Positions 1-64,000 of a DNA stretch of 64,000 bases are shown one piece after another. Both the position numbers and the translations under genes were made by a program. Source of the DNA: Colwellia demingiae (GTDB lineage Bacteria > Pseudomonadota > Gammaproteobacteria > Enterobacterales > Alteromonadaceae). Positions within the stretch are counted from its first letter, which is position 1; the number at the start of each line of letters is the position of its first letter. Under the pieces are notes generated by a model. The model was not told the DNA's origin. It saw nothing but the letters and a program-made list of their open reading frames with translations, and did not search any database. The DNA is taken from contig NZ_VOLT01000009.1 in assembly GCF_007954275.1 (NCBI RefSeq), forward strand, positions 62,001 to 126,000, given 5' to 3'.

Positions 1-843
1 TCTCCTGCGGATTTAACTGATAGCTCAACCGTAAAAGCGCCTCATGCGGTATTAAGTCCTCTAATCGGGGAGCAAATAGATACTATTTATGTCACTCATA
101 ATCAAGTGTTGAAAAAAGGTGAGTTAATTTACTCTTTAGTTGATACCGACTCTGAAGCTAAAATTGAAGGTGCTGAAGCACAAGTGGCGCAACAAGAAGA
201 GCTTATCGCTCAATATAAAAGAGATATTCAACGTAGTATTGATGCCCCTGGTGTTTTTGCTCTGCGCGATATTGAAAAAATAAAGTCTGATTTAGATTAT
301 TCTGAGGCGATGAAAGACAAAGCGGAAGCAGATTTAGAAACAGCACATTTTGAGCAATCTCGTATGGAAATTAGAGCGCCCTTTGATGGACAAGTGTCTA
401 TCACTAATATTTCATCGGGCTCTCGTATTGGTAATATGCATATTTATGATACCAGCAAAAAATTTGTCGAAATGCGTATTCCTGACCAATCTTACCGTTA
501 TATTAAAAAAGGCCAATTTGCAGAGTTTTTTGTGAATGCCTACCCGGGAGAAATATTTAGAGGGAGAGTACACAGTATTACCGCAGGTACTGGTGAGGCA
601 ATGATTTCGCCTAGAGCTTCAGAACAACAGGTTAGACAGCATGTTGGCAACAATACCTCAGCACATGGCAGAACGGTTGTTATAGAATTTATTGAACCTG
701 AAGGTTATAACGTACCAATTGGCTCTACTGGCTCAGCTTGGATATCAGCAACTAAGCCGGTACCTATATTAGGCTTTATGGACATTATTGGCGCAGCAAC
801 CGTTAGATTAAAGGCTTACAAAGCTTATTTGAATGCGTTGTGA
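1..843 (+). CDS. HlyD/YiaV-type membrane fusion protein, 5' truncated by window edge
   Basis: The frame is open from base 1, so the N-terminus (membrane anchor, first half of the lipoyl domain) lies outside the window; about 280 residues are visible. A biotinyl-lipoyl-like half (KAPHAVLSP...GEQIDTIYV) leads into a coiled-coil hairpin (roughly codons 50-115), then the returning lipoyl half (IRAPFDGQVS) and a beta-barrel domain. This is the layout of periplasmic adaptor proteins of the HlyD/EmrA class. The C-terminal tail (GFMDIIGAATVRLKAY) resembles the E. coli YiaV/YibH subgroup, whose substrate is unknown. A second, complete member lies at 10144-11292. The next gene starts 174 bp downstream and encodes a DUF1254 lipoprotein. 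Family assignment is firm; function is not. Confidence 0.85.
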   Translation, partial: SPADLTDSSTVKAPHAVLSPLIGEQIDTIYVTHNQVLKKGELIYSLVDTDSEAKIEGAEAQVAQQEELIAQYKRDIQRSIDAPGVFALRDIEKIKSDLDYSEAMKDKAEADLETAHFEQSRMEIRAPFDGQVSITNISSGSRIGNMHIYDTSKKFVEMRIPDQSYRYIKKGQFAEFFVNAYPGEIFRGRVHSITAGTGEAMISPRASEQQVRQHVGNNTSAHGRTVVIEFIEPEGYNVPIGSTGSAWISATKPVPILGFMDIIGAATVRLKAYKAYLNAL

Positions 844-910
844 TGAGTATTACTAACAATGATATGTCGTAAGTTACAATATGTGTTTAGTGCATATTGT
901 TTATGATATT

Positions 911-960
911 AAGTCATTGGCGGGATGTTGTCTGACCAGTTAATATATCTCCAATGACTT
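911..960. repeat. Inverted repeat with 30-nt loop between HlyD-like and DUF1254 genes
   Basis: AAGTCATTGG at 911-920 is exactly complementary to CCAATGACTT at 951-960. The repeat lies 58 bp upstream of the first DUF1254 gene. No T-run follows, so it is not a typical terminator. It could be an operator or an mRNA structure; function is unknown. Confidence 0.45.
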
Positions 961-1017
961 AGCACAAACTTAAAAACTTACTTCAAGCTCTAACTAGAGT
1001 TTTAAAAGGAAATTAAA

Positions 1018-2133
1018 ATGAAATCAATTACCAAATCTACTAATACCACTATGACTAGCAATATCAAAAAATCATTGATTGCTTTATCAATTGTTACCGT
1101 CCTGTCAGCCTGTACTACAACGACCAATGAAAACCAAAATGTTACTAACTTAGATAACTTTTTTGTTGAAAGCGGCGGCGTGATCGTTACTCCAGCGATG
1201 TACCCAACTCTTGAAACATCACATCAGATCCTTAAAAATCAGGACTTAGTTGGTGTGAATAATATTTTGCATAAACGAGAATTAACGCCAACAGATAATC
1301 AACCCGTTGTTCGTATGAATCGTGATACCTATTATTCATTTGCCGTGATTGATGTTTCAAAAGGGGCATCGATCACCATGCCAGAAATACCAGCGGGTAA
1401 ATATATGTCGATTCAAGCTGTAACGGAAGACCACCGCATTCAGGCAATGGAATATGGCGCAGGCACATTTGAATTGTCTACACACACGGGCTCACATGTT
1501 TATGTGGTTATTCGTCTGGACGCAACGTTCTCTGAAGCGCAAGCAAAAGAAATTCAAGACAAAATGTCGGTGAAAGCAAATTCAAGTACTGAGTTTACAG
1601 CACCTACAGTAAACGAACAGTCATTCACTCAAGTTGAAAATTCATTAAAAGCACAAATAGCGGGCATTGCTAAACGTGACGGTGTTAATGCATTAACGGG
1701 TATGTTTACTGATGTTAAAGGTGACTCTGCTAAGTTATATACCGATGAAAAATATCAAGTAGGTGCGGCAATAGGTTGGGGGGGCGCACAAATGGTAGAT
1801 AATATTTACGAGGTGTCAGGAAACTACCCGATGGATCAATGTCATCAGGCGACCTTTGAAGACCCTAAAAATAAAGCTTTTTGGTCAATAACGGTTTATA
1901 ACAAAAAAGGTTTCATGTTTGATGATGCTGCTAACGTGAGTTCAAATACCGCGGTAATGAATAAAGATGGTCGTTACACCGTTAGTTTTGGTTGTGGTAG
2001 TGATGCACCAAATAATATTAAAACAGCTAACGAAAGTGGTGTATTTAACTTAGGTATTCGTCATTACCAGCCATCAGATAAAGTGAAAAATGAAGGTTAT
2101 AGAATATTGCCTACGGTTAAAGTCGTTAAATAA
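1018..2133 (+). CDS. DUF1254/DUF1214 lipoprotein, first tandem copy
   Basis: 371 aa. The N-terminal hydrophobic stretch ends in a lipobox (VLSAC, Cys at about residue 32), so the protein should be a lipid-anchored envelope protein. The middle part (RDTYYSFAVIDVSKG, then IPAGKYMSIQ) matches the DUF1254 pattern, and the C-terminal third (CHQATFEDPKNKAFWSITVY, VSFGCG) matches DUF1214. The biochemical role of this family is not established. At 371 aa it is somewhat shorter than many two-domain members. The ATG at 1018 is preceded by AAAAGGAAATTAAA; an internal Met at residue 12 (1051) is an alternative start giving a more usual signal peptide. A paralogue starts 33 bp after the stop, so the two are probably cotranscribed. 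Confidence 0.8.
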   Translation: MKSITKSTNTTMTSNIKKSLIALSIVTVLSACTTTTNENQNVTNLDNFFVESGGVIVTPAMYPTLETSHQILKNQDLVGVNNILHKRELTPTDNQPVVRMNRDTYYSFAVIDVSKGASITMPEIPAGKYMSIQAVTEDHRIQAMEYGAGTFELSTHTGSHVYVVIRLDATFSEAQAKEIQDKMSVKANSSTEFTAPTVNEQSFTQVENSLKAQIAGIAKRDGVNALTGMFTDVKGDSAKLYTDEKYQVGAAIGWGGAQMVDNIYEVSGNYPMDQCHQATFEDPKNKAFWSITVYNKKGFMFDDAANVSSNTAVMNKDGRYTVSFGCGSDAPNNIKTANESGVFNLGIRHYQPSDKVKNEGYRILPTVKVVK

Positions 2134-2166
2134 CGTAAACATTGAACTATTTAAAAGGAAATTAAC

Positions 2167-3282
2167 ATGAAATCGACTATCACAGGAACGAATACCACCA
2201 TGACTAGTAATATCAAAAAATCATTGATTGCTTTATCAATTGTATCGGTTCTTTCAGCTTGTACAGCAACTACTAATGACACAGAAGCTTCTACGGGACA
2301 GGTAAATAACAACACAATTACCATCACTGAAGCTAACTTTGCTCAATCTGAAACTGCTCGCATGTATCGTAATTGGATTGCTGGTGGTAAAGCTAATGAG
2401 CAATTTGCCATATTACCAAAATTACCACCTCGCGGTAATAAAGCGCCAACCGTTCAAATGAATGATGATACGCTTTATGGTATTGCTATTATTAATGCGG
2501 TTGATGGTAAGGTCACTTTTGATATCCCAAAAACGAACAATTACTTCTCAGTGCAAGTGGTTACTGAAAATGGTCACGGTGAGTACCTTGTTGTTGAAGA
2601 TGGAGTGCATACACTGCCTGTTACCAATACGGCAACAACGTTCTTAATTTACCGCTCAGGTATTGAAATGGGTGCGAATACTGACGAAGGCATTGCTAAC
2701 GCAGTAGCGCAACTGAAAAAAGTAGATACAACTAAGTTCAACTTTGCCACTGACTACACATTACCAAATTATGACTTTGCGGAAGTTGATGCTGAAGTAA
2801 ATAAGCGCAAAGCAGATGTTGATACAATCGTAGCGCGTGATGGTGTATTCACTTATACATTCCCTAGAACACCTGCTGAAGTGACGGACCTTACTCAGTG
2901 GAACTTAGAGAATGCTGCGGGATGGGGTGGAGCTTCTCCTGTTCCGCTAGAAGGTAATAAATACGTAAACTCACCATACATTAGTGGTGAAACATGTAAA
3001 ACAACCACGTTTGAAGATCCAAAGAACAGATTTTTCACCTCTATCACTGCATACGATTCAGCAAAATACTTGATTGAAGGTGCTAAGGCGATTAACTCAT
3101 ACTCTTGGGAAGTGAACGCAGATAAAACGGTTACGGTTTCTTTCAACTGTGGTGATGATGCGATTAATAACATTGATACCTCAGCGTACGGTAAAGACTT
3201 CACTATCACTACGCGCCACTATGGTGCTACCCAAGCGGTTATTGATAGTAAGTTTGATATCATCATTAAAGCGATTAAGTAG
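2167..3282 (+). CDS. DUF1254/DUF1214 lipoprotein, second tandem copy
   Basis: 371 aa, the same length as its upstream neighbour. The leader up to the lipobox (VLSAC) is almost identical to that of the first copy, while the mature parts are strongly diverged. DUF1254-like (NDDTLYGIAIINAVDG, NYFSVQVVTENG) and DUF1214-like (TTFEDPKNRFFTSITAYD, VSFNCGDD) segments are both visible. It should be an envelope lipoprotein, with activity unknown. The start at 2167 has the same AAAAGGAAATTAA ribosome-binding region as the first copy; Met12 is the alternative start. The two copies may bind different ligands while sharing the export signal, but that is inference. Confidence 0.8.
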   Translation: MKSTITGTNTTMTSNIKKSLIALSIVSVLSACTATTNDTEASTGQVNNNTITITEANFAQSETARMYRNWIAGGKANEQFAILPKLPPRGNKAPTVQMNDDTLYGIAIINAVDGKVTFDIPKTNNYFSVQVVTENGHGEYLVVEDGVHTLPVTNTATTFLIYRSGIEMGANTDEGIANAVAQLKKVDTTKFNFATDYTLPNYDFAEVDAEVNKRKADVDTIVARDGVFTYTFPRTPAEVTDLTQWNLENAAGWGGASPVPLEGNKYVNSPYISGETCKTTTFEDPKNRFFTSITAYDSAKYLIEGAKAINSYSWEVNADKTVTVSFNCGDDAINNIDTSAYGKDFTITTRHYGATQAVIDSKFDIIIKAIK

Positions 3283-3661
3283 TTAAGCTCAAATTTGGGT
3301 AGCGCTTATTGCAGGCTCTTTCACTATCTGACAGATTAAAATGTGGCTTTTGTTTATTGAAGCAATAAGCCACCAATCTACGGATGTATTTCTTGAATAA
3401 CATTACTCTGTTGAAAACTAATGTTTCATTAACTTTTATTTTTTGTACTCTTGTTACAAGTCCAATAAAACCTATCTCCAATCTTCAAGCAACAGTTTAA
3501 ATGTTCAGCTTTTGTAATGATCTAATGAACGCCTCCGAATCTCAAGTTTGGTTTTTATAATCAAACAATGCATATTTATATCTGTGTGGAACGTCCGCTA
3601 TCGTATCAAAGTGATCATTAGAAACGATGGTTTGAGTTCATGAAAAGGGTCGGCTTTTTGG
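3283..3661. other. Gene-free stretch between DUF1254 copy 2 and the IS element
   Basis: No convincing gene. A 68-codon minus-strand frame (3275-3481) overlaps the end of the DUF1254 gene and has no recognisable protein character. The AAGTGATCAT decamer at 3609-3618 recurs elsewhere in the window. I could not recognise the missing 5' part of the alkylsulfatase remnant that lies on the other side of the IS. Confidence 0.4.
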
Positions 3662-5356
3662 ACAGCCTGTGTAAAAACTCATTGTTGTTTATATAAATTT
3701 CAAAAACATTTTACCGTTTAGTTTGTTTATTTTGGATGAGAGTCGAATTTAAAATAGAAAGATAAGGCTAGAGCCTTATATTGTGGCCTTTATAGCGTTT
3801 ATTAAGCCTTGATTACCCATTATGTTTAACATTCGTTTGAAGTTATAAGCCAGGACATGGAGATTCATTTCGGTTCGAACATTTTTAAATCGACGAGTGA
3901 GTAAATGTGTCATACCCATCCAACACTTAATCGTACCGAACGGGTGCTCGACACTCTGCTTTCTAATTAGCATCAAGTCTGGCCGTTTTTTCATTAACTT
4001 ATCCATATTGTCTATTCTGTCTTGATGCTCCCATCGCGATATTTTTCGTGGTGTTGCACTTTTAGTACATTGTGGCTGCAAGCTACAATGTCGGCAATCT
4101 TTGACTCTGGCTCGGTAATGCATCAAATATAAATCACGATCTTTGGTTCTGGTTTTACCTGGCATTAATTGACTGTTGTTGGGACAAATATAAACATCTT
4201 TTTCTTTATCATAGGTAAATTTAGAACGATTAAATATGCCTTTTTTATCGCTACCTGAGGTATCTCCCTTTGGTACAAGTGGTGTCATACCCGCATCTTG
4301 TGTGTCTTTGATATCTTGGCCGCTGAAGTAACCCTTATCTGCTATAACTGTTAGGTCTTTTCTTTTTAGCGCGTGTTGAGCTAAAACCGCGGTAGGACAG
4401 AGTTGGCCTCGATCAGTCGTATTTGTTACTTCATGTGCAACGATGAGATGATGTTTGGTATCAACAGCACTTTGTATGTTGTAGCTGACAACTCTCGTCA
4501 TACCTTGTGTTTTCATCAACCTTGAATCTGGGTCGGTTGTGGATATTTGTTTTTCTGGATGAGCTTTCACTTCTTTTTCTAGTGTTTTTAATTCAGCTAG
4601 TTTCTGTTTTAAATTGTTAATGCTTTCTTGAGTTGCCTTGATTGTTTGGGGGCTATGTTGCTCTTCATCAGCACGGTCTAGTTTTTCTAAATAGTTACTA
4701 ATATGTTTTTCAACACGTTCAATATGAAAGGCCATTTTCTTTGGGGTGTAATTGTTATCTTTGTGGTTGCTGGCTTTAAATTTACTACCATCAATAGCAA
4801 TCTCGCCTTCATCAAACATGTGAATTTCCCTGCATAGCTCAACGAATGTCCGGCACACATGCTTAATACCCTTAGCATTATTTTTTCTAAAATCAGCAAT
4901 GGTTTTAAAATCTGGAGCAAGTCGTTCAAGTAGCCACATGAGTTCAATATTTTGATTTGCTTCAATTTCTAATCTTCTAGAGGATTGGACTCGATTTAGA
5001 TAGCCATAGAGATAGAGCTTTAACATGACCGCAGGATGATACTTAGGACGACCAGTAGACTTGGTGAACACACCCGTAAAACCTAACTCAGCTAAATCCA
5101 ATGCTTCAATAAACACATCAATGACTCGGACGGTATTTTCAGCATGAACAAAGTCATTGAGGGATTCAGGAAAGAGTGTAGATTGGGAGCGGTTAATACC
5201 TTTAATAAAGCCTGACATGACACTTACCAATAAAGATTAACTTACTGATAAGTATAGCAAACGTGCGTTATGTTTGTGGAGAAGGTTAAGACCGATTGAT
5301 CATAACTATCAGGTAGTTATACGAAAAGGTGATCAAAAGGTTTTCACACAGTCTGT
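3662..5356. mobile_element. IS1182-type insertion sequence, complete, about 1.7 kb
   Basis: The element is bounded by imperfect terminal inverted repeats. ACAGCCTGTGTAAAAAC at 3662-3678 matches the reverse complement of 5340-5356 at 15 of 17 positions. It carries one intact transposase gene on the minus strand. Size and single-ORF layout fit the IS1182 family. I see no clear direct repeat in the flanks (TTGG on the left, GGCA on the right), so either no target duplication was made or the flanks rearranged. Its right end lies about 55 bp from a decayed alkylsulfatase fragment. Confidence 0.8.
3776..5218 (-). CDS. IS1182 family transposase
   Basis: 480 aa from the ATG at 5218; the frame extends four codons further to a TTG, but the ATG gives the usual family beginning (MSGFIKGINRSQ). 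An N-terminal DUF772-like region (HPAVMLKLYLYGYLN) is followed by a coiled stretch near residues 170-215, then a DDE-type catalytic core. Candidate catalytic acids are in IAIDGSKFKA, VIADKGYFSG and SVEHPFGTIK. A cysteine-rich patch (CRHCSLQPQC) typical of the family is present. The gene is uninterrupted, so the element may still be active. It catalyses cut-and-paste or copy-out movement of its own IS. Confidence 0.93.
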   Translation of the reverse strand: MSGFIKGINRSQSTLFPESLNDFVHAENTVRVIDVFIEALDLAELGFTGVFTKSTGRPKYHPAVMLKLYLYGYLNRVQSSRRLEIEANQNIELMWLLERLAPDFKTIADFRKNNAKGIKHVCRTFVELCREIHMFDEGEIAIDGSKFKASNHKDNNYTPKKMAFHIERVEKHISNYLEKLDRADEEQHSPQTIKATQESINNLKQKLAELKTLEKEVKAHPEKQISTTDPDSRLMKTQGMTRVVSYNIQSAVDTKHHLIVAHEVTNTTDRGQLCPTAVLAQHALKRKDLTVIADKGYFSGQDIKDTQDAGMTPLVPKGDTSGSDKKGIFNRSKFTYDKEKDVYICPNNSQLMPGKTRTKDRDLYLMHYRARVKDCRHCSLQPQCTKSATPRKISRWEHQDRIDNMDKLMKKRPDLMLIRKQSVEHPFGTIKCWMGMTHLLTRRFKNVRTEMNLHVLAYNFKRMLNIMGNQGLINAIKATI

Positions 5357-5409
5357 GGCAAAAGTGATCATGTCTCGAAAGTGCGCTAAGCGGAAGGTAA
5401 CATTCTTGA

Positions 5410-5642
5410 TTAGTATCCATTTTTATGGAGCAAGCTCAGCTCCATAAAAACTACCAAGGCAGCCCTAAGGTCACTGTTAAATTAACTAAGCCTGTTTTAT
5501 TAGGACTGCTAGTGGGTTAGGTTGATTTGTTCAGGCAGCGAAAGGTAGATATATTCACATTGATGGCGATGCAAAGGCTGTGTCTGAATTTTTCGGACCA
5601 TTTGATAAACCAGCTAAAAGTTCAAAAATAACGCTTCGTTAA
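5410..5642 (+). pseudogene. Remnant of an alkylsulfatase C-terminal (SCP2-like) domain
   Basis: Two adjoining open stretches in different frames together read like the end of a linear alkylsulfatase (SdsA/BDS1 type). The first, 5410-5520, includes SPKVTVKLTKPVLLGLLVG and stops at TAG 5518-5520. The second, about 5526-5642, includes YIHIDGDAKAVSEFFGPFD and stops at 5640-5642. The family pattern is a Thr-Leu-Thr strand, Leu-rich helix, Gly, then GD followed by a helix and FD near the C-terminus. The catalytic metallo-beta-lactamase part is absent; the IS right end sits about 55 bp upstream. This is a degraded, non-functional gene. Assignment is from recalled family pattern, not a search. Confidence 0.6.
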
Positions 5643-5779
5643 TAGCTCAACCTAATCCTAAATATGTCATTGTCTTAATATGTATACTTTGAAAAAAAGT
5701 GAAATGACTAAAAGCATATTATTTACAATTTTTTGATGGTTTCTCTTATCAAATTTCAGCATGTAGCGGGGGAGTATAT

Positions 5780-5875
5780 ATGTCAGCCCCACATATTCAT
5801 GAAGGTAAACACCTCTCTCAATTGGCATTATATGTATTAAACGAGGTATTCAATCAGGGCTTTTTGTGTACGTAA
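5780..5875 (+). CDS. Possible 31-aa small ORF
   Basis: An ATG at 5780 follows GGGGGAGTATAT, a good ribosome-binding sequence. The frame encodes 31 residues beginning MSAPHIHEG and ends TAA at 5873-5875. It is not hydrophobic and I recognise no family. It could be a real small protein, the leftover N-terminus of a deleted gene, or chance. The rest of 5643-5898 shows nothing else. Confidence 0.25.
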   Translation: MSAPHIHEGKHLSQLALYVLNEVFNQGFLCT

Positions 5876-5898
5876 TTATTAATCATTGAATAACAGTA

Positions 5899-6837
5899 TT
5901 ATTGAATGGCGGGTAGTGACTGCATGTTTTTACAAATATCAATAATGATAGTTCTTAGCCAACGGTGAGACTTTACGTGTTCCATGCTCCAGTGCCAATT
6001 CATGTAAGCTATCATTTGTTTAGTTTTAAAAGGCGGGTTAAACCAAATATAATCATCTACATTACGCATAGACTGTAAAACAGTGCCTGGCATGATACAA
6101 ATTAAGTCAGTAGCACTCACAATTTCTAAAATATTTTCAATACTTGTACTGGTGTATTTTATCTCTCGGTTGTAGCTAAAATCTTGCATGGCTAAACTAA
6201 GTGGATAAACATTACCTTTTCTCGGGGCTAATACCGCATGTTTTTCTGCCAAATATTCAGAGAGCAATAAGTTAGTTTTATTGTTAAGGCTAGGGTGTTC
6301 CTTCCTTGCAATGACAAACAGTTTGTCGTCAAATAATTCTTGGTGGTGGCAGCCTATTTCATCAATAGTTAAATAATCAAGATGCAGGTCGTATTCTTTA
6401 TCCCTTAATGATTTTTCTGCATCAATTAGCATATCAGTACTGACGGTGAGTGAAATGTTCGGAGCTACATGCGCTAAATATTGGCTTAGTTTGGTTAAAT
6501 AATTACTGTTACCCACGCCTAAAATGTTGATATGAAAATTTAGATTGGCTGTTTCTGGTAAAAAATCACCGGTATCAGGTAAGGTTGATGACACATCCGC
6601 GAGTATTTTATTGATGATAGGGTAGATTTCATCCGCTTTGAGTGTCGGCATCATTTTACCTGCTTTACGCTCAAATAAGGGGTCATTGTAGAGCGACCTT
6701 AATCTTTTGAGTGCCTGTGAAACAGCAGGCTGTGTCATGCCCAAATTTTCAGCTGCATGGCTAATGTTTTTTTCATGCATTAATGCCGTAAATATTGACA
6801 GTAGATTTAAATCTACGTTCCTTAAATACCTAGCCAT
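5899..6837 (-). CDS. LysR-family transcriptional regulator
   Basis: 312 aa, a normal LysR length. The N-terminal winged helix-turn-helix (about residues 8-67) contains the typical AAENLGMTQPAVSQALKRLR, followed by a linker helix and a periplasmic-binding-protein-like effector domain (about 95-305). It is transcribed divergently from the sulfatase at 7007, with 169 bp between the starts. That space holds a perfect 21-bp palindrome, the expected kind of LysR target. It is therefore the probable regulator of this sulfatase and perhaps of the YiaW/YiaV-like genes, where a similar site occurs. The inducer is unknown, perhaps a sulfate ester or its desulfated product. Confidence 0.93.
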   Translation of the reverse strand: MARYLRNVDLNLLSIFTALMHEKNISHAAENLGMTQPAVSQALKRLRSLYNDPLFERKAGKMMPTLKADEIYPIINKILADVSSTLPDTGDFLPETANLNFHINILGVGNSNYLTKLSQYLAHVAPNISLTVSTDMLIDAEKSLRDKEYDLHLDYLTIDEIGCHHQELFDDKLFVIARKEHPSLNNKTNLLLSEYLAEKHAVLAPRKGNVYPLSLAMQDFSYNREIKYTSTSIENILEIVSATDLICIMPGTVLQSMRNVDDYIWFNPPFKTKQMIAYMNWHWSMEHVKSHRWLRTIIIDICKNMQSLPAIQ

Positions 6838-6886
6838 CGCAGTTATTCCCTTCTTTTAGGTCAATGTTACCTCTCAACTACAAGCT

Positions 6887-6907
6887 ACTATAAGTGATAC
6901 TTATAGT
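6887..6907. promoter_or_regulatory. Perfect palindrome, probable LysR operator
   Basis: Half-sites ACTATAAGT and ACTTATAGT are separated by GAT, giving a perfect inverted repeat of 9 bp per arm. It contains the T-N11-A form expected of LysR boxes. It lies 50 bp upstream of the lysR start and 100 bp upstream of the sulfatase start. Confidence 0.65.
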
Positions 6908-7006
6908 CCTGTCATTTTGTTTTATTTCTAAAGATAAGCATATGTATTTAAGCTAGCTCCATATTCATTTTTTAATAGATTTGAAGGTTTAACTAAAGGA
7001 ATACTT

Positions 7007-8515
7007 ATGACAATTAATACTAAATTTACACAGTTTGCCATTGCATTAGGAATGTTGACTGTATCTGCAACATCACTAGCAACTACGGATACAAGTAAAC
7101 CCAATATTTTAGCTATCTGGGGTGATGATATTGGACCCTATAATATTAGTGCTTATAACCGGGGAGTAATGGGATATAACACACCTAATATTGACAGAAT
7201 TGCTAATGAGGGGGTTTTATTTACCGACTCTTATGGCGATCAAAGTTGTACTGCTGGTCGCGCTGGTTTTATAACGGGTCAACATCCTATCCGCACAGGT
7301 TTAACCAAAGTTGGCCTACCCGGTGCAAAAGAAGGCATTAACAAAAAGGACCCAACCATTGCTGAGTTACTTAAACCCCATGGTTACATGACCGGCCAAT
7401 TTGGTAAAAACCATTTAGGCGATCAAGACGAACATTTACCGACTAACCATGGTTTTGATGAGTTTTTTGGCAATCTGTATCACTTAAATGCCGAAGATGA
7501 GCCAGAGCATCCTGATTACCCGCAAGACCCCGCGTTTAAAAAACGTTTTGGTCCTCGTGGCGCTATACACTCATTTGCTGATGGTAAAATTACCGATACG
7601 GGGCCCGTGACTAAAAAACGTATGGAAACTATTGATGAAGAGTTTTTAGGCGCAACGCTAAAGTTTATCGATAAAGCTCATGCGGCAAAAAAACCATTTT
7701 TCGTCTGGTTTAACTCTACTCGTATGCATATTTGGACTCGTCTAAAACCTGCATCTCAAGGTGTTACTGGCCAAGGTTTATACGCCGATGGCATGACAGA
7801 ACATGATGGCCATGTTGGACAGTTACTCGATAAATTAGATGACTTAGGAATAGCAGACAATACCATTGTTTTGTACACCACAGATAATGGTGCTGAATTA
7901 ATGCTTTGGCCTGACGGTGGTTATACGCCATTTAGAGGTGAAAAAAATTCAAACTGGGAAGGTGGTTACCGTGTGCCAATGTTAGTGAAATGGCCAAATA
8001 AAATTAAGCCAAACCAAGTTTCAAATGAAATCATTTCATTGCAAGATTGGATGCCTACCTTTTTAGCTGCGACGGGAGATAATAATGTTAAAGCAGACCT
8101 TAAAAAAGGTAAAAATGTTGGTGGCACTAAATTTAAAGTACACCTTGATGGTTATAACTTTTTACCACATTTGTTAGATACGTCGAAAAAAGGCCCACGT
8201 AAAGAGTTTATTTATAGTTCAGATACCGGTGAGGTTGTTGCCATTCGTGATGGTGACTACAAAATGATCTTCAGAGCACAGAAAGCCCATGGATTAGAAA
8301 CGTGGATGAATCCTTGGAGTGTATTAAGAGCACCTAAAATGTTTAACCTAAGAATGGACCCATTTGAACGTATGGATATTGAAGGACACGGTTATGCAGC
8401 ATGGTACGCGGAACATATGTTCTTAATTGCACCGTCAATGTTTAAGGTAGGCGCTTTTAAACAAACCTTTATTGAGTTCCCTCAACGTATGAAACCAGGC
8501 AGCTTTGTTCCTTAG
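7007..8515 (+). CDS. Periplasmic sulfatase (S1 family), locus A
   Basis: 502 aa with a Sec signal peptide (cleavage near SLA-TT, residue 26). It should hydrolyse sulfate esters in the periplasm; the substrate cannot be read from sequence. The alkaline-phosphatase-superfamily core is intact. WGDDIGP (39-45) supplies metal-binding aspartates, and Cys81 in SCTAGR is the residue expected to become formylglycine. KNHLGDQDEH and TTDNGAE provide further active-site residues. The formylglycine motif is C-x-A-x-R rather than C-x-P-x-R. AAAGGAATACTT precedes the ATG. It is very similar to the sulfatase at 48695-50203. It is followed by a terminator and then a SUMF1-like gene, the same pairing as in locus B. 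Confidence 0.93.
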   Translation: MTINTKFTQFAIALGMLTVSATSLATTDTSKPNILAIWGDDIGPYNISAYNRGVMGYNTPNIDRIANEGVLFTDSYGDQSCTAGRAGFITGQHPIRTGLTKVGLPGAKEGINKKDPTIAELLKPHGYMTGQFGKNHLGDQDEHLPTNHGFDEFFGNLYHLNAEDEPEHPDYPQDPAFKKRFGPRGAIHSFADGKITDTGPVTKKRMETIDEEFLGATLKFIDKAHAAKKPFFVWFNSTRMHIWTRLKPASQGVTGQGLYADGMTEHDGHVGQLLDKLDDLGIADNTIVLYTTDNGAELMLWPDGGYTPFRGEKNSNWEGGYRVPMLVKWPNKIKPNQVSNEIISLQDWMPTFLAATGDNNVKADLKKGKNVGGTKFKVHLDGYNFLPHLLDTSKKGPRKEFIYSSDTGEVVAIRDGDYKMIFRAQKAHGLETWMNPWSVLRAPKMFNLRMDPFERMDIEGHGYAAWYAEHMFLIAPSMFKVGAFKQTFIEFPQRMKPGSFVP

Positions 8516-8551
8516 GTCATAACCTATGATAAGCGTTAAGTAAAATGAGAA

Positions 8552-8581
8552 AAAATAGCTATTGGTAACAATAGCTATTTT
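8552..8581 (+). terminator. Rho-independent terminator after sulfatase
   Basis: Stem AAAATAGCTATTG (8552-8564), loop GTAA, exact complementary arm 8569-8581 ending TTTT. It lies 36 bp past the sulfatase stop. Confidence 0.8.
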
Positions 8582-8731
8582 CCTAATGAAGTTGCTGTGT
8601 AAACGAACATAAATTTATTGCAGGGCACGATAGTGAAGTCACACAGCTATTTATCTTTCAAGGGTATCGCAATAAAAAAAACCAGCCTAAATCTTTATTC
8701 AAGCAATTATAGTTTTAAGAGCATTCATAAT

Positions 8732-9571
8732 ATGAATATATTCTGTAAAAGTTATCAAATAACCCGTCCAATTTTCTTAACCACTCTATTGATTTTATTG
8801 TCTATTGGTGGAGCATTGAGCCAAGAAATCCCTACGTCCGAAGTTAAAAATAAGCGCACTTTATCATTAACAAGCCAAAAGGAATTATTAGCTAATATGG
8901 CTTGGGTAGAGGGCGGCGACTTTGTCATGGGCAATGATTCAGAAAACGCAAGAAACCGAGAAAAGCCAGCGCACAAAGTAACCCTTAATGGTTTTTATAT
9001 GGGGAAAACTGAAGTGACTTCAAAATTATGGGAAGAAGTGATGGGCTGGAACTATAGCTACTTTACCTGTGATGAATGCGCTGTTAATAATATCAGCTGG
9101 AAAAATGTACAAGAATTTATCAAACGTTTAAATGCAGCAACGGGAAAAGTATTTCGCTTGCCTTCAGAAGCTGAATGGGAATATGCAGCAAAAGGCGGTA
9201 ATGAATCACGAGGTTATACCTATAGTGGCTCGAATAATATTGATGACGTCGCATGGTATGCGGGTAATTCAGTCCATAAAAATCACCCTGTTGCGATGAA
9301 AAAGCCGAACGAACTCGGCTTATACGATATGACCGGAAACCTATGGGAGTTTTGCATGGACGATATGAGTCGTACCATCTATAGCAAAGCCCCAAGATAT
9401 AACCCACTTCATGCACCCAATAAAGACTTTAACACGACTTCAATGAAAGCTATTCGTGGCAGTGGATATGATTTTCCTGCTAATGAATCAGAAGTCTATA
9501 AACGTGATGGGGCAACGAGTAATGTTCGTATGCCAGATATTGGTTTTAGGTTAGCTTTAGACAAGCTGTAG
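8732..9571 (+). CDS. SUMF1-like protein lacking FGE active-site cysteines, locus A
   Basis: 279 aa from the ATG at 8732; the frame extends upstream to a TTG at 8618, but the 8732 start leaves a clean signal peptide (PIFLTTLLILLSIGGALSQ). The FGE-sulfatase fold is clear: MAWVEGGDFVMGND, PAHKVTLNGFYMGKTEVT, FRLPSEAEWEYAAKGG, NELGLYDMTGNLWEFCMDD, and a final IGFRLAL. In true formylglycine-generating enzymes the segment after RGGS carries two catalytic copper-binding cysteines. Here it reads RGSGYDFPANESEVYKRDGA, with none. A CDEC pair near residue 115 is in the region that often reads CPV-x-x-VSW in relatives. It is thus exported but probably not an FGE oxidase. A role as sulfatase partner is inference from the repeated gene pairing. 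Confidence 0.85.
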   Translation: MNIFCKSYQITRPIFLTTLLILLSIGGALSQEIPTSEVKNKRTLSLTSQKELLANMAWVEGGDFVMGNDSENARNREKPAHKVTLNGFYMGKTEVTSKLWEEVMGWNYSYFTCDECAVNNISWKNVQEFIKRLNAATGKVFRLPSEAEWEYAAKGGNESRGYTYSGSNNIDDVAWYAGNSVHKNHPVAMKKPNELGLYDMTGNLWEFCMDDMSRTIYSKAPRYNPLHAPNKDFNTTSMKAIRGSGYDFPANESEVYKRDGATSNVRMPDIGFRLALDKL

Positions 9572-9633
9572 ATGAAAAATAAATGCGCTCTACATTAAAA
9601 TAGACCTTTTGTGGCTTATACAAAGTAACCCTA

Positions 9634-9654
9634 ACTATCAATTGAACTTATAGT
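9634..9654. promoter_or_regulatory. Second copy of the LysR-operator-like sequence
   Basis: This 21-bp site matches the palindrome at 6887-6907 in 16 of 21 positions, including the whole right arm ACTTATAGT and the first five bases ACTAT. It lies 134 bp upstream of the YiaW-like gene, which is consistent with control of that pair by the same regulator. Confidence 0.4.
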
Positions 9655-9787
9655 GCCATTGCTTTTATTCATTTCTAAAACGAGCCCAACACAAATACCA
9701 TAGACCTATAAATAAGGACTTTAATAATAAATATTAAGGTAAATGAGTAATTTTCATCAAGTATAAAGGCTCAATAAGGAGTATCAA

Positions 9788-10141
9788 ATGTTAGATTATT
9801 TTGCATTGTTTTTAGTGTTTTTTGTTATTTTAGTATTGTTTTACGGAATAATCGTAGTGCACGATATTCCTTACGAGATTGCCGTTCATCGTCAACACCC
9901 TCATCAAGATGCAATTCATGTTGCTGGTTGGATCAGTTTATTTACATTAGGCGCTATTTGGCCATTTCTTTGGATTTGGGCGACCTTGTACAAACCAGGA
10001 ATAGGCTGGGGCATGGTTAACAACTCTATAGATGATCAAGCTGAAGTAAAAAATAGTCAATTAGAACGCGACATCAAAGCATTGCAAGAACAAGTAAATA
10101 TCTTAGCAAGTCGTCAAACTGAAGTCGGTAAGGAAACATAA
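9788..10141 (+). CDS. yiaW: DUF3302 inner-membrane protein, YiaW-like
   Basis: 117 aa. The first 25 residues are a hydrophobic segment (YFALFLVFFVILVLFYGIIVV), then HDIPYEIAVHRQHPHQDAIHVAG, then a second membrane segment (WISLFTLGAIWPFLWIWATLY). The C-terminus is a polar coiled coil. This is the layout of E. coli YiaW/YibI (DUF3302), always found beside an HlyD-like YiaV/YibH protein, as here (stop and next start are 2 bp apart). The biochemical role is unknown; the pair may form a small two-component export or envelope complex. AAGGAGTATCAA precedes the ATG. Confidence 0.85.
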   Translation: MLDYFALFLVFFVILVLFYGIIVVHDIPYEIAVHRQHPHQDAIHVAGWISLFTLGAIWPFLWIWATLYKPGIGWGMVNNSIDDQAEVKNSQLERDIKALQEQVNILASRQTEVGKET

Positions 10142-10143
10142 TC

Positions 10144-11292
10144 ATGGATATGCTCATTATTTTAACGTACACCGCTTTATGTGTCGCTATTTTCAAAATG
10201 TTTAAGATCCCATTAAATAAATGGTCAGTACCGACCGCTGTTTTAGGCGGCGTAGTGTTACTGTCTTCCATTATGATTATTATGAACTATTTACACCCTT
10301 ATGCTAAATACGGTAAGGAAGTTTTTGCGACTATTCCTATTACACCCTTAGTCGCGGGCAATATTAAATCTGTCGATGTTATTGCCAATATTGAAGTGAA
10401 AAAAGGCGATGTACTCTTTACCTTATATAACGAAGAACAAACGATAGCCTTAGAAAAAGCAGAGGCCGCGTTAGCGCAAGCAAAAAATCAAGTGCTGCAA
10501 AATGACCAAGCATTGCTTGCTGCTATAGGGCAAGTTGCCAAAGCGGATGCAAACAGAGACAGAACGCATGCTAGTTATTTTCGTTATATGGAAGGGCACT
10601 TGAAAGCTGGTGCAAGCTCACCCTTTACTCAACAAGAATTAGATAATAGAAGAGAGTTTTATGAAGGCGCGTTGGCAAATTTAGATTCAGCAAAAGCAAC
10701 ACAAAGAAAAGTACGCTTGTTAACCGAGTCTAAAATTTTGGGTGAAAACACGCAAGTTGCTCAATTAAAGGCAGTTAAAAACAAAGCTCAGTTAGATTTT
10801 GAACGTACTTTTGTTCGCGCTCCAGTTGATGGCATGCCCACCCAAGTAGCACTTAGACCAGGAATGCGTGCCGGTATATTAGCACTGCGTCCAGTGATGA
10901 GTTTTATTCCAACCGAAAAACGTAGATTTGCGGCCCGTATTTGGCAGAATTCATTATTACGCTTGAAGAAGGGCTTAGACGCCGAAGTTATTTTAGATGC
11001 TGTGCCTGGGCATGTTTTTAAAGGTAAGGTCGTTGAAATTCTACCGGCAATGGCTGAAGGTGAATACCAAGGTAATGGAGTACTAATAGGTGCAGGAAGC
11101 TTAGCAAAACATGGTTTTACCATTGCGATAATAGAACTAGAAGAAAACTTGGATGATTATAATTTACCACGCGGTGTTCAAGGCCAGGCAGTAGCTTTTA
11201 ATCCCAAAGGTGATTTTTTACATACTTCTATGGTGCGAAAAATTTTATTTCGCATGATGAGCTGGATAAAATATGTTTATCCTATTAAGTAA
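10144..11292 (+). CDS. yiaV: HlyD-family membrane fusion protein, YiaV-like
   Basis: 382 aa. Two N-terminal hydrophobic segments (about 1-20 and 30-48) anchor it to the inner membrane. Lipoyl-like halves (TPLVAGNIKSVDVIANIEV and FVRAPVDGMPTQ) flank a long coiled-coil hairpin (about residues 100-215), and a beta-barrel domain follows. It is cotranscribed with the DUF3302 gene, the arrangement of E. coli yiaV-yiaW. No outer-membrane channel or ATPase is adjacent, so a classical type I exporter is not shown. The truncated protein at 1-843 is a relative, so locus A carried two such adaptors. Function in sulfatase metabolism would be inference from context. Confidence 0.87.
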   Translation: MDMLIILTYTALCVAIFKMFKIPLNKWSVPTAVLGGVVLLSSIMIIMNYLHPYAKYGKEVFATIPITPLVAGNIKSVDVIANIEVKKGDVLFTLYNEEQTIALEKAEAALAQAKNQVLQNDQALLAAIGQVAKADANRDRTHASYFRYMEGHLKAGASSPFTQQELDNRREFYEGALANLDSAKATQRKVRLLTESKILGENTQVAQLKAVKNKAQLDFERTFVRAPVDGMPTQVALRPGMRAGILALRPVMSFIPTEKRRFAARIWQNSLLRLKKGLDAEVILDAVPGHVFKGKVVEILPAMAEGEYQGNGVLIGAGSLAKHGFTIAIIELEENLDDYNLPRGVQGQAVAFNPKGDFLHTSMVRKILFRMMSWIKYVYPIK

Positions 11293-11391
11293 ATTTAAAT
11301 GTGTGTAATGCTCGAGAGCATAGTTAGTTGTTAAGAGCGTTTCACACTTATATACATAGGCGAATAACCGTTTTAGTGGGTTATATGTGTC

Positions 11392-11413
11392 GTTTCATCA
11401 TATTTGATGAAAC
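11392..11413. promoter_or_regulatory. Perfect inverted repeat just upstream of the EAL gene
   Basis: GTTTCATCA (11392-11400) and TGATGAAAC (11405-11413) flank TATT. The repeat ends 21 bp before the EAL start codon and next to its ribosome-binding sequence GGTAAAGGA. No T-run follows, so an operator or an mRNA hairpin controlling translation is more likely than a terminator. Confidence 0.45.
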
Positions 11414-11434
11414 TTATAGGTAAAGGATTATATT

Positions 11435-12154
11435 ATGACAATTAACAAAAGAAAGGCTTTAAACAAGGTTGATAGAGAAACACCTATTAAAGATATTATT
11501 GCTTATTACCAACCTATTGTTGCCTTTGAAAATCAAAGAATAGTTGGCTATGAAGCGCTTGCAAGAAAAGTTATTGCAGAAAAAGTACAGGCCCCGATTG
11601 AATGGTTACCACAGATATTATCAGAAGATAATGGCTCTGAACGGTTAACTAAACATATGTTAGAACTTGTGTTGGATAAAATGTCACAAGTGTCTGATGA
11701 TAAATATATTTCTGTTAATTTTGAAATTGAAGATATTGATAACGCTAATTTGCATCAGGTAATACAAAGGTTTGAAGCTGAGAAGCTTTCTCATCGTTTA
11801 GTCATAGAATTAACAGAGCGTGGTGAATTATGTAATTGTCCACCAGAGGCAATTCAAAAATTAAAAGAACTTAATTTTCGACTAGCATTTGATGATTTTG
11901 GCTCCGGTGCTGCTCGTCTTTTATCATTGATAGACTTTCAGCCCAATGTTATTAAACTCGATAAAATTGTAACCGATAGAATAAATGAAAGCGCCGTACA
12001 AAGTATTATTAAAGCACTCAGTGAATGGTGTCAAAGCAATGGAACAAAAGTCCTTGCAGAAGGCATCGAAGAGCACTCACAAATAAATCATTGTATAAGT
12101 GCAGGCATCAGTTATGGACAGGGATATTATTTTGGTCAACCCGCTAAGTTATAA
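11435..12154 (+). CDS. Stand-alone EAL-domain cyclic-di-GMP phosphodiesterase
   Basis: 239 aa, almost entirely one EAL domain with no sensor or GGDEF part. Residues expected for catalysis are present: Glu40 in YEALAR, Asn95 in SVNFE, Glu125/Glu128 in ELTE, Asp153-Asp154 in DDFGSG, Lys174 in IKLD, Glu209 in AEGIEE and Gln229 in GQGYYFG. It should therefore hydrolyse c-di-GMP in the cytoplasm, lowering the second messenger and favouring motility over attachment. It lies downstream of the YiaW/YiaV-like pair but 142 bp away with its own hairpin, so it may be a separate unit. Activity is predicted from motif completeness. Confidence 0.92.
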   Translation: MTINKRKALNKVDRETPIKDIIAYYQPIVAFENQRIVGYEALARKVIAEKVQAPIEWLPQILSEDNGSERLTKHMLELVLDKMSQVSDDKYISVNFEIEDIDNANLHQVIQRFEAEKLSHRLVIELTERGELCNCPPEAIQKLKELNFRLAFDDFGSGAARLLSLIDFQPNVIKLDKIVTDRINESAVQSIIKALSEWCQSNGTKVLAEGIEEHSQINHCISAGISYGQGYYFGQPAKL

Positions 12155-12551
12155 TGTAATGATATTGTTAAGGGCCATATAGTTCGCTCTTTCAGATTAT
12201 CAGCACTATTCACTTTGAAATATGAAGTGGTACTGTGTGTTATGGCGAACTGATTATGGGTACTAATTTATAGTACTGGATTCTGTTCTTCATGGTGTAT
12301 CCCCTTAGGCGAATTAATTACAGTGAAATCACAATAGTTTGACCACTATTGCAAGGCGTTTAAAAGTATCAGTCACCTAAAAAACACACTAGTACTGTAT
12401 GAATATCACTACTACAAGTGGCTTTTATTTAATTAATTTACTACTATTTTTAGACGTTGAAATAAAAATAAGATCACTTCGTATTCCTATCCATATCCCA
12501 TTTAGTTGTTGGCAGTTGTCATGGATAAATAATCAAAAAAAGGAAGCCACC
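12155..12551. other. Gene-free leader before the secreted protein gene
   Basis: A 51-codon open extension (from 12399) runs into the next gene, but it has no good ribosome-binding site and its composition does not look like protein. I see no other feature here. Confidence 0.4.
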
Positions 12552-13322
12552 ATGACTAAAAAACTAAAAACTATATCATTTTATTTTTCGCTGTTCATCT
12601 TCCTGATGAGTTGGGTATCTGTGCCTGTCAATGCAGAAGAAGAAAAGTTAGAAAAAAACATTTCTAATATGTGGATGTTTGTCCCTAAAGCAGGGCAATC
12701 AGCAGATTTTGAAAAAGCGTTCAAAAAACACGTTGCATACCGTAAGTCTATGGATGATCCTCGTACTTGGTCAGTGTATCAGGCCGAAATGGGGTCACAG
12801 ATGAATGCTTACATAGTTCGTGCATGTTGTGATTCTTGGTCGGATCTTGATGATTACCGCCAATGGAATACAAAATCAAAAGCCTCTGAAAACTGGCGTG
12901 AAAATGTGAGTGAATATGTTGCCCATTTCGAACGCAATCGCTCTGAAGCAGATTTTAAAAATAGTAATTGGCCGGCAGATGTGAAATATAAGTATGTTGG
13001 TGTTAACACCTACCAACTTAAATTAGGACACAGCGAGGCGTTAGCAAAAGACAAGAAAACTCTCAGTGATGCCGCTAAAAGTGAGAATTGGCCATATAAT
13101 TGGTTTTGGGATGAGAGTATCAACGGAAAATTAGAAATGAGTCTTGCTATCCCCTATATGACCTATGGAGCTATGGCACCTCCAGAAATTAAATTTAGTG
13201 AAATGTTAGCTAAACATTTAAGTAGCAAAGAAAAGGCTAAAGAATTGCTAAACCGTTGGTCATCGCACTTTAAATCGATTTCTTATAACGTTTACGTATT
13301 ACGTGAAGATTTGTCGATGTAA
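12552..13322 (+). CDS. Secreted protein of unknown function, duplicated alpha/beta-barrel-like
   Basis: 256 aa from the ATG at 12552, which follows AAAAAAAGGAAGCCACC; an upstream in-frame ATG at 12399 is rejected because it buries the signal peptide. The signal peptide ends near VNA-EE (residue 29). The mature part appears to hold two similar halves, about residues 35-130 and 145-250. The first has an MWMFVPKAGQSADFEKAF strand-helix pattern reminiscent of dimeric alpha-beta barrels (NIPSNAP or antibiotic-monooxygenase type). Aromatic residues are frequent (WSVYQ, WSDLDDYRQWN, WPYNWFWDE). I do not recognise a named family and propose no activity. Confidence 0.75.
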   Translation: MTKKLKTISFYFSLFIFLMSWVSVPVNAEEEKLEKNISNMWMFVPKAGQSADFEKAFKKHVAYRKSMDDPRTWSVYQAEMGSQMNAYIVRACCDSWSDLDDYRQWNTKSKASENWRENVSEYVAHFERNRSEADFKNSNWPADVKYKYVGVNTYQLKLGHSEALAKDKKTLSDAAKSENWPYNWFWDESINGKLEMSLAIPYMTYGAMAPPEIKFSEMLAKHLSSKEKAKELLNRWSSHFKSISYNVYVLREDLSM

Positions 13323-13346
13323 GTTATTCTGCAATTATCAGCTCTC

Positions 13347-13375
13347 AAAATGGCAACATCAGCTTGCCATTTTTT
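13347..13375 (+). terminator. Rho-independent terminator
   Basis: Stem AAAATGGCAA, loop CATCAGC, complementary arm TTGCCATTTT running into T residues. It lies about 25 bp past the stop of the secreted protein gene. Confidence 0.8.
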
Positions 13376-13538
13376 CTTGATTGTAGGGATTAAGAAGACC
13401 GTTTTTTTGTTCCATATTCTATATATGTAAAGTTTTTGCGTCATCCCATGATACTGAACGGTCAATCAAAACCCCGTAAGTGAGCTAATATCACCTCCGT
13501 TAATATCTAATGAATATATCGCATAAGAGATTAAAATA

Positions 13539-13973
13539 ATGAATAAGATACTATTACCATTAGTCTGTGCCATGTTTACAGCCAATGCGGGCGATTTCAC
13601 TACACAGTTTTATGCCGTATCGTATCACCCGACTAGTAGCGAAAAAATGAATGCAAATCACAAGTTACTCGGTGTTGAGTATATTAATGATAATATTGGG
13701 TATAGTCTTAGCACATTTGAGAACTCATATAACAAACAATCAGTGATGTATACTCAATCCGTTTATATCGAGAATCATGATCAAAATTATAAGATTTTTT
13801 TATTGGCAGGAGTCGCTACGGGTTACCAAGATACTGGAGGTATTTGTATTTTGGAGTTAGGGGATCTTTGTAGTGTTTTTGGAGTAGGTGTCATTTTAAC
13901 TATTTACGATACACGACCTAGAATTACTTTATTAGGTGAAGCTCTAGTATTCAGCTTAGAGTATAAGTGGTAA
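13539..13973 (+). CDS. Small exported protein, probable outer-membrane beta-barrel
   Basis: 144 aa. A short signal peptide (MNKILLPLVCAMFTANA) is followed by alternating polar/hydrophobic strands rich in Tyr, Ile and Gly and a C-terminal aromatic (EYKW). This is the pattern of small eight-stranded outer-membrane barrels. I recognise no specific family; a PagP- or PagL-like enzyme cannot be shown. The start has only a weak ribosome-binding sequence (AAGAGATTAAA). It is monocistronic, with a terminator upstream and convergent genes downstream. Confidence 0.6.
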   Translation: MNKILLPLVCAMFTANAGDFTTQFYAVSYHPTSSEKMNANHKLLGVEYINDNIGYSLSTFENSYNKQSVMYTQSVYIENHDQNYKIFLLAGVATGYQDTGGICILELGDLCSVFGVGVILTIYDTRPRITLLGEALVFSLEYKW

Positions 13974-14173
13974 TAAAATCATTCTTAATAGGTTCGATAG
14001 CTGTTCAGCATATGCGCATATATATCGAGGTAGAGTGTGTCAACATTGGTAATGTTACTCACAAAGAAATCCAGAAGAACGTTAGCCATTTAAAGTGGGG
14101 GCTATCGAGATGATAGTATCCCCAATCATTATGCTACTAGTGACTTAGCTAAGTAAGAAACGAGGACTTCTAA

Positions 14174-14548
14174 CTATCTTAATTTTAATCCAGACCAAGC
14201 ACGCGTAAGTGCCCAAACTGCTAAAATAATAAATGTGGTATGTACAAAGGTAAAGTAAGTAATAACATAAACCCAAGTCCAAGCAGAATCAAAGCCCCCT
14301 AAGATTACCATCAATACTGAAACAACACCTAGTGCGATAAAAGCAACAAGATTGACTTTGATGCCTAATTTTGCATGATAATAACTTATGCTGGTTGGTG
14401 TCATATTCTTGATAGCGAGTATTAACCAAATAAAGGCAATACCTGGCAAAAAAGTGAGGTTTAAAATTGAAGCAAGTGCAGCATTAGATGCCTGTTTAAT
14501 TTGTTGTTTATCAACCGCAGTCATTGTATCTGTTTGTGGCAATACCAT
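14174..14548 (-). CDS. Small multi-pass membrane protein of unknown function
   Basis: 124 aa from the ATG at 14548, which follows AAAGGAATTACTT; the frame extends 14 codons upstream (14590) without a comparable site. A polar N-terminus of about 25 residues precedes three membrane segments: ILNLTFLPGIAFIWLILAI, LVAFIALGVVSVLMVILGG and WVYVITYFTFVHTTFIILAVW. It ends with a basic tail. It belongs to the broad class of small hypothetical membrane proteins; no catalytic residues are apparent. Confidence 0.7.
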   Translation of the reverse strand: MVLPQTDTMTAVDKQQIKQASNAALASILNLTFLPGIAFIWLILAIKNMTPTSISYYHAKLGIKVNLVAFIALGVVSVLMVILGGFDSAWTWVYVITYFTFVHTTFIILAVWALTRAWSGLKLR

Positions 14549-15013
14549 AAGTAATTCCTTTACGTTAATTCGTTTGTTTAGCAATAACAAAAACTAAGAA
14601 TAAAACCAAGGATAAAATTATTACTTTGGTTTAAAGTTGTTTAAGAACAATAAACATTCTAGTTTTTAGCAAGGTATTCTTTAGTGTATTCGATTAATTT
14701 AATTTTGGGATAAAAGAGCTCATTTGTCTAACACGGGATAAAGTCCCCTTTATATGAAACTAACCATATCAGAATACTTAGCGAGAGATGAAATGCATAG
14801 TGCGCACAAAGTGATCATACAAAGGCCAATATTATCAGCCTTTGTTGCACTTCCTGTATAAATCGTGAAAACCTTGTGTGAAATTTTATTACTCCCTCAC
14901 AATAACTACCCAAGCAAAGTAAAAAATTAGACGTTAATGACTTATTGAGTGGACTTATTAAAAGTTAAGCTTAATAAAAACGTAGCTAATTTAGTTACGT
15001 TTATTCTGCTACT
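14549..15013. other. Gene-free stretch before oligopeptidase B
   Basis: No supported gene. A plus-strand frame running from 14949 into the oligopeptidase gene is an antisense shadow. The AAGTGATCAT decamer occurs at 14809-14818. I see no strong terminator. Confidence 0.4.
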
Positions 15014-17128
15014 CTACTTTGGTAATAATGAGATAAAAAAGCTCATCTCCAAGGCTTTTTCATTTAAGCTTTTAAAACGTCCCGATGCACCACCATGGCC
15101 GGCATCCATATCGGTTTTAAATAGCAGCAAGTTGTCATCTGTTTTAAGCTCCCGCATTTTTGCTACCCACTTCATGGGTTCAAAGTATTGAACTTGCGAG
15201 TCGTGTAATCCCGTGGTGACAAGTATATTTGGGTAGTGTTGAGCACTAATATTATCAATGGGTGAATAAGCTAAAATACTTTGATAGGCCTGTACTTCGT
15301 TCGGATTACCCCATTCGTCATATTCATTCGTGGTTAGCGGTATACTCTCATCGAGCATAGTCGTTAACACATCTAAAAAGGGTACATGTGCGCCAATACC
15401 TAAATATAGCTCAGGTGCTTGATTGACCACAGCTCCCATTAATAAACCGCCGGCACTACCACCTGAGGCAAATATTTTATCTTTAGCACCATAACCTTGT
15501 TCAACTAAAGCTTTAGTAACATCAATAAAATCGTTAAAGGTATTCTGTTTATGCGCCATTTTACCTGTTTCGTACCATTCTCTTCCTAACATTTCTGAGC
15601 CACGAACATGGGCGATAACATAAACAAAACCTCGGTCGAGTAAGCTTAACGTTTGACTGGAAAAATCAGGATCTATGGTTATGCCGTACGCACCATAACC
15701 GTATTGTAATAGCGGGTTAGTGCCATCCTTTTGAAAAGTATCGGTACGATAAACAATAGATATAGGTACTTCTATGCCATCACGTGCGGTAATAAATAAG
15801 CGCTCGGATTGATAATCTTCTTTGGTAAAGTCACCTAATACTTTTTGTTGTTTAAGCTGCTTTCGCTCACCAGTTGCTAAGTCAAACTCAAATAAAGAGC
15901 CTGGTGTGGTTAAACTTGAATAATATAATCTTGCGGTGGTACTTTTCGGCTCTGGGTTATCATCAAGGCAAGCAAAATAACACGGATCATCAAAAGACAA
16001 AGGATACTGATAACCTGCATTTTCACCTTGAGTGGTGTGAACAATAAAACGAATTTGGCCATGCTCACGTTCGGTAACCACAGTGAAGTTTTGGAATAAT
16101 TCAATACCCTCTAGCAGCACATCTTCTCTGTGAGGGATCACTTCTTGCCAGTTATTTATATCATGAACTTGACCGATAGCGACTTTCATTAACCTAAAGT
16201 TTTTAGCTTGAAAATTGGTCACAATATAAAAGTGTTCACCCATTTTATCAGCGTGGTATTCGTGTTGTTCTTGATACTCAAAGAGCTCGGCAAATTCGCC
16301 ATCAGGCTCATCAGCACTGAGCGCCAAATAATGGGTTGATTCAGTAGCATGTAAACAAATATAAATTTGAGAGTCATCTCTACTCTTATCTAAACTCATG
16401 TAAAAACTGTGATCGTCTTCTTCATAAACGAGAACATCATCAGATTGTGGTGACCCTAATTTATGACGGTAAACTTGCGTACCTAATAAGGTTTCTAGAT
16501 CTTTTTTTACATAAAATACGGTTTTATTGTCATTAGCCCAAACAATTTGTCCTTCAGTTTCAATAAGAATATCCGCTAAATAAGCGTCTTCTGACTCTGA
16601 TGATTTGTTAAGGTCTTTAAAGTAAATGGTGTATATACGACGACTGTCAATGTCTTCTGATATCGTCATTAATTGATCATTAGGACTGATTGATAAATCC
16701 CCTAAATCATAAAACTCATGGTCTTTAGCTCGGTCATTAACATCCAATAATAGTGTTTTGTTTTCGCCAGAAAAACTGGTTGAACGATAATAATTTGAAT
16801 ATTCTTGTTCACCATTAATTTCGCTGTGATACCAATATTTACCGTCTTTTTCTGGCACGGTATTATCGTCTTTTACGATACGCGCTTTAAGCTCATCAAA
16901 TAATGACTCTTGTAATGATTTTTGCTCAGCTAACATAGCATCAGCATAGTTATTTTCATCATTTAGGTGTGCCAATATTGCTTCATCGCTACGCTCGTCA
17001 TCACGCATCCAATAATAATTATCTACACGATGATGATTATGAATTTCCATTTTATGAGGGATTTTTTTAGCTATTGGGGCGGTAATATTTTTGTCTGTCG
17101 CAGCTGATATAAGTGAAGATGTTGGCAC
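15014..17128 (-). CDS. ptrB: Oligopeptidase B (S9A serine peptidase)
   Basis: 704 aa, typical for the family. It cleaves short peptides after Arg or Lys, usually in the cytoplasm; no signal peptide is visible. The N-terminal beta-propeller (about residues 70-420) caps the C-terminal alpha/beta-hydrolase domain. The catalytic triad is evident: Ser in GGSAGG (about residue 555), Asp in TGLHDSQV (about 640) and His in DAGHGG (about 675). Early motifs HNHHRVDNYYWMRDDER are characteristic. It is monocistronic; a perfect inverted repeat lies about 40 bp upstream of the start. Confidence 0.95.
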   Translation of the reverse strand: MPTSSLISAATDKNITAPIAKKIPHKMEIHNHHRVDNYYWMRDDERSDEAILAHLNDENNYADAMLAEQKSLQESLFDELKARIVKDDNTVPEKDGKYWYHSEINGEQEYSNYYRSTSFSGENKTLLLDVNDRAKDHEFYDLGDLSISPNDQLMTISEDIDSRRIYTIYFKDLNKSSESEDAYLADILIETEGQIVWANDNKTVFYVKKDLETLLGTQVYRHKLGSPQSDDVLVYEEDDHSFYMSLDKSRDDSQIYICLHATESTHYLALSADEPDGEFAELFEYQEQHEYHADKMGEHFYIVTNFQAKNFRLMKVAIGQVHDINNWQEVIPHREDVLLEGIELFQNFTVVTEREHGQIRFIVHTTQGENAGYQYPLSFDDPCYFACLDDNPEPKSTTARLYYSSLTTPGSLFEFDLATGERKQLKQQKVLGDFTKEDYQSERLFITARDGIEVPISIVYRTDTFQKDGTNPLLQYGYGAYGITIDPDFSSQTLSLLDRGFVYVIAHVRGSEMLGREWYETGKMAHKQNTFNDFIDVTKALVEQGYGAKDKIFASGGSAGGLLMGAVVNQAPELYLGIGAHVPFLDVLTTMLDESIPLTTNEYDEWGNPNEVQAYQSILAYSPIDNISAQHYPNILVTTGLHDSQVQYFEPMKWVAKMRELKTDDNLLLFKTDMDAGHGGASGRFKSLNEKALEMSFFISLLPK

Positions 17129-17169
17129 TAAGTGCTCCTAGGTAAATGATGTGGCATGCATAACTACAG

Positions 17170-17201
17170 AAAACCTCGATGGACAAGTTTATCGAGGTTT
17201 T
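17170..17201. repeat. Perfect 11-bp inverted repeat upstream of ptrB
   Basis: AAAACCTCGAT (17170-17180) and ATCGAGGTTTT (17191-17201) flank a 10-nt loop. Neither strand has a long T-run after it. It may be a weak terminator isolating ptrB or a structure in its 5' leader. Confidence 0.45.
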
Positions 17202-17408
17202 ATCAATTAAGTTAGTTAATTGTTTGGTTGTTAATGATCTCAATCAACGTTTCACCAAAACAGTCTTTTAACGGTAGATAATTATCTTTATAGTATGCCG
17301 AAAATATTTAGTAACTAATATACGTATGAAAAACAAGGAAAAAATAGCACTGTTAATTGGTGCTGATTATAAAAGTATTATGCTCTCTTATATTAAAGGA
17401 TTATCTCG

Positions 17409-17579
17409 ATGCAAGTAACATCTAAAGTAACTGAAATAACAACTCTTTCAGTGACTGAGCTAGCAACTATTGTAAATTTTTTCTCAGGACTAGGCACTGC
17501 AGTGTTAGCTGTTGTCGCCTTTTATGTTCTATACAGGTGGAAAGCACGTAAAAAGAAATTAACTCTCGTGCGCGGATAA
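17409..17579 (+). CDS. 56-aa single-pass membrane protein
   Basis: The ATG at 17409 follows TTAAAGGATTATCTCG, a good ribosome-binding site. The protein has a Thr/Val-rich N-terminus, one membrane helix (FFSGLGTAVLAVVAFYVLY), then a strongly basic tail (RWKARKKK). That charge pattern predicts an N-out, C-in bitopic inner-membrane protein. Its end overlaps the convergent transglycosylase gene by 21 bp. I recognise no family. Small proteins of this design often act as modulators of larger membrane complexes, but nothing here shows a partner. Confidence 0.55.
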   Translation: MQVTSKVTEITTLSVTELATIVNFFSGLGTAVLAVVAFYVLYRWKARKKKLTLVRG

Positions 17580-18620
17580 GGACTTAGACACGACCATAAT
17601 ATCCAATACATAATAAAGTGACTCCCAACCCCAAGGTTGGCGACCTAAGTTATGAAATATCATACCAGTAGCAATATCTTCCGCAGAGAATTGTTGCTCG
17701 TTTTCAGCAAAGTATCGGGTAGCTTTTCCCATAGTGGTGTCAGTCAGTAATTTTTTCATAGCGCCAATCCCTGAGTGGTAAGATTGAACTAAGAGTATAT
17801 CGAAGAGTGCTTGTTGTTTTGTCTTATCAAGGTGCCCAAATACCGAGGAAAATATTGGTTGAAGATTTCTTCTAATCATAACATATAACCGCACAGCACA
17901 ATCTACCTGTGCCATACGATGTTGATAGAAGCGCTTATCAATACCGCAGTCATTCAGAACCTCAGGTTTCAACTGCAGCATACCCAAAGCATTATCGCTT
18001 GAACGAACATTTTTTTTGGCTCCGCTTTCAATAATTAACTGGGCGACAAACAACCTCAATGACAATGTGTCTAATGGCTCAGACAGCTGCGAACTGCGGT
18101 GTTGAAACATTAACCCGACCAATGCCTCCAAACTAATAGGGTTTGACTCGGTACCTGCTTTAACACCGTCCCAAGTGCCCCATACTTTCGATTCCGGCGC
18201 AATGCCTTTTACTCGATCAATAGAGGCACGAATATCAACCCATGGCTGGTCACAACTCAAAGCAAAGGGGTAACCTACGGCAGATACACTACCTTCAACC
18301 CATCGATTAACCTTATTATTCTTGTGTAATTGAAAACGAATTTTATTTAATTTTTCCTGTGTTGCTATACCTGTATCTTCATTATCCATCCAGGTTAAAA
18401 ATCGACCACGCTGATCAAAAAATACATGCCGATCAGGGAGTTCGCAATAACCATTCGACAGTAATACCCATCGGCGTAACTCGGTTAAATTATAGGACGC
18501 CCCCTTGCTAAACGAATACGGGGTATCGCGAACGACTTGTTTCCAGTCTGAAGTAGGCACTGCAATGGATATTGCACACCATAATAGTAAAAATATTGGT
18601 AGGATATATTTTATTAACAC
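17559..18620 (-). CDS. Lytic transglycosylase-like (SLT-domain) exported protein
   Basis: 353 aa from a GTG at 18620, which yields a signal peptide (LIKYILPIFLLLWCAISIA); the frame extends upstream to a TTG at 18710 but that start is less likely. The SLT-like motif is in the second half: IIESGAKKNVRSSDNALGMLQL, with the catalytic Glu in IIESGA and the GMLQL turn, followed by a cluster of helices containing YHSGIGAMKK. The N-terminal 170 residues are not recognised. It probably cleaves peptidoglycan glycan strands in the periplasm. The start choice is uncertain; family confidence is moderate to good. Confidence 0.78.
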   Translation of the reverse strand: MLIKYILPIFLLLWCAISIAVPTSDWKQVVRDTPYSFSKGASYNLTELRRWVLLSNGYCELPDRHVFFDQRGRFLTWMDNEDTGIATQEKLNKIRFQLHKNNKVNRWVEGSVSAVGYPFALSCDQPWVDIRASIDRVKGIAPESKVWGTWDGVKAGTESNPISLEALVGLMFQHRSSQLSEPLDTLSLRLFVAQLIIESGAKKNVRSSDNALGMLQLKPEVLNDCGIDKRFYQHRMAQVDCAVRLYVMIRRNLQPIFSSVFGHLDKTKQQALFDILLVQSYHSGIGAMKKLLTDTTMGKATRYFAENEQQFSAEDIATGMIFHNLGRQPWGWESLYYVLDIMVVSKSLSAHES

Positions 18621-19103
18621 GATAGTTAACTCACTCAAAACGTAACTATTACTATAGCTAGATCCAAAAAGTATAAGAATAATAAACGCGATCTCTGATC
18701 TAGGCAACAACTTAGATTAAAGCAATAATTCTTTTAAATAATTGGCAGTTTCTGTCAGAAGACCGCACTTTACTATTTTATTCGTGGTTATATGGACGAG
18801 CTATAGAAAAATTGACTATTGAAATCCAGCTCCCCATAAAAGGTAAAGTATTTATTATTTTAAAGACTAAAAACTCACTCGATTTCATTTGTATGATCAA
18901 AAAATTTGTTCGTTAGTTTTATTTAATTACTTTAGTTTGATGCAAAGTAACTATCTACAGAAAATTATCCTTTACCTTTTTATTAAAACAGCTCAAAATA
19001 GTTTTATAAAAATTATCAAAAGAAAACATAAGTCATTGATTTCATTAGTGTGAAAACGCTTTGGAATCACATGTTAAATACATGGAAATTGGTATCTAAG
19101 TTT
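18621..19103. other. AT-rich gap between transglycosylase and phosphatase genes
   Basis: Apart from the 5' extensions of the two flanking frames I see no gene. The region probably contains both divergent promoters, but I could not pick a convincing -35/-10 pair. Confidence 0.35.
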
Positions 19104-19571
19104 ATGAATTATAAAGAAATAAGTAGTGTATTATTTGTGTGTATGGGCAATATCTGTCGTTCACCCAGTGCTGAAGCTGTTTTTAGACATAAAATGCAAG
19201 TAAAAGGTTTGACATTAAAAGTTGATTCTGCGGGTACTGTAGGAGCACATGCCAAACAAAAACCCGATCATCGCGCTCAAAAAGCGGGTGTTGCACGCGG
19301 TTATTCTTTTGATGGCATTAAAGCACGTAAAGTTACAGTGCAAGATTTTACCGACTTTGATCTCATTCTAGCAATGGACTATGACAACATTGAAGAGCTA
19401 AAAAAAGTAGCGCCACCAGCAATGCAAGACAAAATACATTTAATGCTAGATTTTGCTACCGAACATGAAGAAGATCAGGTACCAGATCCGTATTATGGCG
19501 GCGCTAAAGGTTTTGATTATGTACTTGATTTAGTTGAAGCAGCAAGTGATGGTTTATTAGAAAAAATATAA
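19104..19571 (+). CDS. Low-molecular-weight protein-tyrosine phosphatase
   Basis: 155 aa from the ATG at 19104, the usual family length; the open frame begins at a GTG at 19050. The P-loop is near the N-terminus: Cys13 and Arg19 in VCMGNICRSP, with the following Ser-Ala-Glu. The general acid Asp lies in VPDPYYGG near the C-terminus. This is the cytoplasmic LMW-PTP fold. The gene stands alone rather than in an exopolysaccharide (Wzb) operon, so it is probably a housekeeping phosphatase. A bidirectional terminator follows. Confidence 0.93.
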   Translation: MNYKEISSVLFVCMGNICRSPSAEAVFRHKMQVKGLTLKVDSAGTVGAHAKQKPDHRAQKAGVARGYSFDGIKARKVTVQDFTDFDLILAMDYDNIEELKKVAPPAMQDKIHLMLDFATEHEEDQVPDPYYGGAKGFDYVLDLVEAASDGLLEKI

Positions 19572-19611
19572 ATCTGCGCACGATCTCTTATCACCACATA
19601 TCATCGAAATA

Positions 19612-19642
19612 AAAAAACCTTAGCTTTTGGCTAAGGTTTTTT
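19612..19642. terminator. Bidirectional terminator between phosphatase and aroH
   Basis: Stem AAAAAACCTTAGC, loop TTTTG, arm GCTAAGGTTTTTT. There are T-runs on both strands, so it can serve both convergent genes. Confidence 0.9.
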
Positions 19643-19660
19643 ATTTGAATAAACTTAAAT

Positions 19661-20713
19661 TTATTCGAAGCGTGTTTTTACTGAATCAGCCAACAACGCT
19701 AAAATATCTTCACTGACGGTTAAGTCAATACAAGCATCGGTAATGCTTTTTCCGTAGGTTAACGGTGTGCCAGCTTTAACTGCTTGATTACCTTCTTCGA
19801 TAAAGCTTTCAATCATTACACCAAAAAGACTGTCTTCACCTTGGCTGATCTGATCAGCAATAGAGCGTGCAACATCAATTTGTTTATTGTGATCTTTATA
19901 GCTATTACCATGGCTACAATCAACCATAATACTTTGTGGTAATGACGCTTTTTCAAGTCGCTGTCGCGTATCTTTAATATCTGCAGCATGGTAATTAGGT
20001 ACTTTACCGCCACGTAAAATTACGTGAGCAAATGGATTACCATGGGTTTGGTAAATACACATTTGACCACTTTTATCTGGTGAATATAATACATGCGGAA
20101 CGCTTGATGCTTGAATAGCGTCAAGGGCAATTTTAACATTACCGTCAGTGCCATTTTTAAAACCAACAGGGCAAGACAGGGCAGAAGCTAATTCACGGTG
20201 AACTTGGCTCTCAGTAGTACGTGCGCCAATAGCGCCCCAGCTGATTAAATCAGAAATATACTGACCGGTAACCATATCTAAAAATTCAGTACCTGCAGGT
20301 AGTCCTAAGTCATTAATTTCGACTAATAAGTTACGGGCAAGTTTTAATCCCTTGGCAACATGAAATGACTTGTCTAAATCAGGGTCGCTAATTAAGCCTT
20401 TCCAACCAACGGTAGTACGTGGTTTTTCAAAGTAAACGCGCATAACAATGAGTAATTCATTTTTATACTTATCACGTAATACGGTGAGTTTTTTAGCGTA
20501 ATCAATTGCAGCGGTGGGATCGTGAATAGAACAAGGGCCGATAATGACTAATAAACGTTTGTCTTCACCACTAATGACCGCTTCAATTTCTTTGCGGCTT
20601 TGCATAATAAAATCTGCAGTTGCCGTACTTAAAGGAATTTCTTCAGCAAGCTGTGCAGGGGAGACTAAATTTTCAATTAGCGTGGTGCGTAATTCATCAG
20701 TTTTAATTGTCAT
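19661..20713 (-). CDS. aroH: 3-deoxy-7-phosphoheptulonate synthase (DAHP synthase), AroH-like
   Basis: 350 aa class I DAHP synthase, condensing phosphoenolpyruvate with erythrose 4-phosphate in the first step of the shikimate pathway. Signatures include LLVIIGPCSIHD, FEKPRTTVGWKGL, SWGAIGARTTESQVHRE and SCPVGFKNGTDG. The segment PDKSGQMCIYQTHGN and GGKVPNYHAADI resemble the E. coli tryptophan-sensitive AroH more than AroG. The aroH-ppsR-ppsA neighbourhood is also that of E. coli. Feedback specificity is not proven by sequence alone. Colocation with PEP synthase makes sense because PEP is a substrate. An inverted repeat lies about 70-105 bp upstream. Confidence 0.93.
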   Translation of the reverse strand: MTIKTDELRTTLIENLVSPAQLAEEIPLSTATADFIMQSRKEIEAVISGEDKRLLVIIGPCSIHDPTAAIDYAKKLTVLRDKYKNELLIVMRVYFEKPRTTVGWKGLISDPDLDKSFHVAKGLKLARNLLVEINDLGLPAGTEFLDMVTGQYISDLISWGAIGARTTESQVHRELASALSCPVGFKNGTDGNVKIALDAIQASSVPHVLYSPDKSGQMCIYQTHGNPFAHVILRGGKVPNYHAADIKDTRQRLEKASLPQSIMVDCSHGNSYKDHNKQIDVARSIADQISQGEDSLFGVMIESFIEEGNQAVKAGTPLTYGKSITDACIDLTVSEDILALLADSVKTRFE

Positions 20714-20785
20714 GAAATTCTAATATATCGTTAGATTAAGTTTGGTTTATTTTGGCTTCTTTATGGGCTAACAGAAGGCCGCGCA

Positions 20786-20819
20786 TATCGCGCATACATA
20801 AAGTAATTTATGCGCGATA
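20786..20819. promoter_or_regulatory. Perfect 11-bp inverted repeat upstream of aroH
   Basis: TATCGCGCATA (20786-20796) and TATGCGCGATA (20809-20819) flank a 12-nt loop. This is a GC-rich island in an AT-rich leader. It is not a TrpR or TyrR consensus as I remember them, and no T-run follows. It could be an operator or an mRNA structure for aroH, or the end structure of ppsR. Confidence 0.4.
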
Positions 20820-20926
20820 ACATAGCTAAATTAGTCGCTAATGTGAACTGTTATTACTCATTCGAAGTAATAAAAGCTGAATAACTCACTGATAAATTGA
20901 TTTAAGACTGTTATTCGTTATTTAAT

Positions 20927-21736
20927 TTAATATTTGTAACGCTGTAAGCCTGTTTCAGTCAGTATCTTAGCAGTGATTTCTTCTACAGAAAGCTTGGTGG
21001 TATTGATGAAAGGTATCTTCTCATTTTTATAGAGTTTTTCTACTTCTCTAACTTCCATACGACATTGTCTTGCTGAGGAATATTTACTGTTTGCCATTCG
21101 GCCATCCCTGATATCGATTAGGCGTTGTGCATCTATGGTTAAACCGAACAGCTTTTTATGAAAAGGTTTCAAGAAACTAGGAATTTTAAGTTCTTCCATA
21201 TCATCATCTGTAAAAGGGTAATTTGCCGCTTTTATGCCATATTGAAGTGCTAAATAAAGCGCACTGGGCGTTTTTCCTGAACGTGAAACACCGACTAAGA
21301 TAACATCTGCCTCTTCATAGTTAGTGACGTTTGAGCCATCGTCATTGTTTAAGGCATAGTTCACTGCTTCAATTCGGTAATCATAGCTGTTTTCATGAAT
21401 GCTATGGGTTCTATGCGTTTTAGGTTTGGCTTGTATCGCTAACTCTTTTTCAAGTGGAGCAACAAAGGGTTCTAAAAAGTTATAAAGCACGGCATCACAG
21501 CTCTCAATGATTTCTCGAACCTCATTATTTACAAAGGTATGAAAAACTAATGCAGGTTTACCACCGCGGCTGGTTGCTTTGTTAATCCGCTCTTTTGTAG
21601 CAAGCGCTTTCTCGGTGGTTTCAACAAACGAAATGGTATGGTGCTCAAATTCAGTAGGGAAAAGTGATAGTAGTGCGTGACCAAAAACTTCTGAAGTTAT
21701 GGCGGTACCATCGGAAATGTAAAAAGCTGATCGCAT
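20927..21736 (-). CDS. ppsR: PEP synthase regulatory protein (bifunctional kinase/pyrophosphorylase)
   Basis: 269 aa, DUF299 family. It inactivates PEP synthase by ADP-dependent phosphorylation of an active-site Thr and reactivates it by Pi-dependent pyrophosphorylysis. The P-loop-like GVSRSGKT lies at residues 149-156, and the N-terminal AFYISDGTAITSE and central RTHSIHEN are family marks. It is divergent from ppsA (264 bp apart), its target. This is the standard regulator-target pair controlling the pyruvate-to-PEP step. Confidence 0.97.
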   Translation of the reverse strand: MRSAFYISDGTAITSEVFGHALLSLFPTEFEHHTISFVETTEKALATKERINKATSRGGKPALVFHTFVNNEVREIIESCDAVLYNFLEPFVAPLEKELAIQAKPKTHRTHSIHENSYDYRIEAVNYALNNDDGSNVTNYEEADVILVGVSRSGKTPSALYLALQYGIKAANYPFTDDDMEELKIPSFLKPFHKKLFGLTIDAQRLIDIRDGRMANSKYSSARQCRMEVREVEKLYKNEKIPFINTTKLSVEEITAKILTETGLQRYKY

Positions 21737-22000
21737 AATTAATTCTTCTTATTGAATCGTTATTTATAAATGTTAGTGTCGTTTTGAAAGTTATATCCCA
21801 TTGCCATTCCCAGCGCCTCGAATTGAAATAGCTCAAGCACTCTGAAACCTACATCTTGATTGGTGATGGGTATAATGAAAACTTTTAAGTTATATTTTAT
21901 TTAGTCTTTTAGTTTGTACAACTGGCAGTGTAGAATGTATTTAGCGACAAATAAATAGATAAACAAATAATCAAATTTATTTTTTAATTGGAGAAGTGAC

Positions 22001-24388
22001 GTGCAAGAAAATGTTCTTTGGTATCAAAGCTTAGGCATGAACGATGTAGACCGCGTAGGCGGTAAAAATGCATCGCTTGGTGAAATGATTTCTAACTTAG
22101 CGAATGTTGGCGTGCAAGTACCTACTGGGTTTGCTACCACGTCGTTTGCCTTTAATGAATTTTTAGAGCAAAGCGGCATTAATGAAAAAATTTACCAACT
22201 CCTCGATGATTTAGACGTAGACGATATTAGTGCGCTTGGTAAATGTGGTGCTATTATCCGTCAATGGATAATTGACACCCCATTTCTCCCTCAAATGCAG
22301 ACTGATATTGAAGCTGCTTACGCAAAACTTGCCGGTGACTTTTCAGAAGATGCTTCTTTTGCGGTACGTTCTTCTGCCACAGCAGAAGATATGCCTGATG
22401 CCTCTTTTGCTGGCCAACAAGAAACTTTTTTAAACGTGCGCGGTTTTGATTCAGTGATGGTTGCTATTAAGCATGTATTTGCATCGCTTTTTAATGACAG
22501 AGCTATTTCATACCGTGTTCATCAAGGCTATGACCATCGTGGTGTTGCACTATCTGCTGGCATTCAGCAAATGGTACGAAGTGATATTTCTGCTTCAGGT
22601 GTTATGTTCTCTATTGATACTGAGTCTGGTTTTGACCAAGTTGTTTTCATCACGTCAAGCTTTGGTTTAGGTGAAATGGTGGTACAGGGCGCGGTAAACC
22701 CTGATGAGTTTTATGTTCACAAACCAACACTAGCTAAAGGCAAACCTGCTGTAGTACGTCGTAATATTGGTAGCAAAGCTATTAAAATGGTGTACTCAGA
22801 TAGCCAAGAACATTCTAAGCAAGTTGAGATTGTTGATATTGATGAAGCTGATTCTAACCGTTTTTCATTAACCGATAGCGAAGTTGAAGAACTAGCTAAA
22901 CAAGCGGTAATTATTGAAAAACATTATGGTCATCCAATGGATATTGAATGGGCAAAAGATGGCTTAGATGGCAAGTTATATATTGTTCAAGCACGACCTG
23001 AAACAGTTCGAAGTCGTGAGAATGCCAATGTTATGGAGCAGTTCCAACTACAAACTAACGATAACCTAACAGTTGTTTGTGAAGGGCGTTCAATTGGTCA
23101 CAAAATAGGTAGTGGTGAAGCGAAGGTTTTATCGTCACTATCTGAAATGGATAAAATCCTGCCTGGCGATGTATTAGTTACTGATATGACAGACCCTGAT
23201 TGGGAACCTATCATGAAACGCGCTTCAGCGATTGTGACTAATCGCGGTGGAAGAACCTGTCATGCTGCTATTATTGCACGTGAAATGGGTATTCCTGCTG
23301 TTGTTGGTTGTGGTAATGCTACTGAGCTTATTAACGCTGGCGATAACGTAACCGTTTCGTGCGCTGAAGGTGATACCGGTTTTATTTACCGTGGTAAGTT
23401 AGATTACGAAGTGAAGACTTCTGAAATTAATGATATGCCAGAGTTGCCACTTAAAATCATGATGAATGTTGGTAACCAAGACAGAGCTTTTGCTTTTGCC
23501 CGTTTACCTCATGCTGGTATTGGTTTAGCGCGCTTAGAGTTTATCATCAATAAAATGATTGGTATTCACCCTAAAGCACTACTTAATTTCGATACTCAGC
23601 CTGCTGAATTACAAGACGAAATTAATGATATTATCGTGGGTTACGAAAGCCCTGTTGAGTTTTATATTGCTAAGCTAACTGAAGGTATTTCAACGTTAGC
23701 TGCAGCATACTCACCAGAGAAAGTGATTGTGCGCATGTCTGATTTTAAATCAAATGAGTACGCTAACCTTGTTGGCGGCGAAGCGTATGAACCGCACGAA
23801 GAAAACCCTATGATTGGTTATCGTGGTGCAGCGCGTTATATCTCTAAAGATTTCAGAGATTGTTTTGCCCTTGAATGTGAAGCGATAAAACGTGTTCGTA
23901 ACGACATGGATTTAACCAATGTTGAAGTAATGATACCGTTTGTTCGTACCTTAGGTGAAGCAGCAGCAGTTATTGATATTTTAGCTGAGCATGGCTTGAA
24001 ACGTGGCGAAAATGGTTTACGCATTATTATGATGTGTGAATTACCATCAAATGCGCTATTGGCTGATCAGTTCCTTGATTACTTTGATGGTTTCTCTATT
24101 GGCTCAAATGATTTAACTCAGCTAACGCTTGGTTTAGATAGAGACTCAGGTTTAATCGCGCATTTATTTGATGAACGAGATCCTGCGATAAAAATATTAT
24201 TAGCGATGGCGATAAAAGCCTGTAAAGCACGTGGTAAATACGTGGGTATTTGTGGTCAAGGACCTTCAGATCATGAAGACTTTGCTGCTTGGTTAGTAGA
24301 GCAGGGCATTGATAGCGTCTCGTTAAACCCAGATACAGTATTACCAACATGGTTATACCTTGCTGAGCAATTAGCAAAGAAAGCTTAG
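22001..24388 (+). CDS. ppsA: Phosphoenolpyruvate synthase
   Basis: 795 aa; converts pyruvate + ATP + water to PEP + AMP + Pi for gluconeogenesis. The GTG start at 22001 is fixed by GGAGAAGTGAC just upstream. The ATP-grasp N-terminal domain ([31 protein letters not shown]) is followed by the swivelling phosphohistidine domain with [19 protein letters not shown] (His about residue 421, preceded by the Thr that PpsR modifies). The C-terminal TIM barrel contains PFVRTLGEA and [11 protein letters not shown]. Length and motifs are normal. A strong terminator follows. Confidence 0.98.
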
Positions 24389-24460
24389 TTAGCACTTAGC
24401 TTAAATAAGCAGTAAAACTCAATAAGAGAAGCAATAGTCATATTGTTTCTCGAGTACATT

Positions 24461-24499
24461 AAAAACACGTTAGCCTCTTTGGAGATAACGTGTTTTTTT
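24461..24499 (+). terminator. Rho-independent terminator after ppsA
   Basis: AAAAACACGTTA and TAACGTGTTTTT arms, with inner pairing CCTC/GGAG, followed by a T-run. It lies about 75 bp past the ppsA stop. Confidence 0.9.
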
Positions 24500-24640
24500 A
24501 CGTCGATAGTTTATGGGCTGTGTATTCAGTGGCTTGGGAACGGTATTGTATCGTTTGGGTTCTGCCACCTATCCATTGTTGTCATTGAGCTTAGTGAAAA
24601 TGGTCAATGGTTATTTCAATGACTTGGTACTTTACGTTTT

Positions 24641-25348
24641 TTAACGTTCTAGTTCAGTTGTCACAAACGGTTGATTAGAACAGGGTGATGCATTTTTATA
24701 ATGAAAAAAGCTCTTCTCTTCACTGACATGGATATGGCTAACACTAACGCTTTTGGCATCAGTGCGGTGCATGCAAGCAGACAAGTGACTTTTGTCAGGT
24801 TGATGACTTTGATGATAACGTGCTAGATCAGCCACATTGTTCATTTTCATGCGGTTTGCAAGGGCATGACGAGATGCACTGACTTGTTCAAATTTAACCG
24901 ATGATGAAGTAAAAGGACTGTTCAGTTGTTTTTGCGTTAACTGTTCTCCGCTCCACTGCCATGTTTGTTGCACAAATTGGCCACTAGCGTCGTAACCAAA
25001 GGCTAATAAGCTAAATGATGCATAATCATTAAGTGTTGATTGCAGCAGTTGTTGATGCGCCTCTTGTACCGTTTTTTTCGCTGACAATGCTTTAACTAAT
25101 AAGCCACGACTGACCAAAGTCCCGCGAGGTTTAATGCCTTGATAGTAATTTAACAGGCATAAACTCAAGCCAAACTCATTAGTGCTTATCCAAGTGCCGT
25201 TTCCATCGGGATCAATCGGCATTAAGGCTGTGCTACTATTTATGGTGATTGACTGGGGTGCTATGGCCAAGCTGCGAGTTCGTTGTTCGTCGCGGTTAAA
25301 AAATACATGATAATCATTGTTCTCAACTAGCCAACTTACGGTGCACAT
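24641..25348 (-). CDS. NRDE-family (TANGO2-like) protein
   Basis: 235 aa. The N-terminus MCTVSWLVENNDYHVFFNRDEQR has the Cys2 and the Asn-Arg-Asp-Glu motif that define the family. Cys2 becomes the N-terminus if Met is removed, as in Ntn-hydrolase folds, but an activity is not established for bacterial members. GNGTWISTNEFGLSLCLLNYY is a further conserved segment. It overlaps the DinB-fold gene by 13 bp and is last in a run of minus-strand genes with two ATP-grasp proteins. Eukaryotic TANGO2 relatives have been linked to lipid/heme handling, which does not transfer directly. Confidence 0.88.
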   Translation of the reverse strand: MCTVSWLVENNDYHVFFNRDEQRTRSLAIAPQSITINSSTALMPIDPDGNGTWISTNEFGLSLCLLNYYQGIKPRGTLVSRGLLVKALSAKKTVQEAHQQLLQSTLNDYASFSLLAFGYDASGQFVQQTWQWSGEQLTQKQLNSPFTSSSVKFEQVSASRHALANRMKMNNVADLARYHQSHQPDKSHLSACMHRTDAKSVSVSHIHVSEEKSFFHYKNASPCSNQPFVTTELER

Positions 25349-25872
25349 GTATCACTCTTTTGCTGTTGGCTACGTAAAAAAGTGGCAGTGGTAGGTGCCA
25401 CGCCTAATTCATCGTTAACTTGATGCCCCAAAAACTTAGCAATAGCTGCCATCAGCGCTAAATGATGTGTTAAATGACTTGAAGCAAAACATAATTCACG
25501 TCCCATAGATGACGCCATTTGTGCTGATTGCTCACTACACACCGATACCTCACTTTGAACGGTAGTTGGCAGGGTGAGCAAATCTATATCAAATGTCACA
25601 AGCCACTGGTGTATTACATTTAATTCGATAAGGCCTTCACTGCGAACAGTCTCAAGCGCTAGCCCTCTTCGGCGGATGTCGTAATTAATTTTTTCTAGAT
25701 TATCACTGTTCATTAATGCCAGATAAACGTCGAGAATATGACGTAAATGTTGGCCAATAGAGCTATTAAATAATGGTTTAGGCGCCATCATATATGCTTC
25801 ATCACTGAGGCCAGTGATAAAATCTATCATTTGCTCTAATGATTCGATGCTACCGTTAATAATTTTATTCAT
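25336..25872 (-). CDS. DinB-superfamily four-helix protein
   Basis: 178 aa. The first helix carries SIGQHLRHILDVYLALM with a His typical of the metal site, and a later SSHLTHHLALMAAIAKFLG supplies the two-His motif near the C-terminus. This matches the DinB/YfiT-like fold, whose members include thiol-dependent transferases and isomerases (bacillithiol and mycothiol S-transferases). The substrate here is unknown. It overlaps the MFS gene end by 8 bp and the NRDE gene by 13 bp, so all are translated from one transcript. Confidence 0.82.
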   Translation of the reverse strand: MNKIINGSIESLEQMIDFITGLSDEAYMMAPKPLFNSSIGQHLRHILDVYLALMNSDNLEKINYDIRRRGLALETVRSEGLIELNVIHQWLVTFDIDLLTLPTTVQSEVSVCSEQSAQMASSMGRELCFASSHLTHHLALMAAIAKFLGHQVNDELGVAPTTATFLRSQQQKSDTCAP

Positions 25873-27064
25873 TGTTCAATTCCGACTGCAAATGTGTTTG
25901 ATGTCGTAAGGGATATATTCCATACAACACTGCTATTGGCGCTAAACACCAATAAAATAAAGGTAATGTGTTAGCTGATTCACCCATTATCATTAAAGCC
26001 AATGATAACAACGCAAAAAACACCACAAGCCCCCGTTGGGACAAATAACTTTTCCTTATGATAAATGCTAAGGGTTGCTGTGCATTAGCATCATCAAAAA
26101 ACTGTTTATTAAAACTTAACCTAAAAAAAGTAGTTAAAAAGGCAATAACAATAATGCTAGCCAACAAAATATAGTGTTCGGTCTGGCTGGTAACACTGCC
26201 CCTAATAACCCAGGATACGGCATATAATACGATGGCGGAGTAGAACACGTAGCGTTGATTTAACTTATCTATGGTGTTTTTAATTCCCCAAAAAATGATG
26301 CTTAGTACGACCGTTAATCCAACCACTAACAAACCCAGATCCATCACGTTATTATTGGTGATAAAAAATAGCGTTAATACCCAAAAATAACTCTCACAAA
26401 ACAGAAAAACACCATCGATTGTAAAGACCAATTTTTGCCGCCAATCGATTATGGCTGCTTTGTCAATTGGCGTTAGCTGACTCTCGTTATAGTTAGCCTG
26501 TCTACATAAGCCAAAATACGCTGCTACAGAGAGTAAAGTACTAATCACCAACAACCACAGTGCTTGTTGCTGTGCGAGAAAATACCCGCCCATTAATATG
26601 CCTATTTTTAAAAATATAACGATAACAATTTGAAAGTTACCGAATTGCTTTCCTGTTTTGTTCTATGTTTGATTACCGGTTTGAGCTTGGGTCATTGCGC
26701 TAAATAAGGTGCGTTGCGTAATCCAATAAAAACAATTGTAAATACCATTAAGCAAAGCAGCCAAGATAAATAGTGTCACGCTGCGTTCAAACAAAAGTGT
26801 TGCAAGAATTAAACTAGCAACCAATGCTAATTCAGCGATAAAAGAAGCAATTAAAATAGCGCGCCAATGGCGGCGATCATATAGTGCTTTCCAGCCTGCT
26901 AGAGCTATCATAAAACCAACACCCGTCAGGGCAATAAATAAACTAACTTCAGTTAATCGATAACCTTGCTGCCATAACAAAACGGGAATGAAAAACGGTA
27001 ACAAACCTATTAATAGTGAATGAATGCCAGCAAAGCGATAAAATAGTCGAGCAATTCCCTTCAT
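25865..27064 (-). pseudogene. MFS-type transporter interrupted by one in-frame amber stop
   Basis: The frame starts at ATG 27064 and runs 399 codons to TAA 25865-25867, broken only by TAG at 26663-26665 (codon 134). Both sides are in the same frame and join naturally: ...TQAQTGNQT-stop-NKTGKQFGNFQIVI..., the second part being a typical MFS loop and helix. The first piece (133 aa) has about four membrane helices; the downstream piece has an internal ATG at 26593 (242 aa). The uninterrupted protein would be a normal-length transporter. Its start overlaps the ATP-grasp stop (TAATG), so it belongs to that operon and may export or import its product. Either a recent nonsense mutation, a sequencing error, or readthrough explains this. 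Confidence 0.8.
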
Positions 27065-27972
27065 TAAAAAATATCTGCCTGACTAATATCAAGCTGTTCA
27101 AGCTGTCTGAAATAGGGTGTTAAATCTTCTTTCTTACCAAAGCGAGGGTAATCATGCATTTTTAAATAAGGACGTGAATTCACTTCTAAAAATATGCATT
27201 TTTGCTCGGTATAATCTTTGGTAATGTCTTGTTCAAAAATAACATCAATACCTAATATATTCGCGTCAAACAAGTCTAATACTTTTAAAAATAACGCTGT
27301 ATTTTTCATCGATATAGTTGTTTTATCGATCGTTTTAACAACACCACCTGGTGCTAATGAAATCCGATAAAATAAAGTGATCACATCACCTTCAGCGGGA
27401 ATGTCATCCATAGTTAAATTTTGCTTCTTTAAAAAATTAACCGTTGTGGCATTTTTTTTAAGAGGTGAAATACACGGAAATAATTCCATCGATTCACGCA
27501 CAACATTTTCTTGATCAATGAGCTCATGGATTGTCATTTTTCCGTCGCCCATTACAAAGGGGGCGAAACGTTCAATCACCGACATCACTTGGCCTTTAAT
27601 GACCACGACGCGATAGTTCTTCCCTTGTAAATATTGTTCAACAACCGTCGATGGCCACCACAGTTTCGCCAAAAATATGGCCTTATATAATTGTCTAAAG
27701 TTAGTAATAGGAAAATGACTACCGCGCGAAAAACCACTTACATTGGGTTTAATAACTAATGGAAATCCATGTTCTTTAGCAAATTGATGAGCGACCCAAG
27801 GGTTAAAGAATATTTTACCTTGGGCATGAGGAATACTACCTTTTGAAAAAACATCGCGCGCTTGTTCTTTCGAGCGACAGCCCTTGCGTGTTTCTAACGA
27901 ATTGTAACTACTGCATCCACCCATGAATTTTTGACTGATCCACGCGTATATAATTTTCTTAATGGCTTTCAT
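27064..27972 (-). CDS. ATP-grasp ligase, cyanophycin-synthetase-like
   Basis: 302 aa from the ATG at 27972, which has GAGG six bases upstream; an ATG at 27984 is the alternative. ATP-grasp features are visible: GFPLVIKPNVSGFSRG, VVEQYLQGKNYRVVVIKGQV, FVMGDGKMTIHELID, and the metal-binding CIFLEVNSRP near the C-terminus. The closest pattern I know is the ATP-grasp domain of cyanophycin synthetases and GshAB-type ligases, which join a carboxylate to an amine via an acyl phosphate. The N-terminal 45 residues are basic and Cys-rich (GGCSSYNS...RKGC). It overlaps the upstream ATP-grasp-like gene by 14 bp. Confidence 0.8.
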   Translation of the reverse strand: MKAIKKIIYAWISQKFMGGCSSYNSLETRKGCRSKEQARDVFSKGSIPHAQGKIFFNPWVAHQFAKEHGFPLVIKPNVSGFSRGSHFPITNFRQLYKAIFLAKLWWPSTVVEQYLQGKNYRVVVIKGQVMSVIERFAPFVMGDGKMTIHELIDQENVVRESMELFPCISPLKKNATTVNFLKKQNLTMDDIPAEGDVITLFYRISLAPGGVVKTIDKTTISMKNTALFLKVLDLFDANILGIDVIFEQDITKDYTEQKCIFLEVNSRPYLKMHDYPRFGKKEDLTPYFRQLEQLDISQADIF

Positions 27973-28804
27973 TGCCAACCTCATTTTCTTTTATCGTATG
28001 TTGACGCATCAACCCTAGTTTTCTAAAAAATATTGCCTTATGAGGCTGGTTTTTAGGAATTCGTTTAGTGACATTAGCCAGAGAATACATAGCGTTAAAA
28101 ACAAAACGTATGTTATCAATTGTTCGGCGCTGCTGACACAATAAGACAAGTGGCATGGGCACAAATAAGTTAATTTCTATTACCTCAAATTTCCCGGCCA
28201 CTAACGCTGCTATTGAGTCTGCTCGAACACCCAACCGAGAAATTTTAAATTTCCCAATAGCGCTGGCGTGTAGAGATATTTTTTCAAGCTGCTCGCGAGA
28301 CAATTCTGGCGTAATGTCGTGGTATTGCGTTGTTTTGTTGTAAATCCCGTTGATGGGGAATTTATCTGAACTGCTATTATTAACCTGAGTAACAGATAAC
28401 ACGGCGTGTTTGGCTAAATCATGATGACTGGCAATAGTGAATATTTCAAATTCAATCGCACCACGCGCCGCCTCTTGAACTAAATAACGCATGTTGCTCG
28501 TTTTGCGCTGTAGACGTAATTGTTGAATTTGCATCAAGTTGTCAGCACGAGAAATCCCCCGCGAATTTTGTCCCCATTCAGGTTTAACAAATACAGGAAA
28601 CTCGGTCGGCTCCCTCGTGCCGTCATCCACCCATTGCTCCACGCGCCACTGATTAGGGATTAGCCTATCGATATCTAATTTAGAAAACAGCCCTTTATTT
28701 TCATTGAAGTAAGGGGCGTTTAATCGAAAGTAATACCAGGGTTTAACGCACAATCGAATACATGACACGACATAGCTTAAAATAAGTAAGATTCGGATGA
28801 ACAT
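27959..28804 (-). CDS. Second ATP-grasp-like protein
   Basis: 281 aa. FPVFVKPEWGQNSRGISRADN is an ATP-grasp nucleotide-binding pattern, YLVQEAARGAIEFEIFTI a hinge-like segment, and FEVIEINLFVPMPL retains the Glu-x-Asn metal ligands. An N-terminal hydrophobic stretch (IRILLILSYVVSCIRLCV) may anchor it to the membrane. It is divergent from the ATP-grasp protein that follows; the two overlap by 14 bp and probably act on the same molecule in succession. Substrates are unknown. A peptide-like or amino-acid-conjugate product is inference. Confidence 0.72.
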   Translation of the reverse strand: MFIRILLILSYVVSCIRLCVKPWYYFRLNAPYFNENKGLFSKLDIDRLIPNQWRVEQWVDDGTREPTEFPVFVKPEWGQNSRGISRADNLMQIQQLRLQRKTSNMRYLVQEAARGAIEFEIFTIASHHDLAKHAVLSVTQVNNSSSDKFPINGIYNKTTQYHDITPELSREQLEKISLHASAIGKFKISRLGVRADSIAALVAGKFEVIEINLFVPMPLVLLCQQRRTIDNIRFVFNAMYSLANVTKRIPKNQPHKAIFFRKLGLMRQHTIKENEVGNESH

Positions 28805-28847
28805 CTAATTATGGCCCCTATTTATTAGTGAATATTATTTGTGAATG

Positions 28848-29363
28848 TTAGTGGTTATTTTCATTGTGTTGACGACGAACAATTGCGCCATTAACTGCCG
28901 CTAAAACAAGCCCTAAAATAAATATTGATACTGCTGCGTAAAACAGTGAACCACCGTCGCTTACGCCGTTATGTAATACTTCAATGCCTAATGGTGTTAC
29001 TAAGTGAAAAAACATCGCGCCAGCCATTACGCCAGCTGATAACAAACCACCAAGGGTATGAACTAATTCACGTGATGGTACTTTGTTCACTAGGTTGAGC
29101 TTTTTTACTGCCCAAAAGGCAATCGGTGATAACAGTAATAACGATGCGAACAGTTCGAACATACCAACGGCAACGGCGCCATGTTCTACAAACCACTGAC
29201 CAAGGCCAGGAGCTATCGTTTCTTGCATCCAAACACCAATAGTGCCGAATATATGCTGGGTATCAGGGTGACCAGAAAATTTATAAGGCAATGATGATAA
29301 AAACACCTTACAAGTCCATGCAACAACTACCCAACTAAAAATGGGGATAATACGATTTTTCAT
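28848..29363 (-). CDS. DoxX-like four-helix membrane protein
   Basis: 171 aa with four hydrophobic segments: IFSWVVVAWTCKVFLSSL, AVGMFELFASLLLLSPIAFWAV, LGGLLSAGVMAGAMFFHLVTPLG and FYAAVSIFILGLVLAAVNGAIV. The first helix followed by a KF-x-G type loop and the FE-x-x-A-S-L-L-L pattern resemble the DoxX/DoxD superfamily. The role is not known; relatives are linked to redox enzymes. It lies 46 bp downstream of the YHS-protein gene and 43 bp upstream of the first ATP-grasp gene, so it may share a transcript with both. Confidence 0.7.
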   Translation of the reverse strand: MKNRIIPIFSWVVVAWTCKVFLSSLPYKFSGHPDTQHIFGTIGVWMQETIAPGLGQWFVEHGAVAVGMFELFASLLLLSPIAFWAVKKLNLVNKVPSRELVHTLGGLLSAGVMAGAMFFHLVTPLGIEVLHNGVSDGGSLFYAAVSIFILGLVLAAVNGAIVRRQHNENNH

Positions 29364-29409
29364 AATTTCTCTCTGTATCTTCTACTTCAATTAAGTAGCT
29401 ATGATGTGA

Positions 29410-29868
29410 TTATTTTAAAATACCAGGCCATTGTTTGTCGGCATCAATAATGAATTGTTCAGCGTCTTTTAACCAATCCTCTTTAACTGCAGCGTTATAG
29501 TTTAAGTAAAGTTTATTATCGATTATGGTCCACTGAAGAGGATCACCACTCGCGGTACGGCCATCTGCGGCAGCCCAAGCGCAATAACCACCGTATTGTG
29601 GTGCATACTTTTCTGGATTAGCTTTAAAAAGTGCTAAATGAGCTTGAGAACTAAACTGCCAAGTTGCTTTTTTATATTCAAAGCTATAGTCGTTATCGCC
29701 TTTAACCGGCTTACCTTGTTTGAAATAAGCGACAGCGTCGTAACCCGAAACAGCAAGGTCACTGAAATATTCGGTATATATTTCAGATTCAGCATGGGCA
29801 CTTGTGGTAAATAACAACAAACAACTGATAAAGGTAAAGGCTGTAAGATTTCTAATGATCAAACTCAT
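29410..29868 (-). CDS. Exported YHS-domain protein
   Basis: 152 aa. A signal peptide ends near AHA-ES (residue 27). The mature protein has the YHS-type pattern: LAVSGYDAVAYFKQGKPVKG, YEYKKATWQFSS-like strand, FKANPEKYAPQYGGYCAWA, and a conserved WTIIDNKLYLNYN. YHS domains are thought to bind metal or heme-like ligands; this exported subgroup is widespread in marine proteobacteria without a defined function. A single Cys lies in GGYCAW. The first gene of a possible YHS-DoxX-ATP-grasp transcript. Confidence 0.88.
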   Translation of the reverse strand: MSLIIRNLTAFTFISCLLLFTTSAHAESEIYTEYFSDLAVSGYDAVAYFKQGKPVKGDNDYSFEYKKATWQFSSQAHLALFKANPEKYAPQYGGYCAWAAADGRTASGDPLQWTIIDNKLYLNYNAAVKEDWLKDAEQFIIDADKQWPGILK

Positions 29869-30380
29869 GTTAAGTTTCTCTTAAATTTTTAATATTAACG
29901 ATTAAGCATATAGATAGCCGTTTATGCCTTTATCTTTCATTTTTTTTATTTTTTTGTGATATGAATTCAATTAATTGAATAATACTCAAATCAGAGTTGT
30001 TTGTTACTAAGAATAAAAGCACGATTTATTTACAAATAAAGTTCCTATATAAGTAAGTTATTTCAGAGAAAATATTATTATTAGCTATTAAAATATCTAC
30101 TTTAAGATCAGTTTTTTACCAGAAGTTGTTGTACATTTTCACGAGACATAGCAAAGGGTGATTGAAAATTACCTCTTTGCTCTACTCATAGTTAACGGTT
30201 GGTGTAATAATTTGTTGAATAATGGACATTGCTGCATTAAAGAAGTGTCGAGTTGGTTTTTCAAATAAATATTCATTTTTCATTAATATTATTGAATATC
30301 AGCGTCTAAATGGAGTAAAAATTCATTTTCAACATGATATACTCGAAATACTGTCCTGTTTTAAAAAAAGTTAAGTCGTT
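29869..30380. other. Gene-free divergent region, YHS gene to ydiJ
   Basis: AT-rich, no gene longer than about 25 codons that I can support. It must carry promoters for both divergent genes. A minus-strand open run near 30115-30187 ends in QQLLVKN and could be a tiny fossil, but it is too short to call. Confidence 0.4.
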
Positions 30381-33300
30381 ATGCTTCCCCATATTAGCCA
30401 TAAAAATCATCTTCCTCCTTTATATGACGATTTTGTTAGTTCATTAAAAGACAAAAACTTTACTGGTGATATTAATGCCAGTTACAGTGCGAGACTATCA
30501 GTCGCAACCGACAACAGCATTTATCAGCAGTTGCCGCAATTGGTTATTCATCCACGTTCTAAAGCCGATATTGTGTTACTGGCTAAAACAGCCAGTAATG
30601 CGCAATATCTTAGTATAAAATTCAGCGCACGTGGTGGTGGTACCGGTACTAACGGACAGAGCTTAACACCGGGTGTTGTGATTGATTTATCTAAATACAT
30701 GAATAAAGTATTAGAGATCAATGTTGAGCAAAAGTGGGTACGTGTCGAAGCCGGTGTGATTAAAGATCAACTCAATGATTATTTACGCCCTCATGGTTTT
30801 TTCTTTGCCCCAGATCTATCTACCTCGAACCGAGCCACTGTTGGCGGTATGATCAATACTGATGCTTCTGGACAAGGCTCGTTAGTTTATGGAAAAACGT
30901 CTAACCATGTTTTAGCCTTAGAGTCGGTACTTGTTAATGGTGAAGTATTGAATACAGAGCCAATGACTTTAGCGCAAGCAAAGGACTTAGCTGAGCAAAG
31001 TACTATTGAGGGCAATAATCATGGAGACACTGCTGCAAGCTCTCATTCAACTTCTCATGCAAGGATTATGGCGCAAGTAATTGACTCATGTATTGAAAAT
31101 CGCGAATTAGTGTTAAAGACATTTCCACGATTAAATCGTTTTTTAACGGGTTATGATTTAGAGAACGTATTAAAAGCAAACGATGATGGTGACATTATTG
31201 GCGTTGATTTATCACGCTTGATCACTGGCTCTGAAGGCTCATTAGCGTTTGTATGCGAAGCAAAGTTAAACATTAATCCTATTCGTGTTGCTAAAACACT
31301 GATTAATATCAAATACGATAGTTTTGACTCTGCACTGCGTCATTCCCCTGCGTTGGTTGAAGCCAAAGCAACGTCAGTAGAAACCATAGATTCAAGGGTA
31401 TTAAATCTCGCGAAGCAAGATATTGTTTGGCACAGTGTCAGTGATTTAATCACTGATGTGCCAGGAAAAGTGATGGATGGCATTAACGTTGTTGAATATA
31501 ACGGCGATAGCATTGAAGGTTTAGCTGCTCAGGTTGCAGAACTCACCTCAGGCCTTGATGTTTTAATTAGCAAAGATGGTTCATTAGATAAGTCATCAGA
31601 AAGTCGTGGCGTCATTGGTTATCAAGTGACTTCAGATCTTGCCAGTATTAACAAAATTTATGCCATGCGTAAAAAAGCGGTTGGTCTGTTAGGTAAAGCG
31701 GAAGGTAGTCAAAAACCGCTAGCCTTTGCTGAAGATACAGCGGTACCGCCAGAAAATCTTGCTGATTTTATTGCTGAGTTTCGTGCACTATTAGATGGTT
31801 ATGAATTAAATTATGGCATGTTTGGTCATGTCGATGCTGGGGTGTTACATGTACGCCCAGCACTTGATATGTGCGATCCTGAGCAAGAAAAATTATTACG
31901 CACCATTTCTGATGAGGTCGTTAAACTAACGGCTAAATACGGTGGTCTTATGTGGGGTGAACACGGTAAGGGCTATCGCAGTGAATATGGCCCTGAGTTT
32001 TTTGGTGAGCACCTGTTTAACGAACTTAGAAAAATAAAAGCGGTGTTTGACCCGCTTAATAAAATGAACCCTGGTAAAATTTGTACGCCAATTGACTCAA
32101 GTGAGCAATTAGTAAGCGTTGATGATACCAAGCGCGGTTATTACGATAGACAAATCCCTGTGACGGTTAAAGAGTCATTTACTGCCGCAATGGATTGTAA
32201 CGGCAACGGTTTGTGCTTTAACTATGATGCTGATAGCCCAATGTGCCCATCGAGCAAAATTACCCGTGATAGACGTCACTCTCCCAAAGGTCGTGCTGGA
32301 TTAATGCGTGAATGGTTACGTTTATTAGAGAAACAGGGTGTTGATATTCTTAAACTAGAAGATAACATTAATGCATCTAAAAGCATTTGGTCGGTTAAAG
32401 AGATATTAACGAATGCCGCTGATAAACTTCGCATTAATTTTATTAGTAAACCGCAACAAGATGAAAATGGTAATGGTGATTTCTCTCATGAAGTAATGGA
32501 TGCAATGCAAGGTTGTTTAGCGTGTAAAGCATGTGCGAGCCAATGTCCTATCAAAGTAGATGTGCCTGATTTTAGGTCACGCTTTATCAATATATATTAC
32601 TCTCGTTATGCCAGACCGTTAAAAGATCACCTTGTCGCTAACGTGGAGATACTTGCGCCATTAATGGCTAAAGCGCCTAAAATTGTTAATGCGGTCCTTA
32701 ACACTAAGATCTATGACAAGCTATCAGCCAAAACGATTGGTTATGTTAATACGCCTTTACTATCTGTACCTACCTTAAAAAAACAAGTGAAAAAAGCGGG
32801 TTTTTCTGGTTTTGATTTAAGTAAATTACAGGGATTAACCACGCAACAACGCAAAGGTTATGTACTGATAGTACAAGACCCTTTCACCTCGTTTTATGAT
32901 GCTACCACGGTAGAAAGTATGATGAGCCTGATTAAAAAGTTGGGTTTAGAGCCTATTTTATTGCCCTTCAAGCCAAATGGTAAAGCGCAACATGTTAAAG
33001 GCTTTTTAGCACGTTTCGCTAAAACAGCAAAATCAAGCAGTGATTTTTTAAATCAACTAGCGGCACTTGAAATTCCTATGTTGGGAATGGATGCCTCAAT
33101 GGTGCTGTGTTACCGCGATGAGTACGCTAAAACGTTGCAAGAAAAACGCGGTAACTTTTCGGTATTGCTTGCCCATGAATGGTTATTAACTTTTATTAAA
33201 GAAGATACTGCTTTTAAGGGGACATTGGCCTTAACAGAACATCCAAAAGGGAAGGTCTTCAAACTCTTCTCACATTGCACAGAAAAAACTGCTTTAGTAA

Positions 33301-33578
33301 ATAGTGAAAATGAATGGCAATCTATTTTTGACCACTTCGGTTTAGCCTTAGAAAAAGTGAGTGTCGGTTGTTGCGGAATGGCAGGCACTTACGGACATGA
33401 AAAAACGAATGTAGATAATTCTAAAGGTTTATTTGAATTGAGCTGGCAGGCAAAGCTAGAAACTCTAGCGAGCGAACAAGTATTGGCAACTGGCTTTTCT
33501 TGTCGTTCACAAGTGAAGCGTTTTAGTGATTTGAAAGCCAGACATCCTGTAGAAGCTATATTGGATTCTTTAAGCTAA
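30381..33578 (+). CDS. ydiJ: FAD/Fe-S D-2-hydroxyglutarate dehydrogenase, YdiJ-type
   Basis: 1065 aa, close to E. coli YdiJ (1018 aa). The N-terminal FAD-binding PCMH domain contains KFSARGGGTGTNGQSL and TVGGMINTDASGQGS, followed by an FAD-oxidase C-terminal domain with MFGHVDAGVLHVRP and WGEHGKGYRSEY. Next comes a 4Fe-4S region (CLACKACASQCP, near residue 713) and a C-terminal cysteine-rich domain with SVGCCGMAGTYG. This one-chain arrangement oxidises D-2-hydroxyglutarate, passing electrons to an acceptor; the specific substrate is known from E. coli work and inferred here. It appears monocistronic. Confidence 0.92.
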   Translation: MLPHISHKNHLPPLYDDFVSSLKDKNFTGDINASYSARLSVATDNSIYQQLPQLVIHPRSKADIVLLAKTASNAQYLSIKFSARGGGTGTNGQSLTPGVVIDLSKYMNKVLEINVEQKWVRVEAGVIKDQLNDYLRPHGFFFAPDLSTSNRATVGGMINTDASGQGSLVYGKTSNHVLALESVLVNGEVLNTEPMTLAQAKDLAEQSTIEGNNHGDTAASSHSTSHARIMAQVIDSCIENRELVLKTFPRLNRFLTGYDLENVLKANDDGDIIGVDLSRLITGSEGSLAFVCEAKLNINPIRVAKTLINIKYDSFDSALRHSPALVEAKATSVETIDSRVLNLAKQDIVWHSVSDLITDVPGKVMDGINVVEYNGDSIEGLAAQVAELTSGLDVLISKDGSLDKSSESRGVIGYQVTSDLASINKIYAMRKKAVGLLGKAEGSQKPLAFAEDTAVPPENLADFIAEFRALLDGYELNYGMFGHVDAGVLHVRPALDMCDPEQEKLLRTISDEVVKLTAKYGGLMWGEHGKGYRSEYGPEFFGEHLFNELRKIKAVFDPLNKMNPGKICTPIDSSEQLVSVDDTKRGYYDRQIPVTVKESFTAAMDCNGNGLCFNYDADSPMCPSSKITRDRRHSPKGRAGLMREWLRLLEKQGVDILKLEDNINASKSIWSVKEILTNAADKLRINFISKPQQDENGNGDFSHEVMDAMQGCLACKACASQCPIKVDVPDFRSRFINIYYSRYARPLKDHLVANVEILAPLMAKAPKIVNAVLNTKIYDKLSAKTIGYVNTPLLSVPTLKKQVKKAGFSGFDLSKLQGLTTQQRKGYVLIVQDPFTSFYDATTVESMMSLIKKLGLEPILLPFKPNGKAQHVKGFLARFAKTAKSSSDFLNQLAALEIPMLGMDASMVLCYRDEYAKTLQEKRGNFSVLLAHEWLLTFIKEDTAFKGTLALTEHPKGKVFKLFSHCTEKTALVNSENEWQSIFDHFGLALEKVSVGCCGMAGTYGHEKTNVDNSKGLFELSWQAKLETLASEQVLATGFSCRSQVKRFSDLKARHPVEAILDSLS

Positions 33579-33602
33579 AAGTAAGGGTAAAAGTAAAGTT
33601 AG

Positions 33603-33642
33603 TCACTTATTGTACAAGACAATGATCTTGCTCAATAAGTGA
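33603..33642 (+). terminator. Possible terminator hairpin after ydiJ
   Basis: Outer arms TCACTTATTG and CAATAAGTGA, inner arms CAAGA and TCTTG. There is no strong T-run, so termination is uncertain; it lies about 25 bp past the ydiJ stop. Confidence 0.45.
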
Positions 33643-33711
33643 TGATGTTTAATGTTGATATATTATCTTTGTATTAAATTTTTATTATTTTTAATTTTTA
33701 CAGAGTAATTT

Positions 33712-33945
33712 ATGACAGAAAAACGCTTAGTTCTATTATTAAAAACTTCTATTTGCATTGGAATATCTCTGATTCTGTTAGGAATTTACTTACACTCATT
33801 TAGTGGTTATATGGAGTCACTCGGCGTAACAGGCATTATTATTAGTGCTATGTGTATTGCCTTTGGCTTGGTATTTTCCTTACCGACAAAAATGTATCTG
33901 ACCTTTCTTTTAGTTAAACGTGAAAGCGAAGCAAAAAATCAATAA
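33712..33945 (+). CDS. 77-aa two-helix membrane protein, unknown
   Basis: Two hydrophobic segments (TSICIGISLILLGIYLHSF and VTGIIISAMCIAFGLVFSL) are followed by a second basic/hydrophobic tail ending SEAKNQ. A modest ribosome-binding sequence (CAGAGTAATTT) precedes the ATG. It may be a small inner-membrane protein; no family is recognised. It lies in its own interval between ydiJ and pheS. Confidence 0.6.
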   Translation: MTEKRLVLLLKTSICIGISLILLGIYLHSFSGYMESLGVTGIIISAMCIAFGLVFSLPTKMYLTFLLVKRESEAKNQ

Positions 33946-35286
<1,341 letters not shown>

Positions 35287-35297
35287 GAAAACTCATA

Positions 35298-37721
35298 ATG
35301 AAATTTAGTGAATCTTGGTTACGTGAATGGGTTAATCCTGCACTTTCTTCTGATGATTTAGCGCATCAAATAACAATGGCTGGCTTAGAGGTTGACGGTG
35401 TTGATCCGGTAGCAGGCGAGTTTAGTGGCGTTGTTATTGGTGAAGTGGTTGAATGTGGACCACATCCTGATGCTGATAAGTTGCAAGTAACAAAAATTAG
35501 TTTAGGCGATTACAGTTCTACTACGGTAGAAAAAGGCGAATTAGTTACTATCGTTTGTGGTGCTAAAAACTGTCGTCTAGGTTTAAAAGTTGCGGTTGCA
35601 ACAGTCGGCGCAGTATTACCCGGCGACTTTAAAATTAAGAAAGCAAAATTACGTGGTGTTCCATCTTTTGGTATGTTGTGTAGTGAATCTGAAATTGGTT
35701 TAGCCGATGACTCAGATGGCATTATGGAATTAGCCAATGATGCGCCATTAGGTCAATGTGTCCGTGAATATTTAGATTTAAATGACGTGACTATTGACGT
35801 TGATTTAACGGCTAACCGTGGTGATTGTCTAGGCCTTAAAGGTTTAGCTCGTGAAGTAGGTGTGTTGAACTCTTTAGAAGTTACCGAGCCAACAATTACT
35901 GCAGCAACGCCAACAATTGATGATGCTATTACGATTAATATTGACGCAAACGAAGCATGTCCTCGTTACTTGGGTCGTGTTATCAAGGGTATTAACTCTA
36001 AAGCAACGACGCCACTTTGGATGGTAGAAAAGCTTCGTCGTTGTGGCACTCGTTCAATAGACCCCGTTGTTGATGTAACTAACTACATTTTACTTGAATT
36101 GGGTCATCCGATGCATGCTTTCGATTTAGCAAAGCTAGAAGGTGGCATTAACGTACGTTTCGCTAATAAAGACGAAAAATTAACGTTATTAGATGAAAAC
36201 GAAGTGACGTTAAAAGAAGGTACTTTAGTTATTGCTGATGAGAACAAAGCATTAGCCATGGCAGGTATCTTTGGTGGTCTAGAATCAGGTGTTACCAATA
36301 ACACCACTGATATCTTTTTAGAAAGTGCATTTTTTGCACCGTTAGCTATCTTAGGTAAAGCACGTCAATACGGCTTACATACAGACTCTTCACATCGTTA
36401 TGAACGTGGTATTGACCCAACGTTACAGCATGATGCAATGGAGCGAGCGACTGAATTATTACTTACAATTGTTGGTGGTCAAGCAGGTCCAGTTGTTGAA
36501 GCTAAATCTGATGCAGATATTCCACAAACAAAAGACGTAAACTTACGTCGTAAAATGTTAGATAGTCGAATTGGTCATCACATTGAAGATGCACAAGTGA
36601 GTGAAATTCTTACGCGTCTTGGTTTTACTGTAACTACTACAGGTGAAAGCCTAGCTAAAGTATGGCAAGTAATTGTGCCAGCTTACCGTTTTGATATTAA
36701 AATCGAAGTTGATTTAATTGAAGAAGTTGCCCGTATTTTTGGTTATAACAATATTCCAAATATTGCACCAAAAGCTACCTTGAAAATGTGTGAGCAAAAA
36801 GAAGCTAATCTTTCTTTATCAAATCTGAAACAAGCTTTAGTTAATCGTGATTACCAAGAAGCGATCACCTACAGTTTTGTTGATCCGAAAGTACAAGCCT
36901 TATTGCATCCAGGACAAGAGGTGATGACGTTACCACATCCAATCTCTTCTGAAATGTCGGTAATGCGTCTAAGTTTATGGACCGGTTTGTTACAGTCGAT
37001 GGTTTACAATCAAAATCGTCAGCAAGGTCGAATTCGTTTATTTGAGACTGGCTTGCGTTTTGTTCCAGATGAAAATGCAGAAAACGGTGTTCGTCAGCAA
37101 AATATGATCGCCGGTGTTATTAGTGGTCTTCGTGTTGATGAACATTGGAGCATGGAAAAAGCGGCAACTGACTTTTATGATATTAAAGGTGATGTTGAAG
37201 CTTTATTGGCACTGACTTGTGACGCACAAGGTTATGAGTTTTCAAAAGCTGAGGTTGATGCTTTACATCCGGGTCAAACGGCACAAATCACTAAAAATGG
37301 CGTTTTTGTCGGTTGTGTTGGAACCTTACATCCTGAATTAGAAAGAAAATTAGGATTAAACGGTCGAACATTAATTTTCGAACTATTATTGTCTGAAGTC
37401 TTAGTGCAAAAAATCCCTGAAGCCAGCGATATATCTCGCTTTCCTGCCAATCGCCGCGACCTAGCGATAGTAGTAAAAGAGGATGTTGATGCAAAAAATG
37501 TGTTACAACTTATTGAAAAGGTTGGCGGAAATTATTTAATTGATCTAAACTTATTTGATGTATACAAAGGTCAAGGCATTGATGACGGTTTTAAAAGTCT
37601 AGCTATCGCCCTAGTATTACAAGATACCAGTAAAACTCTTGAAGAAAAAGACATCACTGATGTCATTGATAGAGTTGTTGCAACATTAAAAACAGAACTA
37701 AATGCATCACTGAGGGACTAA
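35298..37721 (+). CDS. pheT: Phenylalanyl-tRNA synthetase beta subunit
   Basis: 807 aa. The N-terminal EMAP-like tRNA-binding domain ([34 protein letters not shown]) is followed by the B3/B4 editing domain, the B5 region ([16 protein letters not shown]), the class II-like catalytic fold and a C-terminal anticodon-binding ferredoxin-fold domain ([14 protein letters not shown]). The usual full length is kept. It lies between pheS and ihfA, 3 bp before the latter, the conserved gammaproteobacterial order. Confidence 0.98.
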
Positions 37722-37724
37722 GCA

Positions 37725-38018
37725 ATGGCGCTTACCAAAGCAGAAGTAGCAGAACATTTATTTGAAAAAGTTGGGCTGAGCAAGCGCGACGCAAAAGACA
37801 TGGTTGAAATCTTCTTTGAAGAAATTCGCGAAACTTTAGAAAGCGGTGATCAAGTTAAGCTTTCAGGTTTTGGCAATTTCGACCTACGTTTAAAAAGCGA
37901 GCGTCCTGGACGTAATCCTAAAACGGGTGAAGATATTCCAATCTCTGCCCGTAAAGTGGTTACCTTTAGACCAGGCCAAAAACTGAAAAGCCGTGTAGAA
38001 GACGGAAATAGTGACTAA
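37725..38018 (+). CDS. ihfA: Integration host factor alpha subunit
   Basis: 97 aa, DNA-bending HU/IHF family. [28 protein letters not shown] and the beta-arm [14 protein letters not shown] with its Pro that intercalates DNA are typical of IhfA. It forms a heterodimer with IhfB. The pheT-ihfA junction is only 3 bp, so expression is coupled to the synthetase operon, as in E. coli. Confidence 0.98.
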
Positions 38019-38137
38019 ATAAATATAGCGACTAAAATAAGGAATGTTAATTTCGCTAATTTAAGCTGAATAATTTTATTATTCATTTTTACTTCCTTAT
38101 TCTGTAGGTGATCCAGTACTTGCTGAAATAAAATAAT

Positions 38138-38173
38138 AAAACCCGTATTAGTGGAAGCTAATACGGGTTTTTT
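38138..38173. terminator. Strong terminator between ihfA and the BatD-like gene
   Basis: Stem AAAACCCGTATTAG, loop TGGAAG, arm CTAATACGGGTTTTTT. Because both sides are A/T-flanked it can serve both convergent operons. Confidence 0.9.
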
Positions 38174-38241
38174 ATGGATAAAATAAAGCTAAAAGGTGGA
38201 GCACCACTCGTTAATTAATTCACTATGATTTATTAACGCCT

Positions 38242-39639
38242 TTAATCACTGTTAAGATTAATACGCTCTTTAGGAGTAAAATTAGCTGTATCCTCTTTTT
38301 TAGATGTACTAGCATCAATTTTACTAATTAATACCTTAGCATCGCTTACAGAAAAGCTTAACGGTATGTTTTCTGTGTTACTTTCATTGAAAGCCAATTG
38401 ATTTAATGTAGCAGATTGCGAGCAGCCTGCTGTGTAAGCTTGCTTATTTTTTAATAAGGCATATTGATAGAGGTATTGCGTTGCAATTAAGTAATTCTTA
38501 CTGGTTACTGCATTTATAAATTCACTACGCAGTAACCTTTGTTCTCGCTTAGTGAGTTTGTTATATAAAGCGGATAAATAATGACGGTTTATGAAGCCTA
38601 GCGAGATAAGTATTAGTAACACTATGACGATGATTGAGTTTATTACTGATTTAATAGTGAAGTTAAACGACTTTAAAGAACTAGCTGTACTAATTTTGCT
38701 TAAGCCCCCGTCAGAAACTGTCCATGTGGATGACGGAATCAACAAACGCTCAAGTGTGTTGGTTTGACTATTCCACCAGTAGATAACTTGCTCATCGATT
38801 ACATAACGTCCAGATTTTTCAAAAATATAAGTAAAAGACTCTACGCGAGTACCTAATAACGTACCACGATTAGACTTATCAAAGACTTGTGCGGGTTTGT
38901 GATAAATACTGACTCCATCTAACGTTACCTTCTCATTATCCACCTTATTATCCGCTGGTTTATCATTAGCTGTTAGGCTCGCCGTCACTAAATTATTCGC
39001 TACGAAGTTAATTGGCTTTATCATCATTGCCGGTGTGTCATCGGCGGTAATTGTTATAGTCTGCGTGATGGCTTCGCCTATCGCATAGTTTTTATCTTCA
39101 TCGAACTGCCCGTCAACGGTTAGTGTTACCTGTGGCGACACGATGAAATTTTCAATACCTTCAAGCGCTTTAGGTAATTCAATAGTAAAATTACTTTCTT
39201 GGGTACTAAGTTCGCCGCTGACTATGCCATGGTGTTCTGTATTAACGGAGATATCGACATTAATTGGATCAATTTGATAAGCGCCGGATACGGTAGGATA
39301 TAGTGTAATTTCATGGGTTTGTGTTGCCCACGTTTGACCATTGATGCGTTTGCTACCATTTATTGTTGTAATATTGTTTGCCTGCATTACGACATTTTTT
39401 AAGGTGAAATGCTGAATTTGACTACCTGTAGCAAACCATCGGTCTGTTGATACTTCGATAGCCAGTATTAGAGCTTGTCCGACTATTTGTTGCTCTTTTT
39501 GATTGACCTGCAAGTTAATCGTTAACTTACCTTGAGTAACTAAATCCTCTATATTTTGTGCCGCTGTCGCGGTTGGTATTACCGTTAGCTGACAAATTAG
39601 AACAATAAATGTGAGTAGGGAAATAAACTTTTTATTCAT
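38242..39639 (-). CDS. BatD-like exported protein
   Basis: 465 aa from ATG 39639, which has AGGAG six bases upstream; the adjacent ATG at 39642 and an ORF start at 39660 are less well spaced. A signal peptide (FISLLTFIVLICQLTVIPTATA) precedes several Ig-like beta-rich repeats (about residues 30-310). A membrane helix (SIIVIVLLILISLGFI, about 335-350) and a cytoplasmic tail follow. This is the layout of BatD proteins. It is the last gene of the MoxR/VWA operon; such operons are implicated in envelope stress tolerance and in MoxR-assisted protein maturation, but the molecular role of BatD is unknown. Confidence 0.83.
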   Translation of the reverse strand: MNKKFISLLTFIVLICQLTVIPTATAAQNIEDLVTQGKLTINLQVNQKEQQIVGQALILAIEVSTDRWFATGSQIQHFTLKNVVMQANNITTINGSKRINGQTWATQTHEITLYPTVSGAYQIDPINVDISVNTEHHGIVSGELSTQESNFTIELPKALEGIENFIVSPQVTLTVDGQFDEDKNYAIGEAITQTITITADDTPAMMIKPINFVANNLVTASLTANDKPADNKVDNEKVTLDGVSIYHKPAQVFDKSNRGTLLGTRVESFTYIFEKSGRYVIDEQVIYWWNSQTNTLERLLIPSSTWTVSDGGLSKISTASSLKSFNFTIKSVINSIIVIVLLILISLGFINRHYLSALYNKLTKREQRLLRSEFINAVTSKNYLIATQYLYQYALLKNKQAYTAGCSQSATLNQLAFNESNTENIPLSFSVSDAKVLISKIDASTSKKEDTANFTPKERINLNSD

Positions 39640-40420
39640 CATTAACTCCTTTGTTCCCATCTTTACTATTATCTTTATCAGTTGTTATTTTTTTATTCTT
39701 TTCTTGATTAACAATCTCTTGTTGCATATAAAATTTTTGAGATAAAAAATACGCTGGATTTTTTTGTACCTGTCTCAACCACATATCATTTAGACTAGGG
39801 TCGAGAAGAAGTTGTTCTGCGCTGAGCTGTTCTATTTCTTGCTCTTTGGGAGCTACTTCACGTTCAGCGCCATCCCCTGTTTGAGGTTCGTCACCTAACT
39901 CTTTTATTGACTCTCCGTCTTCTTGTGCTTGACTAGCAGATAAACGGTTTACCTCATCAATGATGGCCTGAACGATTTTTATGTTAGTGCTAGCGGCTAG
40001 GTTTTGTGGCTCAATTGTTAATATCTGTTGATATAAGTTGCGTGCACTTATGTATTCACGGCCATGGGCTAGGGCATTAGCTTTGGCTATTTGACTTTCG
40101 ACATCAGTAAATTGACCATAAAGGTTAACTGAATTTTTATATTGCTCTGCGCCATAACTGCTATAGGCTTGCCATTGAGTGTTTTTAAATGTGTTACTAG
40201 CCTGCTGATAATGTCCCAAGTTAAACAGCACTTGTCCACGTTGATCACGGGTAAGCCAAAAGTCAGCAAATTGCTGTGGTTTCACGTAGGCGAAAAGGCA
40301 ACTTCCGATGACAACTATGCTAATTAACATACTTTTATTAACGTAGCGTTTATTAAGATAACTTCGTTGATTGGTTTGTGCGGAAAAGTTAAACCACCGT
40401 GTTGTTATTAATTTTACCAT
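39632..40420 (-). CDS. TPR protein of the Bat operon (BatB/C-like C-terminal part)
   Basis: 262 aa from ATG 40420, whose ATGG overlaps the VWA stop (ATGGTAA); an ATG at 40432 is the alternative. A hydrophobic helix (SMLISIVVIGSCLFAYV) is followed by WLTRDQRGQVLFNLGHYQQAS, which starts a TPR run, then an acidic low-complexity linker and a conserved end (DMWLRQVQKNPAYFLSQKFYMQ). In many relatives this segment is fused to the VWA protein encoded just upstream. Here it is separate, and linked by translational coupling. It probably forms a membrane complex with the two VWA proteins. Confidence 0.82.
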   Translation of the reverse strand: MVKLITTRWFNFSAQTNQRSYLNKRYVNKSMLISIVVIGSCLFAYVKPQQFADFWLTRDQRGQVLFNLGHYQQASNTFKNTQWQAYSSYGAEQYKNSVNLYGQFTDVESQIAKANALAHGREYISARNLYQQILTIEPQNLAASTNIKIVQAIIDEVNRLSASQAQEDGESIKELGDEPQTGDGAEREVAPKEQEIEQLSAEQLLLDPSLNDMWLRQVQKNPAYFLSQKFYMQQEIVNQEKNKKITTDKDNSKDGNKGVNDE

Positions 40421-41403
40421 TGCAGAGTCCATCCTTTTCTAAACCAGAACAAGAAAATACCCGCCACAACAAATACCATAGGGTAACCCGAGTCATGCCA
40501 TGGTCTACTATTGTCATCAACAATGACAAGATTGTGCTTAATGTAGTTATTAACCCTGTTAACATCACTGTTGTCATTACTCATTAATATCAGACGACCA
40601 TTACTCTCATTCGTTAATGCCTTTAACTGCTCAAGTTGCAAAGGAATGATATCAGTAGTTAATGCGGCTGACCCTTCCTCTGATTGTGCTGATTTACCTA
40701 TGCCCCAAACAAGCAACTGCGCCCCTTGTTTGTCAAAAAACTTTTTAAAGCTATTTACTGTATTACTGGTTGCGCCATCACCTATTAATAAAACCGTGCC
40801 GGGCACGCTAGAAGTAGCTAATAAATTATCGGCTAAAGGGATAATAGTTTCAGGTAACTTGCCGGAAACAGGCATAACCTTTTCATCTAATGCATCAAGA
40901 AAGTGGCGGATCATTTCTCTGTCATTGGTTATTGGCATTACTACATGCGCACTGCCAGCAAAGGCAATGAGAGCCGTTTTACTATCGCCCCTGAGTTCGA
41001 GTAACTCGATGATTTTTTGTTTTGCGCGTAATAACCTTGATGGTTGTACGTCACCTTGTTCCATGGTTTTAGATACATCAAGCGCAATGATAAGTGGTGC
41101 ATTATTCTCACTAAAAGGTGAGGATTGTTGTTGCCAAGTCGGTCCCATTAGCACAATACAAAGCGGGATCGCTAGGATTAAGGACATTTTTTGTGGAGAC
41201 AACCAGTTGTTATTATTACCGCTCACCGTTAAGTGCGACAATACTTGAGCAGACATTAAAGACCGCCATTGCGCTAAACTATCATCGCGTAATGAAAAGG
41301 CACGAATAATGTAAACAATTATGATGAATGCTAGTAACCAATAAGGGCGCAGAAAGTGAAAGTGCTGCATGTTATCAAAAAATAGTGAGATATCGTCAAT
41401 CAT
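40414..41403 (-). CDS. VWA-domain membrane protein (BatB-like)
   Basis: 329 aa. Two N-terminal membrane segments flank a short loop, a von Willebrand A domain follows (about residues 95-290), and a C-terminal helix ends in RKGW. The metal site reads ALDVSKTM, i.e. D-x-S-x-T rather than the usual D-x-S-x-S; the second loop LIGDGATS keeps the Asp. The gene overlaps BatA-like by 4 bp (ATGA) and the TPR gene downstream. VWA proteins in MoxR operons are thought to act as partners of the AAA ATPase. Confidence 0.9.
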   Translation of the reverse strand: MIDDISLFFDNMQHFHFLRPYWLLAFIIIVYIIRAFSLRDDSLAQWRSLMSAQVLSHLTVSGNNNNWLSPQKMSLILAIPLCIVLMGPTWQQQSSPFSENNAPLIIALDVSKTMEQGDVQPSRLLRAKQKIIELLELRGDSKTALIAFAGSAHVVMPITNDREMIRHFLDALDEKVMPVSGKLPETIIPLADNLLATSSVPGTVLLIGDGATSNTVNSFKKFFDKQGAQLLVWGIGKSAQSEEGSAALTTDIIPLQLEQLKALTNESNGRLILMSNDNSDVNRVNNYIKHNLVIVDDNSRPWHDSGYPMVFVVAGIFLFWFRKGWTLQW

Positions 41404-42482
41404 AATTTAGCTCTTTGTTGTTTGGCTAACTGTAGGCGGATTCGAATATTGACAATAAATAAAGCCAGCAGATAAATACTGACAAATAATACGATAGGGT
41501 AATGATGTATACTGACTCTTGGCCTAAATGATAGTGAGTCAAACTGCTGTGGTTCAAGTCTATCAATCTCAGCATAAACCTCTAATAATTCATCACTATT
41601 TAATGCTTGAAAACTTTTACCTTTGGTAATATCTGCCATAGCTTCTAAAACCTCTAAATCTACCTTTTCTTCACCAACAGCACTTGGATCGCCAATGGCG
41701 ATGGTATATATCTTAATATCTTGTGCTGCAGCAACTTTGGCGGCTTCTACTGGCGGAACTTTTGAAGCAGTATCATTGCCATCAGTTAATACAATTAACA
41801 CACGATTTTGGGTGTCAGATTGTTGGAAAACACTGATGGCTAGACCAATGGCATCACCAAAAGCGGTACTTTGACCAGCCATGCCGATATCGCTTTCGTT
41901 AAGCAAAGCTTGCCAAGTAGCTATGTCATCAGTAAAAGGGGCTTGCAGATATGGGGCATCACCAAAAAGGATAAGTCCTAATCTGTCATGTTCGCGACTT
42001 TTAACAAAGGCATTGAGTACATGTTTAACCGCCACTAATCGATTAACTTGCTCACCTTTGGCTATGGCGTTTGTATTGCTTTTTGTTGCACTAGTATCAG
42101 TGTCATTTGTTGTGTTATTCGTTAACACATTGGCAGTGTTAGGTAAGGTAAAATCTTCGACTGACATAGAGCCGGATAAATCGACTGCTATCATTAAGTC
42201 ACGCGCGGACTTTTCTTGATTAATCGGTGCACCAATCATTTCGGGTTTAGCGATAGCAGTGATAATACACAGCCATGAGAAAGCAACAATGAATCGTTGT
42301 AGGTTATTGCGATTAAGTAATACCGCACCACTTTGTGGTTTTTCACCGGTTACATCAACCAGACGAGCAAAGTAGGGCACCTTAATTGATGATTTTCGTT
42401 CTTTATAAGCAGGTGCAAACAGGGTTACAACAAAAGGGACTATGAGTAATACAAACGCCCAGGGATAAACGAACTCGATCAT
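41400..42482 (-). CDS. VWA-domain membrane protein (BatA-like)
   Basis: 360 aa. N-terminal helices (about 1-25 and 63-82), a VWA domain with the canonical metal-ion site DLSGSMS (about residue 95) and LTDGNDTAS, and a C-terminal membrane helix (YPIVLFVSIYLLALFIV). The complete D-x-S-x-S motif contrasts with the variant in its neighbour. It overlaps the DUF4381 gene by 4 bp. It lies in the order MoxR-DUF58-DUF4381-BatA-BatB-TPR-BatD. Confidence 0.92.
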   Translation of the reverse strand: MIEFVYPWAFVLLIVPFVVTLFAPAYKERKSSIKVPYFARLVDVTGEKPQSGAVLLNRNNLQRFIVAFSWLCIITAIAKPEMIGAPINQEKSARDLMIAVDLSGSMSVEDFTLPNTANVLTNNTTNDTDTSATKSNTNAIAKGEQVNRLVAVKHVLNAFVKSREHDRLGLILFGDAPYLQAPFTDDIATWQALLNESDIGMAGQSTAFGDAIGLAISVFQQSDTQNRVLIVLTDGNDTASKVPPVEAAKVAAAQDIKIYTIAIGDPSAVGEEKVDLEVLEAMADITKGKSFQALNSDELLEVYAEIDRLEPQQFDSLSFRPRVSIHHYPIVLFVSIYLLALFIVNIRIRLQLAKQQRAKL

Positions 42483-43165
42483 GTTGCAACTCCATCTGTA
42501 CCATTACTACCTGCTGCTAACTTAGTCTCAACGGGCAATTCATGATGCTTTATCCATAACTCGATTTGTTGGCGCAGTTGTATTAGCCCTTTATTAAACG
42601 GAGCATTGTTAAGGTCTATTTTGGCCATATAGGGAAGTTGAGCCAATAACCTTTCACAAGAGTAATAGTCTGAGGAATACGGTGCATCTTGTTCATGAAA
42701 ATGACATTTATTACAATGTTGGTCGAGCCATTTCACCCAAGCTATTCCCCTTAACTCGGTAATTTCTTGTCTGCATTTTATCGCAAAAAATTCATTACTA
42801 TTCTCGCCAATATTATCACTACTTTTATTTACGCCATTATTCTTGTTATTAGAAGAATAGTTACTCTCTTTCAATTGGCGATTATTGGCGAGGATAGCCG
42901 TTTTTCTAACTAATGCAGGTAATTGCCTAATATCTTCTTCATTAGAAAGAGAGCATTGAGCAAGCCAAACAAGGGCTTCGCGGCGATAGGCATTAGCTTG
43001 ATAATTTTTCCATGATTGATAAATTTTTTTGAGAATAAGCATTATCATAAATATAAAAAGTAGTTGCCAAGCAATTGTTTGAGGCCAAAAGCTAATCATG
43101 TCAGGTGCTTTTGTTTCGACAATGGCCTCGAGTAAATAATTACCCCAAGGTTTTTCAAAACTCAT
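42479..43165 (-). CDS. DUF4381 membrane protein of the MoxR operon
   Basis: 228 aa. One membrane helix (WQLLFIFMIMLILKKIY, about residues 30-48) is followed by a basic segment with YRREALVWLAQC and a helical cytoplasmic domain. The Asn/Ser-rich stretch about residues 105-125 looks like a flexible insertion. DUF4381 proteins occur almost only in these operons, between DUF58 and BatA; the function is unknown. It overlaps both neighbours by 4 bp. Confidence 0.85.
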   Translation of the reverse strand: MSFEKPWGNYLLEAIVETKAPDMISFWPQTIAWQLLFIFMIMLILKKIYQSWKNYQANAYRREALVWLAQCSLSNEEDIRQLPALVRKTAILANNRQLKESNYSSNNKNNGVNKSSDNIGENSNEFFAIKCRQEITELRGIAWVKWLDQHCNKCHFHEQDAPYSSDYYSCERLLAQLPYMAKIDLNNAPFNKGLIQLRQQIELWIKHHELPVETKLAAGSNGTDGVAT

Positions 43166-44187
43166 GACTTAATTCCTGTGCTATGTCCTGCTTTAGCACC
43201 AGTTTTACTTCCTGCTTTGTGACCAAGGGCTTTGCGCAATTGCTGCTCGACAGGGGAAATAGTGTCTATTTCAATTAACGGAATACGATACTTTTTAGCC
43301 GCTTTGACATAACTCTCTAACTGACGAGCTATTTCAGCTTCATAATTTTTTTGAACGTGCTTTTTCTCTGAAGAAAACTGGATCTGTTGCACACCATCAC
43401 TGACAATCATTTGTGACATTTTGGGTAAGGTCTGCTCTAAGGGATCAAAAATGTGGCAGGCAATAACTTCATTATGTTGCCTTAATTGCTTAACAAAATC
43501 GGTGCTTTTATCGTTAAAGCCATGACCATCACCAATTAAAATAATTAAACCATTATGGCTTGAGACTTTATTTAAGGTAGCCAACATTTTGTTATAGGAC
43601 TCACTATCATCAGTGTGTAGATGATCGTTATTGTCGATGGATAGCTCGTGGTTTTTCTTCAATACTTCCGCGAGTAAATTGACAACATGTTGTCTGCCAC
43701 GTTTAGCGGGTATTACTTTAGTTTGTTGATCATTATAAATAACTGCGCCAATGCGATCACCACTATCACTTATTTGCCAAGCAATTAACGCGGAAAGTTC
43801 AGCGGCAATCACTGATTTCATTTTATTTGAGCTACCAAAGAACATCGTCATACGTTGATCTATGGCTAAAAACACATTGCGCTCTCGCTCTTCGGTGAAC
43901 ACCTTGATATGGGGTTTTCCGGTTCTTTGCGTGACTTTCCAATCCATAGAGCGAATATCGTCGCCTGGGCGATAATGGCGCAGCTCTTCAAAATTGAGCC
44001 CTCGACCACGAAGTTTAGAGACATTTTTACCACTTAAGGCACTGTTTGCTGGCTGATTGGGTGTAAACGAAAAACCTTTATCTAAATACTTTAGCCGACG
44101 TAATTCATTGAGGTCAACGTAAATCGCTGACTTATCTTTAGAGCCATCTTCAGACTTATTTTTATTAGCAGGTGTGTTGGTGCTCAT
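43162..44187 (-). CDS. DUF58 domain protein of the MoxR operon
   Basis: 341 aa. The conserved segment GLNFEELRHYRPGDDIRSMDWKVT-type (about residues 63-88) defines DUF58, and the following part has a VWA-like fold with AIDQRMTMFFGS and IILIGDGHGFND. No membrane helix is seen. It lies between the MoxR ATPase (9 bp upstream) and DUF4381, and probably links ATPase and VWA components. It ends in a basic KAGSKTGAKAGHSTG tail. Confidence 0.92.
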   Translation of the reverse strand: MSTNTPANKNKSEDGSKDKSAIYVDLNELRRLKYLDKGFSFTPNQPANSALSGKNVSKLRGRGLNFEELRHYRPGDDIRSMDWKVTQRTGKPHIKVFTEERERNVFLAIDQRMTMFFGSSNKMKSVIAAELSALIAWQISDSGDRIGAVIYNDQQTKVIPAKRGRQHVVNLLAEVLKKNHELSIDNNDHLHTDDSESYNKMLATLNKVSSHNGLIILIGDGHGFNDKSTDFVKQLRQHNEVIACHIFDPLEQTLPKMSQMIVSDGVQQIQFSSEKKHVQKNYEAEIARQLESYVKAAKKYRIPLIEIDTISPVEQQLRKALGHKAGSKTGAKAGHSTGIKS

Positions 44188-44196
44188 ATGAACCCC

Positions 44197-45195
44197 TTAG
44201 GCTACAGCCACCTGTTTAAGTATTTCATCTATTACCGCATCAGCAGTAATACCGTCAGCTAAAGCGTCGTAACTGAGTACTAGACGATGGCGTAGAACGG
44301 AATGTGCCACAGAGCGAACATCGTCAGGGTCAACGAAGTCTTTTCCGTTTAGCCAGGCTTGCGCACGGGCACATTTATCAATGGCGATACTCGCTCTTGG
44401 ACTTGAGCCAACTGTTAACCATTGTTGCAATGGTGAATCAGGATATCGTTCAGGCTTTCTCGTTGCCATAACGATGGCAACAATGTAATCGATGATGGCT
44501 TGGCTAGCATGAATTGTATGAATTTCATCTCGGGCAGTGAAAATATGATCAGGACTAATATTCTCAACAGCTTGTACGCTCTTTTCTTCGCTGCGTACTA
44601 ATTTGATGATTTCACCCTCAGCAGCATCATCAGGGTAATCAAGATTGATTTTCATGATGAATCGATCCATTTGTGCTTCAGGTAACGGGTAAGTGCCTTC
44701 TTGTTCAATGGGGTTCTGGGTTGCTAATACCATAAATAATTCAGGTAATTTGTAGGTTTTACCAGCAACGGTGATTTGTCTTTCTTCCATCGCCTCTAAG
44801 AGCGCAGCTTGTACCTTTGCAGGCGATCTATTGATTTCATCAGCAAGTAACAGGTTATTAAAAATAGGACCTTGTTGAAAAGTAAGCACGGGTTTGCCGT
44901 TAACCTCTTGGTAAACCTCTGTACCCGTGACATCAGAGGGTAATAAATCGGGCGTGAATTGTACCCGACCAAGATCTACGGCAAGAGAGCGAGCTAAGGT
45001 TTTAATTGAGCGGGTTTTTGCCGTGCCGGGTAAGCCTTCTAATAAAATATTACCATTAGTTAAAAGGGCAATGAGCAGCGAGTCTACAACATGTGACTGA
45101 CCAATAACCGATTGCTCAATTTGTGCTTTTAATAATTTTAACTGCGCTAGCGCATTAGACTTATCACTCACTTGGTCATTCATTTTGTTACTCAT
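44197..45195 (-). CDS. MoxR-family AAA+ ATPase
   Basis: 332 aa. Walker A LEGLPGTAKT, Walker B LLADEINRSP, sensor 1 LATQNPIEQEGTYPLPEAQMDRF and the C-terminal AAA lid with SPRASIAIDKCARA are all present. MoxR ATPases act as chaperones for VWA-associated complexes. It is the first gene of a seven-gene unit ending with BatD. A hairpin in the 87-bp gap upstream separates it from the cytochrome gene. Confidence 0.96.
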   Translation of the reverse strand: MSNKMNDQVSDKSNALAQLKLLKAQIEQSVIGQSHVVDSLLIALLTNGNILLEGLPGTAKTRSIKTLARSLAVDLGRVQFTPDLLPSDVTGTEVYQEVNGKPVLTFQQGPIFNNLLLADEINRSPAKVQAALLEAMEERQITVAGKTYKLPELFMVLATQNPIEQEGTYPLPEAQMDRFIMKINLDYPDDAAEGEIIKLVRSEEKSVQAVENISPDHIFTARDEIHTIHASQAIIDYIVAIVMATRKPERYPDSPLQQWLTVGSSPRASIAIDKCARAQAWLNGKDFVDPDDVRSVAHSVLRHRLVLSYDALADGITADAVIDEILKQVAVA

Positions 45196-45237
45196 AAAAC
45201 AATCCTTTTTTATTTTAACTTTAATTAGCTCATTTCT

Positions 45238-45266
45238 AACAGTTAGGTAATAGATAACTAACTGTT
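45238..45266. repeat. Inverted repeat between cytochrome and moxR genes
   Basis: AACAGTTAG (45238-45246) and CTAACTGTT (45258-45266) flank 11 nt. It could be a weak terminator for the cytochrome gene or part of the moxR promoter; there is no long T-run on the minus strand. Confidence 0.45.
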
Positions 45267-45282
45267 TTACTTAACTGATACG

Positions 45283-47586
45283 TTATTGATTTAGCTGTTG
45301 CCTAAGCGTTTGAATCACATTACTGGGCACTAACGGGGCAAGTTGTGCGAAACATTGTTTTGCTAAGCCACTTTTATGGCGGACTTGCATGTCACATAGC
45401 GCGTATAAATGTTGCGGGTTATTACTCAGTTGAAATGCTTGATACAAAGCTCCATAAGCTGCACTTGGTTTATGCTGCTCTAAACTTAAACCATAAACAT
45501 AAAAATAATGGCTGTTTTGTGGTGCAAGTTGTGTGGCAATAGCTAATGCTTGTGCTGCTTTTACTTTGTCTTTCACTCTAATATAGGCGAGTCCTAAATT
45601 ATAGGGCAGGCTAGCATCATCAGGATTTGCTGATTTTCCTTGCTGCAATATTTCAATACTTTTTTGGTTTTCGCCTCGTTGATAATAAACTTGACTCAAA
45701 TTGAGGTAAGTTCGTGCAAAATGTTTTTCTATTGCTATGCCTTGTTTGAAGGCTTTAATGGCTTGATCGTATTGTCCCTGATAGGCGGCAATAATTCCTC
45801 GATTAGAATGAGAAAAACTACGGTCATTATTAAATTGCTGACTCGCGATATATTCATTAAGGGCGGGCGTTAATTGTTCTTTTTGTGGTGCTGATAAGTT
45901 TTGCCACAAACTGGTTAAGGCAAAAGCAGCATTGACCCTTACTGCTAAGACTTTATCTTTTAATAAAGGTGATAAAATACGCCACTTTTCAGCGCCTGCC
46001 ATATTTTGAGCACCTTCAATTGCACCTAATCGAATGTTCTCATCTGGATTTTTAACGGCTCTGGCAATAGCGATAATAGTATTGGTGTTAGATATGCTAG
46101 CCATCTTAGTTAATGCAGAGGCGCGGATAATGCCAGCATAACTGGTAGTTTGTGCAATGCGAGATAACTCAGAAGAAACACCTTGTAGTTGTTGTTCATT
46201 TAATGCCAAGTTAATAGCTGAAAAAACTGCGACAAAATCCTTTTCCGCTTCAACTGATGAATTTGGATACCAAGCATTAACCTTGCTCGAACTCCATTGG
46301 CTATCTTTATCATCATGACAACTTAAACAGGTATCAGGTGTTCCTAATTTTTGCGTTAAGTTAGGCGTTGGTATATGAAAGCCATGATCACGCCTCGCAT
46401 CAATTTTCATATAAGTAGTCTCTGGCATATGGCAATTAACACATTGTGCGCCCGTAGAGTTTTCAGGATGTTTATGATGTTGTGTTGATGCGTAGTTATC
46501 ACTTTGATGACACTGCAAACAAAGTGTTTCTATTGGCAGTTTTAATTCAGCAGTGTGCGGATTATGACAATCAGTACATACCACGCCATTTTTATACATT
46601 TTAGATTGCAAAAATGAGCCATAAACAAAATCTTCGTTGTAAACTTGTCCGTCAGGGTGATAATTCGTGCTTGAAATTAAATCAAGTAAATAACGCTCAC
46701 CAAAGGCATTACCTTTAACATGATCGTTATTACTTACCTGAGTTCGTCTGCTATGACATTGCGCGCACACTAATACTTGTTGGCTATGCTCAATACTTTT
46801 TGGTGTTAAGGTTTTGTTGTTGTCTTTTACTTGCCAGTTTTGTACCGATTTTGATAAATCTCGGGTAAAACCTTTGTCATTCAATGGCATGCTTTTATTA
46901 GTTTTTTCAGATTTGTTTTTAGATTCTTTAGCCCAAATTAAATGTTCACTGGCGGCCCCATGGCAACTCTCACAAGCGACATTGATTTCACTAAAAGTAG
47001 TGTTGTAGGTGTCTGTTTTAATATCAAAGTTTTTATCTACATTGGTTGAATGACAGTCAGCACACATGTAGTTCCAGTTTTGACCGGTATTGGTCCAGAA
47101 GAATTCTTGATGCTTTTCAGTCATATCAGGGTAGAGGTTAAACCATCGTTGTCCTCCTTCTTCTTTGGCACGAGAGTCCCAAGCGAAAGGTATCAGCTGA
47201 ACTCGACCATCATCAAACTCAACCATATATTGCTGCAGTGGCTCATAACCAAAGGTATATTTAATCTGATAGTCGTGAAACTTACCATCATCACCTTTGA
47301 TATTGGCCCAGAACTGAGTACCTTTTTTAAAAAAGGTACTCAGTTTTTCAGAGGTTTTATCTTGATAAGCTAATGTGGCGTTATTAAAGTCACCTAAAAC
47401 ACTTTTGCTATCAGCATGTTTCATTGACATATCATGATGAGAGCCTTGCCAGTCTTGGTAGGCTTTTTCATGACAGCTGATACAGGCTTTTGAACCGACA
47501 AAACTTTGAGCAAAACTTTGACCTATAAAAGTATTAAGTACTAAAAAAAGTAGTCCTAAATAGATGTTTTTTGGTGATTTTGTCAT
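45283..47586 (-). CDS. Octaheme c-type cytochrome with HEAT/TPR C-terminus
   Basis: 767 aa from ATG 47586, giving a clean signal peptide (NIYLGLLFLVLNTFIGQSFA); an ATG 11 codons earlier (47619) is possible. Eight CxxCH heme-binding motifs are visible: CISCH, CADCH, CESCH, CAQCH, CTDCH, CLQCH, CVNCH and CLSCH. The last 300 residues lack Cys motifs and consist of HEAT-like (about 480-580) and TPR repeats (about 600-740), a protein-interaction platform. It should be a periplasmic electron-transfer protein of the cytochrome c554-like type. It lies just downstream of the SUMF1-like gene (33 bp gap), so the two may be cotranscribed. The electron donor and acceptor are unknown. Confidence 0.88.
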   Translation of the reverse strand: MTKSPKNIYLGLLFLVLNTFIGQSFAQSFVGSKACISCHEKAYQDWQGSHHDMSMKHADSKSVLGDFNNATLAYQDKTSEKLSTFFKKGTQFWANIKGDDGKFHDYQIKYTFGYEPLQQYMVEFDDGRVQLIPFAWDSRAKEEGGQRWFNLYPDMTEKHQEFFWTNTGQNWNYMCADCHSTNVDKNFDIKTDTYNTTFSEINVACESCHGAASEHLIWAKESKNKSEKTNKSMPLNDKGFTRDLSKSVQNWQVKDNNKTLTPKSIEHSQQVLVCAQCHSRRTQVSNNDHVKGNAFGERYLLDLISSTNYHPDGQVYNEDFVYGSFLQSKMYKNGVVCTDCHNPHTAELKLPIETLCLQCHQSDNYASTQHHKHPENSTGAQCVNCHMPETTYMKIDARRDHGFHIPTPNLTQKLGTPDTCLSCHDDKDSQWSSSKVNAWYPNSSVEAEKDFVAVFSAINLALNEQQLQGVSSELSRIAQTTSYAGIIRASALTKMASISNTNTIIAIARAVKNPDENIRLGAIEGAQNMAGAEKWRILSPLLKDKVLAVRVNAAFALTSLWQNLSAPQKEQLTPALNEYIASQQFNNDRSFSHSNRGIIAAYQGQYDQAIKAFKQGIAIEKHFARTYLNLSQVYYQRGENQKSIEILQQGKSANPDDASLPYNLGLAYIRVKDKVKAAQALAIATQLAPQNSHYFYVYGLSLEQHKPSAAYGALYQAFQLSNNPQHLYALCDMQVRHKSGLAKQCFAQLAPLVPSNVIQTLRQQLNQ

Positions 47587-47619
47587 GTGGTAATATTGCT
47601 CCAGGAAAATATTTAACAT

Positions 47620-48504
47620 TTATTTTTTACTCATGACTAATCTAAACCCGATGTCTGCCATACGTACATTGTTGGTCGCACCATCACGCATAAAAACTAA
47701 GTTTTCAGTCGCGGAAAACTCATAACCGCCACCGCGAATAACTTTCATCGCTTTACGTTTAAGGTTTTCTTTATCACCCATAAAAGGGTTATGGCTCTCT
47801 GTGAAGGTATAAGCTTGTCGGCTCATGTCATCAAGACAAAATTCCCATAAGTTCCCCGTCATATCGTATAAACCCAGCTCGTTAGGCTTTTTGAGCCCAA
47901 CAGGGTGGCTTTTATTTTTTGCGTTGTCAGCAAACCAAGCAACGTCATTAATATCATTAGAACCACTGTATTTATAGTCTTGAGACTTATTGCCACCTTT
48001 TGCAGCATATGCCCATTGAGCTTCTGTAGGCAAACTAAACTCTTTACCGGTAGCACTATTTAATCGTTCAATAAATAAAACCATATTAAACCAACTCACG
48101 TTATTTACCGGACACTTATCACAGGCGAAGAAGCTATTGTTCCACCCCATAATTTGCACGAAAACATCTTGAGTTAATTCATATTTACCAATGTAAAAAG
48201 CATCAAGACTGACTTGCCTGACAGGTTTTTCACGGTTTCTCGCTAAAGGTGAGTTAGAGCCCATCGCAAACGTGCCTGCTTCAACCAGTACCATGTTATT
48301 CATCAACTCATCAATCATTGGCTTAGATAAAGAAAATACTCGTTGTTTTTTATCTACATTTTCCACTTTAGCCACAGGTGATTTTATTAACGCTTCTATG
48401 GTTTTTGAATGACCGAGTAAGCTTACAGAGAACAAGCTAGTAATGATGGATAACTGTAACAAAGCGCGCAGTGAAGGCTGTGAAAATTTATAAGGTTTAT
48501 TCAT
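47620..48504 (-). CDS. SUMF1-like protein lacking FGE active-site cysteines, locus B
   Basis: 294 aa with a signal peptide (LLQLSIITSLFSVSLLGHS). FGE-sulfatase-fold motifs are MVLVEAGTFAMGSN, PVRQVSLDAFYIGKYELTQ, FSLPTEAQWAYAAKGG, LGLYDMTGNLWEFCLDD and IGFRLVM. In the place of the two catalytic cysteines of FGE it reads RGGGYEFSATENLVFMRDGA. It resembles the protein at 8732-9571 over the whole mature length and shares the CDKC pair ahead of PVNNVSW. It is thus a paralogue of uncertain function, associated with sulfatases in both loci. Conversion of Cys to formylglycine by this protein is not supported. Confidence 0.87.
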   Translation of the reverse strand: MNKPYKFSQPSLRALLQLSIITSLFSVSLLGHSKTIEALIKSPVAKVENVDKKQRVFSLSKPMIDELMNNMVLVEAGTFAMGSNSPLARNREKPVRQVSLDAFYIGKYELTQDVFVQIMGWNNSFFACDKCPVNNVSWFNMVLFIERLNSATGKEFSLPTEAQWAYAAKGGNKSQDYKYSGSNDINDVAWFADNAKNKSHPVGLKKPNELGLYDMTGNLWEFCLDDMSRQAYTFTESHNPFMGDKENLKRKAMKVIRGGGYEFSATENLVFMRDGATNNVRMADIGFRLVMSKK

Positions 48505-48610
48505 AACAGCAGTGAAATCTTACTTAGTAAAGTGGATGAGAAATTATTTATTTTAATGAAAAAAGTCTTACTTTATAACAGTCAGTGAACAGCTATAAAG
48601 TAAGAAAATT

Positions 48611-48637
48611 AAAGCCATCAAAATATTCGATGGCTTT
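48611..48637 (-). terminator. Terminator after sulfatase 48695-50203
   Basis: AAAGCCATC (48611-48619) and GATGGCTTT (48629-48637) with a 9-nt loop; on the minus strand the stem is followed by AATTTTC. It lies about 60 bp past the stop. Confidence 0.65.
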
Positions 48638-48694
48638 GCTCTGCGGACTTTAATATAACTAAGTGTTTAAAAAATCATTTAGTTGCCAAACAGC

Positions 48695-50203
48695 TTATGG
48701 CACGAAGCTTCCTGGTTTTTGACGCTGAGGAAACTCTTTAAAAGTTGCTTTAAATTGAGCAACTTTCATCATAGCAGGGGCCATTAAAAACATGTGCTCA
48801 GCCCACCATTGACCATACCCTTCAGACTCATGATCCATACGTTCATAAGGGTCCATTCTTAAATTGAATATCTTAGGTGCACGTAAGGTAGTCCATGGGT
48901 TTTGCCACACTTCTAAACCATGTGCTCGTTGTTCTTTAAAAACGAATTTATAATCTTCATATCGTAATCCAACAATGTCACCAGTATCTGAAGAATAGAT
49001 AAACTCTTTACGAGGACCTTCTTTGCTTGTATCTAAGAAGTGCGGTAAAAAGTTATAGCCATCAAGATGGACTTTGAATTTAGTGCCACCAACGTTCGTG
49101 CCTTTCTTAAGTTTACTTTTGATGTTTGTATCACCAGCAACAGCTAATATAGTCGGCATCCAATCGATTAATGAAATCATTTCATTAGATACTTGGTTAG
49201 GCTTAATTTTACCCGCCCATTTAACCATCATAGGAACACGGTAACCGCCTTCCCAATTGGTGTTTTTTTCACCTCTAAAGGGGGTGTAACCACCGTCAGG
49301 CCATAAGGCTAATTCAGCGCCATTATCTGTGGTGTACATAATAATAGTGTTTTCTGCGATACCTAGTTTATCAATTTTATCCAGTAATTGACCTACATGA
49401 CCGTCATGTTCAACCATGCCGTCAGCATATAAACCTTGGCCAGTAACACCATCAGAGGCAGGCTTTAAGCGTGTCCAAACATGCATACGGGTAGAGTTGA
49501 ACCAGACAAAGAATGGTTTTTTAGTGGCGTGAGCTTTATCGATAAACTTAAGTGCGGCGCCTAAAAACTCTTCATCGATAGTTTCCATACGTTTTTTAGT
49601 CACAGGGCCGGTATCGGTAATTTTACCATCGGCAAAGGAATGGATAGCACCACGAGGACCGAAACTCTTTTTAAAGGCTGGGTCTTTAGGGTAATCTGGA
49701 TGCTCTGGTTCATCTTCTGCATTTAAGTGATAAAGGTTACCGAAAAACTCATCAAAACCATGGTTAGTCGGTAAATGCTCATCTTGGTCACCTAAATGGT
49801 TCTTACCAAATTGGCCGGTCATGTAACCATGAGGTTTAAGTAATTCGGCAATGGTAGGATCTTTTTTATTAAGCCCTTCTTTTGCACCAGGTAAACCTAC
49901 TTTAGTTAAACCTGTACGCATAGGATGTTGTCCGGTAATAAAACCAGCGCGACCTGCGGTACAACTTTGGTCTCCGTACGAATCAGTGAAAATAATCCCT
50001 TCATTAGCAATACGGTCAATATTAGGTGTTTTATAACCCATAATGCCGCGGTTATAAGCGCTGATGTTAAATGGGCCGATATCATCGCCCCAGATTGCGA
50101 GAATATTAGGTTTAGCGGTATCAGTCGTTGCCATTACAGCGCTTGATGCAGCTATTAATCCTAAACCTAAAACCAGTTTCTTTAACTTATTTTGAGTTAC
50201 CAT
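48695..50203 (-). CDS. Periplasmic sulfatase (S1 family), locus B copy 1
   Basis: 502 aa with signal peptide (KLVLGLGLIAASSAVMA). The catalytic set is intact: WGDDIGP (39-45), Cys81 in SCTAGR, KNHLGDQDEH, YTTDNGAE and FRGEKNTNWEGGYRVP. It is the closest relative in this window of the locus A sulfatase, with identical length and near-identical blocks. It is a C-x-A-x-R type. Its own terminator suggests a separate transcript from the SUMF1-like gene that follows. The substrate is unknown; a sulfated polysaccharide, steroid or small-molecule ester are all possible. Confidence 0.94.
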   Translation of the reverse strand: MVTQNKLKKLVLGLGLIAASSAVMATTDTAKPNILAIWGDDIGPFNISAYNRGIMGYKTPNIDRIANEGIIFTDSYGDQSCTAGRAGFITGQHPMRTGLTKVGLPGAKEGLNKKDPTIAELLKPHGYMTGQFGKNHLGDQDEHLPTNHGFDEFFGNLYHLNAEDEPEHPDYPKDPAFKKSFGPRGAIHSFADGKITDTGPVTKKRMETIDEEFLGAALKFIDKAHATKKPFFVWFNSTRMHVWTRLKPASDGVTGQGLYADGMVEHDGHVGQLLDKIDKLGIAENTIIMYTTDNGAELALWPDGGYTPFRGEKNTNWEGGYRVPMMVKWAGKIKPNQVSNEMISLIDWMPTILAVAGDTNIKSKLKKGTNVGGTKFKVHLDGYNFLPHFLDTSKEGPRKEFIYSSDTGDIVGLRYEDYKFVFKEQRAHGLEVWQNPWTTLRAPKIFNLRMDPYERMDHESEGYGQWWAEHMFLMAPAMMKVAQFKATFKEFPQRQKPGSFVP

Positions 50204-50401
50204 GTCTTTTCCTTTTCACAATGGATAAGTATATTGTTCAACGTTTAATGAGCAATATGCGAATTAGTATCATTTCTAATATTACACAAATTTTTTGATA
50301 AATCTATTGTTAATGAGAGAGGTTTTTTATCCGTAGTAGTTGTTTTTATTATTGTTTGTTGAATTTTTTATATAAAAACAAAAAGTAATTTTAAACATAT
50401 A

Positions 50402-50425
50402 AAAGCCCAACAAAAGTTGGGCTTT
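50402..50425 (-). terminator. Terminator after sulfatase 50446-51984
   Basis: Perfect stem AAAGCCCAAC / GTTGGGCTTT with loop AAAA; on the minus strand the T-rich tail TTATATG follows. Similar to the one at 52237-52260. Confidence 0.85.
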
Positions 50426-50445
50426 AAGTATAGATAAAGAGTGTG

Positions 50446-51984
50446 TTATTTACCTTCAGATTTTTTCAAAAAAGTATCATATACCACTTCAACTGACCAA
50501 GAACCAGTAGGTTGGCTAGGTGGATAGTCTTTAAAGGTTGATAAAAACTTAGCTGTTTCTGATAAACCTAAATAGATATAAGGCGCTTTATCGATCATCC
50601 AATCGTAATAAGAATTAGAATTTTCTTCAGCTCTACTCCATGGGTCACGACGTAAATTTAGGATTTTAGGCATTCTTAACATAGTGAAAGGTTCAGTCCA
50701 AAGTGCCAAGGTTTTACCACGGTTTTCCGCATAAACCATTTTCCAATCACCAACACGAATGGCAACAGGGAAACCTTCATCATTTAAATAATGATAAATG
50801 TTACGTGGGCTTTTTTCTGTTTTACCCGTAAGGTGGGGTAACATATTATAGCCATCAAGATGAATTTTTGATTGCTTATTACCAAAACGACGTTTGCCTT
50901 TAAGCATGTCTTCTTTAAGTTTAGTATCACCGGCAGCGGCAGCTAAAGTTGGCATCCAATCTAAATGAGCCATCATTTCGTTTGAAATTTCACCCGCTTT
51001 AATTTTACCCGGCCAGCGCACCATCATAGGAACACGGTAAGCTCCTTCTTTTTCGCTATTTTTTTCACCATCAAACGGAGTAATACCGGCGTCTGGCCAA
51101 GTATTGTAATGCACGCCATTATCGGTAGAGTACATGACAATGGTACTGTCAGTAATTTTCAACTTATCCAGTTGATCTAACATCAAACCAACATGATTAT
51201 CGTGAGCGACCATCACATCGTTATAGAATCCTTGACCTGAAAGACCCACATGCTTAGGGTTGATATGTGTTCTAAAGTGCATGCCTGCGGTATTAACCCA
51301 AACAAAGAAAGGCTTTTTAGCTTTCACTGCTTTATCGACGAATTTCATGGCTGCAGCGACAAATTCATCATCAGCGGTTTCCATGCGATTTTTAGTTAAA
51401 GGGCCGGTATCTTCAATTTTACCATATGCATAAGAGTGAATAACACCTCGTGGTCCAAATTTCTTCTTAAAAGCAGGATCTTTAGGGTAATCTGGATCTT
51501 CTGGCTCTTCTTCTGCATTTAAATGGTAAAGGTTACCAAAAAACTCATCAAAACCATGGTTAGAGGGTAAATGTTCATCTTTGTCACCTAAGTGGTTTTT
51601 ACCAAATTGACCTGTGGTATATCCTTTGGCTTTTAACATCTCTGCAATGGTAATGTCTCTATCTTGAATGCCTTCTTTAGCGCCGGGTAAACCAACTTTT
51701 GTCATACCGGTACGTAAACCTGATTGTCCAGTGATAAAGGTTGAACGACCAGCGGTACAGCTTTGATCTGCATAATAATCGGTGAACATCATGCCTTCTT
51801 TAGCTATGCGATCGATGTTAGGCGTTTTAAACCCCATTATACCGTGGCTGTAGGCACTGATGTTTGTACGTCCTATATCATCGCCCCAGAAAAATAAAAT
51901 ATTTGGCTTTTCCGCTGCTGTTGCGGATGCAGTCGCTATTAAGCTTGCACCCATCATCAGCATTTTTAATTTATTTTTAATCAT
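50446..51984 (-). CDS. Periplasmic sulfatase (S1 family), locus B copy 2
   Basis: 512 aa; signal peptide about 24 residues (MGASLIATASATAA). The core motifs are WGDDIGR, Cys76 in SCTAGR, KNHLGDKDEH, STDNGVHYN and FDGEKNSEKEGAYRVP. The C-terminal end is extended and more polar than in the sister copies (VVYDTFLKKSEGK). It is more diverged from locus A than copy 1 and probably has a different substrate. It is flanked by terminators on both sides, so it is probably monocistronic. An eight-base repeat run lies about 145 bp upstream. Confidence 0.93.
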   Translation of the reverse strand: MIKNKLKMLMMGASLIATASATAAEKPNILFFWGDDIGRTNISAYSHGIMGFKTPNIDRIAKEGMMFTDYYADQSCTAGRSTFITGQSGLRTGMTKVGLPGAKEGIQDRDITIAEMLKAKGYTTGQFGKNHLGDKDEHLPSNHGFDEFFGNLYHLNAEEEPEDPDYPKDPAFKKKFGPRGVIHSYAYGKIEDTGPLTKNRMETADDEFVAAAMKFVDKAVKAKKPFFVWVNTAGMHFRTHINPKHVGLSGQGFYNDVMVAHDNHVGLMLDQLDKLKITDSTIVMYSTDNGVHYNTWPDAGITPFDGEKNSEKEGAYRVPMMVRWPGKIKAGEISNEMMAHLDWMPTLAAAAGDTKLKEDMLKGKRRFGNKQSKIHLDGYNMLPHLTGKTEKSPRNIYHYLNDEGFPVAIRVGDWKMVYAENRGKTLALWTEPFTMLRMPKILNLRRDPWSRAEENSNSYYDWMIDKAPYIYLGLSETAKFLSTFKDYPPSQPTGSWSVEVVYDTFLKKSEGK

Positions 51985-52127
51985 TTTGTCTTCCTTTTGG
52001 TCACCAAAGAAACATGTGATTTTTAATCTGCAAAAATAACAATGTCCGTATAAATTAGTAGAATTACGTTATTAATATGATGTTATTTCATAATAAATGC
52101 AATAATTTAACAGTAACTTATACGTAG

Positions 52128-52159
52128 TATTTAGTTATTTAGTTATTTAGTTATTTAGT
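52128..52159. repeat. Four tandem copies of an 8-bp repeat, TATTTAGT
   Basis: Four exact head-to-tail copies (52128-52135, 52136-52143, 52144-52151, 52152-52159). They lie 144-175 bp upstream of the copy 2 sulfatase start. Short repeats like this can change number by slippage. Confidence 0.85.
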
Positions 52160-52236
52160 TCACTTGATTTAATAATATGTGTAATGTGAATTTATGTTGT
52201 TTTTTATTGTTTATTACAATAGTTATTGAAAATAAA

Positions 52237-52260
52237 AAAGCCCAATAATTATTGGGCTTT
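52237..52260 (-). terminator. Terminator after sulfatase 52295-53863
   Basis: Perfect stem AAAGCCCAAT / ATTGGGCTTT with a 4-nt loop, flanked by an A-run on the plus strand (a T-run in the minus-strand transcript). Nearly the same stem as the terminator at 50402-50425. Confidence 0.9.
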
Positions 52261-52294
52261 AGCCATTATTGACAAAACGTTAAGAAAATCGCAA

Positions 52295-53863
52295 TTATCG
52301 GTTAGGACTTATTTGTTGTATTTTTTTAAGTGCAGCTTGAGTTCTAATACTTTTATAACCAATGCTACTAGCACTTAAACTACTACCTTCTTGGAAAGGA
52401 AATTTATCTATAGTTGCCATGAATTCTGCAACTTGTTGTTGAGCAGGGACGAATAACCACATGTTATCTGCATACCAACGTAAGTACATTCCAGACTCTT
52501 GTGCAGCCGTTTCAAAAGGGTCAGCATGTAAGTTGGTAATGGTTGGCCATGCAGGAACTTTACGATATGCCGTGCTGATACCACCTTCTTCTTCTGCAAA
52601 GGCAATTTTCCATTCATTCCAACGTACAGCATTTAAGTCACCTGCAGCATTGAAGTACAACTTACTCGTACGTGGAGAAGCTTTTTCTTGGCCTTTAAAG
52701 AAAGGTAAGAAGTTATGACCATCCGCATGGATTTTCCATGTTGTACCGTTAGCTTTATAACCTTTTTTAAGTTTGTTAACTAAATTTGGCTCTCCTGCTG
52801 CAGCTAATAACGTAGGCATCCAATCTTCATGAGACATTAAGTTGTTGAATCGACTACCGGCTTTAATAGTACCAGGCCAGCGAACGAGTTGTGGTACACG
52901 CATACCGCCTTCTGTTGTCGTTCCTTTTTCGCCTCTAAAAGGTGATGAACCACCATCAGGCCAAGTAAACTTTTCTGCGCCATTATCGGTAGAATAGATA
53001 ACGATTGTATTGTCAGCAATTTTTAATTCATCTAATTTATCGAGTAAAATACCTACTTGATCATCATGCTCTAACATACCATCAGCAGTTATACCTACGC
53101 CTGATTTACCTCGATATTTTTCTTGTAAGCGTGTCCATACATGCATACGGGTAGCACTATGCCAAATAAAGAAAGGCTTTTTAGCTTTGTGTGCTTTATC
53201 AATAAACTTCAAAGTACCAGCGATAAATTCTTCATCAGCTGTTTCCATGCGTTTACGTGTTAGAGAACCCGTATTTTCAATTTTTCCATCAGCAAATGAA
53301 TGGATAACACCACGAGGACCATATTTTTTATGGAATTCTTTATCTTTAGGATAATAATAAGTTTCAGGCTCTTCTTCAGCATTCAAATGATATAAATTAC
53401 CAAAAAATTCATCAAAACCATGGTTAGTCGGTAAATGTTTGTCTTGATCGCCTAAATGGTTTTTACCAAACTGTGCAGTCATGTAGCCTTTTTCTTTTAA
53501 CAAATCGGCAATGGTAGGAGTCCAATCAGGGATACCATGTGTTGAACCAGGCATACCGATAGTCAATAAACCTGTTCTAAAAGGTTCTTGACCAAGAATG
53601 AATGAAGCACGACCTGCTGTACAACTTTGTTGTGCGTAATGATGCGTGAACAAAGCACCTTCATTTGCAATACGGTCAATGTTTGGTGTTTCATATCCCA
53701 TCATGCCTTGATTGTAAGCACTAAGGTTGTAATAACCAATATCGTCACCCCAAATAGCGAGTACATTAGGTTTAGCTTTGTTGGTTGTTGCTGCTGCACT
53801 AGTGGCAATAGCAAGTACACCTATGCCTAGTGCGAATTTCTTAAGCCGATTATTTATTTCCAT
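52295..53863 (-). CDS. Periplasmic sulfatase (S1 family), locus B copy 3
   Basis: 522 aa with signal peptide (FALGIGVLAIATSAAA). Motifs: WGDDIGY (39-45), Cys81 in SCTAGR, KNHLGDQDKH, YSTDNGAEK and FRGEKGTTTEGGMRVP. It carries a C-terminal extension (about 20 residues past the others, ending SPNR). A segment about residues 170-190 (PETYYYPKDKEFHKKYG) differs from the sister copies. It is divergent from the AraC-family gene (213 bp between starts), the probable regulator. It is the third C-x-A-x-R sulfatase in a row. Confidence 0.94.
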   Translation of the reverse strand: MEINNRLKKFALGIGVLAIATSAAATTNKAKPNVLAIWGDDIGYYNLSAYNQGMMGYETPNIDRIANEGALFTHHYAQQSCTAGRASFILGQEPFRTGLLTIGMPGSTHGIPDWTPTIADLLKEKGYMTAQFGKNHLGDQDKHLPTNHGFDEFFGNLYHLNAEEEPETYYYPKDKEFHKKYGPRGVIHSFADGKIENTGSLTRKRMETADEEFIAGTLKFIDKAHKAKKPFFIWHSATRMHVWTRLQEKYRGKSGVGITADGMLEHDDQVGILLDKLDELKIADNTIVIYSTDNGAEKFTWPDGGSSPFRGEKGTTTEGGMRVPQLVRWPGTIKAGSRFNNLMSHEDWMPTLLAAAGEPNLVNKLKKGYKANGTTWKIHADGHNFLPFFKGQEKASPRTSKLYFNAAGDLNAVRWNEWKIAFAEEEGGISTAYRKVPAWPTITNLHADPFETAAQESGMYLRWYADNMWLFVPAQQQVAEFMATIDKFPFQEGSSLSASSIGYKSIRTQAALKKIQQISPNR

Positions 53864-54076
53864 ATTATTCCCTTTATTTACAGTAAAAATTTTAATTATT
53901 ATGGTGAAAAACTTAGTAACGCTGTATCGCCACTTAATTAATGCGACCTCGCTTAGTTATTGCTACATTATATTAACTCGGTTAACATTTAAGTATGCAA
54001 TTTCCGAAAGGATTTAGTTATAGTTAGTACGATAAATCAACTTGATGGTTTATAGAAAAAGGACTTTTGATAAGCA

Positions 54077-55060
54077 ATGGATCTTCCAAACAACATTCAC
54101 AGTAATAACAAAGTAAGAGGTATGTCGACCTCTGATATTGATGAGTTGGCTCAATTTCAAGTGAACAAGAATCGTCGCTATACCCAGTTGCATACAGGGC
54201 AATTACAAGGTGATTATCTAGAGATCAATTTAGGGAAATTACAGGTCTTTCGTGAAAACCTAAATGTAGGAGCATTAATAGAAGCAACGCCTGCGAATAA
54301 TTTTGTTCCTTTTGCTGCATTGCTTTCAAACAGAGATGATTCAACGTTTTGTGGTAAACACATCGAACAAAACGCTATTCTCCAAGCCACGGGTGGCGAT
54401 TGGGATGTCAACTTTAAAAACCATTTAAATGTGATCGCAGCCGTCTTTGATAGAGACACATTTGTGCGTGATATTCATTTGCTGACGGGTCAAGAAATCC
54501 CAAGTGACTGGCTAGTGAGTAAAGCCTGCCTGACAGAGCCTCTTGCATTAACTCAATATGCGACAGGGGTAAATAATATTATTAATCTAATACAAGTAAA
54601 ACCAGAGGTGATAAAAACCGAAAATTCATTACGGATGATAAATGATACTATTTTAAGGCTGGTATTTAATGTTCTTAAAGTCACAACGCCTTGTAATGAA
54701 AAGCGTGTTAATCAATCAAAACGTAGACAAGGTGTTCGTCATGTCATGGATTACTTGCACCAATACGGACAGAACATACCAACAATTCCTGAATTGTGTA
54801 AAGTCGCCAAATTAAGTGAACGAAATCTTCAATACGGCTTTAAAGAATACTTAGGGGTAACACCTATACGTTACTTAAGATTATTACGCCTAAATGGTGT
54901 CAGGCGAGATTTATTAGTTAATCACGGTAAAAAAGATAAAATAGTCGATGTGGCACTCGATTGGGGATTTATAGAATTAGGTCGCTTCGCAAGTGAATAC
55001 CGCCAACTTTTTCAAGAATTACCCTCCGCAACACTTAAAAAGCTTAATCTAGAAAATTAA
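54077..55060 (+). CDS. AraC-family transcriptional regulator
   Basis: 327 aa. The N-terminal 200 residues form a ligand-sensing region of the type found in OruR/FeaR-like regulators (LEINLGKLQVFRENLNVGALIE). The C-terminal ~100 residues are a double helix-turn-helix: IPELCKVAKLSERNLQYGFKEYLGVTPIRYLRLLRLNGVR, then VALDWGFIELGRFASEYRQLF. It is divergent from sulfatase copy 3 and 184 bp before the alkaline phosphatase gene, so it may activate one or both. The inducer is unknown. Confidence 0.93.
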   Translation: MDLPNNIHSNNKVRGMSTSDIDELAQFQVNKNRRYTQLHTGQLQGDYLEINLGKLQVFRENLNVGALIEATPANNFVPFAALLSNRDDSTFCGKHIEQNAILQATGGDWDVNFKNHLNVIAAVFDRDTFVRDIHLLTGQEIPSDWLVSKACLTEPLALTQYATGVNNIINLIQVKPEVIKTENSLRMINDTILRLVFNVLKVTTPCNEKRVNQSKRRQGVRHVMDYLHQYGQNIPTIPELCKVAKLSERNLQYGFKEYLGVTPIRYLRLLRLNGVRRDLLVNHGKKDKIVDVALDWGFIELGRFASEYRQLFQELPSATLKKLNLEN

Positions 55061-55244
55061 CAGATAAGCTGTTATCTATTACCCATTAATAGGGTTCGAT
55101 ATACTTTTATTTTCAACACCATACAGTCTTACGGAAATTGCATATTATTCAATAGGGTGACGTGCTAACGTAAGTTTCATCTACACAACATTCATACTAA
55201 AACTTTGTAATTGTTAACTTATAGACGATAAAGGATTATTAAAA

Positions 55245-56960
55245 ATGATAACAGTAAAGACAAAAAATAAAACTCATCTTGGGCTTTTATTACCCGCATT
55301 AGCCCTCTTGGGCAGTAATTATGCATTCGCACAAACGGATAAACCTAAACTCATTTTACAAATTACCGTGGATCAACTGCGCGGCGATATGCCAACCGCC
55401 TATTTAGATAAAATGGGAAAAGGCGGCTTTAGATATCTGCTCGATGAAGGTGTAGTCTATAAAGATGCTCATCATAATCATGCTAATACTGAAACTATCG
55501 TTGGTCATGCAACACTGGCTACCGGTGCATTGCCAGCGGTACATGGCATGATAGGCAATGTCTGGTTTGATGATAAATTGCAACGGTTAGTTTATAACGT
55601 TGAAGATGCTAATTACCCATTGTTATCAGCAGATGCAGGGGTTAATCAAAAAACAGAAATTGATCCCACTCAACGCACTGCAAAATCTTCAGGTCGTTCA
55701 CCGAATAATATCCAAGTCTCTACATTTAGTGATGAGTTAAAGATTGCCTCAAATGGTAAAGCTAAAGTCTTTGGCGTATCAGTAAAGGACCGAGGTGCTA
55801 TATCCATGGCAGGACATATGGGCAAGGCTTTTTGGTTCTCTAAAAAATCAGGGGAATTTGTTACCAGTGAATATTACTATGACAAATATCCTGAATGGGT
55901 ATCAAATTGGAATGAAGCAAAACCCACTAAGAAATATCATCAAAAAACGTGGCAGTTAAGCCAACCTCAAGCTAAGTATGTCTTTGCAAAACAAGATGAT
56001 CAAGCATGGGAAACTAAATTCCCTGGTTTTGGCCGCACTTTCCCACATCAGTACGGCGATATGAGTAATGATTATTTCAATACTTTTTTGACCTTAAGCC
56101 CTGCAGGAGATGAGCTGACGTTAGACTTTGCTAAAGCAGTGGTTAATAACGAACAGCTGGGTCAGGACGAGGTTACTGACTATTTATCAGTAAGCTTCTC
56201 ATCAACAGATTATGTTAGTCATATTTTTGGCCCTTCAAGTTTAGAAGCTGAAGATAATATGCTGAGGTTAGACCGAACGTTAGCCAAGTTGCTGATATTT
56301 ATTGATAAAAAAGTGGGTTTAGAGAATACCCTTATCGTGTTATCTGCCGATCATGGTGCAGCTGAAGTGCCGGCTTATTTATCGTCATTAGGCATGAAAA
56401 CTGATGTGGTTGCTCCTAAAGAGTGGGATAAAGCACCGAGTATGAAAGCCCTAAAGAAACAGTTTGGCTTCGATACTGCGCTAATTAAAAGTTACTTTCA
56501 TCCTTACATATACCTTGATCGAGATTTAATTGCTGAACGTAAACTGTCACTTGAGCAAGTTCAAAAAGCCGTAGCTATGGAAGTTTCAAAATTTGATGGT
56601 GTTGCGCTTGCTGTAACAAGTAGCGATATAGAAATAGGTAATACCCCGCAAGACTACCTACATACCTTAGTGGTTAATAATCACAGTAAAAATCGTTCTG
56701 GCGATGTCTATGTTGTGCTTGAGGCTCATCGTTTTGTTGCTGATATGGAAGGTTTAACTGTTGCGGCGACTCACGGCTCACCTTGGGGATACGATACTTT
56801 TGTACCTCTAATTTTTGCAGGATTTAATATTGATGATGATAAGGTCTATAAACGAGTGAGTACCACCGATATTGCAGTAACGTTATCAGCAGTACTAGGT
56901 ATTAAAGCACCATCAGGCGCCCAAGGGCAGATACTTGAAAAGGTACTTGATACAGATTAA
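55245..56960 (+). CDS. PafA-type alkaline phosphatase, exported
   Basis: 571 aa with a signal peptide (LLPALALLGSNYAFA, cut near residue 29). It belongs to the alkaline phosphatase superfamily. The metal-site Asp is in ITVDQLRGD. The nucleophile is probably Thr84 in NTETIVGHATLATG; Asn105 (GMIGN) and Lys181/Arg183 (VKDRGA) reproduce the spacing of PafA's Asn/Lys/Arg phosphate-binding triad. These residues predict a phosphate monoesterase rather than a diesterase. C-terminal His/Asp residues in SADHGAAEVP and AATHGSPWGYD complete the two-zinc site. It is an efficient periplasmic phosphomonoesterase, possibly induced with the sulfatases. AAAGGATTATTAAAA precedes the ATG. Confidence 0.9.
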   Translation: MITVKTKNKTHLGLLLPALALLGSNYAFAQTDKPKLILQITVDQLRGDMPTAYLDKMGKGGFRYLLDEGVVYKDAHHNHANTETIVGHATLATGALPAVHGMIGNVWFDDKLQRLVYNVEDANYPLLSADAGVNQKTEIDPTQRTAKSSGRSPNNIQVSTFSDELKIASNGKAKVFGVSVKDRGAISMAGHMGKAFWFSKKSGEFVTSEYYYDKYPEWVSNWNEAKPTKKYHQKTWQLSQPQAKYVFAKQDDQAWETKFPGFGRTFPHQYGDMSNDYFNTFLTLSPAGDELTLDFAKAVVNNEQLGQDEVTDYLSVSFSSTDYVSHIFGPSSLEAEDNMLRLDRTLAKLLIFIDKKVGLENTLIVLSADHGAAEVPAYLSSLGMKTDVVAPKEWDKAPSMKALKKQFGFDTALIKSYFHPYIYLDRDLIAERKLSLEQVQKAVAMEVSKFDGVALAVTSSDIEIGNTPQDYLHTLVVNNHSKNRSGDVYVVLEAHRFVADMEGLTVAATHGSPWGYDTFVPLIFAGFNIDDDKVYKRVSTTDIAVTLSAVLGIKAPSGAQGQILEKVLDTD

Positions 56961-57040
56961 GGCTTTATATTTCACTCAATAACACGATCCACTAGTATAT
57001 GACCTACGAGATCTAGACATAACAAGGTATATACCCTAAG

Positions 57041-57080
57041 AATAAGCAGTAATAACTTAGCCGTTATTCTGCTTATTTTT
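57041..57080 (+). terminator. Terminator after the alkaline phosphatase gene
   Basis: AATAAGCAG(T)AATAAC pairs with GTTATTCTGCTTATT with one bulged T and a short loop, followed by a TTTT stretch. It lies about 80 bp past the stop. Confidence 0.75.
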
Positions 57081-57341
57081 CTTTAAGCAGCAGTGATGTT
57101 TTTTGCTAAAAGTACAGCCGCTAAGTCTTTAAAAGTATTGCTGGGTCAAGCCCATAATTGAATGCTAATAATTAAACACCGATTAACCACCAATTTATTA
57201 ATACAGAACGACAAAGATTTATTTACAATGTTAATTGAATTTTAAGGAAAAATAGATAAATAAAACAAACTATTTATTATAATTATTAGGCTAAATTCAC
57301 TTTCTAATTTAAAATTAAATTTTTACCGCTAAAGAAATGCC
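57081..57341. other. AT-rich spacer before the ABC transporter gene
   Basis: No ORF or RNA gene is apparent. It presumably contains the promoter of the ABC transporter; I could not choose elements with confidence. Confidence 0.35.
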
Positions 57342-59150
57342 ATGCGCCGCTCTAGTTATCCCGATCAAGAAGTCAGTTCCATCAACTGGCAAGCATTCAA
57401 ACTTATTTTACCTTACCTATTCGAGTATAAAAAACGTATTGCGTTTGCTATGTCATGTTTAGTTTTTACTAAAATAGCCAGTGTTTACCTGCCTTTCATA
57501 TTAAAAGACATTGTTGATACCTTAGATGCTAACACTACAGGCGCCGAGTCTGCTTTAATTATTGTTCCATTAGGTTTAGTGGCCGCATATGGTTTAGTAC
57601 GGCTGTCGATCGTAGTTTTTGCTGAAATAAGAGATACGCTATTTGGTCGAGTTACTGAAAGGGCTATAAGGCGCATTGGGTTAAAAGTTTTTCGTCATTT
57701 ACATTCCCTTGATTTAGATTTTCACCTTAATAGACAAACGGGAGGATTGTCTCGCGATATTGACCGAGGCACTTCGGGCATCAATTTTTTAATGCGTTTT
57801 ATGGTCTTTAACATTGTCCCCACTTTGCTTGAAATAGTGATGGTGGTGACTATTTTATTTGTGAAATACGGCATATGGTATGCGGTTATAACGCTTTCCT
57901 CCATTTTGACCTATATAGCTTATTCCGTTTTTGCCACCGAGTTGCGCACACGCTACGTCCGAGCAGCCAACATAGCAGATTCATCAAGTAATACTCGGGC
58001 CATTGATAGTTTACTAAACTACGAAACCGTTAAATATTTCACCAATGAAGAATTTGAAGCGCAAGCTTATGACCAACAGCTGTCAACGTGGGAACAGGCA
58101 AAAATTAAAAATCGTTTATCGTTATTTGCTTTAAATGGTGGACAAGCACTCATTATAGCCGCAGCTATGACTGCCATGCTGGCGCTTGCCGCGAGTGACG
58201 TCGCTGCAGATGTTATGACTCTTGGAGACTTTGTTCTGATAAATGCCTTTATGATGCAGTTATTTATGCCGCTTAACTTTTTAGGCTTTGTTTATCGAGA
58301 AATAAAAGGCTCGCTGGCAAATATTGAAAACCTATTTGGCTTATTAGCTAAAGCACCTAAGGTACAAGATGTTCCTGACGCTGCGATATTAAATTTGGCA
58401 GAGCAGGGCAATAGTACGATTAATGAAGCCAGTATTGTTTTTAATAATATTACCTTTGCCTATAATGCCAAGCGTCCTATCATTAGAGGTATTTCATTTA
58501 ATGTGAATGCGGGTGAAAAAGTTGCTGTGGTTGGACAAAGTGGCTCAGGTAAATCAACATTAGTAAAATTGTTATTTCGTTTTTACGATGTTGACTCAGG
58601 CAATATTAAGATTAACGGGCAAGATATCAGTCAAGTGAGCCAACAATCACTGCGAAGCCATATTGGTATTGTGCCCCAAGATACCGTGCTTTTTAACGAC
58701 ACTTTATTTAATAATGTACAGTACGGTTGTCCAACGGCCAGTGAAGATGAAGTTTTAAAAGCTATTGACTTAGCACATTTATCTGAATTTATTACCAGTT
58801 TACCTGATGGTTTAGAAACCGTAGTGGGAGAGCGGGGATTAAAACTTTCAGGTGGTGAAAAACAACGCGTTGCTATTGCCCGTACGATCTTAAAGAATCC
58901 ACAAGTTTTGGTCTTTGATGAAGCAACATCATCGCTCGATAGCCACTCAGAACAAGCTATCTTAACGGCAATAAATGAAGTGACTAAAAGTAGAACTAGC
59001 CTTGTCATCGCGCATCGTCTATCAACCATCATTGATAGTGACAATATTATTGTGATGAATCATGGTGAAATAGTTGAGCAGGGTAATCATCAGCAATTAC
59101 TAGCCCTTGAAGGGCAATACAGCAAAATGTGGCAGCTACAACAATCTTAG
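57342..59150 (+). CDS. Atm1-type ABC exporter (fused permease/ATPase)
   Basis: 602 aa half-transporter. Six membrane helices (about 35-320), beginning LILPYLFEYKKRIAFAM, are followed by a nucleotide-binding domain with Walker A GQSGSGKST (about 400), the signature LSGGEKQRVAIAR and Walker B VLVFDEATSSLD. Early HSLDLDFHLNRQTGGLSRDIDRG and DSLLNYETVKYF are typical of the Atm1/HMT1 (ATP-binding cassette B) family of glutathione-linked exporters. It probably homodimerises in the inner membrane. The substrate may be a glutathione persulfide or metal conjugate. It precedes the DUF1415 gene by 57 bp. Confidence 0.93.
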   Translation: MRRSSYPDQEVSSINWQAFKLILPYLFEYKKRIAFAMSCLVFTKIASVYLPFILKDIVDTLDANTTGAESALIIVPLGLVAAYGLVRLSIVVFAEIRDTLFGRVTERAIRRIGLKVFRHLHSLDLDFHLNRQTGGLSRDIDRGTSGINFLMRFMVFNIVPTLLEIVMVVTILFVKYGIWYAVITLSSILTYIAYSVFATELRTRYVRAANIADSSSNTRAIDSLLNYETVKYFTNEEFEAQAYDQQLSTWEQAKIKNRLSLFALNGGQALIIAAAMTAMLALAASDVAADVMTLGDFVLINAFMMQLFMPLNFLGFVYREIKGSLANIENLFGLLAKAPKVQDVPDAAILNLAEQGNSTINEASIVFNNITFAYNAKRPIIRGISFNVNAGEKVAVVGQSGSGKSTLVKLLFRFYDVDSGNIKINGQDISQVSQQSLRSHIGIVPQDTVLFNDTLFNNVQYGCPTASEDEVLKAIDLAHLSEFITSLPDGLETVVGERGLKLSGGEKQRVAIARTILKNPQVLVFDEATSSLDSHSEQAILTAINEVTKSRTSLVIAHRLSTIIDSDNIIVMNHGEIVEQGNHQQLLALEGQYSKMWQLQQS

Positions 59151-59207
59151 ATTTGGCAAGTTATTAAAATGCATAACAACAAACAGTAATTTTAGAGTAA
59201 GAAAGTT

Positions 59208-59780
59208 ATGAATAAAGACATAGAGCAATCATCAGCGGAAGTTGATGCAACTAAACAATGGTTAGATGAAATTATAATAGGACTCAATTTTTGTCCTTTT
59301 GCGAAAAAAGAATTTGTTAATAACACCATTTGTTATCATAAATCTGACGCTGAACAAGTTAAACCTGCTTTGCAAACCTTGATAAAACAATGCCATTATT
59401 TACAAGAACATGATGAGATTGAAACAACCTTGATCATCTTTGCTGAAGGATTTAGACGTTTCGAACGCTATCTCGACTTAGTCGATTATGCCAATGACTT
59501 GCTGATTGAGTCAGAGTTTGAAGGCATATTTCAGTTAGCAACTATGCATCCTGAATATTGTTTTGCGGACGATGATTTCGATGATGCTAGTAACTTTACC
59601 AATCGTTCTCCTTACCCAATGCTGCATATAATCCGCGAGGCAAGTATGGCAAGAGTATTAGCTATATATAAAGATCCTGAAAAAATACCTGAACAAAATG
59701 TAGCATTAGCGGAGCAAAAAGGTAGTAACTATTTTAAAGACATTTTAAAGGGAATTCACCAAGCTCATCCACAAAAATAG
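59208..59780 (+). CDS. DUF1415 protein
   Basis: 190 aa, typical length. Diagnostic parts are TKQWLDEIIIGLNFCPFAKKE near the N-terminus, EGFRRFERYLDLVDYAN, and FQLATMHPEYCFADDDFDDASNFTNRSPYPMLHIIRE. The conserved Cys in NFCPFA could be catalytic or bind metal, but no activity is established. It probably shares a transcript with the ABC transporter (57 bp gap). Confidence 0.93.
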   Translation: MNKDIEQSSAEVDATKQWLDEIIIGLNFCPFAKKEFVNNTICYHKSDAEQVKPALQTLIKQCHYLQEHDEIETTLIIFAEGFRRFERYLDLVDYANDLLIESEFEGIFQLATMHPEYCFADDDFDDASNFTNRSPYPMLHIIREASMARVLAIYKDPEKIPEQNVALAEQKGSNYFKDILKGIHQAHPQK

Positions 59781-60118
59781 CGTTGTGGTAAACATTAATT
59801 AGAGATAACCAATCAATACGCTAAATTACGTTTTGTTAACGCTATTGGTTGGTTGAAACTTATACACTGTTTGTTCGTTATTTAACATGTATAGGTTAGC
59901 GTATGAAAACTAGTTACCACGGCAAAGAATATAGCTTTAATTGCTTTGAAGATCTTTGGGCGTTTTACCGCGTCATTCTAGTACAACAATCTATACAACG
60001 AATAGCGATCAGTAGCTAATTGCTTACACTGTAGGCATAGCGTTTTAGCTGACTAAGGTCGCTTTATTTAAATTCTGAGGTAAAATGACGCACTTTTCAT
60101 AAATACTCATATTGAACT
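59781..60118. other. Spacer with a possible 38-codon ORF
   Basis: An ATG at 59903 opens a 38-codon frame ending TAA at 60019 (MKTSYHGKEYSFNCFEDLWAF...). There is no good ribosome-binding site. It may be a genuine small protein or a fragment; I do not recognise it. Confidence 0.3.
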
Positions 60119-60805
60119 ATGCCCGTTTTAGAACAATTCTTACTTATCGCTATGGTCCACTTTTTTGCTGTCGCAAGTCCTGGTCCTGACTTTGCACTTA
60201 TCTTAAAACAAAGTATCCGATATAACAGACGCATTGCTATTTATACTAGCTTCGGCATCGCGGCTGGCATTATTGTACACGTTACTTATTCCTTGGTTGG
60301 TATCGGCCTGCTAATTGCCAGTGATGAGCGTTTATTTACGGCATTAAAATATATTGCTGCTAGCTATTTTTGTTATATAGCGTGGCACTGCTTTAAGTCT
60401 AAAAAACCTGATAATGAGTCATTAACTCTTGGCAGCGAAGGTTCTGATAATAATTCGTTAACGCAGAATGATATACCTAAAGCTGATACGACAGTCGATA
60501 ACCCATCGGCTAAAAAAGCATTTTTTAGTGGTTTTTTAATCAACGCCTTAAATGTTAAAGCAACATTATTCTTCGTGAGCTTATTCTCTGTGGTGATAGC
60601 ACCCGAAACACTATTGAGTATCAAAATTGCTTATGGTGCTTATTTAGTCGCAGCAACAGCGGCATGGTTTTGTTTTCTATCTTATATGTTAACTCAAGAG
60701 AGAGTACGCTACGTTTTACAGCGTAAAGGCTATATTTTAGATCGTGTTATGGGTTTAATCTTATTGTTATTAGCGATTCAACTGGTGTTAAGTGATCTTA
60801 ATTAA
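60119..60805 (+). CDS. LysE/RhtB-family amino-acid exporter
   Basis: 228 aa with five to six membrane helices. The family signature is at the N-terminus: AMVHFFAVASPGPDFALILKQSIRYNRR, then FGIAAGIIVHVTYSLVGIGLLI. A long polar loop (about residues 100-140, rich in Ser, Asn, Asp) is longer than usual for RhtB-like proteins. The C-terminal half carries LINALNVKATLFFVSLFSVV. Probably exports an amino acid or derivative; the specific substrate cannot be told from sequence. Confidence 0.93.
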   Translation: MPVLEQFLLIAMVHFFAVASPGPDFALILKQSIRYNRRIAIYTSFGIAAGIIVHVTYSLVGIGLLIASDERLFTALKYIAASYFCYIAWHCFKSKKPDNESLTLGSEGSDNNSLTQNDIPKADTTVDNPSAKKAFFSGFLINALNVKATLFFVSLFSVVIAPETLLSIKIAYGAYLVAATAAWFCFLSYMLTQERVRYVLQRKGYILDRVMGLILLLLAIQLVLSDLN

Positions 60806-60937
60806 CCGTTATTTATTCTTCAGCTCACCTTTGCTCACTTTGTCAAGTTGCTGTTAAATTGAGCTGTGAGCAATCTGTTCTCATTTCCAGTATAATAGAT
60901 GACAAATGTAGTATTGATGAATTTAAAAGGGTTAGCT

Positions 60938-61765
60938 TTGCCAGAAGAAAATATAACTGTGTCCATTGGTGGTAGTGTTGAGCGTGCTGTAAAAGGTGAG
61001 TACTCAATTAATGTTAAAGCTATTTTAACCGAAGCGTGGCAGCATACATTGCAGTCGAGAATGTATATCAATATAGCACTGCTTTTAGTAACAGTGTTCG
61101 GTATGATAGTGTCGTTTATTACGAGTAGTTTTTTTGGTGGTATTGAGCGTGTTATCGAAGACCCTCAGTTACTGCAACTGATCAATGTCATTGTGACTAT
61201 TGCTGTATGGCCTTTTATGGCTGGCATAGAAATGATGGGTGTTTACCATGCAGTGAACAAGCCAACAAAAAGTAAAATGGTACTCTCATTCTTACATCGT
61301 GGAAGTTGGGTTGCACTATGTGCGCTACTAACCTCTCTATTGATTAGTATCGGTTTTCAATTGTTAATTATACCAGGTGTGTTATTAGCAGTACTGTTGT
61401 CACTAACGATACCTTTAGTGGTAGAAAAAAATCTAACTCCAGTACAAGCTATTGCATTATCTGTTAAAGCATTACGCTTTAAAATAATGCCATTATTAGC
61501 TATTTATTCTGTATTGTTTTTGGCTTTAATTTCGTTAGCTTTTCCTATCGCTTTATTGATCGAGTCAAGTTTGGCACCACTTGCTGTTATGGTGTTTTTA
61601 TTTGGTCTTTCTTATTTAGCACCTTGGTATTACAACATTAAAGGTGTTTTATATCGTGAAATATTTGGTATTTATTCTGAGGTAAAAAGCACTGATACAG
61701 CATTAAGTCATTCCACGAATAAAGACTCTGATCACAATGGCTCAGATGATACTTTTTCTGCCTAA
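60938..61765 (+). CDS. Multi-pass membrane protein of unknown function
   Basis: 275 aa from a TTG at 60938, which is six bases after AAAAGGG; an ATG at 60899 gives 288 aa without a comparable ribosome-binding site. The product would begin MPEENITVSIGGSVERA. About five membrane segments follow, e.g. INIALLLVTVFGMIVSFI, LISIGFQLLIIPGVLLAVLLSL and LLAIYSVLFLALISLAF. The C-terminus is polar. It may be in an operon with the Bax-like glucosaminidase 24 bp downstream; no function is known. Confidence 0.75.
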   Translation: MPEENITVSIGGSVERAVKGEYSINVKAILTEAWQHTLQSRMYINIALLLVTVFGMIVSFITSSFFGGIERVIEDPQLLQLINVIVTIAVWPFMAGIEMMGVYHAVNKPTKSKMVLSFLHRGSWVALCALLTSLLISIGFQLLIIPGVLLAVLLSLTIPLVVEKNLTPVQAIALSVKALRFKIMPLLAIYSVLFLALISLAFPIALLIESSLAPLAVMVFLFGLSYLAPWYYNIKGVLYREIFGIYSEVKSTDTALSHSTNKDSDHNGSDDTFSA

Positions 61766-61789
61766 TATTATCATAAATAAGGAGTTTTT

Positions 61790-62671
61790 ATGAAAACTAT
61801 GTTATTCGTTCGTTTTTTCGTATGTCTTGCGTTAGTTATTGCGATAGTAGCGCCTTTTACTTTTTTAGTGCCTAAGCCATTAATGACTATCGTAGATGTC
61901 GATGTTGAACCTGCCACTGTTAAGGTTGTCGTTCAGGTTGTTGAAAAAGTGAAAGTAATAGAAAAACCATTACATAAGGTAAATTTACCTGATTTTGCCG
62001 CTATTTATGATATTCCAACAAAAAAACGTCAATTCTTTGGTTTTGTTCGTCCAGCAATAGAAGCGAAGAATAATCAATTAGCTGAGGATAGATCGAAACT
62101 AGAGCATTGGCATGAGCAGATCTCACTTGGTTTAGGGCTGACTATAGAAGAACAAACGTCACTGCAAACCCTTATCAAGGCTTATCGTATTAATAAAGAA
62201 GCTTCAACCTTACAGCAAATTAATGACTTGTTGATACGTGTTGATATTATCCCTACTTCATTGGTGTTGGTACAGGCTGCTAATGAGTCTGCTTGGGGAA
62301 CATCACGTTTTGCCCGTATAGGTTTAAACTTCTTCGGTATTTGGTGTTATAGAACGGGCTGTGGCATGGTACCAGGGGGACGTAATACTGGAGCCAAGCA
62401 TGAAGTTGCAGCATTTCAAAGTGTTGATGCTGCTGTTTCGGGGTATTTTAATAATATAAATAAGCATAATGCTTATCATGTATTTAGAACAATTCGTGCT
62501 GAATTAAGAGCGCAAGACCAGGCACTTGATGCTGAAATTTTAGCAACTGGCTTGTTACCTTACTCTGAGCGTGGTGTGCAGTACGTGTTAGATATAACTG
62601 ACATGTTAAGACATAACCAACGTTACTTTGTTAAGCTAAACAGTCAGCAACAGACTGCTTCATCAGATTAA
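61790..62671 (+). CDS. Bax-like glucosaminidase-domain protein
   Basis: 293 aa. An N-terminal helix (VRFFVCLALVIAIVAPFTFLV) anchors or exports it. The second half is a mannosyl-glycoprotein endo-beta-N-acetylglucosaminidase-like domain: VLVQAANESAWGTSRFARIGLNFFGIWCY with the catalytic Glu in NES, then FQSVDAAVSGYFNNIN. It probably acts on peptidoglycan in the periplasm, as assumed for E. coli Bax. AAGGAGTTTTT precedes the ATG. A strong terminator follows. Confidence 0.88.
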   Translation: MKTMLFVRFFVCLALVIAIVAPFTFLVPKPLMTIVDVDVEPATVKVVVQVVEKVKVIEKPLHKVNLPDFAAIYDIPTKKRQFFGFVRPAIEAKNNQLAEDRSKLEHWHEQISLGLGLTIEEQTSLQTLIKAYRINKEASTLQQINDLLIRVDIIPTSLVLVQAANESAWGTSRFARIGLNFFGIWCYRTGCGMVPGGRNTGAKHEVAAFQSVDAAVSGYFNNINKHNAYHVFRTIRAELRAQDQALDAEILATGLLPYSERGVQYVLDITDMLRHNQRYFVKLNSQQQTASSD

Positions 62672-62707
62672 TAATTTAAGTTTATTAGCTAAATAACTAT
62701 TCAAACG

Positions 62708-62743
62708 TTAGTTAAGTTGTTTAGTTAAGTTGTTTAGTTAAGT
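62708..62743. repeat. Tandem 13-bp repeat after the glucosaminidase gene
   Basis: TTAGTTAAGTTGT at 62708-62720 and 62721-62733, with a third partial copy to 62743. It sits just before the terminator. Confidence 0.75.
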
Positions 62744-62763
62744 AAGTTAGCATATAAAAAAAC

Positions 62764-62797
62764 GGCCAATGTTATTAACATTGGCCATTTTTATTTG
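62764..62797. terminator. Terminator between the Bax-like gene and ttcA
   Basis: Perfect stem GGCCAATGTTA / TAACATTGGCC (62764-62786) flanked by an A-run before it and ATTTTTATTT after it. It can act on both convergent genes. Confidence 0.92.
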
Positions 62798-62852
62798 TGT
62801 ACTAAAATCGGTTGATATTTAATTAGTAGACACTTAATCCATTTGCAATCAA

Positions 62853-63797
62853 TTATTTAACTTCAATCACATTGAGTTGTTGGGCATCGTTAAGATGATT
62901 TTTAGGTGACAAGTCCTGTGGTGTTTCAATCGCTACTTCATCAAAGGCAGTATCACCACCGTTAATAATCCCCGAAGTGCTGTTAATGCTTTTAAAATCA
63001 AATAATTTACTGTCGCATAAATGTGAAGGAACAACGTTTTGCATTGCAGTAAACATAGATTCAATACGACCCGGAAATTGGTCATGCCAATCATTTAACA
63101 TGCGTTTTATATTTTGTCTTTGCATATTGGGCTGAGAGCCACACAGGTTACATGGGATAATAGGAAAATGTTTTAATTCACTGTATTGAATAAGCTCACT
63201 TTCTTTGCAAAAGGCTAACGGGCGTATAACCACATGCTCACCATTATCTGAGACAAGTTTTGCTGGCATTGCCTTCATCTTACCGCCATAAAACATGTTC
63301 AACATTAGGGTTTCAATCATGTCATCACGATGATGGCCTAGCGCTATCTTAGTGGCACCAATCTTTTTAGCTGCTTTGTATAAAACAGCGCGACGTAGTC
63401 GAGAGCATAAGCTACAAGTCGTTTTACCTTCAGGAACTTTATCTTTGACAATATCGTAAGTGTTTTCTTCAACAATATGATACTCAATACCGAGTTTATC
63501 GAGATACTCGGGTAAAATATGCTCAGGAAAACCAGGTTGCTTTTGATCTAAATTAACCGCTATTAAGTCAAAATGAATGGGAGCCGATTCTTTTAATCGC
63601 ATTAAAATGCTCAACATGGCATAGCTGTCTTTGCCACCAGACAAACAAACCATTACTTTATCGCCATCTTCAATCATATTGTATTGCGCAATGGCTTGAC
63701 CAACATTACGCCTGAGTTTCTTTTCTAATTTTATAAATTGTGTTTTTTGGACCGATGTTAGTTGGGTCGTGGGTAACGTTAGCTGTTCTACTGTCAT
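62853..63797 (-). CDS. ttcA: tRNA 2-thiocytidine biosynthesis protein
   Basis: 314 aa. It makes 2-thiocytidine at position 32 of some tRNAs. The PP-loop ATP pyrophosphatase motif SGGKDS is at 53-58. The cysteines that hold its Fe-S cluster and sulfur are in CSLC (128, 131) and CNLC (216, 219). [19 protein letters not shown] is a further signature. The C-terminus is extended beyond the catalytic core by an acidic tail. The ATG at 63797 gives the usual N-terminal region. It is convergent with the Bax-like gene. Confidence 0.97.
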
Positions 63798-63867
63798 GTG
63801 GCTTACTTTATTGATTGAAATTAACGGCGGGAATTATAGCAGTTTGATAATACCAATTGTACTAATG

Positions 63868-63877
63868 AAGTGATCAT
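63868..63877. repeat. AAGTGATCAT element, upstream of ttcA
   Basis: The decamer here is part of a longer stretch (ATACCAATTGTACTAATG precedes it) that looks like a small dispersed intergenic repeat of marine Alteromonadales. The same decamer occurs at 3609-3618, 5362-5371 and 14809-14818. Family assignment is from memory. Confidence 0.35.
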
Positions 63878-64000
63878 TTTTAGATGGCCTAAATATCCAA
63901 TGATATTGTTACTTTCAATCACAATAGTCAGTTATCACTCAATCAAGTATCTTACTCTTGAATATGTTTAAACACATTTTACAGAGTGGGATGTCATTCT

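Follow-up and report, generated by a model that had tools for sequence, protein, structure and literature searches.

Proteins A and B of this stretch of Colwellia demingiae DNA (the window, 64,000 nucleotides in all) have the fold of the formylglycine-generating enzyme (FGE) without its pair of copper-binding cysteines and, by their sequences, are not FGEs. The steadier partner of the CTAGR sulfatases beside which they are encoded is the octaheme cytochrome at 45283-47619, not the cysteine-less protein. With a probability of roughly two in five, A and B are noncatalytic helpers that bind sulfatases, while any oxidation of the sulfatase cysteine to formylglycine would most likely be carried out or supplied by the octaheme-TPR cytochrome, with Bat proteins assisting. 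The observations beneath this reading are the missing cysteines, the separate clade in which A and B fall, the failure to find FGE or anSME in the 14 genomes of the family sample that have this sulfatase subfamily, and the way in which the cytochrome co-occurs with Cys-type sulfatases and lies near them. The interest of the locus lies in this context: Cys-type sulfatases for which no known maturase was found, and, accompanying such sulfatases in two classes, the Gamma- and Alphaproteobacteria, a cytochrome of one family.

The cysteine-less FGE-like proteins

The features concerned are as follows:
8732..9571, + strand: FGE-like protein A; PF03781, catalytic cysteines absent; ATG at 8732, 279 aa
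9455..9568, + strand: C-terminal segment of FGE-like protein A, residues 242-279; counterpart of the copper-cysteine segment of FGE, without cysteine
47620..48504, - strand: FGE-like protein B; PF03781, catalytic cysteines absent; 294 aa

The original prediction held that A and its paralogue B keep the FGE fold, lack cysteine in the segment that houses the copper-binding pair, and adjoin sulfatases, all of which was borne out. Both belong to PF03781 (133.4 bits for A and 133.8 for B; curated cut-off, 23.3). Sulfatase A (7007-8515) is followed after 216 bp by A, and sulfatase B (48695-50203) after 190 bp by B, in each case on the same strand. The B gene runs straight into the cytochrome gene, with 0 bp between its stop codon and the cytochrome start. 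A TTG start at 8618 gives A a longer open reading frame. Both proteins have putative signal peptides that are plausible by eye. The C-terminal segments, RGSGYDFPANESEVYKRDGATSNVRMPDIGFR in A and RGGGYEFSATENLVFMRDGATNNVRMADIGFR in B, contain no cysteine, and the FGE signature GGS-x-L-C-x3-Y-C with its two copper-binding cysteines is absent from both proteins. Beyond its first residues A has only C113 and C116 (CDEC) and C208, and B has the same three.

Might the catalytic cysteines be present but shifted, a finding that was to overturn the prediction? No shifted catalytic cysteine was found in A or B, either in the open reading frames or in an alignment with 13 two-Cys FGEs. In that alignment the first cysteine column is F in 28 of 30 rows of the cysteine-less clade, the second is S or N in 29 of 30, and the three residues after the second are a gap in all 30. 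A separate alignment places the second catalytic cysteine inside the gap of the cysteine-less proteins, which leaves its exact counterpart in doubt. Among 117 aligned proteins (A and B with 115 homologues of 200 to 360 aa), R242, G243, Y246, E252, R258, D259, N264, V265, R266, D269, G271, and R273 are invariant (100%); with twelve such residues, the C-terminal segment is strongly constrained, not decayed. Structure prediction from a 99-sequence alignment reached a pLDDT of 96 for the FGE-like protein, and Foldseek matched the model to 1y4j (SUMF2/pFGE). An earlier prediction from 27 sequences (pLDDT 65, below 50 in the key segment) was set aside.

Other identities within the fold were rejected on score, given here for A and B, respectively, against the equivalog cut-off: PvdO (NF051459), 62.6 and 55.1 bits against 500; GldK/PorK (TIGR03525), 88.5 and 99.2 against 350; EgtB (TIGR03440), 50.3 and 33.9 against 360; and OvoA (TIGR04344), 27.3 and 25.4 against 400.

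A maximum-likelihood tree of 83 PF03781 rows comprises 30 of the cysteine-less clade, 13 two-Cys FGEs, and 40 others, the last sorted by their missing Cys-pair motif, so that the pair is absent from them by construction. Four of these 40 keep one of the two cysteines, 37 share the three-residue gap, and one (L036) sits inside the cysteine-less clade. That clade is cut off by a branch of length 1.14 with 100/100 support, and the two-Cys FGEs form a clade of their own (100/99). Since only 13 of the 83 rows have the pair, the cysteine-less state is the commoner one among the PF03781 proteins read. What is missing from A and B is truly missing but, taken alone, ordinary for PF03781. The idea of a loss shared by A and B finds no support in the tree; their clade is probably a branch of PF03781 that never had the pair, although with midpoint rooting and weak deep branches neither the neighbor of the clade nor the direction of change is fixed by the tree. 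The warning against automatic annotation, on the other hand, was sound: relatives carry the name “formylglycine-generating enzyme,” which is the wrong name for A and B even if the cytochrome is not a maturase. A role in binding, chaperoning, or presenting the sulfatase, also suggested at the outset, fits the two proteins best.

Sulfatases and known maturases

Type I sulfatases require formylglycine, and to our knowledge only two sulfatase maturases are established. The sulfatases of the window, with a neighboring regulator, are as follows:
5899..6837, - strand: LysR-type regulator, by resemblance; divergent from sulfatase A
7007..8515, + strand: sulfatase A; PF00884, CTAGR
48695..50203, - strand: sulfatase B; PF00884, CTAGR
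50446..51984, - strand: sulfatase C; PF00884, CTAGR
52295..53863, - strand: sulfatase D; PF00884, CTAGR

All four sulfatases match PF00884 (159 to 171 bits) and carry CTAGR, an instance of the type I (S1) signature C-x-[PA]-x-R. Relatives of the LysR-type regulator lie beside CTAGR sulfatases at L086, L087, L088, and L090, and relatives of a PF01663 phosphodiesterase-like protein (window positions 55245-56960) lie beside a CTAGR sulfatase in other genera (L075, L078, L162, L164, and L176).

The genome as a whole (5.23 Mb, 37 contigs, 99.98% complete) has 13 PF00884 matches, six with CTAGR (the four of the window, L009, and L011) and one with CAPSR (L015), and thus encodes at least seven Cys-type sulfatases. 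What could mature them? No two-Cys FGE was found in the genome, where PF03781 matches only A, B, and OvoA, and no anSME, the best TIGR03942 score being 66 bits against a cut-off of 349. Of the two weak anSME matches, one looks by eye like a NirJ-like protein and the other like a short radical-SAM protein.

The same holds for relatives. Among 147 related genomes (the family sample), the sulfatase subfamily of the window occurs in 14, spanning 6 genera (alignment A2, at least 780 bits; next-best genome, 257 bits). Two-Cys FGEs, with the cysteine pair read in the sequence, occur in 8 of the 147, and 3 have an anSME-like protein scoring over 140 bits; none of these 11 genomes is among the 14. The remaining FGE-query matches of the 14 genomes lack the pair (L287 to L289 and L291 were read; L290 is short).

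Does the cysteine-less form always pair with this sulfatase subfamily, as the original prediction asked? At the level of genomes the pairing stands: the cysteine-less clade (alignment A1, >300 bits) occurs in 10 of the 147 genomes, all of them within the 14 with the CTAGR sulfatase. At the level of genes it does not. Of the 11 cysteine-less genes of the family sample, only 6 neighbor the sulfatase (the one in G049 across an intervening gene), the other 5 lying apart, and 4 of the 14 sulfatase genomes (G012, G036, G073, and G146) have an operon of sulfatase, cytochrome, and MoxR without an FGE-like gene and no A1-clade match elsewhere. Judged by these four genomes, the cysteine-less protein looks dispensable. 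In a separate set of 12 cysteine-less loci a sulfatase is adjacent in 10, all Colwellia; 3 of these 10 (L023, L027, and L028) have no cytochrome gene between the FGE-like gene and MoxR.

The octaheme-TPR cytochrome and its company

The cytochrome gene and the operon that accompanies it are as follows:
45283..47619, - strand: octaheme c-type cytochrome (8 CxxCH); TPR repeats at the C terminus
44197..45195, - strand: MoxR-type AAA+ ATPase
43162..44187, - strand: DUF58 protein
42479..43165, - strand: DUF4381 protein
41400..42482, - strand: VWA-domain protein in BatA-like position
40414..41403, - strand: VWA-domain protein in BatB-like position
39632..40432, - strand: TPR protein in BatC-like position, by a weak TPR match that falls short of the Pfam cut-off
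38242..39660, - strand: BatD-like protein, by a match just under the Pfam cut-off

The histidines of all eight CxxCH motifs are conserved at 100% in 74 aligned cytochromes, a set selected for at least seven such motifs. Outside these motifs six histidines are conserved (H226 at 89%) and M66 and M341 are invariant, a pattern that fits either the presence or the absence of an open catalytic heme, one without a distal protein ligand. Among the 60 of 139 matches listed between the cytochrome profile and PDB sequences, almost all are TPR proteins, while 6i5b matches the heme part.

At a line of at least 690 bits (alignment A4), drawn after the scores were known, the cytochrome occurs in exactly the 14 genomes with the sulfatase subfamily. 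Eleven of them score 1178 to 1459 bits and three (G027, G097, and G068) score 699 to 725; the next values below the line are 673 (a second copy in G127) and 642 (another genome), and 30 further genomes match at E <= 1e-30. The profile was built from 9 sulfatase-adjacent cytochromes, 8 of them out of the 14 genomes; G029, G082, and G130, which gave it no sequence, score 1178 to 1234, and no other genome comes close. In the three low-scoring genomes the sulfatase is the gene next to the cytochrome. The cytochrome locus carries the MoxR-DUF58-VWA operon in all 14 genomes and the sulfatase in 11. In some genera (L184, L186, L187, and L188) the MoxR operon is shorter, with a longer second VWA protein (~540 aa) and no separate TPR gene seen. 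MoxR does not hold up as a general partner of the cytochrome: among the 48 wider cytochrome loci scanned, none has it. That cytochrome and FGE do not overlap in the family sample reaches only borderline significance (P = 0.053, ignoring kinship). Speaking against the cytochrome as maturase are G094, which has both a wider relative of the cytochrome and an anSME, and G335 of the class sample below, which has both the cytochrome and a two-Cys FGE.

Is the association confined to CTAGR sulfatases? Around wider cytochrome genes of the Gammaproteobacteria, 17 of 51 stretches have a C-x-[PA]-x-R sulfatase and 34 have none. The signatures at the 17 loci include CTPSR, CSPTR, CSPSR, CTPTR, CGPSR, and CSAMR, among others, and the sulfatase lies within 3 kb of the cytochrome at 12 loci and within 400 bp at 7. 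None of 20 control stretches, hand-chosen at round coordinates in 11 genomes carrying the cytochrome, has a Cys-type sulfatase (Fisher P = 0.0014 against 17/51, ignoring kinship); two-Cys FGE genes give a yardstick, with 3 of 8 having one in the surrounding 8 kb. From the family sample, 38 of 42 wider cytochrome genes were taken (left out were G044:C7, G075:C6, G095:C64, and G113:C8), and L204 and L240 (~150 bits, outside the family) were dropped before counting. The 51 also exclude five class-sample loci picked because their genomes have the sulfatase, which is directly beside the cytochrome gene in G186 and G464 and was not seen at the loci of G320, G379, and G479 (G379:C184 was left out).

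Plasmids carry the pair as well. A Cys-type sulfatase lies within 2.4 kb at 14 of 16 full-length cytochrome loci read, which were drawn for variety, not at random, from 147 matching plasmid records (124 of them from Rhizobium and Sinorhizobium). One chosen match (H20) was already annotated “arylsulfatase,” and the count excludes L284 from Granulicella, whose cytochrome is short (126 bits). Plasmids with both genes come from Vibrio, Pseudoalteromonas, Methylosinus, Methylocystis, Rhizobium, Sinorhizobium, and Alisedimentitalea; the two without a nearby sulfatase are from Alteromonas 76-1 and P. shioyasakiensis A316. The partner sulfatases are 24 to 63% identical to sulfatase B, so several subfamilies are involved. 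On a Vibrio plasmid (L264), a cysteine-less FGE-like gene shares a stretch of ~21 kb with sulfatases, the cytochrome, and the MoxR operon. On Sinorhizobium and Rhizobium plasmids (L265, L280, and L285) the gene order is constant, with an arylsulfatase (CTPGR) first, then a HAD hydrolase, then the octaheme-TPR cytochrome. Counting against the cytochrome as maturase, S. meliloti, whose plasmids bear the pair, is said in a passage of PMC6189696 to have a putative FGE.

In a class sample of 370 genomes the sulfatase subfamily (E <= 1e-140) occurs in 13 further genomes. Four of them have a two-Cys FGE (G292, G322, G335, and G493), adjoining the sulfatase or one gene away in G292 and G322; of the 50 FGE-match loci read in this sample, only L112 to L115 and L125 have the two-Cys motif. 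Six have the cytochrome at E <= 1e-120, with at most 2 candidates scored per genome (G186, G320, G335, G379, G464, and G479), and only G335 has both. None of the 13 reaches the anSME cut-off (best, 43 bits). Another four (G155, G222, G250, and G281) gave no match to a two-Cys FGE, an anSME, or the cytochrome at the cut-offs applied; either some matches were missed or there is a further route of maturation. Conversely, 15 genomes have the cytochrome without a sulfatase match at E <= 1e-140. Over all 27 subfamily genomes the overlap of FGE and cytochrome is 1/4, less than expected (P = 0.042, ignoring kinship).

Routes to formylglycine and known counterparts

How might the pieces work together? 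In the periplasm, A and B would bind sulfatases of the CTAGR type or the unfolded precursors of these enzymes. The CTAGR cysteine would be oxidized to formylglycine by something other than A, B, FGE, or anSME: the periplasmic octaheme-TPR cytochrome would take two electrons from it, turning the thiol into a thioaldehyde, and hydrolysis would then yield the aldehyde, formylglycine. The MoxR/VWA (Bat) proteins of this clade may remodel one partner or load it with metal. A stronger version, tentatively held, makes the cytochrome a third, heme-based maturase, converting the cysteine of CxPxR and CxAxR sulfatases to formylglycine in the periplasm with neither a copper FGE nor a radical SAM enzyme, and the cysteine-less proteins sulfatase-presenting subunits in one clade. 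Among the matches listed in the literature covered (preprints and most subscription papers lie outside it), no title or abstract opening ties a multiheme or octaheme cytochrome to sulfatase maturation.

A serious, if somewhat unlikely, competitor is that a general system, as proposed for E. coli, matures these sulfatases, or that their cysteine stays unmodified, while the cytochrome has another job in the use of sulfated glycans, such as carrying electrons, and A and B are clustered binding proteins. According to passages of PMC6189696, E. coli converts the cysteine of some sulfatases by other machinery, called unidentified in 2015, and an unmodified choline sulfatase turns over slowly. The four class-sample genomes with a sulfatase and none of the three candidates, and the 34 wider cytochrome genes with no Cys-type sulfatase near them, point the same way. 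Set against this are the presence of the cytochrome in 14 of 14 CTAGR genomes and its tracking of very different Cys-type subfamilies over two classes, plasmids included, a spread that a single-substrate role does not predict.

Could A and B instead make formylglycine by other residues, such as the CxxC pair or the invariant segment of E252, R258, and D259? The high conservation of the C-terminal segment would suit this, as would the restriction of the clade, in the family sample, to CTAGR genomes (10/10) in which no FGE or anSME was found. It is nevertheless improbable: the two-Cys copper site is absent, the CxxC is missing from a Lentisphaera homologue (P0066), C208 is Val in 16%, and 4 of the 14 sulfatase genomes lack the gene, with no other known maturase found in them. 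Little more can be expected of the notion that A and B damp sulfatase activation as SUMF2 does. Human SUMF2 (pFGE), a Foldseek match, shares the fold but not the active site and lowers the activity of FGE, but the account in PMC13199485 calls it restricted to eukaryotes, the clade of A and B sits among bacterial short-loop proteins, and no FGE was found in the genome to be damped. As for a two-Cys FGE hidden in an assembly gap, 37 contigs may leave gaps, yet the genome is 99.98% complete and all 14 subfamily genomes, including the single-contig G012, G029, G049, G082, and G097, came up without one; this is very improbable indeed.

If the cytochrome does act in maturation, this would explain how bacteria that have sulfatases, but in which neither FGE nor anSME is detected, use sulfated glycans, and a new route to aldehyde-tagged proteins would be at hand. 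The defined gene pair of octaheme-TPR cytochrome and sulfatase, found on plasmids and in assembled genomes, makes the question of a third maturase directly testable.

Several known systems invite comparison. FGE/SUMF1 (human, 1y1e; S. coelicolor, 2q17; T. curvata, 5nyy) has a copper site described in a passage of PMC12123546 as bis-thiolate Cu(I), whereas A and B lack the copper-binding pair, have a loop shorter by three residues, and form a separate clade. SUMF2/pFGE (1y4j) shares with A and B the FGE fold without active-site cysteines; it is eukaryotic and acts on FGE, while A and B come from a genome in which no FGE was found. FGE-fold proteins other than FGE also include TvpA of Treponema denticola (2y3c), which serves variable ligand binding, and PvdO (5hha), which serves pyoverdine maturation, though we know of no sulfatase link for either. 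A third sulfatase maturation system of E. coli was reportedly postulated by Benjdia in 2007; the likeness is formylglycine formation without a known FGE or anSME, and we know of no link of that system to octaheme-TPR cytochromes. The MoxR/VWA operon, finally, recalls NorQ/NorD, a MoxR/VWA maturation pair according to parts of PMC9976466 and PMC13036017. In both cases an AAA+ MoxR protein and VWA partners are encoded beside the enzyme to be matured; the difference is that the target here would be the sulfatase or its cytochrome partner.
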